A stretch of 47,787 bases of DNA. It comes from Rhodothermales bacterium (GTDB lineage Bacteria > Bacteroidota > Rhodothermia > Rhodothermales > Bin80). The position numbers and the translations under genes were made by a program. The stretch lies in NCBI GenBank assembly GCA_022821385.1, contig JAJEDR010000022.1, positions 1-47,787 of the forward strand, given 5' to 3'. How positions within the stretch are numbered: position 1 is the stretch's first letter; each line of letters starts with the position of its first letter. Below the pieces are notes generated by a model. It did not search any database. It saw only the letters and a program-made list of their open reading frames with translations, and was not told where the DNA came from. Positions 1 to 47,787 of this stretch are shown here, piece after piece.

Positions 1-256
1 TTGCGTCGTAGATAGCGGTATCACCGTGTGGATGATACTTACCCATGGTATCTCCGACAATCGTGGCGCTCTTCCTGTAGCGAGCATTGGGATACAGGCG
101 AAGCCCGGTGAACATGGCAAACAGGATTCGCCGCTGAACCGGTTTCAGCCCATCACGAATATCTGGCAACGCCCTGCTGGTGATTACCGACAGAGCATAG
201 TTCAGGTATCGAGTTTCGGTGACTTCATGAAGTGGTGCGGGAGATACGCTATCCAT
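1..256 (-). CDS. parC: DNA topoisomerase IV subunit A, N-terminal fragment
   Basis: Reverse-strand reading from the ATG at 256 to the window edge gives 85 residues of the type II topoisomerase A-subunit N-terminus. The ParC-like opening [17 protein letters not shown] (9-25) is followed by [21 protein letters not shown] (28-48) and the breakage-reunion region with [14 protein letters not shown] (66-79). ParC with ParE decatenates daughter chromosomes. The opening matches ParC better than GyrA. In the quinolone-resistance region the residues at E. coli ParC positions 80 and 84 are Thr and Asp (Ser and Glu in E. coli). The ATG at 266 is followed by a stop, so 256 is the start. The active-site Tyr and C-terminal domain lie outside the window. 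I am sure of the family and fairly sure of ParC over GyrA. Confidence 0.9.
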
Positions 257-902
257 TTGGGAGCATAACAAAATCGATGTCTACTGCACAAATACAATTC
301 TACGTTTAAGCGTACTGCCAACTTCCCTTTTTTCCTCTATACCCATGTGACGATTCAGCAAAGAATGTTGGACGGTTTCAAGCGAGCTATATGGAATCAC
401 TCGGTTTAGAACGGCAGCTGCTCCGTATCGGGAACACTACCCATTTATAATTCTCAGAGCAAATCCGATTTACAAGACTAATTTACGCCAAGTATCCTGG
501 ATGGTTATGATTAACGGTGGTCAACTATATGAAATATCTGACACATGCCGGTTTGAACAAAATAGTACATTTACATTGGGATTTGAGGGCCAGTAATGAT
601 GTCCATAAACTGGATTTGTGAATTCCGTGTCGGGTAAAAGCCTGACCGGTTTCGTCCGATGTCCAGCCGCCCCCTGCCCTCGAATTCCTGTCCGATGCCG
701 CTCATCCACATTTCACAGGATTGCCCAGCATCTTATATTCTGAGTCACAATCCATCGGTGCGGAAATTTGAGGGCAGAAATACTACTCACAGGTTACACT
801 GTGAACGAACAGCGGTCTCCTCCCGTTGGATGTTACCTGAATCTAAAGCAATACTGATCTCGTTCCGAAGGATGAATACCCTGCAGCCCGGTTCATAATT
901 TG
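257..902. other. Intergenic region without a recognised gene
   Basis: About 645 bases between the divergent parC start and the exported protein at 903. Short open frames exist on both strands (for example 521-709 minus and 659-898 plus), but their translations have no recognisable motif, look low in hydrophobic order and overlap each other. I see no tRNA or rRNA-like folding and no clear terminator. It must hold promoters for parC and for the 903 gene. It could also contain decayed coding DNA. Confidence 0.5.
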
Positions 903-1643
903 ATGCGTCGTTCAGTGCCTCAATTACGGGCAATCTTGCTATTTGGCGTATTTGCCTTTCTGCTCACCAATGCAACCTGTTCCTCTCCTCCACTACCACC
1001 AAGTGCGGAAGAACGTGAGGCTGCTGCCGCGGTCCGTGAAATCCTCTCCACCACACGAACAGGCGATATTTCAGACGCATTTTCCAGGGCATCGGAATGG
1101 CCGCATACCCGGCACGATCGTACAGAAGGTCGCGGAGAGCATTCGTACAACTCTCTAACGCACCTGATACGGGTAGATTCATCGGGTACATCTTTTATCG
1201 TTGCAGGCTCGGACTCTACTGATTCGGGAGAATTGTCTGCTTTGGTAGATGGCATAATACCCGAGGAAGCCGCATACTTGCTGGATCGGTTCGAGGATGA
1301 TTTTTTGTATCAAATACAAGAGGATGCCCGTTATTGGTCTCAGCCCGCACATGTGATCACCATTACAGCTCGGCCAGGTGCAAACCAAGCCATCCAATCT
1401 GCTTCCTATATATTTGATGATTCTTCTGGAAAGCTGGTCTCACTGAGTTTTCGTAATCATACCCAAACGATTCTGTTTGAAGAAACATCCCAATACCAAC
1501 TCCAGTTACGTCCAGGACCTGATGGCGCTTGGGTACCTTATCGCTTGGTCGCCCGTGTCGCCCTGCAACTGCCATCGAGGCAACCGCGGTTATTCGCTCG
1601 TAATGTCACATTCTACGGATACATCACTCGGCCAGAAGGTTAG
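903..1643 (+). CDS. Exported protein of unknown function
   Basis: A 246-residue protein I do not recognise. It begins with a signal peptide: two Arg near the N-terminus, a hydrophobic run at about residues 10-22, then a Cys in the context TNATC. That is a poor lipobox, so lipoprotein status is uncertain. The rest has no obvious membrane segment and a periplasmic-protein-like mix of acidic and aromatic residues, with a C-terminal part (about 150-246) that reads like beta strands. The ATG at 903 is preceded in frame by a TTG at 900; I chose the ATG. Its 3' end overlaps the start of birA by 41 bases, so it is probably cotranscribed with birA and coaX. That overlap is the only hint of a role. Confidence 0.65.
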   Translation: MRRSVPQLRAILLFGVFAFLLTNATCSSPPLPPSAEEREAAAAVREILSTTRTGDISDAFSRASEWPHTRHDRTEGRGEHSYNSLTHLIRVDSSGTSFIVAGSDSTDSGELSALVDGIIPEEAAYLLDRFEDDFLYQIQEDARYWSQPAHVITITARPGANQAIQSASYIFDDSSGKLVSLSFRNHTQTILFEETSQYQLQLRPGPDGAWVPYRLVARVALQLPSRQPRLFARNVTFYGYITRPEG

Positions 1644-2400
1644 TGCACTACTGACTACACGAACACTAGGTCGGCCTCTACACTATGTGCACACCGTAAC
1701 GTCAACGAATACCATAGCTATGGAGGCGGCCCAACTGGATGCACCGCACGGAACGTCCTTCCTGGCAGACTATCAGACGAATGGATATGGCCGACGTGGG
1801 CGTCTCTGGCAGGCTGCTGAAGGTCAAAATCTGACCTTCAGTATAGTCCTGCACCTACCGATATCCGGCACGATCACTGGTATGGTACCCCTCGCTGCTG
1901 CACTCGCTGTATCGGAAGCCATAGCGAAAACAGTTCCACCGAATAACCCGCAGCTAAAATGGCCAAACGACATTCTGCTGGAAGGGCGAAAAGTTTGTGG
2001 AATACTGCTGCAAAGCCTCGGCGCACAAGTGAATCCCATAGTGCTAGGCATAGGGCTTAATGTAAATCAAAGCACTTTTCCGCCGGAGCTGAGCGATTCT
2101 GCAACCTCTCTGCTCCTCGTTACTGGACAACATGTTGACAGAGCATCTATGATGGCAAGTGTTCTATTACACTTAGAGAAAACTCTTGGACTTTTATCAA
2201 CGGATCCCGCGCTTGTCCGAAAACGCTATACTAAGAACTTAATGGGAGTAGGGGATAATTGTCAGATTACCGGGGTAAATGAAAAAATAATCGGCACACT
2301 AATAGGCATTGAAGAATCTGGCGCCTTAATCTTGGAGACCAGTAAGGGACTTCGCACAATCTACGCAGGTGATGTTTCGCTCGACATGGCTGACAATTGA
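1603..2400 (+). CDS. birA: Biotin-[acetyl-CoA-carboxylase] ligase
   Basis: A 265-residue biotin protein ligase that activates biotin to biotinyl-AMP and transfers it to the Lys of the biotin carboxyl carrier protein in the cytoplasm. It shows the STNT substrate motif (34-37), the biotinyl-AMP loop GYGRRGRLW (61-69), KWPNDILL (119-126) and the later GIGLNVNQ stretch. There is no N-terminal helix-turn-helix before the catalytic domain, so it is the monofunctional type and not the E. coli BirA repressor type. The frame stays open upstream to 1477, but those codons lie inside the preceding gene and have no family match, so the ATG at 1603 was chosen. Its end overlaps the coaX start, a common birA-coaX pairing that links two cofactor steps. 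Confidence 0.93.
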   Translation: MSHSTDTSLGQKVSALLTTRTLGRPLHYVHTVTSTNTIAMEAAQLDAPHGTSFLADYQTNGYGRRGRLWQAAEGQNLTFSIVLHLPISGTITGMVPLAAALAVSEAIAKTVPPNNPQLKWPNDILLEGRKVCGILLQSLGAQVNPIVLGIGLNVNQSTFPPELSDSATSLLLVTGQHVDRASMMASVLLHLEKTLGLLSTDPALVRKRYTKNLMGVGDNCQITGVNEKIIGTLIGIEESGALILETSKGLRTIYAGDVSLDMADN

Positions 2401-3124
2401 TGTCGGCAATAGTAGTACCAAGATCGGTTTGTTTTCTGGAGATGATCTCCTGAAAACAGCCAATGGAGACTCTGCTGAAGAGGTCTTGGAAGTTATCTCT
2501 GATTGGCAAGCAGAAAGCCCAATTATGCGTATAGGTCTGTGCAGCGTGGTACCTCAGCAATCAGACCTCCTCCTCTCAGGCATACACCAATTTTCAGGCG
2601 CACCTGTATTCCGTGTTGACAGCGGTGTTAAACTCCCTCTCCAAATTGGTCATACTCCGGCCGAAACCCTCGGCCCTGACCGATTAGCTGCGGCATGTTA
2701 TGCCGTATACAAAAAATCCGGTGCTCATATCATCATTGACGCAGGCACAGCCATCACTATTGACGTCGTAAATGAAAATAAAACCTTTCTTGGCGGCGTA
2801 ATTATGCCCGGGCCGGTAATTGCCAATCTCGCGCTGGCTAACTACACCGCACAACTACCCGAGATACCGCTTACTTTGCCGGACGGAGCTCTAGGACATT
2901 CTACGGTTGATGCACTTCGACATGGTGTCGTCCACGGCACGGCAGATGCAGCCATGGGGGCTATTGTACGCATCACTGAGTCCTTAGCGAGCACCCCCAC
3001 GATTACACTTACTGGTGGCTGGCACAGTCTATTGGTTGACAAGATACCACAGGCCCGGATAGATCCCCATCTCGTCCTTCATGGGATCAGGTTACTTATG
3101 CATTTAAATCCGCAACCCGCTTGA
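2372..3124 (+). CDS. coaX: Type III pantothenate kinase
   Basis: A 250-residue CoaX-type kinase that phosphorylates pantothenate in the first step of CoA synthesis. It belongs to the ASKHA fold: the N-terminal phosphate loop is IDVGNSSTKIGLF (9-21), the conserved LGPDRLAAACYA follows near 101-112, then IIIDAGTAITIDVV at about 125-138, a GG..MPG turn and a late LTGG motif. Length is typical. Two start codons sit together, GTG at 2369 and ATG at 2372; the ATG is preferred. It overlaps the end of birA by 29 bases, suggesting translational coupling. Its 3' end overlaps the convergent ybaK gene by 29 bases. Confidence 0.93.
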   Translation: MFRSTWLTIDVGNSSTKIGLFSGDDLLKTANGDSAEEVLEVISDWQAESPIMRIGLCSVVPQQSDLLLSGIHQFSGAPVFRVDSGVKLPLQIGHTPAETLGPDRLAAACYAVYKKSGAHIIIDAGTAITIDVVNENKTFLGGVIMPGPVIANLALANYTAQLPEIPLTLPDGALGHSTVDALRHGVVHGTADAAMGAIVRITESLASTPTITLTGGWHSLLVDKIPQARIDPHLVLHGIRLLMHLNPQPA

Positions 3125-3578
3125 CGCAAGTTACTTTGCCCAGTGTAGCCAGGAAATCGGGAGAACAGGCAAACACTGTAAACGGGCCCCCTGCTGCCGC
3201 CCACACTTTTTCATACTGCAAAAGATCTTCATCTACGAAAGTGGGGATCGGCTGCGGGTGACCCACCGGAGCAACACCACCTATGGCATATCCCGTATGC
3301 TGTCGTACAAAATCTGCTCGTGCTCGCGTAATCGGGGTACCCATGAGGGCCGCAAGTCGTTCTTCGTCCACAAAATTGGCACCACTGGCCAACACCAATA
3401 CGGGCACCTCGTCTGCACGAAAAACGAGAGATTTAACAATCTGCCCAACAGTACAGCCAACCGCAGATGCTGCCTCTGCTGCTGTTCGTGTCGATTCGGC
3501 TAGCTTGACAACATGCACATCCAATCCAAGCGTTCGGAGCGTGTCCTGAACATGCTCCGCCTTTGCCGACAATGTCAT
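3096..3578 (-). CDS. YbaK/EbsC-family aminoacyl-tRNA deacylase
   Basis: A 160-residue single-domain member of the YbaK/ProX editing family, which hydrolyses mischarged tRNAs such as Cys-tRNA(Pro). Visible family features are the conserved Lys in QIVKSLVF (about 46-53), the alternating strand VPVLVLASG, and the glycine-rich motif GYAIGGVAPVGH (about 96-107) that lines the substrate pocket. Exact specificity (Cys, Ala or other) cannot be read from sequence. It lies just upstream of the M28 peptidase gene with an ATGA start-stop overlap (3575-3578), so both are likely one minus-strand transcript. Its 3' end runs 29 bases into coaX on the opposite strand. Confidence 0.88.
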   Translation of the reverse strand: MTLSAKAEHVQDTLRTLGLDVHVVKLAESTRTAAEAASAVGCTVGQIVKSLVFRADEVPVLVLASGANFVDEERLAALMGTPITRARADFVRQHTGYAIGGVAPVGHPQPIPTFVDEDLLQYEKVWAAAGGPFTVFACSPDFLATLGKVTCVKRVADLNA

Positions 3579-5815
3579 TCAGGCTTCATGGAATTCGTGG
3601 CATGGTCAATAGCCAATGCTACTTCATCCAATACCTCGGCGAGCAGGTTCACCTGAGTTTCCACTTCCTCCCATTCCCGCTGTTCAATGGCTTCGCGAAC
3701 ACCAGGCAATGTCTTTACTCCATATCCAGTGTAATAACCAGGTGCGTAGATGTAATGTCTGAACCACGGCCGCCCGGGTAGCCCCTCATCACGCGTCATT
3801 GTGCGCTCCAACTGGATTAGTTGCTGATTAAGGCTTGTGCGTTGCGACTCAGACAAGTTATCTAGTTGAGCTGCTACGGTTTCGTCAAAGGCTTGAGCAG
3901 ATGCAGCCACGCGTGCAACAGCATTCCTAATTGGCGCAAAGTTGAGGTATGTAACAGGATCCTTCATCTTCGGAGCGACATACTGTTTGGTTGGGTCTGC
4001 AGCCAATACAAACGAATTCGTTTCAACCATATGGTTGTGACGGACTGTTTCCTGACGCATGGTGGTGGCCAGCGCGGTGACTTCTTCTAAATATCCTTGT
4101 AGACTTTCCGCAAAGTTCTGTAAACGTACCGGCACAACTTCTGCATTAGCTACCCGCAACGTTAATCGACCGGTTACCTGCGCCAAGGCTCTGCCATATT
4201 CAAATCCTGGATCTCCGAATCGTACATAGTATTCAAATGTGTCAAATGCGGAATGGTAGCTTCCTCCTCGGTTTTCTCCTCCGAATCCAATATTGAGACT
4301 TGCAATCCCCAGGTGCTGCAGAAATGGCGTGTAGTCCGATCCGCTGCCCAATGGTGAGATTCGTAAATCCGCCCGCTGATCAACCTCGGAATTGCCTTGG
4401 GCGCGCCGTTGTGCACGCACGCGTTGGCCGACAGTTACGCCAGTTTGCGGATCTTTAACACTTGCAGCAACTTCATTCACCAAGCGCTCGAGCGTATGTG
4501 ATCCACCTGCATCCAGGAATCCCCGTCCATTGCTGTCCGTATTTATATAGATTATCGCTTTTTTGCGGAGTTCGTCTGCATGATCTTCCACCCATTCAGT
4601 AGATCCTAACAGCCCTGGCTCTTCTGCATCCCATCCAGCATACACGATAGTACGCCTAGGACGATGCCCTGCCTGGGCAAGTTCGCCAATAGCGCGTGCT
4701 TCTTCCATCAAAGCCACCATGCCACTGGTAGGATCCTGTGCTCCAAAAACCCATGCATCTCGATGGTTACCCCGGATAACCCATTCGTCGGGGTAATCCG
4801 ATCCCTTAAGTTTGGCAATCACATTATAGGCAGGTACGAGCGACCAATCAAATGCAAGCTTGAGCCTCGCACGAGCAGGTCCAGGACCGACCCGATATGT
4901 GATTGGCAACCCACCTCGCCAGCGTGCGGGGGCAACAGGGCCTTCCAATGCAGCCAAAAATGGTTTTGCATCGCTCCAGGAGATCGGCATTACTGGTATC
5001 CGCATCAATGTAGGGGCCTCCTCCAGTTCTAGTCGCTCAGCATCCTCCGTTGCTCCAATAAATGGGGTAAGCGGGTCTCCGGGGAATAGTGGCATGTCTG
5101 CGACCGAGCCCCGCTGAACGCCCTGATCCATACGGAAGGAGCCCTCTGGATAAACCTGTCCCTGATAAAACCCATCATCTCGAGGATCTGAATAAAGAAT
5201 GCAACCGATCGCCCCATGCTCTGCCGCCAGCTTTGGCTTGATGCCGCGCCAGGATCCCCCATACCGGGCAATCACGATCTTGCCCTCTACACTAATTCCC
5301 ATACGGGCAAGATCCTCATAATCACCCGGAATGCCTTGATTTACATAGACAAGTTCTCCGGTTATATCTCCGTCCGCACTGTAGGCATTGTACGGCGGCA
5401 GACGATTATCACGAATTGAGCTGCTCGCATCTTCTGGAATCTCCGGTTCTTGTAATTTAGCTATGTAGGGCGTTGGCGACAATAGCTCCAACTCACGTGT
5501 GATTGGGACCGGAAACAAAACTTGGTAGACCTCTGTTTGCGCTTCGTAGCCCCATGACTGAAAGCGCTGCACCATAAACTCTGCATTGGCACGGGATTGT
5601 GGGGATCCGACGTGCTGTGGGGCAGCGGTCATTTGCTCCATCCATGTCCTCAAATTTTCCTTATTTAACATTGCATCAAAGCTGGCCTCCAGGGCCAGTT
5701 GCTGGGCTGTCTGCTCCGATGAAAAACCTAGCATCGGGTCACTATGTCCACCAAAACCTGTTACGACTAATATCAGTATCAGTGGAAATCGCAACCGCTG
5801 TATTCGTCTGTGCAT
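3575..5815 (-). CDS. M28-family glutamate carboxypeptidase II-like peptidase
   Basis: A 746-residue exported zinc peptidase with the architecture of glutamate carboxypeptidase II/transferrin receptor proteins: signal anchor or signal peptide (about 5-22), an M28 scaffold interrupted by a PA (protease-associated) domain around residues 145-310, the catalytic M28 core and a C-terminal TfR-dimer helical domain. Zinc ligand motifs are visible: NHRDAWVFGAQDPTSG (His, bridging Asp), DAEEPGLLGS (catalytic Glu plus ligand Glu), INTDSN (Asp) and SYHSAFDT (His). The family removes C-terminal amino acids from peptides, often glutamate. The frame is open to 5899, but the ATG at 5815 places the hydrophobic signal at the N-terminus. 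It follows ybaK with a 4-base overlap. Confidence 0.92.
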   Translation of the reverse strand: MHRRIQRLRFPLILILVVTGFGGHSDPMLGFSSEQTAQQLALEASFDAMLNKENLRTWMEQMTAAPQHVGSPQSRANAEFMVQRFQSWGYEAQTEVYQVLFPVPITRELELLSPTPYIAKLQEPEIPEDASSSIRDNRLPPYNAYSADGDITGELVYVNQGIPGDYEDLARMGISVEGKIVIARYGGSWRGIKPKLAAEHGAIGCILYSDPRDDGFYQGQVYPEGSFRMDQGVQRGSVADMPLFPGDPLTPFIGATEDAERLELEEAPTLMRIPVMPISWSDAKPFLAALEGPVAPARWRGGLPITYRVGPGPARARLKLAFDWSLVPAYNVIAKLKGSDYPDEWVIRGNHRDAWVFGAQDPTSGMVALMEEARAIGELAQAGHRPRRTIVYAGWDAEEPGLLGSTEWVEDHADELRKKAIIYINTDSNGRGFLDAGGSHTLERLVNEVAASVKDPQTGVTVGQRVRAQRRAQGNSEVDQRADLRISPLGSGSDYTPFLQHLGIASLNIGFGGENRGGSYHSAFDTFEYYVRFGDPGFEYGRALAQVTGRLTLRVANAEVVPVRLQNFAESLQGYLEEVTALATTMRQETVRHNHMVETNSFVLAADPTKQYVAPKMKDPVTYLNFAPIRNAVARVAASAQAFDETVAAQLDNLSESQRTSLNQQLIQLERTMTRDEGLPGRPWFRHYIYAPGYYTGYGVKTLPGVREAIEQREWEEVETQVNLLAEVLDEVALAIDHATNSMKPE

Positions 5816-5941
5816 TGATGTGGGCCTTTTTCCTTGTTTGACCGTAGAATTATAAATTAGCTTACACCTCGGCTTTTTGCTTATTGATCTATCAGACATG
5901 ATACATCACATCGCTTACCTGGATCTGCAATACTAAATATA

Positions 5942-6931
5942 ATGAGTCAACTCTCTTTAGCTGTGGTCGCCAAGGGACTGGATTCCCTTTTGGATGAACA
6001 AATGACTGGCCAGGCTCGCATTGCCGCACATCTTGTTGCAGCTGCTGAGGATCAAGGCCTCTCACCCGAGGAGATCATCTCCATCTTTGATGCGATCGTA
6101 GAAAAAACAGTACTAGATGAGCTCTGGATCACTGATTCAGAGGGCGTGGTATATCTCACCAGTGTTCGTGGCGATGACGGGAAGCCAATCAGATTTAGAT
6201 TTATGGATGATCCCGACGAGCAACCACAGGCCTCTGCTTTTTTTCCTCTGCTTTCCGCCAGTATTGACAGCGACGCCGTTATCACTCAAGCGGCCCAAAC
6301 CCGGGAAATTGACTGGAATATCTTCAAGTATGTAGGCGTCAGCGGCATTGATAAACCTCGTATTGTTCAGGTTGGTAACGCCTTGGCGTTTGAGGAACAA
6401 GGTCTTTTAAACAATAGCTATGCCTCCCCCGTCATGACGGCAGCTTTGGCTGCTTTTGGTGAAGCAGATCTGCTTTCTAGCCGGTACACATCGCGAGTGG
6501 CCGAAATTCGTTCAGTCTTTGACGGGGTACTCTCAAAGCAAATGGTTGTCCAGGCTGGCCTTATTGATGCGTTCATCAGTACCACCGAAGCTGCAGGATG
6601 GTCTGTCGCAAAGACAAACTCCCATCTGCGCCGAATCGTAAATACCACTCCGATTGCAGAGATTGAGATTGCAACAACAGGAGGACAGATCGTGTTGTCA
6701 AGTTCCACCTCTCCCCGACAGCTGCGCTATCCTGAATCTTTACAAGCCATCAATGTTGATGTCATGGATGTGGTGAACCACCCAACCATGGCGCACGACG
6801 AAAATCGCCAAGCAGAAAAGACAGCCACTGTTTATAGTCCGGGACTTGCAAGGATCGTGCAGATCACAACGTTTCTGGACGATAATTCACTGGTTTCACC
6901 GCGGTTCAAGATCCCCAAAAGCAACGAATAA
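5942..6931 (+). CDS. Soluble protein with two repeated sensor-like modules
   Basis: A 329-residue protein without signal peptide or membrane segment. Two halves resemble each other. Each begins with a helix containing a QM pair (20-21 and 200-201), continues with a second helix and a strand ending in V..TS or V.SSS (about 62-75 and 241-255), and closes with RIVQ (140-143 and 304-307). The helix-plus-strand order is like Cache/PAS-type sensory modules, as found at the N-terminus of some chemoreceptors and diguanylate cyclases. No output domain (HAMP, MA, GGDEF, kinase) is present. Function is unknown; the sensor reading is inference. It is divergent from the M28 gene across 126 bases and is followed by a 530-base gap. 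Confidence 0.75.
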   Translation: MSQLSLAVVAKGLDSLLDEQMTGQARIAAHLVAAAEDQGLSPEEIISIFDAIVEKTVLDELWITDSEGVVYLTSVRGDDGKPIRFRFMDDPDEQPQASAFFPLLSASIDSDAVITQAAQTREIDWNIFKYVGVSGIDKPRIVQVGNALAFEEQGLLNNSYASPVMTAALAAFGEADLLSSRYTSRVAEIRSVFDGVLSKQMVVQAGLIDAFISTTEAAGWSVAKTNSHLRRIVNTTPIAEIEIATTGGQIVLSSSTSPRQLRYPESLQAINVDVMDVVNHPTMAHDENRQAEKTATVYSPGLARIVQITTFLDDNSLVSPRFKIPKSNE

Positions 6932-7105
6932 TATTGGGGCGGTGATCCCCCTGTCACTGCAATAGCGTTACTGTCACTTGCTAATTCGGTAAGCGCACCC
7001 TGCTCCGGGTTCTCTAAGGTGCCTTTTGAATCATTGCGAATGCTTCGCCAGCCAATGGAGTAATGATTGGTTCGGATCCGCAGTGCGGTGCAAGAGAGCG
7101 TTGGG

Positions 7106-7136
7106 CTAACTTCGCCATCTAATTTGGCGAAGTTAG
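7106..7136. repeat. Perfect 12-bp inverted repeat with 7-base loop
   Basis: CTAACTTCGCCA at 7106-7117 is the exact reverse complement of TGGCGAAGTTAG at 7125-7136, separated by TCTAATT. It could fold into a stable hairpin in RNA or be a protein-binding site. No T tract follows immediately on either strand, so it is not a textbook intrinsic terminator. It lies between the sensor-like gene and the AbiE pair. Confidence 0.8.
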
Positions 7137-7369
7137 GTTAGTTGAGTTGTATGTCTGGCAGGAACTTGACTTGACGCTTGACGAAGAGGACGACCTTTCT
7201 TGCGTCTGAGAGCGACCTGGTACCTGAAGATTAGAATACATGTACGTCCGCCGGAATTGTCCTAAAAACTGAAACCCTCTAAACCTTCGCACGGATTGGG
7301 TTTGAAATATTGCCACCCGAGGGGACACCCTACAGGAAGCAGACCAAATCAGAAATTACAAACAGGAAC

Positions 7370-7386
7370 AATGTTAACATTATAAT
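7370..7386 (+). promoter_or_regulatory. Palindrome overlapping a TATAAT-like box upstream of AbiE pair 1
   Basis: AATGTTAACATT (7370-7381) is a perfect 12-base palindrome and its last base starts TATAAT (7381-7386), the sigma-70-like -10 sequence. AbiEi-type antitoxins are known to autorepress by binding inverted repeats at their promoter, so this is a candidate operator-promoter. There is no good -35 box at standard spacing, the distance to the ATG is about 80 bases, and A+T-rich DNA makes such matches common. Confidence 0.3.
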
Positions 7387-7464
7387 ATTTTAATGGATTA
7401 TAGACATCCTTTTGAGTAGTTTTCAATACACTCTTGTGGATGCTTTTGATATAGCTTTATTTGG

Positions 7465-8310
7465 ATGGTAATGAGTCAAATAAGAACACCAAGATTAAAA
7501 TCTCTCCTTAACGACCTCCCTCCCGGATTCATCGTAGATACGGCGTGGTTGAGGGTTAGAGGGATTGACTCAAAGTCTACAAATCGCTACGTCAGCCAGG
7601 GATGGATTGAGCGTATCGTGCATGGAGTGTATCGCCGTCCACTGCCAAAAAGCGCCCACAACCGCCACAAACTGTCTTGGCCGGCAGTTCTTGTGTCCCT
7701 GCAACAACTTATGGAATACAATGTGCACTTAGGCCAGAGAAATGCTCTGAATCATGCCGGTCATGCCCATTATGTATGGATGGGGGAAGGACAAAGAATC
7801 CATCTCTACGGCAGTGCACCTTCCTGGCTTAAACGCCTCCCTACCACAGATGATATCATCTTGCATAAGTCCACATTATTCGGCGGCGATTCAATAGGGA
7901 TTATTGATAGCCATCCTGTTACCTCCGAAATGGATTGGACTGCAGGTATATGGAGTTGGCCCATAAAAGCATCATGCCCAGAGCGTGCAATTCTTGAATT
8001 GATTGCTGAACTGCGTGGGAATTCAGACTTTGAATATGTGGACCAGATCTTTGAACATTTGACAGGACTATGCCCCAAACTCCTCATGACACTCTTAAAG
8101 GCCTGCCGCAGCGTAAAGGTCCGGCGACTTTTTTTCGTATTCGCGGAACGGCAAAAGTTCGACTGGTTGGAAACCATGGAACTCCAAGAGATTGATTTCG
8201 GCAACGGACCGCGTGCACTTGTTCCAAATGGAAAGTTTCACCCTACCTATAATATCTCCCTTCCAGAGTTTTTCGTTGATACTTCATACGAAGATGCCTG
8301 CATCTTCTGA
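7465..8310 (+). CDS. AbiEi-type antitoxin/regulator, pair 1
   Basis: A 281-residue protein of the type IV toxin-antitoxin AbiEi family (AbiEi_3 with its N-terminal winged-helix domain). The diagnostic N-terminus is LLNDLPPGFIVDTAWLRVRG followed by the turn to GWIERIVHGVYRRP (about 14-57). The middle and C-terminal parts carry the HLG..NAL, GSAPSWLKRLP, SCPERAILELIAEL and KACRSVKVRRLFFVFAE segments. The family autoregulates its promoter and neutralises the AbiEii nucleotidyltransferase. The ATG at 7465 is preferred to 7471 because it aligns without gaps with the second copy and keeps a shared upstream motif (7448-7457) at the same distance. Its end overlaps the toxin gene by 17 bases. Confidence 0.88.
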   Translation: MVMSQIRTPRLKSLLNDLPPGFIVDTAWLRVRGIDSKSTNRYVSQGWIERIVHGVYRRPLPKSAHNRHKLSWPAVLVSLQQLMEYNVHLGQRNALNHAGHAHYVWMGEGQRIHLYGSAPSWLKRLPTTDDIILHKSTLFGGDSIGIIDSHPVTSEMDWTAGIWSWPIKASCPERAILELIAELRGNSDFEYVDQIFEHLTGLCPKLLMTLLKACRSVKVRRLFFVFAERQKFDWLETMELQEIDFGNGPRALVPNGKFHPTYNISLPEFFVDTSYEDACIF

Positions 8311-9214
8311 TTACTACAAACAGGTTGAGTTACTGGTAGACGTGCTACCAGCTGTCGCAAAGGAATCATCCTTTGCACTCAAAGGCGGAACCGCTATTAA
8401 TTTGTTCTACCAGGACATGCCAAGACTGTCCGTAGACATTGATCTTACATGGCTTCCTGTGGCTGACCGTTCGTCTTCACTCAGGAACATTGATACTGCG
8501 CTTAACCGCATTGCTGCTTCAATCAGAGATGCCCATCCCGGAACCACAGTAACACGTTTTCCGAATCAACGAATCGGCCTTCCACAAATCTATGTGAAAC
8601 GTAGTGAAGCTGATATAAAAATTGAGACGTCCACCACAGCACGCGGCACGGTAATGCCTGCCCGCATGCTTGAGGCGTCCCATTCCGCAACGAAACAGTT
8701 TGGATTCATAACAATGAATGTGGCCTCCTTTGAGGATGTATATGCTGGCAAGATCTGTGCAGCACTTGAACGGAAACACCCGCGAGACCTGTTTGACATT
8801 TTGGTACTTTATGAGAACGAGGGGATATCAGATGACCTCTTCCGTGTATTGTTGGTGTACATCGCAGCCTCACGCCGACCGATACACGAATCACTAGCAC
8901 CAACACGCCCGGTACGTGAAGAATGGTACAATGACCGGTTCAAGGGCATGAGCCGTATAGATGTCGGTTTGAAATCACTGGTTAAGACTGGCATGCGGCT
9001 ACATAACGATGTCGTATCAAGACTTACAGGTAAAATCACGACCTTTTTGCTCTTGCTCCACAATGCCGAGCCGGATTTCAGCTTGATTGGACTTCCCGAC
9101 GCTGCAAAATTGCCTGCAGTTCGCTGGAAGCTCTATAATCTGGAAAGGCTAAAGCGAGAAAATCCTCAAAAACATGCCGAACAGCAGAGCGCACTGGAAC
9201 GGCTACTCCAATAA
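8294..9214 (+). CDS. AbiEii/AbiGii-type nucleotidyltransferase toxin, pair 1
   Basis: A 306-residue minimal-nucleotidyltransferase-fold protein, the toxin partner in AbiE systems. The active site looks complete: KGGTAIN (30-36), then SVDIDLTW with Asp48 and Asp50, and the third carboxylate Glu111 in IKIET. The later family motif with Lys and RDLFD (AGKICAALERKHPRDLFD, about 150-167) is intact. AbiEii toxins transfer nucleotides to a target and stop growth, which underlies phage abortive infection. The ATG at 8294 was chosen over the longer open frame from 8192, because it overlaps the antitoxin by only 17 bases and matches the geometry of the second pair. Confidence 0.88.
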   Translation: MPASSDYYKQVELLVDVLPAVAKESSFALKGGTAINLFYQDMPRLSVDIDLTWLPVADRSSSLRNIDTALNRIAASIRDAHPGTTVTRFPNQRIGLPQIYVKRSEADIKIETSTTARGTVMPARMLEASHSATKQFGFITMNVASFEDVYAGKICAALERKHPRDLFDILVLYENEGISDDLFRVLLVYIAASRRPIHESLAPTRPVREEWYNDRFKGMSRIDVGLKSLVKTGMRLHNDVVSRLTGKITTFLLLLHNAEPDFSLIGLPDAAKLPAVRWKLYNLERLKRENPQKHAEQQSALERLLQ

Positions 9215-9483
9215 GGAAAGACGTGAAATGCAATGAGCAGAATACATAGCCTAGCCGTTTCGGTAGAGTCGCACATCAGCGAAATCATCGAGATAGCTCA
9301 TAAGCACTGTACTCGGAAAAGAGACCAGCGTATTGTCCCTAACAATCTCCAAGTGTACGATTCAGGGAGGATCGAAACCTAAACCGTAAGTGTTTGGAGG
9401 TCTCCATAGTGAATGGTTTAAGGACAACTAAATTGATCTATTCCAAACAATTTATTGCATAAGTTCGATATTGCTTCAATAAG

Positions 9484-10326
9484 ATGTCTATTATCAATCA
9501 TAAAACTCCTAGATTAAAATTGCTTCTCAATGATCTACCCCCAGGCTTTATGATAGATACCGCATGCCTCCGGGCGAGGGGTATTGACTCAAAATCCACT
9601 CACAATTATGTTGGTCAAGGATGGCTTGAACACATCGTTCGAGGAGTCTACCGACGACCACTGTCTAACCGAGTGGAATCTGACAAATTGTCTTGGCAGG
9701 TAGTGCTTCTATCGCTTCAGCAGATCATGGGTTACAATCTGCACCTAGGTGGACGAAGCGCTCTGGGTTTTGCTGGTTATACCCAATTCATCACGACCGG
9801 AGAGAAACAGTATGTTGATTTCTACGGCGATGCTCCCTCCTGGCTTAAGCGACTGCCCACAAGGGACAAAATCACGCTAAATGGCCCCACGCTTTTTGGC
9901 AAAGATTCGGTTGGACTTATTGATCGGATTCCTATCACATACAAACGAAATTGGTCAGTAGATATTTGGCACTGGCCCGTAAGAATCTCATCTCCTGAAC
10001 GTGCACTCCTTGAAATGATTGATCAATTGCGGGAGAGTTCAGACTTCAATTACATGGAATTGTTCTTCGAAACCCTGCACTCCTTACGCCCTGAACTCCT
10101 GATGAGTCTCTTGAAAGCCTGCCGCAGTGTTAAGGTTCGAAGACTGTTTTTTGTTTTTGCGGACCTATACGAACATGCCTGGTGTGAATATCTTGATGCC
10201 GACCAGATTGATCTCGGCAGCGGACCTCGAGCACTCATTCCCGGAGGGAAGTTCCATCCTGCATATCAGATATCTGTGCCAGAATGTCTCCTCAGCACCC
10301 CCTACTATGATGACTGCATCTTCTGA
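9484..10326 (+). CDS. AbiEi-type antitoxin/regulator, pair 2
   Basis: A 280-residue paralogue of the protein at 7465-8310, similar along the whole length by eye. It has the same LLNDLPPGF start, the GWLEHIVRGVYRRP end of the DNA-binding domain, SAPSWLKRLP (here DAPSWLKRLP) and the almost identical block LLKACRSVKVRRLFFVFA. It is therefore a second AbiEi-type regulator. The 269 bases between pair 1 and this gene hold no other gene. GATATTGCTT at 9467-9476 sits 17 bases before the ATG, as GATATAGCTT does before copy 1. The end overlaps the next gene by 17 bases. Whether the two regulators cross-bind cannot be told from sequence. Confidence 0.87.
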   Translation: MSIINHKTPRLKLLLNDLPPGFMIDTACLRARGIDSKSTHNYVGQGWLEHIVRGVYRRPLSNRVESDKLSWQVVLLSLQQIMGYNLHLGGRSALGFAGYTQFITTGEKQYVDFYGDAPSWLKRLPTRDKITLNGPTLFGKDSVGLIDRIPITYKRNWSVDIWHWPVRISSPERALLEMIDQLRESSDFNYMELFFETLHSLRPELLMSLLKACRSVKVRRLFFVFADLYEHAWCEYLDADQIDLGSGPRALIPGGKFHPAYQISVPECLLSTPYYDDCIF

Positions 10327-11230
10327 TTGCCTTGATAAGGTCACACTGTTGATGGATGTACTGCCAAAAGTCGCTACAGAATCAGCCTTCGCGGTCAGGG
10401 GAGGCACTGCCATCAACATGTTCTATCAGAAAATGCCAAGGCTGTCTGTGAATATTGACCTCACATGGTTACCTGTTGCTGATCGTTCATCTTCGCTTAG
10501 GAATATTGACCGTGCTCTAAAGCGCATCGTTGCCTTGATCAGGGAGAATAATTCTGGAATCCATGCCCAATACTTAAAGCGAAAAAGGACCACCTTTCCC
10601 CGGATAATTGTGAATAAGGGGAAAACATTTGTGACGATTGCGACCTCTACAGTTGTCCGGGGTACGGTACTGCCCTCCAGCTCAATGATGACATTCGATT
10701 CCGTAACCAAGTATTTTCGGTCAATGCAAATGAATGTTGTCTCTTTTGAGGATGCTTACTCTGGAAAGATCTGTGCGGCACTTGAACGTAAGTATCCACA
10801 CGATCTGTTTGACGTAATGATGCTTTATAATAATGGAGGTCTTACAGATGATCTGTTCCGTGTACTTATGGTCTACGCTGCCTGTTCAAGTCAACCGATG
10901 CACAAAGTGCTATCGCCATCAAATCATATTCAGAAGGGGTTGTATGATCCCCACTTCGGGGGACTGGCCGAGAAGAGAACTTCTCTTGAATCTCTTATCG
11001 AAACTGGTAAGCGATTACACTCAGACATTGCGTCACGGCTTTCGGGTAAGATTGCAACATTTCTTCTTACCCTTCACGATGCCGAGCCAGATTTTGGATT
11101 GATTGGCTTTCCCAAAGCTGCAGAGCTTCCAGCAATTCGGTGGAAAATCTTTAACTTGAAAAAGATCAAGAATGCTTATCCCGAAAAGCACGCGAGGCAG
11201 CGCCGAGCGCTTGAGGCGTTATTGCACTAA
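10310..11230 (+). CDS. AbiEii-like nucleotidyltransferase with altered active site, pair 2
   Basis: A 306-residue paralogue of the toxin at 8294-9214, with identical length and a gap-free alignment over at least the first 112 residues. RGGTAIN (30-36) is kept, but the first metal-binding Asp of the DxD motif is Asn48 (AAT at that codon; NIDL instead of DIDL), and the third carboxylate is Ala111 (GCG instead of GAG). RDLFD of copy 1 is HDLFD here. Asp50, the Lys motif and the C-terminal body remain. The frame is open and uninterrupted. Family knowledge says the missing carboxylates hold catalytic metal ions, so the protein is probably inactive as a transferase. The ATG at 10310 (another at 10307) gives the same 17-base overlap as pair 1. 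Confidence 0.87.
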   Translation: MTASSDCLDKVTLLMDVLPKVATESAFAVRGGTAINMFYQKMPRLSVNIDLTWLPVADRSSSLRNIDRALKRIVALIRENNSGIHAQYLKRKRTTFPRIIVNKGKTFVTIATSTVVRGTVLPSSSMMTFDSVTKYFRSMQMNVVSFEDAYSGKICAALERKYPHDLFDVMMLYNNGGLTDDLFRVLMVYAACSSQPMHKVLSPSNHIQKGLYDPHFGGLAEKRTSLESLIETGKRLHSDIASRLSGKIATFLLTLHDAEPDFGLIGFPKAAELPAIRWKIFNLKKIKNAYPEKHARQRRALEALLH

Positions 11231-11658
11231 GAAACGCGCCAGTGAAAATTGACGAGCTTCATTCCAATAATAATCACCTTATCAATCATCCAGCACTAAA
11301 CACAAGTTGTCGGCTTGAAGCCAAGTTCACCACTGTTGTAGATTATTCTTGCTGGGGCGTCCAACCCCATCCGATCCGGTAAACCACAACATTGATCGCT
11401 CACTACAACCGTCCAAACGAATTGCCGTCGACTTAAATTCTAATTGACACTAGACAAACCAGGGCGTGGCAGGTCACGAGACTATGGCCTTCATGATACA
11501 TGGTACCTGACGCGCAACAGTGTTATATCCTGAGTTATTTTTCAATGCGGCTCTTCTGCCAATTTCCGGGTGCACGAAGTCTTCAGCCCCATCGAGCGGT
11601 GGCTAGACAAGTTACCTACCATAGATACACTAAGACGTTGGAAAGGGAAAATGCCCGA
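11231..11658. other. Intergenic region after the second AbiE pair
   Basis: 428 bases with no recognisable gene. The only open frame of note (11500-11685, plus) has no motif and runs into the end of the decarboxylase gene on the other strand. A weak hairpin TGGGG/CCCCA occurs at 11353-11369 without a T tract. This is the right flank of the AbiE patch; no integrase or tRNA was seen. Confidence 0.5.
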
Positions 11659-13110
11659 TCAACGTGGGGGTGGGTCTTGAATTAAACTCTCCGCCCCGAA
11701 TTTTGAGACGGCCTCCAACGTCTCGCGTACCTCGTTCCAAGTCGTAGTGTAATTGATGACGCACATCCTGAGTGCTAACGCTCCACGAAGACGTGTAGAT
11801 GATATGAACGCGCGGTCTTCCCAGAAGACTCGGGCGAGTACGATCCTGTTGATTGTTTCTAACGCATCCTTATCAAGCTCGGTGTTCGTGGGATTGACGC
11901 GGAAGCATGCAATCCCCAGTGCCACAGGAGCCAACATCTCCAAGACGGAACTCTCCTCAACATACTCCTCAATTCGATGCGCAAGCATCATCCCATGCGA
12001 TTGGGCTCTCCGAAAAGCGGCCATACCGAAGATTTGAACGGACATCCAGATCTTCAATGCCCTAACGGAACGACTGAGTTGCAAACCTCTGTCCGAAAAG
12101 TTTGGGTGATCAGCACCCCAAATCGTATCCTGAAGAATATCCTGCTTGCTGGCAAACACCCGCTCAAGAGTGCGTAAGTCCTTTACCATCAGGCTCCCCA
12201 CCTCATAAGGTTGATAAAACCATTTATGCCCGTCCAGCACAATTGAGTCTGCCCGCTCAATTCCACGCAAGATTTTCTTACCTCCCTCGGTCACAAGGGA
12301 AAAGCCTCCATGCGCTGCATCGACGTGAAGCCAAATATTCTGAGCCTCACAGTAATCCGCCATCGTTTCCAGCGGGTCAACAGCTCCGCTGCTGGATGTT
12401 CCAGCGTTCGCGCATATTGCAACAGGGCTAAGTCCGGCAGCTCTGTCCACTGCTACGGTCTCAACAAGCGCATCCATATCCATGCGGAAACGCTCATCGG
12501 TCGGAATCATACGAATGCATTCCGGGTGAATACCCATAATCCTAGCCGCTTTAACTAGTGCACCGTGGCTCTGGTCGCTCATGTACAGAATGCCACGCTC
12601 TGGATTATTCGCGGCCTCCCGTGCTGCAACTAGCCCATCCAGGTTCGCTGCAGACCCCCCGCTCGTCAATATGCCTCCCGCACTTTCTGGATAGCCAATC
12701 CAGTGCCTAAACCAGTCGATCACGGTGAGTTCTAGCTGGCTTGGACCACTTGAAATCAACCAGGAACTCTGGTTAACATTAAAGCCAGCAACCATAAAGT
12801 CGGCCAAGATTCCAGGCCAAGTGGGCTGCGAAGGAATGAATCCGAAACAGCGTGGATGATCTAAGCGCAGCGCGGTCGGAAGAATCTCATTTGCGGCCTC
12901 TTCAATCACTTGCGAGGCCGAGCGGCCCTCCTCGGGCGGAGGCTTCATCAAATGATCTTCAAGTTCTTGCCGGAACTCCCCCGCCCAAGCATCCTCTTCG
13001 GGCAAATTCTCAATGCGCTGCACTAGCAACTCCGCCGTTTGGCGTGCAAGTGCTAGCATCTCGCCTGGCAACATACGGAGATCATTTCTGACTCCATCAT
13101 TACCGATCAT
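11659..13110 (-). CDS. Group II PLP-dependent decarboxylase (aromatic amino acid type)
   Basis: A 483-residue cytosolic decarboxylase of the DOPA/tyrosine/tryptophan/glutamate decarboxylase fold. Motifs seen: HPRCFGFIPS (85-94), LTSGGSAANLDGL (148-160), His182 in the DQSHGA stacking loop, HVDAAHGG with the PLP-binding Asp264 (262-269), and LDGHKWFYQPYEVG with the Schiff-base Lys296. A C-terminal LRMCVINYTTT segment is typical of the aromatic-L-amino-acid decarboxylases. It would turn an aromatic amino acid into the amine and CO2; the exact substrate is not readable. It is divergent from an aldehyde dehydrogenase gene across a 480-base gap, which could point to amine formation and oxidation, but they are not one operon. 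Confidence 0.88.
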   Translation of the reverse strand: MIGNDGVRNDLRMLPGEMLALARQTAELLVQRIENLPEEDAWAGEFRQELEDHLMKPPPEEGRSASQVIEEAANEILPTALRLDHPRCFGFIPSQPTWPGILADFMVAGFNVNQSSWLISSGPSQLELTVIDWFRHWIGYPESAGGILTSGGSAANLDGLVAAREAANNPERGILYMSDQSHGALVKAARIMGIHPECIRMIPTDERFRMDMDALVETVAVDRAAGLSPVAICANAGTSSSGAVDPLETMADYCEAQNIWLHVDAAHGGFSLVTEGGKKILRGIERADSIVLDGHKWFYQPYEVGSLMVKDLRTLERVFASKQDILQDTIWGADHPNFSDRGLQLSRSVRALKIWMSVQIFGMAAFRRAQSHGMMLAHRIEEYVEESSVLEMLAPVALGIACFRVNPTNTELDKDALETINRIVLARVFWEDRAFISSTRLRGALALRMCVINYTTTWNEVRETLEAVSKFGAESLIQDPPPR

Positions 13111-13590
13111 TACTGTCCGTTACTTTGTCCATCAAATGTCCCCGTGTGCACAGAAGTTAAGTACGCTGTATCAGGAAAACAAACAACGCGGGGGAAATAC
13201 AAAAATGCTATTCCGATTCTGTTTCCTACAGCAGACTCCATTTCCAATGAAGTTTTTATTGACACTCCATATCCCACAAATAGAAAGAACATTCTAGATC
13301 CGTTCAGTGCAAAAAATACCTCTAGGGAAGATTGCACGTTTTTTTTTCGTGTGGAAGATTCACTCTACAGCCTCACAATAACGCTTGTACCTTTCTCATC
13401 TACGTTATTTGTAGACCTCACAACCCCAGAAGCCCTAAACCAAGTTGGATTCCGTCTCTATAAGACTACACCGACTTCTCAGGACGCTCATCAGTACGGT
13501 ATCCAACCTTTAGTGGAGCGTCCACCGTGAAATAACTGATTTAGCATTATCTTGCAATATCGTCACAAAGTATGACTGCAGAAAAACTGA
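13111..13590. other. Region between divergent decarboxylase and aldehyde dehydrogenase
   Basis: 480 bases. One plus-strand open frame (13144-13530, GTG start, 128 codons) has a protein-like C-terminal half (alternating hydrophobic residues, LTITLVPFSSTLFVDL), but no known motif, no ribosome-binding site and a run of nine T inside it. I do not call it a gene. It could be a small unknown protein or relic. Promoters for both flanking genes must lie here. Confidence 0.4.
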
Positions 13591-15024
13591 ATGAGCCCAA
13601 CGATGAATCCATTCCACCTCATCATCAACGGCAAGAAGGTCTCTACCGAGCAATCCTTTGAAGTGCTGAATCCCGCCAACGAAAGAGTAGCCGGACTTGC
13701 ATCACTGGCGAGAAAGAATGACCTGGACAATGCCGTCCAAGCTGCCCAGATGGCATTCAAAAAATGGCGCACAGTGCCCGAATCCCAAAGACAGACAGCA
13801 TGCCTGGAAATTGCATCGATAATTGAGGCAAATGCTGAGGAGCTTGCCCGTATCCTGACCGCTGAGCAGGGCAAGCCTCTGAATGGGCTCGGCTCGCGCT
13901 GGGAAATCGGTGGCGCGATAGCCTGGACGCGCTATACAGCCAGCCTTTCCCTTCCGATGAAGGTTCTCCAGGACAACGATGAAGGCAGGGTTGAACTTCA
14001 CCGCAAACCAATCGGTGTTGTAGGCTCAATTACTCCGTGGAATTTCCCGGTCATGATTGCGATCTGGCATATCGTTCCTGCTGTTCTTTCGGGCAATACG
14101 GTAATATGCAAGCCCTCTCCCTTTACACCCTTATCCACGCTACGCTTGGTTGAACTCATGAACGAAGTGTTGCCTAAGGGTGTGGTCAACTGCATTACAG
14201 GAAAAGACAAACTGGGAGCCGCAATGACCGTACATGAAGGGATCGGAAAAATTGTCTTTACTGGCTCCTGCGCAACTGGCCAGAAGATCATGGCGAACTC
14301 AGCGGAAACCATGAAGCGACTGACTCTTGAGCTCGGCGGAAACGATGCCGGAATTGTTCTTTCAGACGTTGACCCAAAGCAGATTGCCGAAGGACTTTTC
14401 TGGGGCGCATTCATAAATAGCGGCCAAACCTGCGCGGCGTTGAAACGTCTCTATGTGCACGATGATGTGTACGACGATGTCTGCGGTGAATTGGTTGATC
14501 TTGCCCAAAAAATGAAGGTTGGGGAAGGTACGAGCGAGGATGTCGTTTTGGGGCCGATTCAGAACCGCAAGCAATACGATATCGTCGATGACTTGGTGCA
14601 AAACGCGAAATCCAAAGGACGCGTGCTCCTCGGAGGAGACCCCAAGGAAATGCAGAAGACACTGGGCGGAAAAGGATATTTTTATCCGCTCACGATCATA
14701 GCGGACCTGGAAAATGGAGACCCTCTAGTTGATGAGGAACAGTTCGGACCCGTTCTGCCGATTATCCGCTATCATCGGATTAAGGAAGCGATCGAGAAGG
14801 CAAACGACAATCCAAATGGTCTCGGAGGTTCGGTCTGGAGCCAGAATATAGGAGAGGCGAAAGAAATTGCAACCCAAATGGAATGCGGTTCGGTCTGGAT
14901 AAACAAGCACGGAATGATCCAACCCAACGCTCCGTTCGGCGGAGTGAAACGTTCTGGTTTCGGTGTTGAATTCGCAGAGGAAGGTCTGAAGGAGTATACG
15001 GATATTCAGGTTGTCTTCTCCTAA
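13591..15024 (+). CDS. NAD(P)-dependent aldehyde dehydrogenase
   Basis: A 477-residue member of the ALDH superfamily, oxidising an aldehyde to its acid with NAD(P) in the cytoplasm. Catalytic residues are all present: PWNFP with Asn151, the cofactor Lys174 in VICKPSP, the general base Glu247 in LELGGN, and the nucleophile Cys281 in SGQTCAAL. The FGPVLP and SGFG..F..EGLKEYT C-terminal blocks complete the fold. The substrate could be a medium-chain, betaine-type or amine-derived aldehyde. The ATG at 13591 fits the N-terminal LIINGKKV strand. The upstream divergent decarboxylase may supply an amine whose aldehyde is oxidised here; that link is inference. Confidence 0.92.
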   Translation: MSPTMNPFHLIINGKKVSTEQSFEVLNPANERVAGLASLARKNDLDNAVQAAQMAFKKWRTVPESQRQTACLEIASIIEANAEELARILTAEQGKPLNGLGSRWEIGGAIAWTRYTASLSLPMKVLQDNDEGRVELHRKPIGVVGSITPWNFPVMIAIWHIVPAVLSGNTVICKPSPFTPLSTLRLVELMNEVLPKGVVNCITGKDKLGAAMTVHEGIGKIVFTGSCATGQKIMANSAETMKRLTLELGGNDAGIVLSDVDPKQIAEGLFWGAFINSGQTCAALKRLYVHDDVYDDVCGELVDLAQKMKVGEGTSEDVVLGPIQNRKQYDIVDDLVQNAKSKGRVLLGGDPKEMQKTLGGKGYFYPLTIIADLENGDPLVDEEQFGPVLPIIRYHRIKEAIEKANDNPNGLGGSVWSQNIGEAKEIATQMECGSVWINKHGMIQPNAPFGGVKRSGFGVEFAEEGLKEYTDIQVVFS

Positions 15025-15588
15025 AGCACCTTGGTGTTGGTTTCCTGCAACCCCGACCAATTTTTCATGCTAATGAAAAGCAGTCTTGGTTTCAAACGGC
15101 TCATTAGTACATGGATGCTAAGAAGGTCAATGAGGATGGGGGCATCTCTTATGGAGGCATGCGATAAGTAAGGATCTGCTGAGTTGGGGGCATCTGCCTG
15201 CAGCATTGGCGGCAGAGGAAAATCTGATGCTCTTCTCGCGATCAATTGTATGTGACCACTACAATACGGCTGGCCTCGGTGATGCGACCCTGATTGTATT
15301 CTGCACCGGTCGGCAATCTGACTCTGGGTTGGATACAAAAAATCTCACCTGGAACCGTGATCAGGGCAAAAGCCGAACGAAATACAGTGGCAACCGTGAA
15401 TTGGACATTGGATTGCGGCATTCCCGGGATCCCTCTGTGCACTGGCACACGCCTACGCGAAAATGGATCATGGCCATCGCATTGTTGGAAGCCAAATAGG
15501 TCCAATCCAAAAGATCGTCTGACTTCAAATCTTGCCGCGAATCCTGCAATCATACCCGCGACTTCGCAACCGCCGACATTCACCGTTC
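15025..15588. other. Gene-poor region, possibly decayed coding sequence
   Basis: 564 bases between convergent genes with only overlapping short frames. The minus-strand frame 15242-15583 contains a strand-like stretch with FALITVPGEIF, which recalls the ALV.VPGE.F strand of neutral ceramidase-like hydrolases. The rest does not fit, so a decayed remnant is only a possibility. No RNA gene or terminator was recognised. Confidence 0.35.
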
Positions 15589-16176
15589 TCAGACTTCAAT
15601 CGAACACTCAGACGCATCCACATCTTGATACGAACTGATTCGCCCAATCTGTGCCTTCTTCGCGGTTAGTACACCTGTATTCATGCCCAGAAAACGCATT
15701 GTCCCGTCGTAGCGGCCGTACTCCATCTTGACACACAGGTCCATAATAACATCAAGGCCTCCGGCACTTGCGATCATTGCTGCTTCCTCATTAAAAAGCC
15801 CGAGCTGCAACCAGAAAACTTTGGCACCAATATCAACGGCCTGCGCTGCATAAATCGGGCATTCATGTGAAGGTCGAAATATACTTACCACATCAACCGG
15901 CTCAGGAATATCCTTCAATGTTGGATAAACTCTTTCTCCCAAAATCCTGTTGGCTTTCGGATGCACAGGAATTACCTTTATTCCCCTACTCTTCAGGAAA
16001 GTCGCAACGAAATAGCTGGCCTTTTGACGCTTCGTGGATAACCCTACGATGGCAACCGAACGAGCCGATCCGAGAGTTTGGCGAACCAAGGCCGGAGCTT
16101 GATAAATTGCTCTCTGCTCAGCTGTAAGCAAAGAGTGGCTGGTCAAATCGCACGCAGCGCCTGATCTAGATCCCAT
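15589..16176 (-). CDS. CoA-binding domain protein (YccU-like)
   Basis: A 195-residue protein with a Rossmann-like CoA-binding domain: SVAIVGLSTKRQKASYFVA (40-58), the strand and loop KVIPVHPKANRILGERVYPTL, the segment VDVVSIFRPS and the QLGLFNEEAA turn, as in YccU and the N-terminal part of succinyl-CoA synthetase alpha. No catalytic domain is attached. Its job is not established; in many genomes it lies beside the homocysteine-forming sulfhydrylase, as here. The start at 16176 overlaps the end of the upstream sulfhydrylase gene by 34 bases, so the two are probably one transcript. A later non-ATG start is possible because the first 15 residues are not conserved-looking. Confidence 0.87.
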   Translation of the reverse strand: MGSRSGAACDLTSHSLLTAEQRAIYQAPALVRQTLGSARSVAIVGLSTKRQKASYFVATFLKSRGIKVIPVHPKANRILGERVYPTLKDIPEPVDVVSIFRPSHECPIYAAQAVDIGAKVFWLQLGLFNEEAAMIASAGGLDVIMDLCVKMEYGRYDGTMRFLGMNTGVLTAKKAQIGRISSYQDVDASECSIEV

Positions 16177-17435
16177 AGTAAATCCTCTTCAGTTTCGAGT
16201 CCAATTGAAAGACGAATCATGCCAGGATCAATGCCACTGGCTACAAGCTCTCCGTCGGAGAGCTGCTGATGTGTCGTTGAGGCCGGATGAATCACCAAAC
16301 TTCGTGCATCACCCACATTCGCCAAGTGAGAAAATAGAGTAAGCGCTTCAATGAAGCGCCTACCTGCCGCACGGGGATCAGATCCTCTTAAACCAAAAGA
16401 AAACACGGCTCCCGGTCCACGTGGACAATATCTGAGGGCGAGTTCATGGTATGGACTACTTTCCAATCCTGGATAAGCCACATACTCAACATTCGGATCG
16501 TCTTCAAGGTATTTTGCAATCGCCATGGCATTCTTAACATGACGATCCATGCGGATTGAGAGCGTCTCGAGTCCTTGAATCAACAGAAACGCATTGAATG
16601 GCGACAGGCACGAACCTGTATCTCTGACCGTCTCAACACGTGCCTTCATCAAAAAGCCATGGAGGCCAAACGTATCGTAGAAGCGCAGATTATGGTAGGA
16701 GGGTGACGGATTTGCAATTGTCGGGTAGTGACTGTAGTCGAACCGCCCAGATTCGACAATTACCCCACCAATTGAATTGCCATGGCCACCTACGAACTTC
16801 GTAGCTGAATGTAGAGAAATGTGTGCCCCATGATTAAGCGGCTGGCACAGGTAAGGAGTTGCAAACGTATTGTCAATTATCAGCGGACAATTATTTGACT
16901 CGGCAAGCACAGCCAAGCGGGAAATGTCCACCACGCTGCCTTGAGGGTTGCCGATCGTTTCTGCGTAGAGTGCACGTGTTTTGGAGTTGATTGCTGCCTC
17001 CCATGCATCAAAATCGTCGGGATCCACAAAATGGGCAGTTACTCCCAACTTGCGAAAAGTGTGTACAAACTGTGTGCGTGTTCCACCATAGAGGTGTTGC
17101 GAAGCCACGACCTCGTCCCCCGGCTCCAGTAGCGTCATCATTGTAACAAGCTGCGCAGCCATACCGCTTGAAGTCGCAACTGCGCCTGCGCCTTCCTCCA
17201 AGGAAGCTATGCGCTCCTCAAAGGCGGCGGTGGTCGGGTTATTGATTCGCGTATATATATTGCCATACTGCTTCAAATCAAAAAGCTCTGCCGCGTATTG
17301 CGGGCTATCGAAAACATATGATGTCGTCTGATAGATCGGAACAGCACGCGAACCAGTCACTGCATCTGGAACATGCCCAGCATGGAGCATCCTCGTTTCG
17401 AAGCCATAGTCTCGCTTTTGATCAGGTTTACTCAT
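16143..17435 (-). CDS. metY: O-acetylhomoserine aminocarboxypropyltransferase (sulfhydrylase)
   Basis: A 430-residue Cys/Met-metabolism PLP enzyme. It joins O-acetylhomoserine and sulfide to make homocysteine in the direct sulfhydrylation route to methionine. Seen: TRMLHAGH at the N-terminus, YTRINNPTTAAFEERIASLE (61-80), SSGMAA (89-94), IDNTFATPYLCQPL (187-200) and the Schiff-base Lys213 in SATKFVGGHG. The insert with RFYDTFGLHG and the length near 430 are typical of MetY and not of the shorter MetB/MetC/MetZ group. The upstream 105 bases to the divergent ppk2 are too short for a SAM riboswitch, and I see none. Confidence 0.92.
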   Translation of the reverse strand: MSKPDQKRDYGFETRMLHAGHVPDAVTGSRAVPIYQTTSYVFDSPQYAAELFDLKQYGNIYTRINNPTTAAFEERIASLEEGAGAVATSSGMAAQLVTMMTLLEPGDEVVASQHLYGGTRTQFVHTFRKLGVTAHFVDPDDFDAWEAAINSKTRALYAETIGNPQGSVVDISRLAVLAESNNCPLIIDNTFATPYLCQPLNHGAHISLHSATKFVGGHGNSIGGVIVESGRFDYSHYPTIANPSPSYHNLRFYDTFGLHGFLMKARVETVRDTGSCLSPFNAFLLIQGLETLSIRMDRHVKNAMAIAKYLEDDPNVEYVAYPGLESSPYHELALRYCPRGPGAVFSFGLRGSDPRAAGRRFIEALTLFSHLANVGDARSLVIHPASTTHQQLSDGELVASGIDPGMIRLSIGLETEEDLLWDLDQALRAI

Positions 17436-17540
17436 TTACCAAATAATAATGAATGGAGGAATGGCGCAGCTACAACGGAATTTGCTAAAAAGCAACAAAT
17501 AAACTTATTTTAGAAAATCACACCGAATACACGCAAATCT

Positions 17541-18356
17541 ATGGAAATCCCGCAAAACAACGGGCCACTGTCCAAAAAGTTCTACCGGAGAGAGCTGGCG
17601 AAACTACACGTAGAACTCGCGCGACTTCAACGCTATATTCGAATAAACAAAAAGCGTGTAGTCGTGCTATTTGAGGGACGAGATGCGGCTGGTAAGGGGG
17701 GAACAATCAAGCGCATTACAGAACCGCTTAACCCAAGGGTCTGCCGTATAGTAGCACTCTCCACACCCACAGAACGTGAAAGAACACAGTGGTATTTCCA
17801 GAGGTATGCAAATCATCTGCCGGCCGCTGGCGAGATGATTCTCTTTGATCGCAGTTGGTACAATCGTGCTGGTGTAGAGCGTGTAATGGGTTTCTGTTCC
17901 GAAGAGGAGTACTGGGAATTTCTGCGAGAATGTCCCATATTCGAACGTATGTTGATCCAGAACGGCATAACCTTGATCAAGTACTGGTTCTCCGTAAGCG
18001 CTGAAGAGCAGGAACGTAGATTCCGACGTAGGATTGAGGACCCAACAAGAAAATGGAAAATCAGCCCCATGGACATAGAATCAAGAGCTCGCTGGACCGA
18101 CTATTCGAGAGCAAAAGACCAAATGTTTCTGCACACAGACCTTCCGAATTCTCCTTGGTGGGTCATTGAGGCTGATGATAAACGCCGTGCAAGGCTGAAC
18201 TGCATTGCCCACCTTCTTGATCAAATCCCTTACAGCAGAATTGAGATACCGGAAATCACGCTCCCTCCTCTACAGTCAGACCAAGGCTATGTTCGCCCTG
18301 CTATGGACACACAGCGAATTGTGGACGATCAATTTTCCAAACCGGAGGACCCATAA
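17541..18356 (+). CDS. ppk2: Polyphosphate kinase 2 (PPK2 family)
   Basis: A 271-residue single-domain PPK2 with Walker A GRDAAGKGG (46-54) and the Walker B/lid motif DRSWYNRAGVERVMGFC (103-119). PPK2 enzymes use polyphosphate to phosphorylate nucleoside diphosphates or monophosphates. The sequence looks like the class that makes ATP or GTP from the diphosphate; that class assignment is inference. The N-terminal LHVELARLQRYI helix and LPNSPWWVIEADDK near the C-terminus agree with the family. It is divergent from metY and about 1.8 kb from the end of ppk1, so the genome has both polyphosphate kinases close together. Confidence 0.92.
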   Translation: MEIPQNNGPLSKKFYRRELAKLHVELARLQRYIRINKKRVVVLFEGRDAAGKGGTIKRITEPLNPRVCRIVALSTPTERERTQWYFQRYANHLPAAGEMILFDRSWYNRAGVERVMGFCSEEEYWEFLRECPIFERMLIQNGITLIKYWFSVSAEEQERRFRRRIEDPTRKWKISPMDIESRARWTDYSRAKDQMFLHTDLPNSPWWVIEADDKRRARLNCIAHLLDQIPYSRIEIPEITLPPLQSDQGYVRPAMDTQRIVDDQFSKPEDP

Positions 18357-18656
18357 TCTAATTTTATGCATCAACCGACCATGGATATTGCTCCTCATGT
18401 GCCCTCAACCACATATCAAAGTATTCGGAACCAGTTAAGTTCAAACGGTAACCACGATCACCGAATAACTTTGATCAACAGGAAATCCGCAATAGCCTGA
18501 TTGTCAGCCTCAACAGAAATCGTGCCAAGAAGTTAATAGCTGACAATCTCCGCCAGATACAAGCCATAACTTCCGACTGCGCCGAGAGCGCTTCCGTACG
18601 AAGAAAAACTGGCTTGTCTGCAATACACACACCTTGGTCGGCGGACCATTGTCAGG
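18357..18656. other. Intergenic region between ppk2 and the membrane protein gene
   Basis: 300 bases between the convergent ppk2 and minus-strand membrane protein genes. Only overlapping short frames are present. No terminator with a T tract and no RNA gene was recognised. Confidence 0.45.
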
Positions 18657-19115
18657 CTAGCGATTCCTGAAAATCTTCACCATACCGCTCCCGACGGCAA
18701 CCCCGGCTGCGCCAATTAATGGATTCAGCCAGCTTACCCACACAGGTTGAACACTTTTCTCAGTTGCCTCGAAAACTGATGGTGCGAAGTCACGGACCTC
18801 ATCTCCACCACCACCGCCTATCATCATCATTATCGCAGAAACCACACCCAAAACCAGGACCAGGGCAATCAAATACTTGGTAGCAGTATGATTACGAGCA
18901 ATTAAGTAACAGATCTTGCCGGCTCCCACAGCAACACCGATGCCGACTATGATGCTCATAATTACCCAGCCCACGGAAACATCCCAGGAGCCCGGCTGAT
19001 ATGCCCACTCGGCCCCCATAATCATGTAGGCTAGACTAAAAATTACTCCGATTCCAATAGCCATTACGAGATAGCCAGCAACTACGGCCAGCAGGTTCAT
19101 CCAAAAGTTGCGCAT
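18657..19115 (-). CDS. Small membrane protein of unknown function
   Basis: A 152-residue protein with four hydrophobic segments (about 5-33, 47-70, 79-99 and 124-144), so probably an inner-membrane protein. A glycine run (GGGGGDE) and an acidic loop containing FAPSVFEATEKS lie between the third and fourth segments. I do not recognise a family, and no catalytic or transport motif is evident. The start at 19115 gives a short charged N-terminus (MRNF) before the first segment. It stands alone on the minus strand between ppk2 and pdxH; the 271 bases upstream of it (19116-19386) show no other gene. Confidence 0.7.
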   Translation of the reverse strand: MRNFWMNLLAVVAGYLVMAIGIGVIFSLAYMIMGAEWAYQPGSWDVSVGWVIMSIIVGIGVAVGAGKICYLIARNHTATKYLIALVLVLGVVSAIMMMIGGGGGDEVRDFAPSVFEATEKSVQPVWVSWLNPLIGAAGVAVGSGMVKIFRNR

Positions 19116-19386
19116 GATAGCTTCTTGTGTTAGTTGAGAGGTATGATACTAAGGGTTACTTCAGAAAAAAACCCACGGTCTAGCGCTGCGCGTCTCAATA
19201 ACTTATGTCTAGCGCTGTAAAATCTCATCGTTTTATGCCGATCCTGTGTATCAAGCCCATTCAAGTTACCGAAAGAATGACTGCAGTGGCTGCTCGTACG
19301 ATACCGCATTCCGAATGTCTCGTCGGCAACAGACCGTGGTTAATCAGGTTGTATCAACCTAAAGCTTCACCTGATCTGGATTTCTT

Positions 19387-20043
19387 ATGAGCCTTGATTC
19401 ACATATGCCAACGTCTAGAGAGGCCGGCCAGGGAATCATCCATGACCTACCGGCTGCAAGCCCAGATAAGGATCCGATCATGCAATTCCAGGAATGGTTT
19501 GACTTCGCGCAAAGCGCTAATATTTATCTCCCTGAGGCCATGACGCTCTCCACTGCCTCGCCAGAGGGAATTCCGAGTGCCAGAATCGTTCTACTCAAGT
19601 GCATAGATCATCGCGGTTTCGTGTTCTTCACCAATTACAACAGCCGCAAAGGAGACGAGCTGAATTCTAATCCACGGGCAGCCCTGGTTCTTCACTGGTC
19701 GACGCTCCAGCGCCAGATAAGAATTGAAGGAAATGTTGAGCGGATCAGTAGAGATGAAAGTGAAACATACTTTCAATCACGCCCCAGGGGTAGTCGTATT
19801 GGGGCTTGGGCCTCCCACCAAAGCATGCTGCTCAACGAACGGTCAGAATTGAGCCTGCGCGTGGAACGGCTTAACCAGAAATATCCCGGGGAAAAAATCC
19901 CCTGTCCCCCTCACTGGGGAGGATTTCGGGTGATTCCCGAGAATATTGAGTTCTGGCAGGGACGCAAGAATCGATTGCATGAGCGTCTGGTATTTAAACG
20001 TCTGCCTTCTGGGGATTGGCAAACCAAACTGCTGTATCCCTGA
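19387..20043 (+). CDS. pdxH: Pyridoxamine 5'-phosphate oxidase
   Basis: A 218-residue flavoprotein, the same length as E. coli PdxH, that oxidises pyridoxamine- or pyridoxine-5'-phosphate to pyridoxal phosphate with FMN. The FMN-binding blocks are clear: SARIVLLKCID.RGFVFF, TNYNSRKGDEL and RQIRIEG (middle of the protein), then SRIGAWASHQS and the C-terminal signature EFWQGRKNRLHERLVF. The C-terminus WQTKLLYP is close to the usual RL.P ending. It supplies PLP, which several enzymes in this window use. It is convergent with ppk1 across 67 bases in which no hairpin terminator was obvious. Confidence 0.95.
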   Translation: MSLDSHMPTSREAGQGIIHDLPAASPDKDPIMQFQEWFDFAQSANIYLPEAMTLSTASPEGIPSARIVLLKCIDHRGFVFFTNYNSRKGDELNSNPRAALVLHWSTLQRQIRIEGNVERISRDESETYFQSRPRGSRIGAWASHQSMLLNERSELSLRVERLNQKYPGEKIPCPPHWGGFRVIPENIEFWQGRKNRLHERLVFKRLPSGDWQTKLLYP

Positions 20044-20110
20044 CCCCGGCTATAGAACACTAACGAAGCCGATAATCCTCATAGGAGTCAAACAACCGAG
20101 GACCAGATTG

Positions 20111-22297
20111 TCAAAAGAGTTCCCACGGATGCTGTTGCTCTTCCTCCACCCAACTGGCACGAACACGAAGCAGCTCTTCCTGGACCGCAAGTCTCTCACC
20201 TGCCCCTTCCCGTCGACTATATTCACCATCCGCACCCAGATATCTGGCTTTAACCGTATCCCGGAGGTAGGATTCCAGCACAATATCTCGGAGATAGCGA
20301 ACATACTCTTCATCCTGAATCGGAAATAATACTTCCACCCGTCGATTTAGATTTCGGGGCATGAGGTCAGCACTCCCAAGGTAAATTTCCTCATCGCCTC
20401 CATTTGTGAAGTAATAAATACGGCTGTGTTCCAGAAAACGCCCTACAACACTGATCACGTTGATATTCTCGCTAATACCAGGTATCCCCGGTTTGAGGCA
20501 ACAAATACCGCGAACCAACAAGTCTATTCTAACGCCGGCCTGTGATGCTTCATAGAGTAATCGGATGATTCTTCCGTCCACGAGTGCATTGGTTTTTAGA
20601 ATCAGATGTGCTTCGCGTCCGGCCTTGCAGTGATCAATTTCGCGGTGAACCAATTCAGTGAACCGCTTTCTCAGGTTGATAGGAGCTATTATCAACTTGC
20701 TATAGTTACGTTTTTCAGAGTAGCCTGTCAGGAAGTTGAACAGATCTGAGGCGTCCTCGCCAATTTTCGGGTCTATCGTAAAGAACCCTAGGTCCTCATA
20801 GAGATGTGCTGTGACACTGTTGTAGTTACCGGTGGACAGGTGCACATACCGCCGAATATGCCCCCCCTCATTTCGAATCACCAGCGCCACCTTCGTATGC
20901 GTTTTAAGCCCGATGACACCATAAATCACATGGACACCTTCCCGCTCAAGTGCGCGGGCCCAACCAATGTTGCTTGCTTCATCAAAGCGGGCTTTCACCT
21001 CAACAAGCACGGCGACCTGTTTGCCGTTCTCCCTTGCTTTCATAAGGGCTCTCACGATTGGAGATCGACTTCCCACACGATAGAGCGTCATCTTGATCGC
21101 GAGTACGCTGGGATCCGTCGACGCGGCTTCCAAAAATTCTATCACGGGCGAAAACGAATCATAGGGATGATGAATCAAATGATTCTGTGCTCTCACTACC
21201 GTAAAAAAATCACCATCACGTGTCTCTGATTTCAACCTTAATGAAGTAAATGGCACGAACGGTTGATACTTGAGATCAAATCGATCAATCTCTGATATTG
21301 GCTCCATCAAACTCGCAAGCCCAAGCGGTCCATTAACTAGCACGACATCATTCTCATCGGTAGCCATATTTTCGATCAGAATTGTTCGCACCTGCTCTGG
21401 CATGTCTGGATTAACCGTAAGCCTCAACACAGAGCCGAGGCGACGCTGACGCACCCCCTGCTCCATGGTCTCCAGTAAATCATCTGCTTCCTGTTCCTGA
21501 ATAGTCAAATCCGCATTTCGCGTAATCCGGAAAGGATGTACGGCCTCTATTTTCATCCCAGGAAAAAGCGACTGCAGGTTTGCCGCAATCACCTGTTCCA
21601 CCCAGACAAAGGAATAAGCTCTCCGTGTAGATGAATTTGCCTTGATCGTCAAGGGCTCGGAAATGACAGGCATCAGACGAGACAGCGGTCGTGGTACCTT
21701 GACCCGCGCGAAACGCTCACCTCCTAACTCATCCCTTACAAGTACAGCCAGGTTGAGACTCAGATTCGAAATGTGCGGAAAAGGATGCGACGGATCGACG
21801 GCCAACGGCGTAAGTACCGGAAATATCGTTTGCTCGTACTTCCATGTAGCCTCCTCCTTCTGCCTGGCCGTTAATTCCGAGTAATCCAGAATCCGTATGC
21901 CCGATGCTGCCAATTCCGGAATGAGCGTTGTAAAAAGATACTCATGTGCCGTCTGCATCAATCGCCGCGCCTCCGTCCTTACTGCCAAAAGCTGCTCCGC
22001 CGGCGTTCGTCCATCAACCGAAAGATCTGTTACGCCACTCGCGACCTGCTTCTTGAGACCGCCCACACGCACCATATAAAATTCATCCAGATTTGAGCCG
22101 ACGATTGAGAGGAATTTCAAGCGCTCTAGTAATGGGTTATTCTCGTCCTGCGCTTCCTCAAACACGCGGTACTGAAAATCCAGTAGACTCAGTTCCCGGT
22201 TATTGTAAAGGGAAAAATCTTTCAGATCCAATACCTGTGGTTCGCCATTATTGGGAGAAACCAAAATGTCATTTTTCTCAGCTGTTTCAGTCATCAT
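20111..22297 (-). CDS. ppk1: Polyphosphate kinase 1
   Basis: A 728-residue PPK1 that reversibly transfers the gamma phosphate of ATP to a growing inorganic polyphosphate chain. The four-domain layout is complete: the N-terminal NRELSLLDFQYRV and NLDEFYMVRVGGL blocks, the head domain, then two catalytic C-terminal domains. The phosphorylated His is His467 in IGLKTHTKVALV, the second catalytic His is His624 in GRFLEHSRIYYF, and HLSTGNYN (486-493) lies between. The start at 22297 has a second ATG at 22294. It is divergent from the TonB-dependent receptor, and the shared 166-base region carries Pho-box-like repeats, suggesting induction when phosphate is scarce. Confidence 0.96.
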   Translation of the reverse strand: MMTETAEKNDILVSPNNGEPQVLDLKDFSLYNNRELSLLDFQYRVFEEAQDENNPLLERLKFLSIVGSNLDEFYMVRVGGLKKQVASGVTDLSVDGRTPAEQLLAVRTEARRLMQTAHEYLFTTLIPELAASGIRILDYSELTARQKEEATWKYEQTIFPVLTPLAVDPSHPFPHISNLSLNLAVLVRDELGGERFARVKVPRPLSRLMPVISEPLTIKANSSTRRAYSFVWVEQVIAANLQSLFPGMKIEAVHPFRITRNADLTIQEQEADDLLETMEQGVRQRRLGSVLRLTVNPDMPEQVRTILIENMATDENDVVLVNGPLGLASLMEPISEIDRFDLKYQPFVPFTSLRLKSETRDGDFFTVVRAQNHLIHHPYDSFSPVIEFLEAASTDPSVLAIKMTLYRVGSRSPIVRALMKARENGKQVAVLVEVKARFDEASNIGWARALEREGVHVIYGVIGLKTHTKVALVIRNEGGHIRRYVHLSTGNYNSVTAHLYEDLGFFTIDPKIGEDASDLFNFLTGYSEKRNYSKLIIAPINLRKRFTELVHREIDHCKAGREAHLILKTNALVDGRIIRLLYEASQAGVRIDLLVRGICCLKPGIPGISENINVISVVGRFLEHSRIYYFTNGGDEEIYLGSADLMPRNLNRRVEVLFPIQDEEYVRYLRDIVLESYLRDTVKARYLGADGEYSRREGAGERLAVQEELLRVRASWVEEEQQHPWELF

Positions 22298-22360
22298 CAG
22301 ACTTGAACTATAGCGGGATTGGTTCCGTAACGAATAACCGGAATTGATGATTCAATTGCG

Positions 22361-22401
22361 TGTTACAAAAATTTAACATCACGTTTGCATTTAGGTAACA
22401 T
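22361..22401. promoter_or_regulatory. Tandem Pho-box-like direct repeats, four half sites at 11-bp spacing
   Basis: Four 8-mers ending in CA plus A or T lie exactly 11 bases apart: TGTTACAA (22361), TTTAACAT (22372), GTTTGCAT (22383) and GGTAACAT (22394). Three-base spacers separate them. Seven-base half sites at 11-base period, ending CAT with A+T-rich spacers, is the architecture of PhoB/PhoP binding sites (E. coli half site CTGTCAT). The site lies between the divergent ppk1 and TonB-receptor genes, 63 bases before the receptor ATG and 64 bases before that of ppk1. A weak -10-like TATAGC follows at 22404-22409. The repeat spacing is seen; PhoB binding is inference. Confidence 0.6.
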
Positions 22402-22463
22402 CCTATAGCCCACCTGTGCATTGAACTGCTCCGAAGAACTATCTCACAAGCCTCAAATTCTTC

Positions 22464-25460
22464 ATGCCTTTTTATCGCGGCGTCGGTCTGATGGTGGTGC
22501 TTCCGACGCTACTGCTTCTACTCACTCACCCGGTCAAAGCCCAAACCGGTACACTGGCGGGCATTATTGTTGACGGCGAAAATGGCGAAACATTGATCGG
22601 AGCCACTGCCGTCATCGCCGGAACCAGTACCGGAGATGCAACCGACCTAAACGGAAGGTACGAATTTGTAGCCGAGCCTGGAACTTATACAATGGTATTT
22701 TCCTATCTGGGTTTCACCTCCGTTACTGTAGAGGATGTTGTTGTTACCGAGGGAGAAATCACCCGGCTGGAAATTGAACTCTTCAACGAGGCCCTCTCCT
22801 ACGGCGAGGTGTATGTGACCGCTTCCGTCTTAGCGGGCTCTGAGGCGGGCCTGCTGCGTGAGCGTGCCAAGGCAGTAGCTGTCAGCGATGCCATCAGTGC
22901 TGAGTCAATCAGTCGCTCTGGATCAGGCGATGCGGCAGCAGCCATGACTAAAGTGACCGGGGCCTCTGTCGTTGGTGGCCGCTATGTGTACATCCGGGGC
23001 TTGGGTGATCGCTATGCAAGCACAACACTGAACGGATCAACTTTGCCCAGCGCAGATCCAGATCGCAAAGCATTTCAATTAGACCTTTTTCCCTCTGCGC
23101 TCCTTGATAATATTGTAACACTGAAAACCTTTACACCCGACAAACCGGGGGATTTCAGTGGTGGTTTGGTTGATGTTTCCACAAAGGCTTTCCCGGAGTC
23201 ATTTACACTGCAGGTATCGGCGTCAATGACGTACGATGATCAGTCAAGTCGAATTGACAACTTCCTTACCTATGCCGGCAGTGATACAGACTGGCTTGGA
23301 TTCGACAATGGCCTGCGTGCTTTACCAGATGTTCTTGAGAACAAGGATCCCACTGAACAATTGCCTCGAGAATCGGACCTGCGTGACTTGCGGCGTGGCA
23401 CAACCAACCTGATTCGTACAGCCCGTGCCGATTCTTTGAATTCCTTTTCACGGGCATTTAACAACGTTATGTCGCCCTCCTTCGCATCTACCCCTGTAAA
23501 TCATAGCTTCTCCGCTGCTGCAGGGGGACGACTCATGCTCTTTGGTCGACCGCTTGGCCTGACAGGTAGCCTTACCTATAGCAGAAGCTATAACTATTAC
23601 GACGATGGTGTATTTAGTCAATGGCGCCTTATTGGTGGAGATGTTACATCCGTAGAAAACCTATTTAGCACAACATATTTCGGTCCAGAACCAGATTTGG
23701 ACATCATTACAAAGGCAGATCCGAAAGAGGTTGCGTCATTCCAAAACATTCAGGGCAGTGACGAAGCTACCTGGGGCGGCTCCGGTACAATAGCCTTCCA
23801 ACCCAGTGATAATCATGAGATAGTCTTCACCGCGCTCCGCACACAGAGTGGTGTCAGTCAGTCCACACTGTTAAGTGGTTTTCGTGACCAGACCGGAGGT
23901 GCAACTTTTGTTACACGCGCGCTGGACTATGAGGAGCGTGCCCTGCAAAGCTATCAATTCAGAGGGGAACATGGTTTTGCTCCTATCCAAATAGAATGGA
24001 AGGTCTCACTTGCACAGAACTCACAGGAAGAACCCGATCTTCGATTCTTCTCCTCTACCCAGAACATTAGAGAAGGCACTGGTGGTATTGACACAACTTA
24101 TTCCCTTGGAGGTGGCAATGCACCACCTCCACAGCGTTACTTTCGTAACCTGAACGAAAACAGCCAAGGCGCCATTCTAGATATTACCCTTCCCTTTCGT
24201 CAATGGGGCGGATTGGGGGCCCGTATCAAATTTGGAGGACGCTTCGACAGCTCTGAGCGAGAGTTCAGGCAACGACGCTTTGAATATCATGAAGGACGAG
24301 AAGTCGACTACAGGGACTTTGGGGGTAATGCAGAAAGCTACTTTTCGGATGATAATCTAGGCGTATTGGACACGCTCAATGTTGGTGATATCGTAGCCTA
24401 TAACGCTGGACTCTATCTGCAGGAAAACTCACCCAGTCGTGCCAATTACGATGCTTCCCGTGATATTCTGGCCGGGTATTTCATGATTGAACTGCCACTC
24501 ACTCGTCAATTGAAAATAGTCGGGGGTGCCAGAATAGAAACAACCGAAATGCTCACGGAGAGCTTCGATCAAAACCTGCCGGATTCGCTGCAAACAGGCT
24601 TGCTGGACATTTCAGACTGGCTCCCGTCCATCAACGTTGTTTATGCGATAACCGAGGATATGAACCTGCGAGTCGCTGCTACACGTACCTTGGCCCGCCC
24701 AACCTACCGAGAGCTCGCACCCTTCCAGAGTTTCAATTTTGTTGGCGGCGATATTCAAGAGGGAAATCCACTTCTTAACCGCACACTGATAACCAACTTC
24801 GATGTACGCTGGGAAAAGTTTGCTCGTGCTGGTGGAATTCTTGCAGTAAGTGGTTTTTACAAGCTGTTTGATGATCCTATTGAACGAGTCCTGCGCAATG
24901 TGGGAGAAGGGCGCTTCGTGTCTTTCCAGAACGTAGATCATGCCCGTGTCTTCGGGCTTGAACTTGAAGCCCGCAAACGATTGGATACCTGGACCACCAT
25001 TCGTGTAGTCAAGAACCTTTCACTTGGCGGCAATTTCTCACTCGTGCGCTCGCAGGTGGACATCCCGGAGGAAGAGATGGTCATCATCCGGGCCTCAGAT
25101 CCAAATGCCAGCACTACCCGCTCATTGGAAGGGCAGTCTCCATTCCTGCTCAACCTCAGCGCAAGTTACGAGAATTATAATCTGGGAACGGTAGTTGGCG
25201 TCTACTATACGGTGTTCGGTGATCGACTCCTGTCTGTAACAGAAGGCGCGACCCCCGATGTATTCGAAAAAGCCAGAGGTGATCTAGATTTGACTATTTC
25301 GCAAGATTTACCCGCAAACCTGCGCCTCAAGCTAACTGCAAGAAACTTGCTTGGCGCAGATGTGCGTCAAATCCAGACCTTCAAAGGTCGTGTTTATGAT
25401 TATAGTTCGTATTCCCGATCTAGGACGATCGGACTAGGAATCAGTTATATAATTGATTGA
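22464..25460 (+). CDS. TonB-dependent outer-membrane receptor with CarboxypepD_reg-like domain
   Basis: A 998-residue outer-membrane active-transport receptor. Order: signal peptide (1-26, ending VKAQ), an Ig-like CarboxypepD_reg-like domain (about 28-115: LAGIIVDGENGETLIGA, then the YEF..EPGTYTM strand), a plug domain (about 120-260, with YVYIRGLGDRYASTTLNG and FSGGLVDVSTKAFP) and a long 22-strand-type barrel ending in RTIGLGISYIID, with the terminal hydrophobic residues expected for BAM insertion. The ligand cannot be read directly. Its position between ppk1 with Pho-like sites and genes for a secreted protein and Na/Pi transporter suggests a phosphorus compound. SusD-like partners are absent. 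Confidence 0.92.
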   Translation: MPFYRGVGLMVVLPTLLLLLTHPVKAQTGTLAGIIVDGENGETLIGATAVIAGTSTGDATDLNGRYEFVAEPGTYTMVFSYLGFTSVTVEDVVVTEGEITRLEIELFNEALSYGEVYVTASVLAGSEAGLLRERAKAVAVSDAISAESISRSGSGDAAAAMTKVTGASVVGGRYVYIRGLGDRYASTTLNGSTLPSADPDRKAFQLDLFPSALLDNIVTLKTFTPDKPGDFSGGLVDVSTKAFPESFTLQVSASMTYDDQSSRIDNFLTYAGSDTDWLGFDNGLRALPDVLENKDPTEQLPRESDLRDLRRGTTNLIRTARADSLNSFSRAFNNVMSPSFASTPVNHSFSAAAGGRLMLFGRPLGLTGSLTYSRSYNYYDDGVFSQWRLIGGDVTSVENLFSTTYFGPEPDLDIITKADPKEVASFQNIQGSDEATWGGSGTIAFQPSDNHEIVFTALRTQSGVSQSTLLSGFRDQTGGATFVTRALDYEERALQSYQFRGEHGFAPIQIEWKVSLAQNSQEEPDLRFFSSTQNIREGTGGIDTTYSLGGGNAPPPQRYFRNLNENSQGAILDITLPFRQWGGLGARIKFGGRFDSSEREFRQRRFEYHEGREVDYRDFGGNAESYFSDDNLGVLDTLNVGDIVAYNAGLYLQENSPSRANYDASRDILAGYFMIELPLTRQLKIVGGARIETTEMLTESFDQNLPDSLQTGLLDISDWLPSINVVYAITEDMNLRVAATRTLARPTYRELAPFQSFNFVGGDIQEGNPLLNRTLITNFDVRWEKFARAGGILAVSGFYKLFDDPIERVLRNVGEGRFVSFQNVDHARVFGLELEARKRLDTWTTIRVVKNLSLGGNFSLVRSQVDIPEEEMVIIRASDPNASTTRSLEGQSPFLLNLSASYENYNLGTVVGVYYTVFGDRLLSVTEGATPDVFEKARGDLDLTISQDLPANLRLKLTARNLLGADVRQIQTFKGRVYDYSSYSRSRTIGLGISYIID

Positions 25461-25617
25461 TTCTGCAAGCGTGAATCACTCTCAAGCTTTCCCCTTCAGA
25501 CTTGGTATTTGGCGAATTGCATATGCCTTTCCACTACCATTTTCGGGAAAAAGCATCCCCTTGTTTTTCTTTGCCGGGGGATAACTCACACTCTCACAAA
25601 CTCGAGTTAAACTACTC

Positions 25618-27372
25618 ATGCGAAAGACTTTTACTGCTCTTCTTGCTGCACTCTTATTGTTTGTGCCTGTACGTGAAGCTGCTGCTCAACTTGATGATGT
25701 TGAATCCCGTCCGACAGTCACGGTAACAGATGGTGATATTGGGGCAGGCGATGAGGTCCGATGGACCGCTGATAATGTATATGTCCTGGACGGTCTTGTT
25801 ATCGTGGAAGACGGTGCGATGTTACACATTGACGCCGGAACCGTTATCAAAGCTCAGGACAGAACGGGAACAGACGCTTCTGCGCTTGTGGTCGCCCGGG
25901 GAGGCAAGATATTTGCCGAAGGGACACCAACTCAACCCATCATATTTACCTCGGTTCAGGATAACATCTCTACTCCCGATTTACTGACGTACGAAGATCG
26001 CGGTCTCTGGGGAGGCATCGTCATCCTGGGACATGCAGGAACAAACAACCCAGGCGATGCCGCCGGCGACTTCAAGGAAATCGAGGGAGTTAATGAACTC
26101 GTGCCCGATGGGGACACACGTGCCGAATATGGCGGTACTGTAGATGACGATAACTCTGGGGTTATGCGCTATGTCTCCATCCGGCACACCGGCATCAATA
26201 TCGGTGAGTCGGACGGCAACGAGATCCAAGGCTTAACCTTGGGAGGCGTTGGCTCCGGTACAGTACTTGAGCACATTGAGGTCTTTGCCAGTGGTGATGA
26301 TGGTGTGGAATTCTTCGGAGGCACCGTTAACCTGAAGTACTTCGTGAGCGTCTTCAATTCCGACGACGCGGTTGATTGGGATCAGGGCTGGCGCGGTAAA
26401 GGGCAGTTCTGGTTTGTACTTCAGGGTACCGATAAAGCCGGAGCTGCTGCGGAGCAGGATGGTGCCGGAGGCGATGAACACTTCCAGCCCTATGCTATCC
26501 CGGAAATCTATAACGTCACCTATGTTGGAGCCGGGTCCGATGCTTCTCCCGAATCAGATCGCGGAGAAATGCTCATGTTCCGTGACAATTCCGGTGGATT
26601 CTATCATAACTCAATCTTCACACAGTTCAATACGGGCAAGGGAGGACATGCCCTCCAAATTGAAGACATTGATAACACAGGATCCAAAACAGAGGACAGT
26701 CGCCAACGGTTTGAGGCCGGGGACCTCGGTCTGACTCACAATATCTGGTGGGATTTCGGGGCCGGAGTTGACCCCCAGACCTGGATCGCAGGTAGTGATC
26801 CCGCGTTTGTGGCCGCTGTACTTACATACCTTCTAGCCAATGGAAATGATACCGTTGATCCACAGCTGCGAGGAATTGAGCGCGGAACGGAGGGAACGGG
26901 AACGCTTGACCCAAGGCCTCACAGTAACAGTCCCGCATTTACGCTTTCCAGGGCTGACTATCCTGACGACGATCATTTCTTCTCCGAAACCAATTATATC
27001 GGCGCTTTTGGCAGCGAGAACTGGCTGGTTGGATGGACTGCACTTGACGAACTAGGATATACAGCCGTCCCAACATCTATTGAGCAGGTTTCTGTAGCAG
27101 AAATACCTTCCGAAATTTCACTCAATCAGAATTATCCAAACCCCTTCAACCCTGTCACCACCGTTGAATTTGACCTCGACCGTGCGCAGAATGTCATCCT
27201 TACAGTGCATGACATTATGGGACGACAGCTAGCAGTTCTTGTTGACAGCCAGAAAGCTGCTGGCACTTACCGTGTGCTGTTTGACGCGAGCAACCTGTCA
27301 AGCGGTCTCTACCTCTACAGACTGCATACGCAGGCTGGAAGCCTGACTCGCAAAATGACGCTACTTAAATAG
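25618..27372 (+). CDS. Secreted protein with T9SS type A C-terminal sorting domain
   Basis: A 584-residue exported protein: signal peptide 1-24 (ending AAAQ), a large middle region rich in Gly, Asp and short strands (GGIVILGHAGTNN, GVMRYVSIRHTG, LEHIEVFASGDDGVEFFGG, LKYFVSVFNSDDAVDWDQGW) that reads like a parallel beta-helix, and a type IX secretion sorting domain at about 505-584 with NYPNPFNPVTTVEFDL and a GLYLYRLHT..G..TRKMTLLK ending. Beta-helix surface proteins often bind or process polymers, but no catalytic motif was found. It starts 157 bases after the TonB receptor and is probably its functional partner at the cell surface; that is inference. Confidence 0.88.
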   Translation: MRKTFTALLAALLLFVPVREAAAQLDDVESRPTVTVTDGDIGAGDEVRWTADNVYVLDGLVIVEDGAMLHIDAGTVIKAQDRTGTDASALVVARGGKIFAEGTPTQPIIFTSVQDNISTPDLLTYEDRGLWGGIVILGHAGTNNPGDAAGDFKEIEGVNELVPDGDTRAEYGGTVDDDNSGVMRYVSIRHTGINIGESDGNEIQGLTLGGVGSGTVLEHIEVFASGDDGVEFFGGTVNLKYFVSVFNSDDAVDWDQGWRGKGQFWFVLQGTDKAGAAAEQDGAGGDEHFQPYAIPEIYNVTYVGAGSDASPESDRGEMLMFRDNSGGFYHNSIFTQFNTGKGGHALQIEDIDNTGSKTEDSRQRFEAGDLGLTHNIWWDFGAGVDPQTWIAGSDPAFVAAVLTYLLANGNDTVDPQLRGIERGTEGTGTLDPRPHSNSPAFTLSRADYPDDDHFFSETNYIGAFGSENWLVGWTALDELGYTAVPTSIEQVSVAEIPSEISLNQNYPNPFNPVTTVEFDLDRAQNVILTVHDIMGRQLAVLVDSQKAAGTYRVLFDASNLSSGLYLYRLHTQAGSLTRKMTLLK

Positions 27373-27399
27373 AGCTTCTACCCGACATTCCATTGTAAT

Positions 27400-27436
27400 A
27401 ACGTCGGGTTCCTCACGTAGGGGACCCGACGTTTTT
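27400..27436 (+). terminator. Rho-independent terminator-like hairpin just upstream of the Na/Pi gene
   Basis: AACGTCGGGT (27400-27409) pairs perfectly with ACCCGACGTT (27424-27433), and the T run 27432-27436 follows. It ends 13 bases before the ATG of the Na/Pi cotransporter. An extra ACCCGAC at 27380-27386 could instead pair with GTCGGGT inside the first arm, which would break the terminator stem. This may simply end the upstream transcript, or act as an attenuator within the operon. Confidence 0.7.
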
Positions 27437-27449
27437 CCACTTTATTACC

Positions 27450-28601
27450 ATGACAAAACCAGACCAAAACAACTTGTCGAGGATCCAACGCCTCTCGCCA
27501 CTCCTGCCGCTGCTTGGGTTGCTCGGTGTGTTGTTTTGCTTTTTCGTCAGTTTAGAGCTCATGGGGACATCCATGAAGCTATTAGGGGAGGGCTTTGCTG
27601 AACAACTGGTTCGGACTACAAGTAATCCGTTCATAGCCCTCTTCATCGGTATCCTTGCAACCTCTCTGGTACAAAGCTCATCCACAGTAACCTCATTGGT
27701 GGTTTCTGCCGTAGCCGGCGGGGGACTAACTGTCGCAGGTGCCATTCCAATAGTGCTTGGAGCTAACGTGGGTACCAGCGTGACAAATACAATTGTTTCG
27801 CTGGGCCATATCGGGAGAAAGGACGAATTCGGCAGAGCCGTGGGGGCTGCCACAGTGCATGATTTTTTCAACCTGCTGGCAGTCGCGATCTTTTTCCCGC
27901 TAGAATTAATCTTTGGATTCCTGTCTAGTTCGTCTGCTGCACTTGCTGCCGGAGTAACTGGCGTAGGCGGAACTGAGTTGTTTGATTTTGTCGGTGTGAT
28001 GACTGCGCCGATAGTAAGTGGCCTGGTTACTTTGATGCTGGACTCAGGCGTGTTAGTCCTGATACTTGGTGTTCTACTTCTGTTCTTTTCTCTTCGCTAT
28101 CTGGTAGTACTCCTGCGCAGACTGTTTCTCGGCCGGTCAGAGCGACTCATCAATAAATACTTGTTTGGTCCTGTACCGATTGCACTTGCCTTCGGTACAC
28201 TCGTGACCATCATGGTGCAAAGCTCATCAATCACAACATCAATTACGGTTCCCTTGGTTGGGGCAGGTATTGTAACCGTATCACAAATCTTCCCATTTGT
28301 GCTGGGTGCAAACATTGGTACAACGGTCACCGCACTATTGGCTTCACTCGTTTTGGCAAGTGGAGGCAGTGTGTTAGGAGCCGCTGCCTTGCAGGTTGCA
28401 CTTGCTCATCTCATATTCAATTGTTGTGGGGTAATTACCTTCCTACCCTTCCGAACGATGCGGAGAATTCCAATACGTATGTCTGAATTATTAAGTCTGC
28501 TTGTCGTGAAGAATCGTGCTTGGGCATTTGGGTATGTTGCTTGTATTTTCTTTCTTGTTCCGCTAGTGATAATTCTGTTAACACGTAACCTAGGTTCCTG
28601 A
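27450..28601 (+). CDS. Na/Pi-cotransporter family protein
   Basis: A 383-residue inner-membrane transporter of the Na+/Pi cotransporter (SLC34/NptA-like, PF02690) family. The two inverted half repeats are plain: LVQSSSTVTSLVV (QSSS at 75-78) with GANVGTS (104-110), and MVQSSSITTSI (QSSS at 257-260) with GANIGTT (286-292). The protein has about eight to ten hydrophobic segments and lacks the C-terminal PhoU-like domain of YjbB-type members. It would bring phosphate across the inner membrane with sodium. It follows the T9SS gene, with a hairpin in the leader. A reverse transport role is possible for this family. Confidence 0.92.
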   Translation: MTKPDQNNLSRIQRLSPLLPLLGLLGVLFCFFVSLELMGTSMKLLGEGFAEQLVRTTSNPFIALFIGILATSLVQSSSTVTSLVVSAVAGGGLTVAGAIPIVLGANVGTSVTNTIVSLGHIGRKDEFGRAVGAATVHDFFNLLAVAIFFPLELIFGFLSSSSAALAAGVTGVGGTELFDFVGVMTAPIVSGLVTLMLDSGVLVLILGVLLLFFSLRYLVVLLRRLFLGRSERLINKYLFGPVPIALAFGTLVTIMVQSSSITTSITVPLVGAGIVTVSQIFPFVLGANIGTTVTALLASLVLASGGSVLGAAALQVALAHLIFNCCGVITFLPFRTMRRIPIRMSELLSLLVVKNRAWAFGYVACIFFLVPLVIILLTRNLGS

Positions 28602-28857
28602 CGGTAATATTCTACAGTGCCCGCCAGAAAACAGCTTTGGCAACCACGGCAAATTACGGACTCCGCGAACACGAATTAGGTGACTTGTGTGCAATTGCCG
28701 GTGGTTAGAACGATCATTCCTCAGAATTGCACGTCTCGGTACGAGCCCTATAAGATGCGCTTTCCGACAGGCATGAATCCCGTGAGTGGTTTTGCCCGGC
28801 TGTTAGGTGTCACGTGAACATGAGCGAACTCAAGAAACACTCCATACGCTCCACAAT

Positions 28858-29394
28858 CTACCACCATTCTTCCCGATCACGCAGACCAGTGATATGTGCT
28901 ATATGGTGGTTTCCGTGCCACGCATAAATAACCAGAAAATTCTCACAGGTCCGCAAGCCGTCCTCTGGATGCATAACCTCGCACTTCCAGTCACGTTTAC
29001 TCATTGCCCGCATAAGCCTGCACCACCGAGGATGCAGCGCACCCAGAAGTGCAAGTGATTCTTCAACGGGACCGTGACGTGCATCAGAGAGATCTGCCCA
29101 GGCATCTTGATCATAGGCCTTGATCGTGGGAAAATCCTCTGTCAGCGCCCACCGAAAACGAATGTACGCATTGAGGTGGCTGTCCGGGATGTGATGGACA
29201 ACTTGGCGTACAGTCCAGCCATCAGGCCGATAAGGAGTGTCTAATTGACTGTCCGTCAGTCCAACCACTGCCTGACGAAGCAGCATCGGTGCAGATTCAA
29301 TTTGATCAATGAGCTCGCTGCGCTGTGCATCAGACAGACTTCGTCCCACCTTGGGAGCGCCTATTGGAAAACGTAATGGATCTGGTAGCTTCAT
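28858..29394 (-). CDS. YfiT/BstA-like DinB-superfamily protein
   Basis: A 178-residue four-helix-bundle metalloprotein of the DinB/YfiT group. The metal ligands appear as His67 in VVHHIPDSHLN and His160 and His164 in WHGNHHIAHI, the usual triad. The opening DPLRFPIG and WTVRQVVHHI are typical of the YfiT subfamily, which includes putative bacillithiol-dependent S-transferases. The exact reaction here is not known. The gene begins 28 bases after the end of the SDR gene on the same strand, so they are likely cotranscribed. The 256 bases on its far side (28602-28857) hold no gene I can recognise. Confidence 0.85.
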   Translation of the reverse strand: MKLPDPLRFPIGAPKVGRSLSDAQRSELIDQIESAPMLLRQAVVGLTDSQLDTPYRPDGWTVRQVVHHIPDSHLNAYIRFRWALTEDFPTIKAYDQDAWADLSDARHGPVEESLALLGALHPRWCRLMRAMSKRDWKCEVMHPEDGLRTCENFLVIYAWHGNHHIAHITGLRDREEWW

Positions 29395-29422
29395 GCGAAT
29401 GCTGTTTTCTGGATGTTATATC

Positions 29423-30109
29423 CTAAATATCTCCTTCTCGGGGTCTAAGAACCACTTCCTCTATGACCGTGCGGGAGCTTAGTTTCCAAGTATCAAGCAC
29501 ACAGCGGGCTACATCCTCGGGTGGCATAAACCGCTCCTCCGGCAGCGTAGTACCATCCCAACTGGGCGTGAGCGTAGCACCTGGCAGAACTGTCGTAACC
29601 CGAAGCCCCGTGTTAAACGTCTCAGCACGCACGACTCTCGCGAGCCCCAACAATCCGTGCTTCGCAGCACAGTATGCGCCGGCCCCAGCGTAGGCCTGCT
29701 GAGATGCCACAGATGCCATAAAGAATACATGTCCCGAACCTGCATCAAGCATACTCGGAAGCAAGGCCCGTGTAACCATGAATGCCCCAGTCAGGTTTGC
29801 TTCAATCTGCTGTCTGAACAGGCTTGGCGTGGTTTCCAAGAACGGCTTCGCAACGAAATGACCTGCATTGTTTATGAGCACATCCGGCGGCCCAAATTCT
29901 AAGAGAATCTTCCTGCATGTTTCCTCAACTTGCTCCTCCTTGGTTATGTCGCACACCATAGGCTTCCCCTTCGTCTTCTTCGCAACTGCTCCCAGGCGGC
30001 GTACCGAGCGTCCAAGTATAATAATCTGATGGTCTCCGTCGCTGCGAAATACTTCCGCGATCGCAGCGCCAATACCACTGCTCGCTCCAGTTATTACAAT
30101 TTTAGCCAT
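29423..30109 (-). CDS. Short-chain dehydrogenase/reductase
   Basis: A 228-residue classical SDR. The NAD(P) motif ITGASSGIGAAIAEVF (6-21), the Asp-containing DIT near 60, NNAG near 80, the catalytic Ser in MASVAS and the Y..AK pair in YCAAKHG are all present, followed by the PGATLTPSWD loop. It reduces or oxidises a small hydroxy or keto compound; the substrate is not predictable. It starts at 30109 next to a divergent phosphoribosyltransferase gene at 30212 and precedes the YfiT-like gene on the same strand. Confidence 0.9.
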   Translation of the reverse strand: MAKIVITGASSGIGAAIAEVFRSDGDHQIIILGRSVRRLGAVAKKTKGKPMVCDITKEEQVEETCRKILLEFGPPDVLINNAGHFVAKPFLETTPSLFRQQIEANLTGAFMVTRALLPSMLDAGSGHVFFMASVASQQAYAGAGAYCAAKHGLLGLARVVRAETFNTGLRVTTVLPGATLTPSWDGTTLPEERFMPPEDVARCVLDTWKLSSRTVIEEVVLRPREGDI

Positions 30110-30211
30110 GTGATGTGAGCGTCTAGTCCACCGTGGTCAAACAGCATCCTGCCATTCGGGATCCGGTGTGGCGTTTCGGCGTAGATTTATTTCCGAGCAT
30201 GCCCCATTGTC

Positions 30212-30646
30212 GTGTCCACTTTAACGAACATCCCCGCTATTGCGTTTGAGGTTGTCAGCGAAAGACTGCGCAACACTGAACTCCCTGCTGCTGATTTAGT
30301 CGTTGGAATCGGTTCTGGAGGGATCGTACCTGCTGCAATGACTGCACATGAGTTGCGAGTGCCAATGATGCCACTGTGGTTGAACTACCGGGATAAGAAC
30401 AATAAGCCCCGGCATTCATTTCCGCAATTGTACCAACCGTTCAATGTGCCCTTTGAGGCAAATCATATACTGCTCGTGGATGATGTAGCTGTTTCTGGAG
30501 AAACATTAAATACTGCAATGAAACTGCTCCCCCCAAACGCTGGCGTAAATACACTTACGCTGAAAGGATGCGCAGACATTGTACTCTTCCCTGAAATCGA
30601 GTCCTGCGTGCAGTGGCCCTGGAATCCACCCCAACATAACATCTGA
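30212..30646 (+). CDS. Phosphoribosyltransferase-domain protein
   Basis: A 144-residue type I PRTase fold. It has the GIGSGGIVPAAMTAHEL strand-loop (32-48) and the PRPP loop HILLVDDVAVSGETLNTA (about 85-102) with the two acidic residues and the flexible loop residues in place. The hood that sets base specificity is short, so substrate is uncertain; xanthine/hypoxanthine-type or a regulatory homologue are both possible. The start is a GTG at 30212, as no in-frame ATG fits. The aldo/keto reductase gene starts 5 bases after its stop, suggesting one operon. Confidence 0.85.
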   Translation: MSTLTNIPAIAFEVVSERLRNTELPAADLVVGIGSGGIVPAAMTAHELRVPMMPLWLNYRDKNNKPRHSFPQLYQPFNVPFEANHILLVDDVAVSGETLNTAMKLLPPNAGVNTLTLKGCADIVLFPEIESCVQWPWNPPQHNI

Positions 30647-30650
30647 CATC

Positions 30651-31610
30651 ATGAATCGACGAGACTTTGTACAGTGGGTATTGACCGTTGGATCAGCTGC
30701 ACTGATTCAGCGGCACAAACCAAACGACAGCGACGAATTGCCCCGCCGCCCATTCGGTCGTACAAATGAAGAAGTTACCATGCTTGGCCTCGGAGGCTGG
30801 CATATTGGACGAATGAATGAACGGGATGCCCAAGCTACTATAGAAGCCGCTATGGAGGGTGGTGTTCGCTTCTATGATTCAGCGGAGTCATACCAGCGTG
30901 GAGGAAGCGAACGTTATTTAGGCAGATTCCTGGTCCCGCAATGGCGGGACCAAGTCTATCTGATGTCAAAAACAACTGCAACTACGGCTAAGGGTGCGCG
31001 AGAGCATCTTGAAGGTACACTACGGAGATTCAACACCGAGCAAATGGATCTCTGGCAAATGCATGCAATAACCAGTCCACAAGACGTTGATCGGCGAATT
31101 GAGGCAGGTGTACTTGATGTAATGGAGCAGGCCCTCGCAGAGGGTAAAACCCGTCACATCGGTTTTACAGGTCATACTGATCCCGCGGCGCATCGCCACC
31201 TCCTTGAACAGACTGATATATTCCATGCTGTTCAATGCCCCGCCAATGTAGCAGACGTAAGCTACAAGAGCTTCGTACGAACGGTAATTCCGAAAGTCGT
31301 AGAGCGAAATATGGGCATGATTGCCATGAAAACACTTGCAAATGGGGGATTTTTTGGGGGTTCTAATCATGGACAGCATGGCAATCGGCCACGTGTTGTA
31401 CCAATCCATTTGTCTATCCAGGAAGCGCTGCACTTCGTATGGTCCCTTCCGGTCAGCGTGATCGTTACCGGTCCAGACAATATCGAACAACTCCGCGAGA
31501 AAATTGCCTTAGCTCGGACTTTTATAGGTATGTCAGAGTCTGACAGGAATGAACTCGTTGCACGCATCGCAGACATGGCCGGGCGTGGAGTGGAATTCTA
31601 CAAGGCATAA
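30651..31610 (+). CDS. Aldo/keto reductase with Tat-type signal
   Basis: A 319-residue aldo/keto reductase. The N-terminus MNRRDFVQWVLTVGSAALI has twin arginines followed by a hydrophobic run, so export through the Tat pathway is likely. The barrel shows LGLGGWHIG, the catalytic Asp and Tyr of YDSAESY (about 53-59), the Lys of LMSKT, a His in MHAI and the NADPH-binding VIVTGPDNIEQLRE near the C-terminus. The frame is open further upstream to 30579 inside the preceding gene, but the ATG at 30651 begins the signal. Substrate unknown. It lies between the PRTase and a CarboxypepD_reg protein, both closely spaced. Confidence 0.9.
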   Translation: MNRRDFVQWVLTVGSAALIQRHKPNDSDELPRRPFGRTNEEVTMLGLGGWHIGRMNERDAQATIEAAMEGGVRFYDSAESYQRGGSERYLGRFLVPQWRDQVYLMSKTTATTAKGAREHLEGTLRRFNTEQMDLWQMHAITSPQDVDRRIEAGVLDVMEQALAEGKTRHIGFTGHTDPAAHRHLLEQTDIFHAVQCPANVADVSYKSFVRTVIPKVVERNMGMIAMKTLANGGFFGGSNHGQHGNRPRVVPIHLSIQEALHFVWSLPVSVIVTGPDNIEQLREKIALARTFIGMSESDRNELVARIADMAGRGVEFYKA

Positions 31611-31641
31611 CGCCGTCTATATTCCAACTAGATTGGATACG

Positions 31642-32760
31642 ATGAAACGAGTGTTAACCTTCATGTTGTTGCTTGTCTCTGCCCAACTTGCAGAAGCTCA
31701 GATTGCAGCGACAATTACCGGCACCATAACCGACTCTACGGGAGCGCCGATTGCACAGGCAAATGTCTTCATTGCCTCATCAATGGCCGGGACAACTACC
31801 GATGACAATGGTCTCTATGAGTTGCCCGGCATCCCGCTGGGCACCCTGCGCCTCGTGGCGTCCCGTATAGGGTACGAACCCGACCACGTTGATCTGTTTG
31901 TGCGCGAGGCACGCACATACACGCATGATTTTCAGCTTCGGGAAAAAATTTACGAGATCGGGGAAGTAACGGTATCTACCAATAATCGAAGGTGGCAGCG
32001 GCAATTGGAACGATTTACAAACATATTCATCGGTGAGAGTCCAAATGCTCAGGAAACCACTATCATGAACCCCGAGGTGCTGGATTTTTCGGGGAGTGGT
32101 GGAGAATTCAGGGCACAGGCAAGTGAACCCTTAATCATAGAGAATAAGGCCCTTGGGTATAAGCTGACCTATTTTCTGAATGAGTTTATTGCAGAACCAA
32201 ATAGCTGGCGGTGGGACGGGGAACCACTTTTTGAACCACTGGAACCCTCTAGTCCAGAAGAGGCAGCCCGATGGAGCGCCAAGCGCGACTCGGCCTTCTA
32301 TGGATCCTTCAGGCATTTCCTTCTCTCAGTCATTAATGATCAAGTAGAGGAACAGGGCTTCAAGATTTACTCTCGCCCCGGCTCCAATCAACGTGTACTG
32401 GATCTACGCGGTGGAGTGTCCGGTAACCGGGACAACCGTTTTCCTATTAAGGCCTCAGATATTATTCGAGCCGGACAATATGATGATGAGCGAATTCTGG
32501 ATTTTGAGGGCTATATAGATGTGGTTTATACACATGAACTGGAAGATGCGGCCTACCTAAGATTGCAACGACGGGCAGGACGAGCGCGTTATCAGACTTC
32601 ACCAATCCGGCTTGATCACGGACCAACTGCGGTGGATCTTAAAGGGGACACTCTGGATCCTTATGGCGTCACTTTCTACGGCGGATATTTTGCTTATGAG
32701 CGTACAGGGGATCAGCTTCCAAAGGAATTTCGCCCATGGACTCAGGGCGAAAGTTTCTAG
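31642..32760 (+). CDS. Exported CarboxypepD_reg-like protein, copy 1
   Basis: A 372-residue exported protein: signal peptide 1-20 (ending AEAQ), a CarboxypepD_reg-like beta-sandwich at about 24-112 (TGTITDSTGAPIAQANVFIA, DDNGLYEL, GYEPDHVDL), and a family-specific C-terminal region at about 115-372 with WQRQLERFTNIFIGES, the block QASEPLIIENKALGYKLTYFL and a W..KR..AFYGSFRHFLLS motif. The function is unknown; such proteins are common in Bacteroidota-type envelopes. The frame is open from 31549, but the signal peptide sets the ATG at 31642. It is a paralogue of the next gene and 31 bases after the reductase gene. Confidence 0.82.
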   Translation: MKRVLTFMLLLVSAQLAEAQIAATITGTITDSTGAPIAQANVFIASSMAGTTTDDNGLYELPGIPLGTLRLVASRIGYEPDHVDLFVREARTYTHDFQLREKIYEIGEVTVSTNNRRWQRQLERFTNIFIGESPNAQETTIMNPEVLDFSGSGGEFRAQASEPLIIENKALGYKLTYFLNEFIAEPNSWRWDGEPLFEPLEPSSPEEAARWSAKRDSAFYGSFRHFLLSVINDQVEEQGFKIYSRPGSNQRVLDLRGGVSGNRDNRFPIKASDIIRAGQYDDERILDFEGYIDVVYTHELEDAAYLRLQRRAGRARYQTSPIRLDHGPTAVDLKGDTLDPYGVTFYGGYFAYERTGDQLPKEFRPWTQGESF

Positions 32761-33853
32761 GAGCTCAACTTACTTGGCCTTGCTTTTACTGAGCAATGCT
32801 GCACTCTTCTGTGTAGCATCTGCACAAGATCCTGTACTTACGGGTACCGTTGCCGATGCAGAATCCGAACGTTTACTGCCGAGGGCGCATGTATTCATTG
32901 CGTCTTCGATGATCGGAACGACTACCGACAGAGATGGCAAGTTTGTTCTCAAAGGTGTACCCCCTGGGGCGCATCGCCTAGTTGTCACAATGCTTGGATA
33001 CGAGCCAGTCCATGTCGACACATTGTTCCGGGCCGGAAATCAATACGAATTTGATCTTCACCTCAAGTCTACGACTATTGAACTGGAGGAGGTCGTCGTT
33101 AATGCACGACTGGCTCGCAAATGGCAAAGACGCCTGATTAAATTCACACGCCTGTTTCTGGGAGAGACCGAAAACAGCGATCTAACCACCCTCCTGAACC
33201 CCGAAGCCCTCAGCTTTACAAGTCGACTTGGCAAACTATCTGCTACGGCCAGCGAGCCGTTGATCATTGAGAACCGTGCACTGGGTTACCAAGTCCAGTA
33301 CTACTTGAAGGAATTTTTTCACTACGGCAATACGATCAAGTACGATGGCGAGCCCTCCTTTACGGAACTTGTCCCAACCGACAGCCTCGAAGCTGAGCGC
33401 TGGCGAGTCAACAGACAGGCAACTTTTGCCGGATCGCAACGACATTTTTTACTCTCTGTTCTGGCAGGTAAAGCAGAGGAAGAAGGATTTGAAGTCTATC
33501 GGAGGTTCTCACTTGAACCCAACCGCTCAGGGTTTCTCATGGACTCCAACCAATTGCTTGAACCTGGTCCCAGTCCACTTGAAAGAATACTCACCTTCAC
33601 CGGTGTTCTGGAGATCGTGTACACCAAGGAAACAGAAGACAACAACTTTAAGCAATGGCAGCGTCTACCCGAATGGAGTCGCCCTGGGCCTCAGCGTTCA
33701 TTTATGGAACTGACCTCCGGCCCCACAGCTATTGACAAATCTGGAGAAGTGATTGACCCTTACGGTGTGAGGGTCTATGGTTATTATGCCTTTGAGCGCG
33801 TTGCCGACAAGGTGCCAAAAGAGTATCGCCCTCCTGATTGGGCTCACAAATAG
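32696..33853 (+). CDS. Exported CarboxypepD_reg-like protein, copy 2
   Basis: A 385-residue paralogue of the preceding protein with the same layout: signal region around residues 25-44 (ending SAQ), CarboxypepD_reg-like domain (TGTVADAESERLLPRAHVFIASS, GYEPVHVDT), then WQRRLIKFTRLFLGET, ASEPLIIENRALGYQVQYYL and GSQRHFLLSVL. The start is uncertain. The ATG at 32696 lies inside the previous gene (65-base overlap) and gives a 25-residue basic N-region before the signal core; a TTG nearer to the core is also possible. The tandem arrangement indicates gene duplication. The ligand or partner is unknown. Confidence 0.8.
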   Translation: MSVQGISFQRNFAHGLRAKVSRSSTYLALLLLSNAALFCVASAQDPVLTGTVADAESERLLPRAHVFIASSMIGTTTDRDGKFVLKGVPPGAHRLVVTMLGYEPVHVDTLFRAGNQYEFDLHLKSTTIELEEVVVNARLARKWQRRLIKFTRLFLGETENSDLTTLLNPEALSFTSRLGKLSATASEPLIIENRALGYQVQYYLKEFFHYGNTIKYDGEPSFTELVPTDSLEAERWRVNRQATFAGSQRHFLLSVLAGKAEEEGFEVYRRFSLEPNRSGFLMDSNQLLEPGPSPLERILTFTGVLEIVYTKETEDNNFKQWQRLPEWSRPGPQRSFMELTSGPTAIDKSGEVIDPYGVRVYGYYAFERVADKVPKEYRPPDWAHK

Positions 33854-34235
33854 CTGGAGTTACGCCAAGGCTGCAACCATCAAAATGAGGAGCGAGCATA
33901 CTTGCGCGGGGGATAAACCGCGTTGTCGAACTTTCGCCAGAAAAAACCAGTGATGTCAACACGACCGCGTCGTTTACGAGCATGTCGACCGCACCCCTTG
34001 CAACAATAGCAGTCGCCTGACAACTGATCTCCAAAAAGGCCCCTGAAGCTCACTGAGCACCTAGTGCCGGAGATAATGTGCGATTTAGCTTTTAACGGAT
34101 CGGAAAGTGAGGCAATACCTTGTGCACCCTGTGTGTAAATATCAGCATGCAATTACTATTTTTATGCACAACTTGTAACTCAGAGTTTAATGCTGCCGAT
34201 TTAGCGAAATAACTGCATGAAACAGTCTCGGAACT
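33854..34235 (-). pseudogene. Possible short-chain dehydrogenase relic
   Basis: 382 bases without an intact gene. On the minus strand one frame (about 33850-34030) reads QATAIVARGAVDMLVNDA, very like the SDR segment that precedes and includes the NNAG motif, with the final Gly missing. The upstream continuation lies in a different frame and no GxxxGxG start is present. This could be the remains of an SDR gene, or chance. Nothing else was recognised here. Confidence 0.3.
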
Positions 34236-35228
34236 ATGCCTGATCATCTTCCATCATTTCCGGAAGGTTGGTATTTCGTGGCCAGTCGCAAGGAAATACT
34301 CGAAAAGAAACTGATTGAAAAGACCTGGATGGGTGACAAAATTGTCGCCTGGTGTGATGATAAAGGTCATATCTGCGTAGCGGATGCGTTTTGTCCACAC
34401 CTAGGAGCTGACCTCGGACCTGAGTCTGGGGGAATAGTTCGCGATGGTTGTCTTGTTTGCCCTTTTCATGGGTTTGAGTTTGATGTCAGCGGTAAATGTG
34501 TTTCCACGCCCTTTGCTCCTCCGCCGAAGACTGCACGGCTCAAACTGATTGAAACAAGGGTGATTAATGGAATTGTCTTTGCATGGTGGGGGATTGGCGG
34601 GCGTCCTTCCCAATGGGATCTTCCGGAGGATGAAGAGATTGAGGGCAAGTGGAGTGAGTTATCTTTTCGAACGCTTCGCTTTCCGGGGCATCCTCAGGAA
34701 ACCACCGAGAATTCGGTAGATCTGGCTCATTTGAGGTACGTGCACGGTTATGACAACGTGTACCGGATTGAACCGCTCATCATAGATGGTACATACCTCA
34801 AGAGCAGTTTCCATTTTGTGCGTGCTCAGAAAGTAGCCGGAATAAATATCAAGTTTGATGTTAATGCAAAGGCGCGCGTCTATGGACTCGGGTACTCAAA
34901 CGTAAAGATCCATGAAAAGTCGATTGATATGCATATAAATTTTTACGTCCTAGCAACGCCCGTTAATGGAAACGAAATTGATATGGTACTAGCCAGTCAG
35001 GTAAAGCAGATCCGAAAACCGAAACGAACCATTGCTGGTCTGGGCTTTCTTCCCTTAAATCTTCGCGCTGCCCTCATGAACAAATTCATTTTATTTATGC
35101 AGAAAAAAGATGTCCTGGATGATGTCCATATCTGGAAGAAAAAGCAATATGTTTCACAGCCCAGACTGTGTAAATCAGATGGCGAAATTGGACGATTCAG
35201 GCGTTACTGCAAACAATTCTATCCATGA
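34236..35228 (+). CDS. Rieske non-heme iron oxygenase-type protein
   Basis: A 330-residue oxygenase component. The Rieske [2Fe-2S] site is CPHLGADL and CPFHGF (Cys53, His55, Cys75, His78). The mononuclear iron site shows ENSVDLAHLRYVHGY with Asp162, His165 and His170, and a later Asp in the DDVHIWKKK segment (about 295-303). The layout resembles the KshA/DAF-36-Neverland group, which acts on steroids, more than aromatic-ring oxygenases; the substrate remains inference. No reductase or ferredoxin gene is adjacent, so electrons must come from elsewhere. It has no signal peptide and stands alone. Confidence 0.88.
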   Translation: MPDHLPSFPEGWYFVASRKEILEKKLIEKTWMGDKIVAWCDDKGHICVADAFCPHLGADLGPESGGIVRDGCLVCPFHGFEFDVSGKCVSTPFAPPPKTARLKLIETRVINGIVFAWWGIGGRPSQWDLPEDEEIEGKWSELSFRTLRFPGHPQETTENSVDLAHLRYVHGYDNVYRIEPLIIDGTYLKSSFHFVRAQKVAGINIKFDVNAKARVYGLGYSNVKIHEKSIDMHINFYVLATPVNGNEIDMVLASQVKQIRKPKRTIAGLGFLPLNLRAALMNKFILFMQKKDVLDDVHIWKKKQYVSQPRLCKSDGEIGRFRRYCKQFYP

Positions 35229-35420
35229 TTATCAAGATCTGCACGGCGCTGTTAGTCGGAATTATTTCATAAGATCGAATCTCGAATCATTGAGGCGGCC
35301 GAAAACATGTTCCCCATCTCTAACCACTACTGATCCCTGCCTGCATCACGATAAAAAATGGTTTTAACAGAGTCCCGCCCGAGGGTAATACTCTCAATGT
35401 GATAGACCAGAAGCTGTCAA

Positions 35421-36404
35421 CTACATCTCGCGGGCTGTGCTGACTAAGAATCTTCCAGGTGCTTTGCCAGCAACTTTCGCACTACACACACTCGCTACAT
35501 CTTCTAACGAAACCGTTGCCATGAGCAGTTGGTCAGCTTCCTGCTCTGATATGAGTGTTTGCAATCGTCCCCAGGCAATAAGTCTGTTCTGGACTGGCGC
35601 CGTATTTGAATCAATGCCTGCAAGTGTGATTCCCCGAAGAATGAACGGATATACCGTCGTATTCAACTCAGCACCCGCCGCGTTACCTGATGCAGCAACG
35701 CATCCATGAACCCGCACCTGGGGCAGCGCTGCCGACAATGCCACTCCACCGGCAGCATCAACAACTCCATCGTATTGAGCGTGCATTAACGGTCGGCTAG
35801 CATCTGTGTTGATCCGATTAATTGTACGCGCTGCCCCAAGCCCTTGAAGCTTGTGCCACAGGTGCGTACTGCCACATGACGCAATAACTGTATATCCCAG
35901 GTTTGCAAGCAGTTTGACTGCAATCATCCCAACTCCACCAGACGCGCCTGTGACCAATATCTCGCCGGCAACAACTCCATGATCCTCCAAAACCATGATA
36001 CTCAGCATAGCCGTTAGACCAGCCGTGCCCAGTATCATGCACGTTCGCGTGCTCATGCCTTCTGGGATTTTGAGTAGGTACTTTGACGGAACTGCTTGCA
36101 GTTGGGTGTATCCACCACTGAAACGTTCTCCTAGCCCTCCACCAGTCAATACTACCCGTTCCCCTGGTACGTATTCCTCCAAATCTGATTCCAGGACGGT
36201 GCCTGCCAAATCAATACCAGGTGTGAATGGGAATGGTGCCCTCACAATCTTAGCCTTCCCGGTAATAGCTAGCGCATCCTTATAGTTGATGCCTGAGTAT
36301 TCTACAGCAACAAGTACCGGCCCGTCACCACCTGGCCCGGATACGCGCGCAATTGAACACTGCCCCGGCCCAGTCAAAATCAGTGATTCATGAGTCTGCT
36401 TCAT
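35421..36404 (-). CDS. AcuI/YhdH-type NADPH oxidoreductase (MDR family)
   Basis: A 327-residue medium-chain reductase of the YhdH/AcuI acrylyl-CoA reductase group. The family hallmark NYKDALAITGK (about 40-50) is followed by FPFTPGIDLAGTV, the catalytic-domain segment FSGGYTQLQAVPSKYLLKIPEGM, and the Rossmann loop VTGASGGVGMIAVKLLANLGY. There are no zinc-binding Cys ligands, as expected. The enzyme would reduce acrylyl-CoA or a similar enoyl substrate with NADPH. It is a single minus-strand gene between the Rieske and TonB genes; 190 bases on its 3' side are empty. Confidence 0.88.
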   Translation of the reverse strand: MKQTHESLILTGPGQCSIARVSGPGGDGPVLVAVEYSGINYKDALAITGKAKIVRAPFPFTPGIDLAGTVLESDLEEYVPGERVVLTGGGLGERFSGGYTQLQAVPSKYLLKIPEGMSTRTCMILGTAGLTAMLSIMVLEDHGVVAGEILVTGASGGVGMIAVKLLANLGYTVIASCGSTHLWHKLQGLGAARTINRINTDASRPLMHAQYDGVVDAAGGVALSAALPQVRVHGCVAASGNAAGAELNTTVYPFILRGITLAGIDSNTAPVQNRLIAWGRLQTLISEQEADQLLMATVSLEDVASVCSAKVAGKAPGRFLVSTAREM

Positions 36405-36464
36405 TCAATTGCAACTTATTGGTAATCCTGAGTACTATCTAAACGGGAGAAGCGTGCGACCGCA

Positions 36465-37127
36465 ATGCATCCAAGACCAAACGAGAATATACGCTATCGT
36501 CTCCGGCTCATGGTTTCCCTCGCGGTGAGTCTGTTGCTGGTCACAATTTGCTTCAACCTCCCCATCACATCAAGCCAACGTCCCAAACCGTGGAGCCCAC
36601 AACTCGGGCAACGTGGCGTGATCGCCGAGCTGCAGCAGTCCACATTCTTGCTCCCACCTATTACGGATACAGGTATAATCCCTGGCGGATCCCCTGCCAT
36701 TGAACCGGCGCTCGCAGCATTACCCGCAGAAATACCCACCGTTCAAACGGATTCCGATTTGGAAAGCGCAGATACATGGAAAATAGAGACGCAAACCGCC
36801 CCCATACTTGAATATGCGGAAATAATGCCCGAAATCCCCGGCGGAATAGGAGCTTATTACATTTTGATTGAATATCCAGAGGAAGCCATAAGCCAAGGGC
36901 TTGAAGGAAGTTTGTCCCTAATCTTTACTGTTAACCAGGACGGTACGACAAGTAATATTCTGGTCGAGCGTTCGCTGCATGCCCTCCTTGATTCCGCAGC
37001 CGTTCAGGCATTACGCAGGACGCGTTTCATTCCCGGTCGACATCAGGGAGAGACCGCTCGGGTTCGGATGCGTCTGCCCGTACGCTTCCAGCTTATTGAA
37101 CCTAGCGATTCAACATATTCAGGATGA
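36465..37127 (+). CDS. Energy transducer TonB-type protein
   Basis: A 220-residue protein with one N-terminal membrane segment (about 13-30), a proline-containing linker that is short for a TonB, and a C-terminal TonB-C domain (about 128-213): a YPEEAISQGLEGSLSLIFTVNQDG strand-turn-strand, then a VQALRRTRFIPG motif and a last strand RMRLPVRFQL. TonB links the proton motive force, through ExbB/ExbD, to outer-membrane receptors such as the one at 22464-25460. ExbB and ExbD are not in this window. It is divergent from the AcuI-type gene across 60 bases. Confidence 0.87.
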   Translation: MHPRPNENIRYRLRLMVSLAVSLLLVTICFNLPITSSQRPKPWSPQLGQRGVIAELQQSTFLLPPITDTGIIPGGSPAIEPALAALPAEIPTVQTDSDLESADTWKIETQTAPILEYAEIMPEIPGGIGAYYILIEYPEEAISQGLEGSLSLIFTVNQDGTTSNILVERSLHALLDSAAVQALRRTRFIPGRHQGETARVRMRLPVRFQLIEPSDSTYSG

Positions 37128-37217
37128 TTCATCGTCTGAAAAGACTCCGAAGTAATGAGCGCATAAATCCACGCAACATCCCAGTAATCACTCGCCCCAA
37201 GCCTGATCCCAGCGACA

Positions 37218-38777
37218 TCAAACTGGTGGATAGGTATACGATGCCCCTAGCCCCAGCGGAATCCCCAATACCCAGTACAGAATCAAGAATGCTGTCCAGA
37301 CTACCAGGAAGGTGATTGAATATGGTATCATGATTGAAGTAAGCGTACCGATTCCCGTCTTCTTGAAATACCTCTGACAATAGACCACTACCAATGGGAA
37401 GTACGGCATGAGGGGGGTTATTATGTTTGACGAGGAATCCCCAACACGATAAGCAGCTTGTGTCAGGTCAGGAGAGATCCCTACTTGCATCAGCATTGGT
37501 ACAAAAATAGGGGCTAGGAGCGCCCATTTTGCCGATGCGGACCCCACAAACAGATTTACAAACGCAGTTAGCAGGATAATTCCTACTATCGTGATGGAAC
37601 CGGGCAACGCCAAGGCCTGGAGCACAGCAGCTCCCTTAAGCGCCAGAAGTGCTCCGATATTGGAAGAACCGAAAGCATGCACAAACAGTGCACAGAAGAA
37701 CGCCATCACAATGTAGTAAGCCATGCCATTCATGGCTTTTGTCATGGCGTCAACCATATCCTTTGAGGACTTAAATATGCCTGCTATGTAGCCATACACG
37801 ACGCCAGGAATAAGGAAAAGCAGGAAGATGAGTGGCACAATAGATTGCATTATGGGCGCCTGAAAAGAATTCAACGACCCACTGGCATCCCTGAAAGCCG
37901 AATCTGCGGGCAGGAGCGTCAGGATCAGTACTACAATACCCAACAGCATTACTCCGGTCGCCCACCAGAATGCCTTCGACTCTCTTGCGCCAATAGAATC
38001 CATCCCCGAGGATTGCTCGGCATCCTCGTCTACAGGCGTATTGCTACGAAGGCGTGGTTCAACTATACGATCAGTTATGTACCAGCCCAGCGCAATGATT
38101 ACCGCGCTGGACGCTACGGTAAAGAAGTAGTTACAAAGCGGGTTGACTAGCATTGCCGCATCCAGGATCTGCGCTGCAGGCTGGGTAAAACCCTGCAGAA
38201 GCGGATCCAGGGCGGATGGGAGCGGATTGGCACTGAAGCCACCCGAAACACCAGCAAAAGCTGCAGCAACACCGGCTAACGGATGTCGACCAGCGGCTTG
38301 AAAAATAACTCCCCCCAGCGGAATAACCAATACATATCCTGCGTCAACAGCACTGTGGCTTAGGAGGCCTACCAGAATTACCACAGGCGTGAGAAGCCCC
38401 ACTGAAGTTTTAGACAGGAGCAGCTTTATGCCTGTGTTGAAATATCCGGCCTCATCAGCTACGCCAACCCCAAGCATTGCTACCAGAACAACACCAAGCG
38501 GTGCAAACCCGGTGAAGATGGAAACCATGCGGCTCATAAAGTCCGTAATCGCACTTCCACTCAGCAAATTGTTGATTATAAGAGGTTCCTGCGTGCGTGG
38601 ATCAATTACTGAGGAAAATGAGACGTTTGACAAAAATGCACTCAAGACCCAAACTACTATCAATAAGAGCAGAAAGAGCATGGAGGGGTCCGGCAATTTG
38701 TTGCCGACCACTTCAATGCCACGAAGACTTCGGTCTACGATTCCTCTTGGCTGTTCAATACCGGATTCTGAATTCAT
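37218..38777 (-). CDS. AbgT-family transporter
   Basis: A 519-residue inner-membrane transporter with about ten or more hydrophobic segments. The AbgT family motifs are visible: the N-terminal VDRSLRGIEVVGNKLPDPSMLF, FAPLGVVLVAMLGVGVADEAG, the GLLSHSAVDAGYVLVIPLGG region, and FVNLFVGSASAKWALLAPIFVPML near the C-terminus. E. coli AbgT takes up p-aminobenzoyl-glutamate; other members export sulfonamides or carry other dicarboxylate-like solutes, so the substrate is not certain. It is on the same strand as, and 3 bases after, the DUF5916 gene, and may be cotranscribed with it. The M28 carboxypeptidase is far away. Confidence 0.9.
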   Translation of the reverse strand: MNSESGIEQPRGIVDRSLRGIEVVGNKLPDPSMLFLLLLIVVWVLSAFLSNVSFSSVIDPRTQEPLIINNLLSGSAITDFMSRMVSIFTGFAPLGVVLVAMLGVGVADEAGYFNTGIKLLLSKTSVGLLTPVVILVGLLSHSAVDAGYVLVIPLGGVIFQAAGRHPLAGVAAAFAGVSGGFSANPLPSALDPLLQGFTQPAAQILDAAMLVNPLCNYFFTVASSAVIIALGWYITDRIVEPRLRSNTPVDEDAEQSSGMDSIGARESKAFWWATGVMLLGIVVLILTLLPADSAFRDASGSLNSFQAPIMQSIVPLIFLLFLIPGVVYGYIAGIFKSSKDMVDAMTKAMNGMAYYIVMAFFCALFVHAFGSSNIGALLALKGAAVLQALALPGSITIVGIILLTAFVNLFVGSASAKWALLAPIFVPMLMQVGISPDLTQAAYRVGDSSSNIITPLMPYFPLVVVYCQRYFKKTGIGTLTSIMIPYSITFLVVWTAFLILYWVLGIPLGLGASYTYPPV

Positions 38778-38780
38778 CGA

Positions 38781-41009
38781 TTATAGTAAAATGAGATAGG
38801 TCAGCTTGGCCACAGCGGCCCGATTAGTCAAGATGTAATCCCGATGCGGATCGAAAAACACCTCATTTGGATTTGCAAAATGATATGCCGTGTTGAAAAC
38901 AAAAAACAGGTCACTGCCCGGCGTATGTATCCAGTCTATTCGAATATTCGCCTGCAAGTCACGCGTAAAATTGTCATACTGCACCAGCGCGGTTGCGAAC
39001 AGTTTTCGATTAACGGCCCCCAACAGCTCCATCGAAACTGTCGTTGCATCAAATCGCCCATTTGCCACAGGAAGATCAATGCGCGAGTAGCCAACCCCGG
39101 CTTCAAGTTGCAGGTGACGTGATTGTCGGAACCCAACCTGTAATTCTAAATCAGTTCGGTTGCCGTTGAAGAATGCCCCGACCGAGGTCCCCGCACTTCC
39201 GAACAGCCTTCGACTTGAGTCGGTTCGCCCCATCAAGACAAATCGACCAAACGTGTAATCCCCTGAAGGAATGCGTGTGTTTGGTCGGATGTTGAACGGA
39301 ACTAGTAACCGTTCAAACTCTCTACTATACTCCAAAGCGATATTATCCCGTCTATTGAAAGCCGCACCTACAGATACCTCAAATTCCTGTGACTGTAGTT
39401 CACCCATCTGACTTTCAATGTATTCATACTCACTTTGAAAAGTGAACTGACGTACGAAGGGAAGCGCATTAAAGGAGACGATTGGAGTGAATTGGGCCCC
39501 GCCTGCAATTCGGCGCATATCACGCCGTCTTACAAAACCCAGAGCCGGATGAAAATTTTCTCCCACAGAGGTAAAACTGGCTTCAACTCCATATTTATCG
39601 TTCTCGAGTGCGAGGCTGGCATGACCGGCCTCATCATTCTCTATCGGTCCATCATCTGTTACCCTGGTATACCACGCTTCAAACTCGCTTGCGCTCCAGA
39701 AACGATACTGTGTATCTATTCCAAATGCACGGTTTATTCGATCCGGTGCAGCATAATTGGTCAGGATTGCCCCTACCGTTGCACGTGAGCTGAGGGAGGT
39801 ACGCAACCGAGCAACCAGATTATTGGTCGACTTTGATCCAAACGTATCTCCCATTCCCTCACCGGTTTCAATATCCAGTAATCCGATTGAGAGTCGTCCA
39901 AATTGCCCCGTGGCACGGGCTCCTGTAAGAATTTGATCTCTAAGACCTATACGCCTGGAAAAGAAGGTCTGCGTAGATCTGGGATTACCATGCTCAAACA
40001 GGCCGCTCCGCTCAAGGAAAAATTCTCGTTTCTCGGGGAAGAAAAGACTGAACCGAGTCAGGTTGAGTTGAACATTATCCGCTTCTACCTGTGCAAAATC
40101 CGTATTAACTGTAAGGTCCAGCGTAATATTGCTCGTTATCCCGTACTTGACATCTATACCAATATCACGCTCAAAAGTCGTGGGGAGATTGCTGAGCTTA
40201 AAATCCTCGCGCGTCTGCTGAATACCTGTGATAACATAGGGTTTTATCTCTATGTTCTTACCCCGACGGATGTCACGCAAGCCTCTGAGTACTCCGTACT
40301 GAGATACAGCGCTGAGCACTCCAAATTGACCACCGAATTCAAGACCAATGGGCGGCCATATTATTCGCTCATTCTTTCGGTTGATCATACGTGAAAGCAT
40401 CAGACCAAAATCAACCGTTTCACCCTTGGGAAAGCGCAGCTGTCGGAAAGGGATTGACACTTCCATGGTCCAACCATCTTCATTAATCTGCGTCTCACTC
40501 CGAAATACCGCGTCCCATGAAAAACTGTCAAGCGTCAGTCCCTCATCCGTGATCGTCGCATCGTCCTGGGTGCCAAGTGCATTCATCTCGAACAAATAGG
40601 CATTACGTTTATCGAGATACGTATCCAGAGAGATATATGCATGATCATCACGGTCATTGCGACCCCCTCGCTCAAGATTCTTCGCACGGATCAAATGCGC
40701 GTCTTCATCAAGAAATCGAAACGCAAAAAATAGATAGTCCCGATTGTAGGCTATTCGTACTTCAGACAGCTCTGTCGGCAACTCACCCTCATCAGGCCAT
40801 ACCTGCGTAAACTCGGTGACTGGATCAATTTCCGCCCAAATTGCATCATCCAGACTACCGTCAATGCGAGGAGCTTCTTCAACGAATACGGGCGTAATCT
40901 CCCATTCTTGCGCTACAATCTCCGGACTGAACAACCATGCCTGTGTTAATACAAATACCACACACAATGTTGTCCTCCAGCTTACCCAATACATTTTGCC
41001 TAGTCGCAT
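38781..41009 (-). CDS. CBM9-like/DUF5916 outer-membrane protein
   Basis: A 742-residue exported protein: signal peptide about 11-33 (ending IVAQ), a carbohydrate-binding family 9-like domain at about 34-215 (PRIDGSLDDAIW, YLFFAFRFLDEDAHLIRAK, DGWTMEVSIPFRQLRF), and a DUF5916 region predicted from alternating amphipathic strands to be a beta barrel, ending in a Leu-rich strand. The function is unknown; it is widespread in Bacteroidota. The frame is open to 41093, where an ATG overlaps the upstream stop codon, but the signal peptide is best placed with the ATG at 41009. It is followed 3 bases later by the AbgT gene. Confidence 0.85.
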   Translation of the reverse strand: MRLGKMYWVSWRTTLCVVFVLTQAWLFSPEIVAQEWEITPVFVEEAPRIDGSLDDAIWAEIDPVTEFTQVWPDEGELPTELSEVRIAYNRDYLFFAFRFLDEDAHLIRAKNLERGGRNDRDDHAYISLDTYLDKRNAYLFEMNALGTQDDATITDEGLTLDSFSWDAVFRSETQINEDGWTMEVSIPFRQLRFPKGETVDFGLMLSRMINRKNERIIWPPIGLEFGGQFGVLSAVSQYGVLRGLRDIRRGKNIEIKPYVITGIQQTREDFKLSNLPTTFERDIGIDVKYGITSNITLDLTVNTDFAQVEADNVQLNLTRFSLFFPEKREFFLERSGLFEHGNPRSTQTFFSRRIGLRDQILTGARATGQFGRLSIGLLDIETGEGMGDTFGSKSTNNLVARLRTSLSSRATVGAILTNYAAPDRINRAFGIDTQYRFWSASEFEAWYTRVTDDGPIENDEAGHASLALENDKYGVEASFTSVGENFHPALGFVRRRDMRRIAGGAQFTPIVSFNALPFVRQFTFQSEYEYIESQMGELQSQEFEVSVGAAFNRRDNIALEYSREFERLLVPFNIRPNTRIPSGDYTFGRFVLMGRTDSSRRLFGSAGTSVGAFFNGNRTDLELQVGFRQSRHLQLEAGVGYSRIDLPVANGRFDATTVSMELLGAVNRKLFATALVQYDNFTRDLQANIRIDWIHTPGSDLFFVFNTAYHFANPNEVFFDPHRDYILTNRAAVAKLTYLILL

Positions 41010-41089
41010 CGGATAAATCAATTGGTCCGGTGCAATTGTGTCGTCCTTGCTGAAACACTTCTGACTGCCCAATATAATCTCTAATCCCA

Positions 41090-41854
41090 TCACACTTTTG
41101 CTTTGTCACCATTTATATTCGGTCGCGTGCCTCCTGCAAGATGAGCAGCTGGAGTTGCGCTACGTCGGAAAAACGGCAGCCATAAAAGAAAAAAAATCAC
41201 TAACGCAACCGGTTGCGCCGTTAAGATATACCACGGCCATGGACCCATGAAATCCAAGAGTGACGGCGTATCCGGTTTCGCCATTACATAAAAGTAGTTG
41301 GATTCCATGAAGTAGTTGAGTACAAACATTACCACTGCATACATATTCATGGCCACCAAACTACGTAGAACGACAACGAAGCGAGGATAGATGCGCCACA
41401 CAACAACTACGTAAATGATGTGAAGAACAAGCCCGCAATGAACAATCCAGTAACTTAGAAAGAGAATATGCGGAAATCCTTCGGGACAATTCGGAGTGAT
41501 TACGCCCTGCCCTGTCCCTCCCAGGATCAAAAAATAAAGCAGTTCGACGAGTCGCGGATGTGGTTTCCAGAACAGAACCGGCAGGAATAATGCCAGTAGA
41601 TTACACAAATCAAGAGGTAAATCTTCGCGCCAATCAAACTGGTTTGTCAGCAACCTGAATATGGCGGCACTGAGAATACCAAGACTGATAATAATGGCAA
41701 GTCCTCGTGCTATCCAAACTTGATTCTGGGGGCGTAACCGATCGCGAGCATATTTAGGTAGCCAGATCGACAGAACAATCAGGACAATGAGCGCTGACAG
41801 GTGCTGTGGTCCGAAGAAATCAAATCCTGTGGTCTGTAACAAGATCGCACTCAT
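41090..41854 (-). CDS. TIGR02206 (YwaF-like) integral membrane protein
   Basis: A 254-residue membrane protein with about seven hydrophobic segments. The family marks are FDFFGPQHLSALIVL near the N-terminus, LPLDLCNLLALFLP in the third segment, ILGGTGQGVITPNCPEGFPHILFLSYWIVHCGLV in the middle and PWPWYILTAQPVALVIF near the end. No function is established for the family. The stop codon shares a base with an in-frame ATG of the next gene (41090), which suggests the two are cotranscribed. Its start at 41854 is divergent from the gene at 41967. Confidence 0.87.
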   Translation of the reverse strand: MSAILLQTTGFDFFGPQHLSALIVLIVLSIWLPKYARDRLRPQNQVWIARGLAIIISLGILSAAIFRLLTNQFDWREDLPLDLCNLLALFLPVLFWKPHPRLVELLYFLILGGTGQGVITPNCPEGFPHILFLSYWIVHCGLVLHIIYVVVVWRIYPRFVVVLRSLVAMNMYAVVMFVLNYFMESNYFYVMAKPDTPSLLDFMGPWPWYILTAQPVALVIFFLLWLPFFRRSATPAAHLAGGTRPNINGDKAKV

Positions 41855-41966
41855 GAACTGCTAGGTTCGTACCACAGAATATAAAAGTTGCCCAATCCGA
41901 TTGATGTTCTCACTATTGCGGGATGGATTCTTATCTTGCGCCGCTGTACGATAACGTTTTTACTGA

Positions 41967-43187
41967 ATGTACAATATCACCGCCAAAACTGAAGCAATTC
42001 GTCAGGCATTTCCTGCACTGCAACGTGCGCACAACGGTTACCCTGTGGCCTACTTTGACGGTCCCGGTGGCACTCAGGTACCAACAATGGTGACTGATGC
42101 GATTGTTGATTACCTCCTACATCACAATGCAAACACACATTGGGCATACCCGTCCAGTGCTGAAACCGATGCTATACTTGACAACGCTCGCCTAGTCTTC
42201 GCTGATTTTCTTAATTGTCGCCCCACAGAGGTTGTCTTCGGTCAGAACATGACTACGTTAACGTTTCATCTGGCCCGTTCGCTGGGACGTCAATGGCAAC
42301 AGGGGGATGAAATAATTGTCACAGACCTTGATCATCATGCAAACATTGACCCATGGCGAGACCTGGCCAATGAGCATGGTTTTGTGATACGCTCAGCGAG
42401 GTTTGATACCAGAACCGGTCAACTGAACTTGGATCATCTTGAACATTTGGTCAGCAAACGCACTCGATTGATCGCAATCGGTGGTGCATCGAATGCATTG
42501 GGGACCATCAATGATTTGCAGACGGTTATCAACCTCGCAAGCCGATCCAATGCGCTGTCATTCGTAGATGCGGTCCATTACGCTCCGCATGTACTCTGTG
42601 ATACTAAAGCACTTGAATGCGATTTCTTGACATGCTCCCCATACAAATTCTATGGACCACACGCTGGTGTGCTATACGGTAGGAAAACATTGTTACAGAA
42701 TTTGAACGTGCCTCGCCTTGCACCAGCAGGTTCAACTGCACCTGAGCGTCTGGAAACAGGAACCCTCAGCCATGAGGCCATTGCCGGTTCTGCAGGAGCA
42801 GTAAATTTTCTTGCATCGCTCACTCCAATTGAACCTCGACGTGCAGCATTGAAAGCCACCTATCAGAAGCTACATGAACGTGGACAGCATCTCACTACGC
42901 GGCTATGGGAGGGACTGCACAGTATTCCTGACGTTATGTGTTATGGCCCTCCACCATCCGATGCACGTACTCCAACGGTCAGTTTCACGATTCGGGGATT
43001 AACGTCTGAGGAAGCCTGCCGAAAATTGAGTGACTACGGATTGTTTCTTTCTCATGGTGATTTCTACGCAAGTACTGTAGTCTCGCGTCTGGGAGTTGAA
43101 GGACTCATCAGAGCGGGTGTTGCTTGCTATACGACTGAAGAGGAGATTGATCGCCTCCTCATCGCTGTGAGACAAATCTCGAAGTAG
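41967..43187 (+). CDS. Cysteine desulfurase-like PLP protein without catalytic Cys
   Basis: A 406-residue class V aminotransferase-fold protein of the VC1184-like (TIGR01976) cysteine desulfurase-like group. PLP contacts are visible: His123/His124 in DLDHHANIDPW, Asp201 and His204 in SFVDAVHYAPH, and Lys227 in SPYKFYGPHAG. Where SufS and IscS have the mobile Cys loop, this protein reads SHGDFYAS, with no Cys. Its activity as a desulfurase is therefore doubtful; the group may act on another substrate. It stands alone, with no suf or isc genes nearby, and is divergent from the membrane protein gene. Confidence 0.87.
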   Translation: MYNITAKTEAIRQAFPALQRAHNGYPVAYFDGPGGTQVPTMVTDAIVDYLLHHNANTHWAYPSSAETDAILDNARLVFADFLNCRPTEVVFGQNMTTLTFHLARSLGRQWQQGDEIIVTDLDHHANIDPWRDLANEHGFVIRSARFDTRTGQLNLDHLEHLVSKRTRLIAIGGASNALGTINDLQTVINLASRSNALSFVDAVHYAPHVLCDTKALECDFLTCSPYKFYGPHAGVLYGRKTLLQNLNVPRLAPAGSTAPERLETGTLSHEAIAGSAGAVNFLASLTPIEPRRAALKATYQKLHERGQHLTTRLWEGLHSIPDVMCYGPPPSDARTPTVSFTIRGLTSEEACRKLSDYGLFLSHGDFYASTVVSRLGVEGLIRAGVACYTTEEEIDRLLIAVRQISK

Positions 43188-43540
43188 TTGGATCTAGAAC
43201 CAACTTCACATTACTATGGGTAAGTTTGAATTGAGTAATCTTTTGGCCCTGCCGAAAGCCTCAACGATTGGATTCAACCATCAAATTTCCCTGTGGACGT
43301 TTCCGCCTTGGTGATTCAAACGTAACATCTCATTGGGTTTGCGCATGGAAATTCTATTTGCAGAATCAATGTCCCTTTCAACAACAATTCCTTTGAAAAG
43401 ACAAGCTTCTGGTGCATCTCCCCATGCTGCAACCTCTCCACAGATTCCACATCACTTTCATCACACACATTTTTGTCAACATCTCCTTCCTGCTAATTGG
43501 CACAAATCACAAACCAATGTCTCAGTTGATATAGGCGTCC
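43188..43540. other. Intergenic region between convergent genes
   Basis: 353 bases between the convergent desulfurase-like and TonB-C genes. An open frame from 43333 to 43578 (plus) has no motif, is His- and Ser-rich, and runs into the coding strand of the next gene. No hairpin with a T tract and no RNA gene was recognised. Confidence 0.45.
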
Positions 43541-44821
43541 CTAACGCAGATAGAAATCAAAGGGCATTGACATTCTGACCGGAATCGCGCTCCCCTGATA
43601 AAGGCCTGGCTTGAATCTTGCGTGTTCAGTAATAACTCGAATGGCTTCCTCGTCACATCCACCTCCGATGCCTTCAAGGATTGCTGCATCATGAACATTA
43701 CCCTCCTTGTCCACCGTAAATTGTACCATCACCCGTCCCTCAATCTCGGCCCTGCGCGCACTTTCTGGGTATTGTATTTCAGTGCTGAAACCTCCAATGA
43801 GCTCCGGCAGCTCATCAGGGATCGTGAAAGCTGTAAGATCTTCTACTTGTCTGATTCGCATCATCCTCTGGCCTACCTCGTCCTTAGGTATGGCGGCATA
43901 ACCACTTATTTTGAATATTTCAGACTGTACCCGAGCCGAATCTGCAGCAGGATTGAGGACCGAGAACTTGCGGGCTTGTTCAACCATGGATTCATTGTCT
44001 TTATCAAGGATCTCCATGTGCAGAATGTATATGCCAGAAACAAGAGTAGACAAATCAAACATACCGACAAGGACATCCGTTGGTCGCTCTGCTCGCTCAG
44101 AGCGCTTCAGTAAACCTGTGATGGGCGCCGGCCAGTTCGCCTCGGAAACGTATATAAGCGAAGTGTATTCGTTTGTATCTCGAGCTGTGCAGGCAGTATT
44201 GTAGGCCTCTGCATAGTAGAAGAGGTTAGTAGCTCCTTCGCCGTACAGTTGGTTGGCATTTGGACGTATACGGAGTCCTTTCTTATAGAATGGATCCTCT
44301 CTATCCACCGAACGAGTAATTCTGGTAGCCAGCGTTATATCTGAAAGTGCACAGCTATCCAGCTGACCGTAGTCTGGTATCACTACATCACGGCTTGCCT
44401 GTACTGGATCTTGAGCAGACAAAGGCATGACTATTTGCAGTTCGTACTCACCGGGCGCGACAGTTAGCCGGACTTGACGCAAAAACATCTGCCCTTCTGT
44501 AATCACAGATGAATCCACCACAGCAAACTGCATATCTGTTTTCTGCTCCCATACAACACGATTTGCAGATGCATCCAGATCCGTATCGGAAGAACTAAGC
44601 AAGCTTAGTTCAAGTGGAACCGTAGACGTGTAGAGCGAATCATCCGCTTCATATGTAAGTGTGCTCGCCTTGACCTCCATATAAAGTTCAACCAGTGACT
44701 CCTGTTCGTCATAGGCGAATGACGCGTAATCAAAATCAATCTGTGGAGCCTGTTTAGCTGCACTGCCAGCTACGATTAGCAGCAAGCCAAAGAAGGGGGT
44801 CAAATAACGTGTTCCATTCAT
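43541..44821 (-). CDS. GWxTD-like N-terminal region fused to a TonB C-terminal domain
   Basis: A 426-residue exported protein. A signal peptide (about 5-22) is followed by a region of about 300 residues with the pattern seen at the start of GWxTD-domain proteins: FDYASFAYDEQESLVELYMEV, then VAPGEYELQIV and a long Ig-like strand series. At about 345-426 comes a TonB-C/energy-transducer module: PELIGGFSTEIQYPESARRAEIEGRVMVQFTVDKEG, a GGGCDEEAIRVITEHARFKPG helix-strand and a final RMSMPFDFYLR strand. The usual GWxTD domain is not present at the end. The combination is unusual. The frame is open to 44917, but the signal peptide sets the ATG at 44821. The role is unknown. Confidence 0.8.
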   Translation of the reverse strand: MNGTRYLTPFFGLLLIVAGSAAKQAPQIDFDYASFAYDEQESLVELYMEVKASTLTYEADDSLYTSTVPLELSLLSSSDTDLDASANRVVWEQKTDMQFAVVDSSVITEGQMFLRQVRLTVAPGEYELQIVMPLSAQDPVQASRDVVIPDYGQLDSCALSDITLATRITRSVDREDPFYKKGLRIRPNANQLYGEGATNLFYYAEAYNTACTARDTNEYTSLIYVSEANWPAPITGLLKRSERAERPTDVLVGMFDLSTLVSGIYILHMEILDKDNESMVEQARKFSVLNPAADSARVQSEIFKISGYAAIPKDEVGQRMMRIRQVEDLTAFTIPDELPELIGGFSTEIQYPESARRAEIEGRVMVQFTVDKEGNVHDAAILEGIGGGCDEEAIRVITEHARFKPGLYQGSAIPVRMSMPFDFYLR

Positions 44822-44947
44822 GAATCCTCTCTCCTGTTGCGAAAAAATTCCCAAACCGACCACAATTGTGTTCCCATCTACCGAAACTGCATCAACGGGA
44901 TTAGCAATCCCCGGCACTTCTTGTAAAAAGTACTCAGAAAAACTATC

Positions 44948-45736
44948 CTAAACACCTTGTAGCATGGAGAAAAACCCCGTGAAAACCATAACATCGTAGA
45001 TCGCGTGTGCCCAGGCAACAACGGCAAAACCGCGTATCAGAAAAACCGCATTGAAAATCAAACCGCCAATAGCTCGGTAAACAAACACGCCGAGTTCCCA
45101 TGGATCACCCATGTTCCCAAAATGATGTATCGCGCTAAAAGCAATCGCACCAACCACTGCGGCCAAAATATACATGAGCACTTTGGCTTTGGGGAAGGCT
45201 AGCCGCAACACGAAGGCAAGCCCACCGACAAGCAGAACACGAAAAAACAGCTCCTCATATAAGCCGGCTCCAAGGGAAAGAACCAGCTCCATGACTAGAT
45301 TTGACTCATTGTGTACCTCCTGTGCAAACATCATCGGTGACATCAACCATTGCGTAAAACCAGAGGTAATAAAAGCGAAGAGAATCGCGTAAACGGTGCT
45401 TTCAAGTATGATAAAACCAGGATATTTGCTATGGAATGTGACTTTCTTTTTCCTCTCAATGGCAACAATGAGCGCACCCACAACCAGCACTACACCGAAC
45501 AGTATTAGCTCATGTGCCAGCCCGAAACTTGGAATGAGGTCTTTTAGCCAGATATCAGCGATAATACGAACCTCCGCCGCCGCGCCACGATTCACCCACA
45601 CAATCCCTATTTCATAGAGCAACAGGAGCGGAAGTGCCATTAGGAACCCCCATGTTGCGGTTCGCGTGGTCCGGAAATAGCTTGCAAATACACCCGAAGC
45701 CGGGGGTTCGGTAGATGAAGAATACTCGTCAGTCAT
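44948..45736 (-). CDS. CPBP-family intramembrane metalloprotease
   Basis: A 262-residue membrane protease of the CPBP (CAAX/bacteriocin-processing, Rce1-like) family. The conserved motifs are EE..FR at Glu161, Glu162 and Arg166 (LYEELFFRVLL), a His pair at 204-205 (SAIHHFG) and the last His/Asp in WAHAIYD (about 241-247). There are about seven or eight hydrophobic segments. Substrates are unknown for most bacterial members. It overlaps the end of the TPR gene by 8 bases and is likely cotranscribed with it. The frame contains no odd features. Confidence 0.9.
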   Translation of the reverse strand: MTDEYSSSTEPPASGVFASYFRTTRTATWGFLMALPLLLLYEIGIVWVNRGAAAEVRIIADIWLKDLIPSFGLAHELILFGVVLVVGALIVAIERKKKVTFHSKYPGFIILESTVYAILFAFITSGFTQWLMSPMMFAQEVHNESNLVMELVLSLGAGLYEELFFRVLLVGGLAFVLRLAFPKAKVLMYILAAVVGAIAFSAIHHFGNMGDPWELGVFVYRAIGGLIFNAVFLIRGFAVVAWAHAIYDVMVFTGFFSMLQGV

Positions 45737-46043
45737 CGTCTACTTCCATCAAAGCCTGCTGAAGCTCGGATCGATCCTTCACCTCGTGAAGATCATTACA
45801 CACCTGGATGCCTTCCTGGTATGTTCGCACTGCATCATCCCGATTGCCAAGCTCCTGGTAAAGTTTTCCCAGGTGATAATAGACCCCTGTGTAGCCTGGA
45901 GCCGTAGCCAGGACGGACTTATACCAATTCAGTGCATCTTCCAACCGCCCCCTTTTGTGACACTCAAATCCAAGCGCAAAAAGCGTAAAAGGATCTGACT
46001 TATCATCCTCGTACAACTGCAAAAGCTGTTGTATGCGATCCAT
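45729..46043 (-). CDS. Small TPR protein
   Basis: A 104-residue protein made of tetratricopeptide helices. The repeats read DPFTLFALGFECHKRGRLEDALNWYKSVLATAPGY and TGVYYHLGKLYQELGNRDDAVRTYQEGIQVC, each with the A/G, Y and A positions of the TPR consensus. No signal peptide, so cytoplasmic and a likely protein-protein adaptor. The ATG at 46043 starts MDRIQQLLQLYEDD; a longer start at 46070 adds nine residues. It precedes the CPBP protease with an 8-base overlap, which suggests a functional link, but no partner is known. Confidence 0.82.
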   Translation of the reverse strand: MDRIQQLLQLYEDDKSDPFTLFALGFECHKRGRLEDALNWYKSVLATAPGYTGVYYHLGKLYQELGNRDDAVRTYQEGIQVCNDLHEVKDRSELQQALMEVDDD

Positions 46044-46126
46044 TTCGCTCGCTCCGTCCGGAACGCTCAATTCCGTCTATGCAATGCCTTTGAGGGAAAG
46101 CGGAGGACCAAATAGTCACACTTTAC

Positions 46127-46975
46127 CTACCAGCCTCCGCCAGCACCACCACCTCCAAAGCCTCCCCCGCCAAAGCCTCCGCCGAAACCTCCACCAAAAC
46201 CGCCGCCAAAGCCTCCGCCTGCACCAAAACTTCCTCCTCCACCGAAGCCACCGGCTCCACGTCCACTTGCATGTCCCAATAAGAACATCAGTGGAATAAT
46301 ACTGTCGCCATGGTGACGGCGACCTGGTCCTCCTCTTCCGCCACCGCGCGTAAGCATCGTGAAAACAACGAATACCACGACCATCATCAACAATGCAAGG
46401 CCCCCAAGATCCCCCCTTCTGCCTGAACCCTGCGCGGCTGGCAGAAACTCTGCCGTGTACTCCCCCGCTGCAGCAAGCATAAGTGCGTCTACTGCTCCAG
46501 CCAAACCGGCATAATATTGTCCCTCTCTAAAATTGGGCGTTATGATATCTCGTACAATACGCCCGGCCAGTACATCTGGAATTGCTCCCTCCAAACCATA
46601 CCCTACCGCAATAAACACGGCACGATCTTGCTCGCTGACCAGAATAAGTACCCCATTGTCATGCTCAGTCTGCCCTACTCCGAGCGACTGTCCTAATTCG
46701 GTTGCATATTCGGCAATATCACGCCCCTCCAATGATTGTATTATGCGAATAGCAATCTGTGTTGAGGTACTGTCCGCATACAGACGCAACGAGAGCGCTA
46801 GGCGCTGTTCCTCCTGCGAAGACAGCATTCCAGCTTCGTCAACAACGATCTGGTTCCGTTCCTGGGCTAAAACGCTTCCATGAACCACTACCAGTGCTAT
46901 CAGAGCAACTGGGACAAACCAGCAAAACCGCCTGTACTTATGAATCAAAATCGACCTCTGGTGCACTCTGGGCAT
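46127..46975 (-). CDS. TPM-domain (YgcG-like) protein with Gly-rich tail
   Basis: A 282-residue envelope protein. A signal peptide (about 15-35, ending VLAQ) is followed by the TPM_phosphatase/YgcG domain at about 38-165 (VVDEAGMLSSQEEQRLALSLRLY, NGVLILVSEQDRAVFIAVGYGLEGAIPD, IITPNFREGQYYAGL), then a membrane segment at about 187-203, and a tail of about 45 residues almost entirely Gly and Phe ending in GGGW. TPM domains occur with LemA, as here: this gene starts inside the lemA 3' end (38-base overlap). The function is poorly known; phosphatase activity has been shown for plant relatives. The longer open frame to 47080 lacks a signal. Confidence 0.87.
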   Translation of the reverse strand: MPRVHQRSILIHKYRRFCWFVPVALIALVVVHGSVLAQERNQIVVDEAGMLSSQEEQRLALSLRLYADSTSTQIAIRIIQSLEGRDIAEYATELGQSLGVGQTEHDNGVLILVSEQDRAVFIAVGYGLEGAIPDVLAGRIVRDIITPNFREGQYYAGLAGAVDALMLAAAGEYTAEFLPAAQGSGRRGDLGGLALLMMVVVFVVFTMLTRGGGRGGPGRRHHGDSIIPLMFLLGHASGRGAGGFGGGGSFGAGGGFGGGFGGGFGGGFGGGGFGGGGAGGGW

Positions 46976-47540
46976 CACTGTCTGCCTCAAACGGGGATCG
47001 ACGGCTGTGCCCAAACATGCCGGCAAACATGGCTGCGGGGAATCGGCGGATCGCCGTGTTGTAATCGCGCACCACACCATTGTAACGTGTGCGTGCCGTA
47101 TTTATGCGATTTTCTGTACCCTCCAACTGAACCTGCAAATCACGAAATCCTTCCGTAGCCCGTAGTTGCGGGTAATTTTCACTGACAACCAATAATCTGC
47201 CGAGCGCCCCCGAAAGTTGGGACTGTGCCTGCTGGAATTGTGCTAGACCTTCTGGATCACGTACATCCTCGGCAGATACATTTATGGATGTAGCCCGAGC
47301 ACGTGCCTCCGTTACAGCCTGGAGCGTTTCCTGCTCAAAGTCTCCGGCGGCCCTCACCGTATTCACAAGGTTTGGAATCAGATCAGCTCTTCGCTGATAG
47401 GCAGTCTGAACATTCGCCCAAGCCTCCTCAACCATCTCCTCCTGTCCCACCAGATTGTTGTAGGTTCCGCAACCGGCACAGCCTGCAAACCCTACAAGCA
47501 AAACAACAACCAACAAAACCAACGTACTTGTACGACGCAT
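46938..47540 (-). CDS. lemA: LemA-family protein
   Basis: A 200-residue envelope protein. An N-terminal hydrophobic segment ends in GFAGCAGC, a credible lipobox (VGFAGC), so it may be a lipoprotein. The LemA signature follows: YNNLVGQEEMVEEAWANVQTAYQRRADLIPNLVNTVR (about 27-63), then the coiled-coil-like helices with ATSINV, LVVSENYPQLRATEGFRDLQ and ENRINTARTRYN, and the final FPAAMFAGMFG. LemA proteins are of unclear function and often sit with TPM-domain partners. Here the next gene overlaps its end by 38 bases. Confidence 0.92.
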   Translation of the reverse strand: MRRTSTLVLLVVVLLVGFAGCAGCGTYNNLVGQEEMVEEAWANVQTAYQRRADLIPNLVNTVRAAGDFEQETLQAVTEARARATSINVSAEDVRDPEGLAQFQQAQSQLSGALGRLLVVSENYPQLRATEGFRDLQVQLEGTENRINTARTRYNGVVRDYNTAIRRFPAAMFAGMFGHSRRSPFEADSDAQSAPEVDFDS

Positions 47541-47573
47541 ATTACATCCAAATTAAGCTCTATCGTGCGTACG

Positions 47574-47787
47574 TCAATCAGGGCTAGTGGTTTCGGCAAC
47601 AGCATCTAGATACTCCTGTAGTATTATACCTGCGGCAACTTGGTCTACAACACCACGCCTGCCTTGGAAGGATCGTCCACACAGCATAATCTTAGCTTCT
47701 TCAGATGTATAGCGCTCATCCCAGCGTACGATAGCTACATCTGGCATCTGGTTTAACAAGCGTCGGATATATTCGTCTACACGCCTG
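47574..47787 (-). CDS. ruvX: Putative pre-16S rRNA nuclease/Holliday junction resolvase, C-terminal part
   Basis: The C-terminal 70 residues of a YqgF/RuvX protein; the 5' end is beyond the window. It has the DERYTSEEAK motif (about 24-33 of the visible part) and the ending DQVAAGIILQEYLD with the conserved Asp, both typical of the family. It takes part in 16S rRNA maturation and was once named a Holliday junction resolvase. The catalytic N-terminal Asp is outside. The stop is at 47574, 33 bases before the lemA start, on the same strand. Confidence 0.85.
   Translation of the reverse strand, partial: RRVDEYIRRLLNQMPDVAIVRWDERYTSEEAKIMLCGRSFQGRRGVVDQVAAGIILQEYLDAVAETTSPD

Follow-up and report, generated by a model that had tools for sequence, protein, structure and literature searches.

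A candidate phosphate-starvation outer-membrane uptake locus in a Rhodothermales bacterium

Results

Gene content of the locus

The locus at positions 20111-28601 of the window, the 47,787-nucleotide stretch of DNA from a Rhodothermales bacterium that was analysed here, is likely to encode an outer-membrane uptake system for phosphate starvation. At its core is a pair comprising a TonB-dependent receptor and a surface exoprotein, which in many phyla has phosphate genes for neighbours and is preceded by a phosphate-type switch, and the bacterium therefore probably scavenges phosphorus with this pair. An earlier sequence-only reading had interpreted the DNA as a phosphorus locus, and the phosphate neighbours of the pair, the cross-phylum operator and the correspondence to ElpS/CC0171 of Caulobacter crescentus support it. 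The four genes on which it was based (ppk1, TonB receptor, T9SS protein and Na/Pi transporter) are all intact, as confirmed by coordinates and families, and their order is kept in 14 examined loci of the host family. A simple four-gene operon can be rejected, since ppk1 is divergent and a hairpin precedes the Na/Pi gene. No Rfam families were found within the window.

The ppk1 gene (20111-22297, minus strand, divergent from the receptor gene) encodes a 728-aa polyphosphate kinase 1 with four PP_kinase Pfam domains, which scores 836.1 bits against TIGR03705, above the curated threshold of 465.85. A near neighbour, ppk2 (17541-18356, plus strand), encodes a polyphosphate kinase 2 (TIGR03707, 371.7 bits; cut-off 301.8) and lies near the locus in 11 of the 14 family loci; whether it belongs to the uptake system is uncertain. 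Both ppk2 and the hairpin before the Na/Pi start had been overlooked in the earlier reading.

The receptor (998 aa; 22464-25460, plus strand) consists of CarboxypepD_reg, plug and barrel domains as defined by Pfam and NCBIfam, its closest NCBIfam model being TIGR01782 with a score below the cut-off. The AF2 model (pLDDT 85) adopts a TonB-receptor fold, and orthologues are present in 78 of the 99 genomes of the order. As proposed previously, the receptor has no SusD partner, the SusD domain being absent from the cluster by Pfam. This absence, together with the lack of any CAZyme among the common neighbours, led us to reject a SusCD-type sugar locus.

The exoprotein (584 aa; 25618-27372, plus strand) comprises a signal peptide, a right-handed β-helix and a C-terminal T9SS domain. 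Its only Pfam domain is Por_Secre_tail (PF18962), a T9SS type A sorting domain that spans residues 506-580 (27133-27357, plus strand) with an E-value of 2.3e-9 and 37.8 bits against a cut-off of 27. Together with a SprA match of 277.9 bits in the host genome, this domain provides the export signal expected of a protein carried to the cell surface by T9SS, as predicted earlier. In the AF2 model (pLDDT 90), the β-helix extends over approximately residues 30-470 and matches other β-helix folds at Z scores of up to 22.5, with polysaccharide lyases, epimerases, polygalacturonases and tailspikes as the top structural matches, while the tail has structural matches in T9SS C-terminal domains, the NucA CTD and PorU among them. 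This predicted fold says nothing certain about phosphate, and searching PDB sequences with a profile of the exoprotein gave no meaningful match.

The interval between the exoprotein and Na/Pi genes contains a conserved hairpin followed by a T-run (27400-27436, plus strand), which forms a long stem in the window sequence and shows compensatory changes at 7 of 16 consensus pairs among five sequences. The element is terminator-like and may act as a terminator or an attenuator; because it sits before the Na/Pi gene, simple co-transcription of that gene with the pair is disfavoured. The downstream gene (27450-28601, plus strand) encodes an SLC34/NptA-like Na/Pi cotransporter of 383 aa, in which Na_Pi_cotrans (PF02690) is found above the cut-off as two repeats, each with a QSSS motif, and a PhoU domain is absent. 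The protein scores 189.8 bits against TIGR01013, under the curated cut-off of 306.15, and is encoded by the sole PF02690 gene in the genome. PhoU is likewise absent from the genome, PstS from 16 of 16 host-family genomes, and PitA was above the cut-off in none of the host-family genomes.

An 11-bp direct-repeat array upstream of the receptor

A Pho-like operator had been claimed earlier without coordinates. Pattern search places it between ppk1 and the receptor gene at 22363-22401 (plus strand), where the half-sites TTACA, TAACA, TTGCA and TAACAT begin at 22363, 22374, 22385 and 22396, in exact 11-bp steps. By its sequence, this clean four-copy direct-repeat array is built like a PhoB/PhoP box. 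The four-half-site pattern occurs as a single copy in the 3.39 Mb genome, and the operator footprint is also present in congeners; the reversed control of the pattern gave zero matches in ten congeners. Congeners yield two further four-half-site matches; the genes near them are unrelated, and they appear to be chance products of AT-rich sequence. Shorter patterns were set aside, the two-half-site version being uninformative with fewer matches than its reversed control, and the three-half-site TAAY version yielding two other sites, neither near a phosphate gene.

The 11-bp-specific array recurs before receptor orthologues across many phyla. A lag-11 array scoring at least 14/16 is found in 31 of 102 receptor upstreams, in which no arrays occur at lags 7-10 or 12-16, and approximately two thirds of receptor upstreams score under the array threshold used. 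Across scans, the array is present in 32 of 170 receptor upstreams, compared with 14 of 1646 for unlabelled other genes. The best candidate for its regulator appears to be a PhoB/PhoR-like pair on another contig of the genome (C49). Ten of ten regulators adjacent to the receptor/exoprotein pair have the same best own-genome match (locus L186).

Neighbourhoods of the receptor/exoprotein pair

The pair occurs in at least 10 phyla. Within the order, all but a few of 60 loci have an exoprotein homologue next to the receptor and, among out-of-order loci with enough flank, the receptor lies within 600 bp of the exoprotein on the same strand in 30 of 32. When the Pfam families of 115 immediate neighbours were counted without preselection at loci outside the window's order, PstS (6), PhoB-type response regulators (5) and PPK1 (4) came first, with MFS and ABC permeases also at 4 each; the pairs are thus not found mostly by unrelated uptake genes. 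Neither SusD nor any glycoside hydrolase ranks in the top 25 families of this count, and no phosphatase or phosphodiesterase families are among the common immediate neighbours.

Phosphate neighbours seen elsewhere include PstS in 8 loci, as well as Pst permease, PhoU and PhoB/R. In Alteromonas the pair adjoins annotated phoB and phoR genes and a phosphate-binding protein, and in other Rhodothermales an MFS permease is linked to it. A divergent ppk1 is present in three Latescibacterota loci (L155, L157 and L174), and ppk1 adjoins the pair in this phylum and the host family only. The Na/Pi gene stands beside the pair only inside the host family, where pdxH and DinB-like genes are equally syntenic, and the linkage of Na/Pi and ppk1 could thus reflect inherited order. 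MAG labels hint that near relatives may come from marine sponges.

Discussion

We suggest that, at low phosphate, a PhoB-like regulator would bind the 11-bp array and turn on the receptor and exoprotein genes, with the divergent ppk1 possibly switched by the same array. The T9SS would export and anchor the exoprotein, a phosphorus-bearing ligand would be bound or processed at the surface, and the exoprotein would pass this ligand to the TonB receptor for entry into the periplasm. Pi would then reach the cytoplasm via the Na/Pi symporter, in a lineage without a detected Pst or Pit importer, and PPK1, an enzyme whose identity is secure, would store the surplus as polyphosphate. The pair would represent a T9SS version of ElpS/CC0171 and of FI/TBDT, and its inner-membrane partner would vary, being Na/Pi here, an MFS permease in other Rhodothermales and Pst in other phyla.

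The ligand itself may differ within this scheme. We see the chances as evenly balanced that the substrate of the pair is phosphorus in organic or condensed form (phosphoesters, nucleic acids, phosphorylated glycans or polyphosphate) and not Pi itself, in which case the β-helix protein would bind or cleave a polymer and the receptor import a phosphorus-bearing fragment. The ligands of TonB receptors are normally too large for porins, which favours such cargo, as do the polymer-active enzymes among the structural matches of the exoprotein. Moreover, extracellular phosphatase activity rises when ElpS is overproduced (PMC2996285), and Lidbury et al. proposed organic phosphorus for FI proteins (PMC8115612). 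By contrast, the common immediate neighbours, which comprise no phosphatase or phosphodiesterase families and include the Pi-specific PstS and Na/Pi, argue for Pi.

Departing further from the preferred scheme, the pair could take up carbohydrate or metal and lie next to phosphate genes by chance or inherited synteny. Iron complexes, vitamins or glycans are the cargo of most TonB receptors, β-helix folds are typical of glycan-active enzymes, and the Na/Pi adjacency is confined to one family; however, we regard this reading as improbable given that PstS, PhoB, PPK1 and Pst recur as neighbours in several phyla, that the array is of the 11-bp PhoB type, that SusD and glycoside hydrolases fall outside the commonest neighbours and that relatives are induced by Pi starvation (PMC2996285, PMC8115612). 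There is similarly little likelihood that the receptor is mainly a sensor, a role considered for CC0171 (PMC2996285), or a secretion helper for the exoprotein. While the strict pairing of receptor and exoprotein would suit such a role, ElpS production continues after deletion of cc0171 (PMC2996285), and the predicted plug and barrel are those of a TonB transporter.

Outer-membrane phosphorus entry in phosphate-starved Gram-negatives is poorly understood beyond porins and SusCD-like systems. The pair, so far known piecemeal from Caulobacter and Flavobacterium, is seen here to form a module of wide distribution whose operator is conserved. In this lineage, where Pst and Pit were not detected, it may provide the chief route for phosphorus. 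Somewhat short of probable, and offered tentatively, is the broader proposal of a modular phosphorus scavenger common to many phyla, in which the export route (T9SS, lipoprotein or T2SS) and the inner-membrane importer (Na/Pi, MFS permease or Pst) would be interchangeable parts around a constant core of β-helix exoprotein, TonB receptor and 11-bp operator. Such a scavenger would replace Pst-PhoU in the host family, and the linked MFS protein of other Rhodothermales would import phosphate or phosphoesters, a function so far unrecognised, giving an uncharacterised MFS family a candidate role.

The closest known system is ElpS/CC0171, which shares the adjacent exoprotein and TonB receptor. ElpS is secreted and induced under Pi starvation in Caulobacter (PMC2996285) and its promoter depends on a phosphate-responsive regulator (PMC5172544). 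Counting against the proposed role, cc0171 was reported as constitutive, and a change in intracellular phosphate was undetected (PMC2996285). As judged from alignments to the gsp-linked Sphingomonas version, the pair corresponds to ElpS/CC0171. The Sphingomonas exoprotein gene precedes a TonB receptor and gspC/D/E, and the window proteins match this exoprotein at 46% over 212 aa (E 7e-35) and this receptor at 27% over 923 aa (E 3e-55); the match to the Alteromonas receptor has an E-value of 1e-78. The window differs from Caulobacter in its order (receptor before exoprotein), in its T9SS tail as opposed to a T2SS-exported lipoprotein, and in the adjoining ppk1 and Na/Pi in a host family where no Pst was found.

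By description, the locus also resembles PUSIII of F. johnsoniae (FI Fjoh_3856, TBDT Fjoh_3857, ppk-like Fjoh_3851), which is induced by Pi depletion (PMC8115612) and likewise combines a SusD-less TonB transporter with a polygalacturonase-like surface protein, T9SS proteins and a polyphosphate-kinase-like gene. FI is however a lipoprotein, its cluster contains sigma/FecR regulators and a protease, and Na/Pi was not reported there. PusCD/SusCD systems similarly pair a surface-exposed partner with a TonB transporter, whereas the partner in the window is a β-helix protein rather than SusD, and glycan and phosphatase genes are missing from the common neighbours of window-type pairs. The Na/Pi protein shares two Na_Pi_cotrans repeats and their QSSS motifs with SLC34/NptA, but is a putative transporter that falls under the TIGR01013 cut-off. 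Since the pair matches ElpS/CC0171 and resembles PUSIII, systems of this kind are already known; what is new, in a family without detected PstS and PitA, is the T9SS-tailed version with Na/Pi and ppk1 adjoining.

Layout of the locus

All four genes that the sequence-only reading had combined into a phosphate-acquisition locus are intact and encode the proteins proposed, namely PPK1 (20111–22297, minus strand), a SusD-less TonB receptor (22464–25460, plus strand), a 584-aa T9SS-tailed exoprotein (25618–27372, plus strand) and a Na/Pi transporter (27450–28601, plus strand), with ppk1 divergent from the other three. A ppk2 gene (17541–18356) lies 2 kb past ppk1 and is close to the cluster in 11 of 14 loci of the window's own family within the Rhodothermales, such that two polyphosphate kinases are present in the region. 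Directly before the Na/Pi start codon, a strong hairpin with a T-run (27400–27436) is kept in relatives despite different stem sequences, with compensatory changes in 7 of 16 pairs, which suggests a terminator or attenuator, in which case Na/Pi would probably not simply be co-transcribed with the receptor–exoprotein pair. Elsewhere in the window, we note two alike, successive two-gene units (7465–9214 and 9484–11230) that by eye appear AbiEi/AbiEii-type toxin–antitoxin-like, as well as two tandem paralogues of ~400 aa each (31549–33853) with carboxypeptidase-regulatory-like N-termini.

The exoprotein

The AlphaFold2 model of the exoprotein (pLDDT 90) comprises a right-handed beta-helix and a T9SS C-terminal domain, and SprA is encoded in the same genome. 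Among solved structures, the exoprotein comes closest in fold to tailspikes, to alginate epimerases and lyases and to polygalacturonases (Z ≤ 22.5), a likeness that is no proof of function. Two acidic clusters (D227, D228, E231 and D249, D250, D253, D255) are invariant in the alignment, as are R189 and R322, with R422 nearly so, and together these residues plausibly form a predicted metal or anion site. The T9SS tail is present in most homologues and replaced by a lipobox in seven, alphaproteobacterial homologues adjoin T2SS genes, and at least six homologues carry the beta-helix domain in two or three tandem copies per chain.

Genomic neighbours of the pair

Of 99 genomes of the order, 78 encode an orthologue of the receptor, and in nearly all of 60 neighbourhoods examined the receptor is followed by an exoprotein homologue. 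An exoprotein-only scan yields 78 loci, assigned by record title to Rhodothermota, Balneolota, Ignavibacteria, Calditrichota, Latescibacterota, KSB1, Kapaibacteria, Verrucomicrobiota, Zixibacteria, Gemmatimonadota, Bacteroidota and others; outside the order, the receptor lies within 600 bp of the exoprotein on the same strand in 30 of 32 loci with enough flank.

The neighbours of these homologous pairs speak for the proposed role, since phosphate genes, not unrelated uptake genes, lead the tally. Outside the family, PstS adjoins the pair at eight loci, Pst permease genes at seven, PhoU at six and PhoB-type regulators at ten, while ppk1 lies nearby at four (divergent, as in the window, at three), counts in which loci of one phylum are not independent; by rough arithmetic, such a gene would be expected by chance in ~1% of 16 kb stretches of a 4 Mb genome. 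When 115 immediate neighbours from loci outside the order are counted by Pfam family without preselection, PstS (6) and response regulator/Trans_reg_C (5) come first, followed by PPK1 (4), MFS (4) and ABC permease (4), and the corresponding NCBIfam tally places ptsS_2 and PhoB foremost; neither SusD nor a glycoside hydrolase is among the 25 commonest Pfam families listed.

The linkage of Na/Pi and ppk1 to the pair holds within the family but not elsewhere, save for ppk1 in Latescibacterota: immediately beside the pair, Na/Pi is found in the family only, as is ppk1 with the Latescibacterota cases excepted. In most other Rhodothermales, including eight of the compared loci, the receptor has a divergently oriented MFS permease gene as neighbour, and at five loci such a gene stands downstream of the exoprotein in place of Na/Pi. 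The MFS permease of these bacteria is a candidate importer of phosphate or phosphoesters.

A Pho-like operator

PhoB and PhoP boxes are built of direct repeats with 11-bp spacing. The Pho-like operator is indeed present, as four half-sites (starts 22363, 22374, 22385 and 22396) exactly 11 bp apart in the ppk1–receptor intergenic space. Within the genus, this array is the conserved stretch of an otherwise diverged intergenic region, with TAACATC invariant at its last half-site; the full pattern has a single match in the 3.39 Mb genome, and its reversed control has none in ten congeners.

Among 102 loci with receptor orthologues, drawn from many phyla, 31 have upstream of the receptor a TAAC array scoring at least 14/16 with a spacing of 11 bp, versus 0 of 102 for spacings of 7–10 or 12–16 bp. 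The array precedes receptors in 32 of 170 upstream scans versus 14 of 1646 for other, unlabelled genes in these loci, some of the 14 lying in the receptor's own intergenic region. The genome encodes a PhoB-like regulator adjoining a histidine kinase, and this is the best match, among its regulators, of all ten pair-adjacent regulators elsewhere. We infer PhoB control of the locus via the putative operator.

Phosphate importers and proposed pathway

In a survey covering PstS, PitA-type PHO4 and Na/Pi, none of 16 family genomes has PstS (control search positive in 13 of 14 known genomes) or a PitA-type PHO4 over the cut-off; across the order, PstS is found in 63 of 99 genomes. In the window's own genome, where PhoU was also sought and not found, the locus-linked Na/Pi gene is the only copy. 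The short Na/Pi type occurs in 28 of 37 PstS-less genomes of the order versus 9 of 62 others (Fisher p ~1e-9) and, outside the family, in 12 of 21 versus 9 of 62 (p ~3e-4), tallies counted by hand and uncorrected for shared ancestry.

We suggest that a PhoB-type regulator controls the locus through the operator, that the exoprotein would bind a ligand and the receptor mediate its TonB-driven uptake, and that Pi may enter via Na/Pi, with PPK1 storing phosphorus. The ligand may be either Pi itself or organic or condensed phosphorus.

Relation to known systems

The window receptor and exoprotein are both homologous to a Sphingomonas pair; in Sphingomonas and Indioceanicola the gene order is exoprotein, TonB receptor, gspC/N, gspD and gspE, the arrangement reported for Caulobacter cc0170 (elpS)/cc0171 and relatives (PMC2996285). 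Caulobacter ElpS is secreted upon phosphate starvation and tied to extracellular phosphatase activity, its functional interaction with the receptor having already been proposed by its authors (PMC2996285), and the elpS promoter responds to phosphate via the phosphate regulator (PMC5172544). The window proteins are also homologous to an Alteromonas pair whose neighbours bear the annotations phoB, phoR and phosphate-binding protein. PUSIII of F. johnsoniae groups a polygalacturonase-like lipoprotein and T9SS proteins with a TonB transporter and a ppk-like gene, and each of these components is induced by Pi starvation (PMC8115612). Because of these Caulobacter/Sphingomonas, Alteromonas and PUSIII precedents, this kind of locus is already known, and it is the version in the window that is new.
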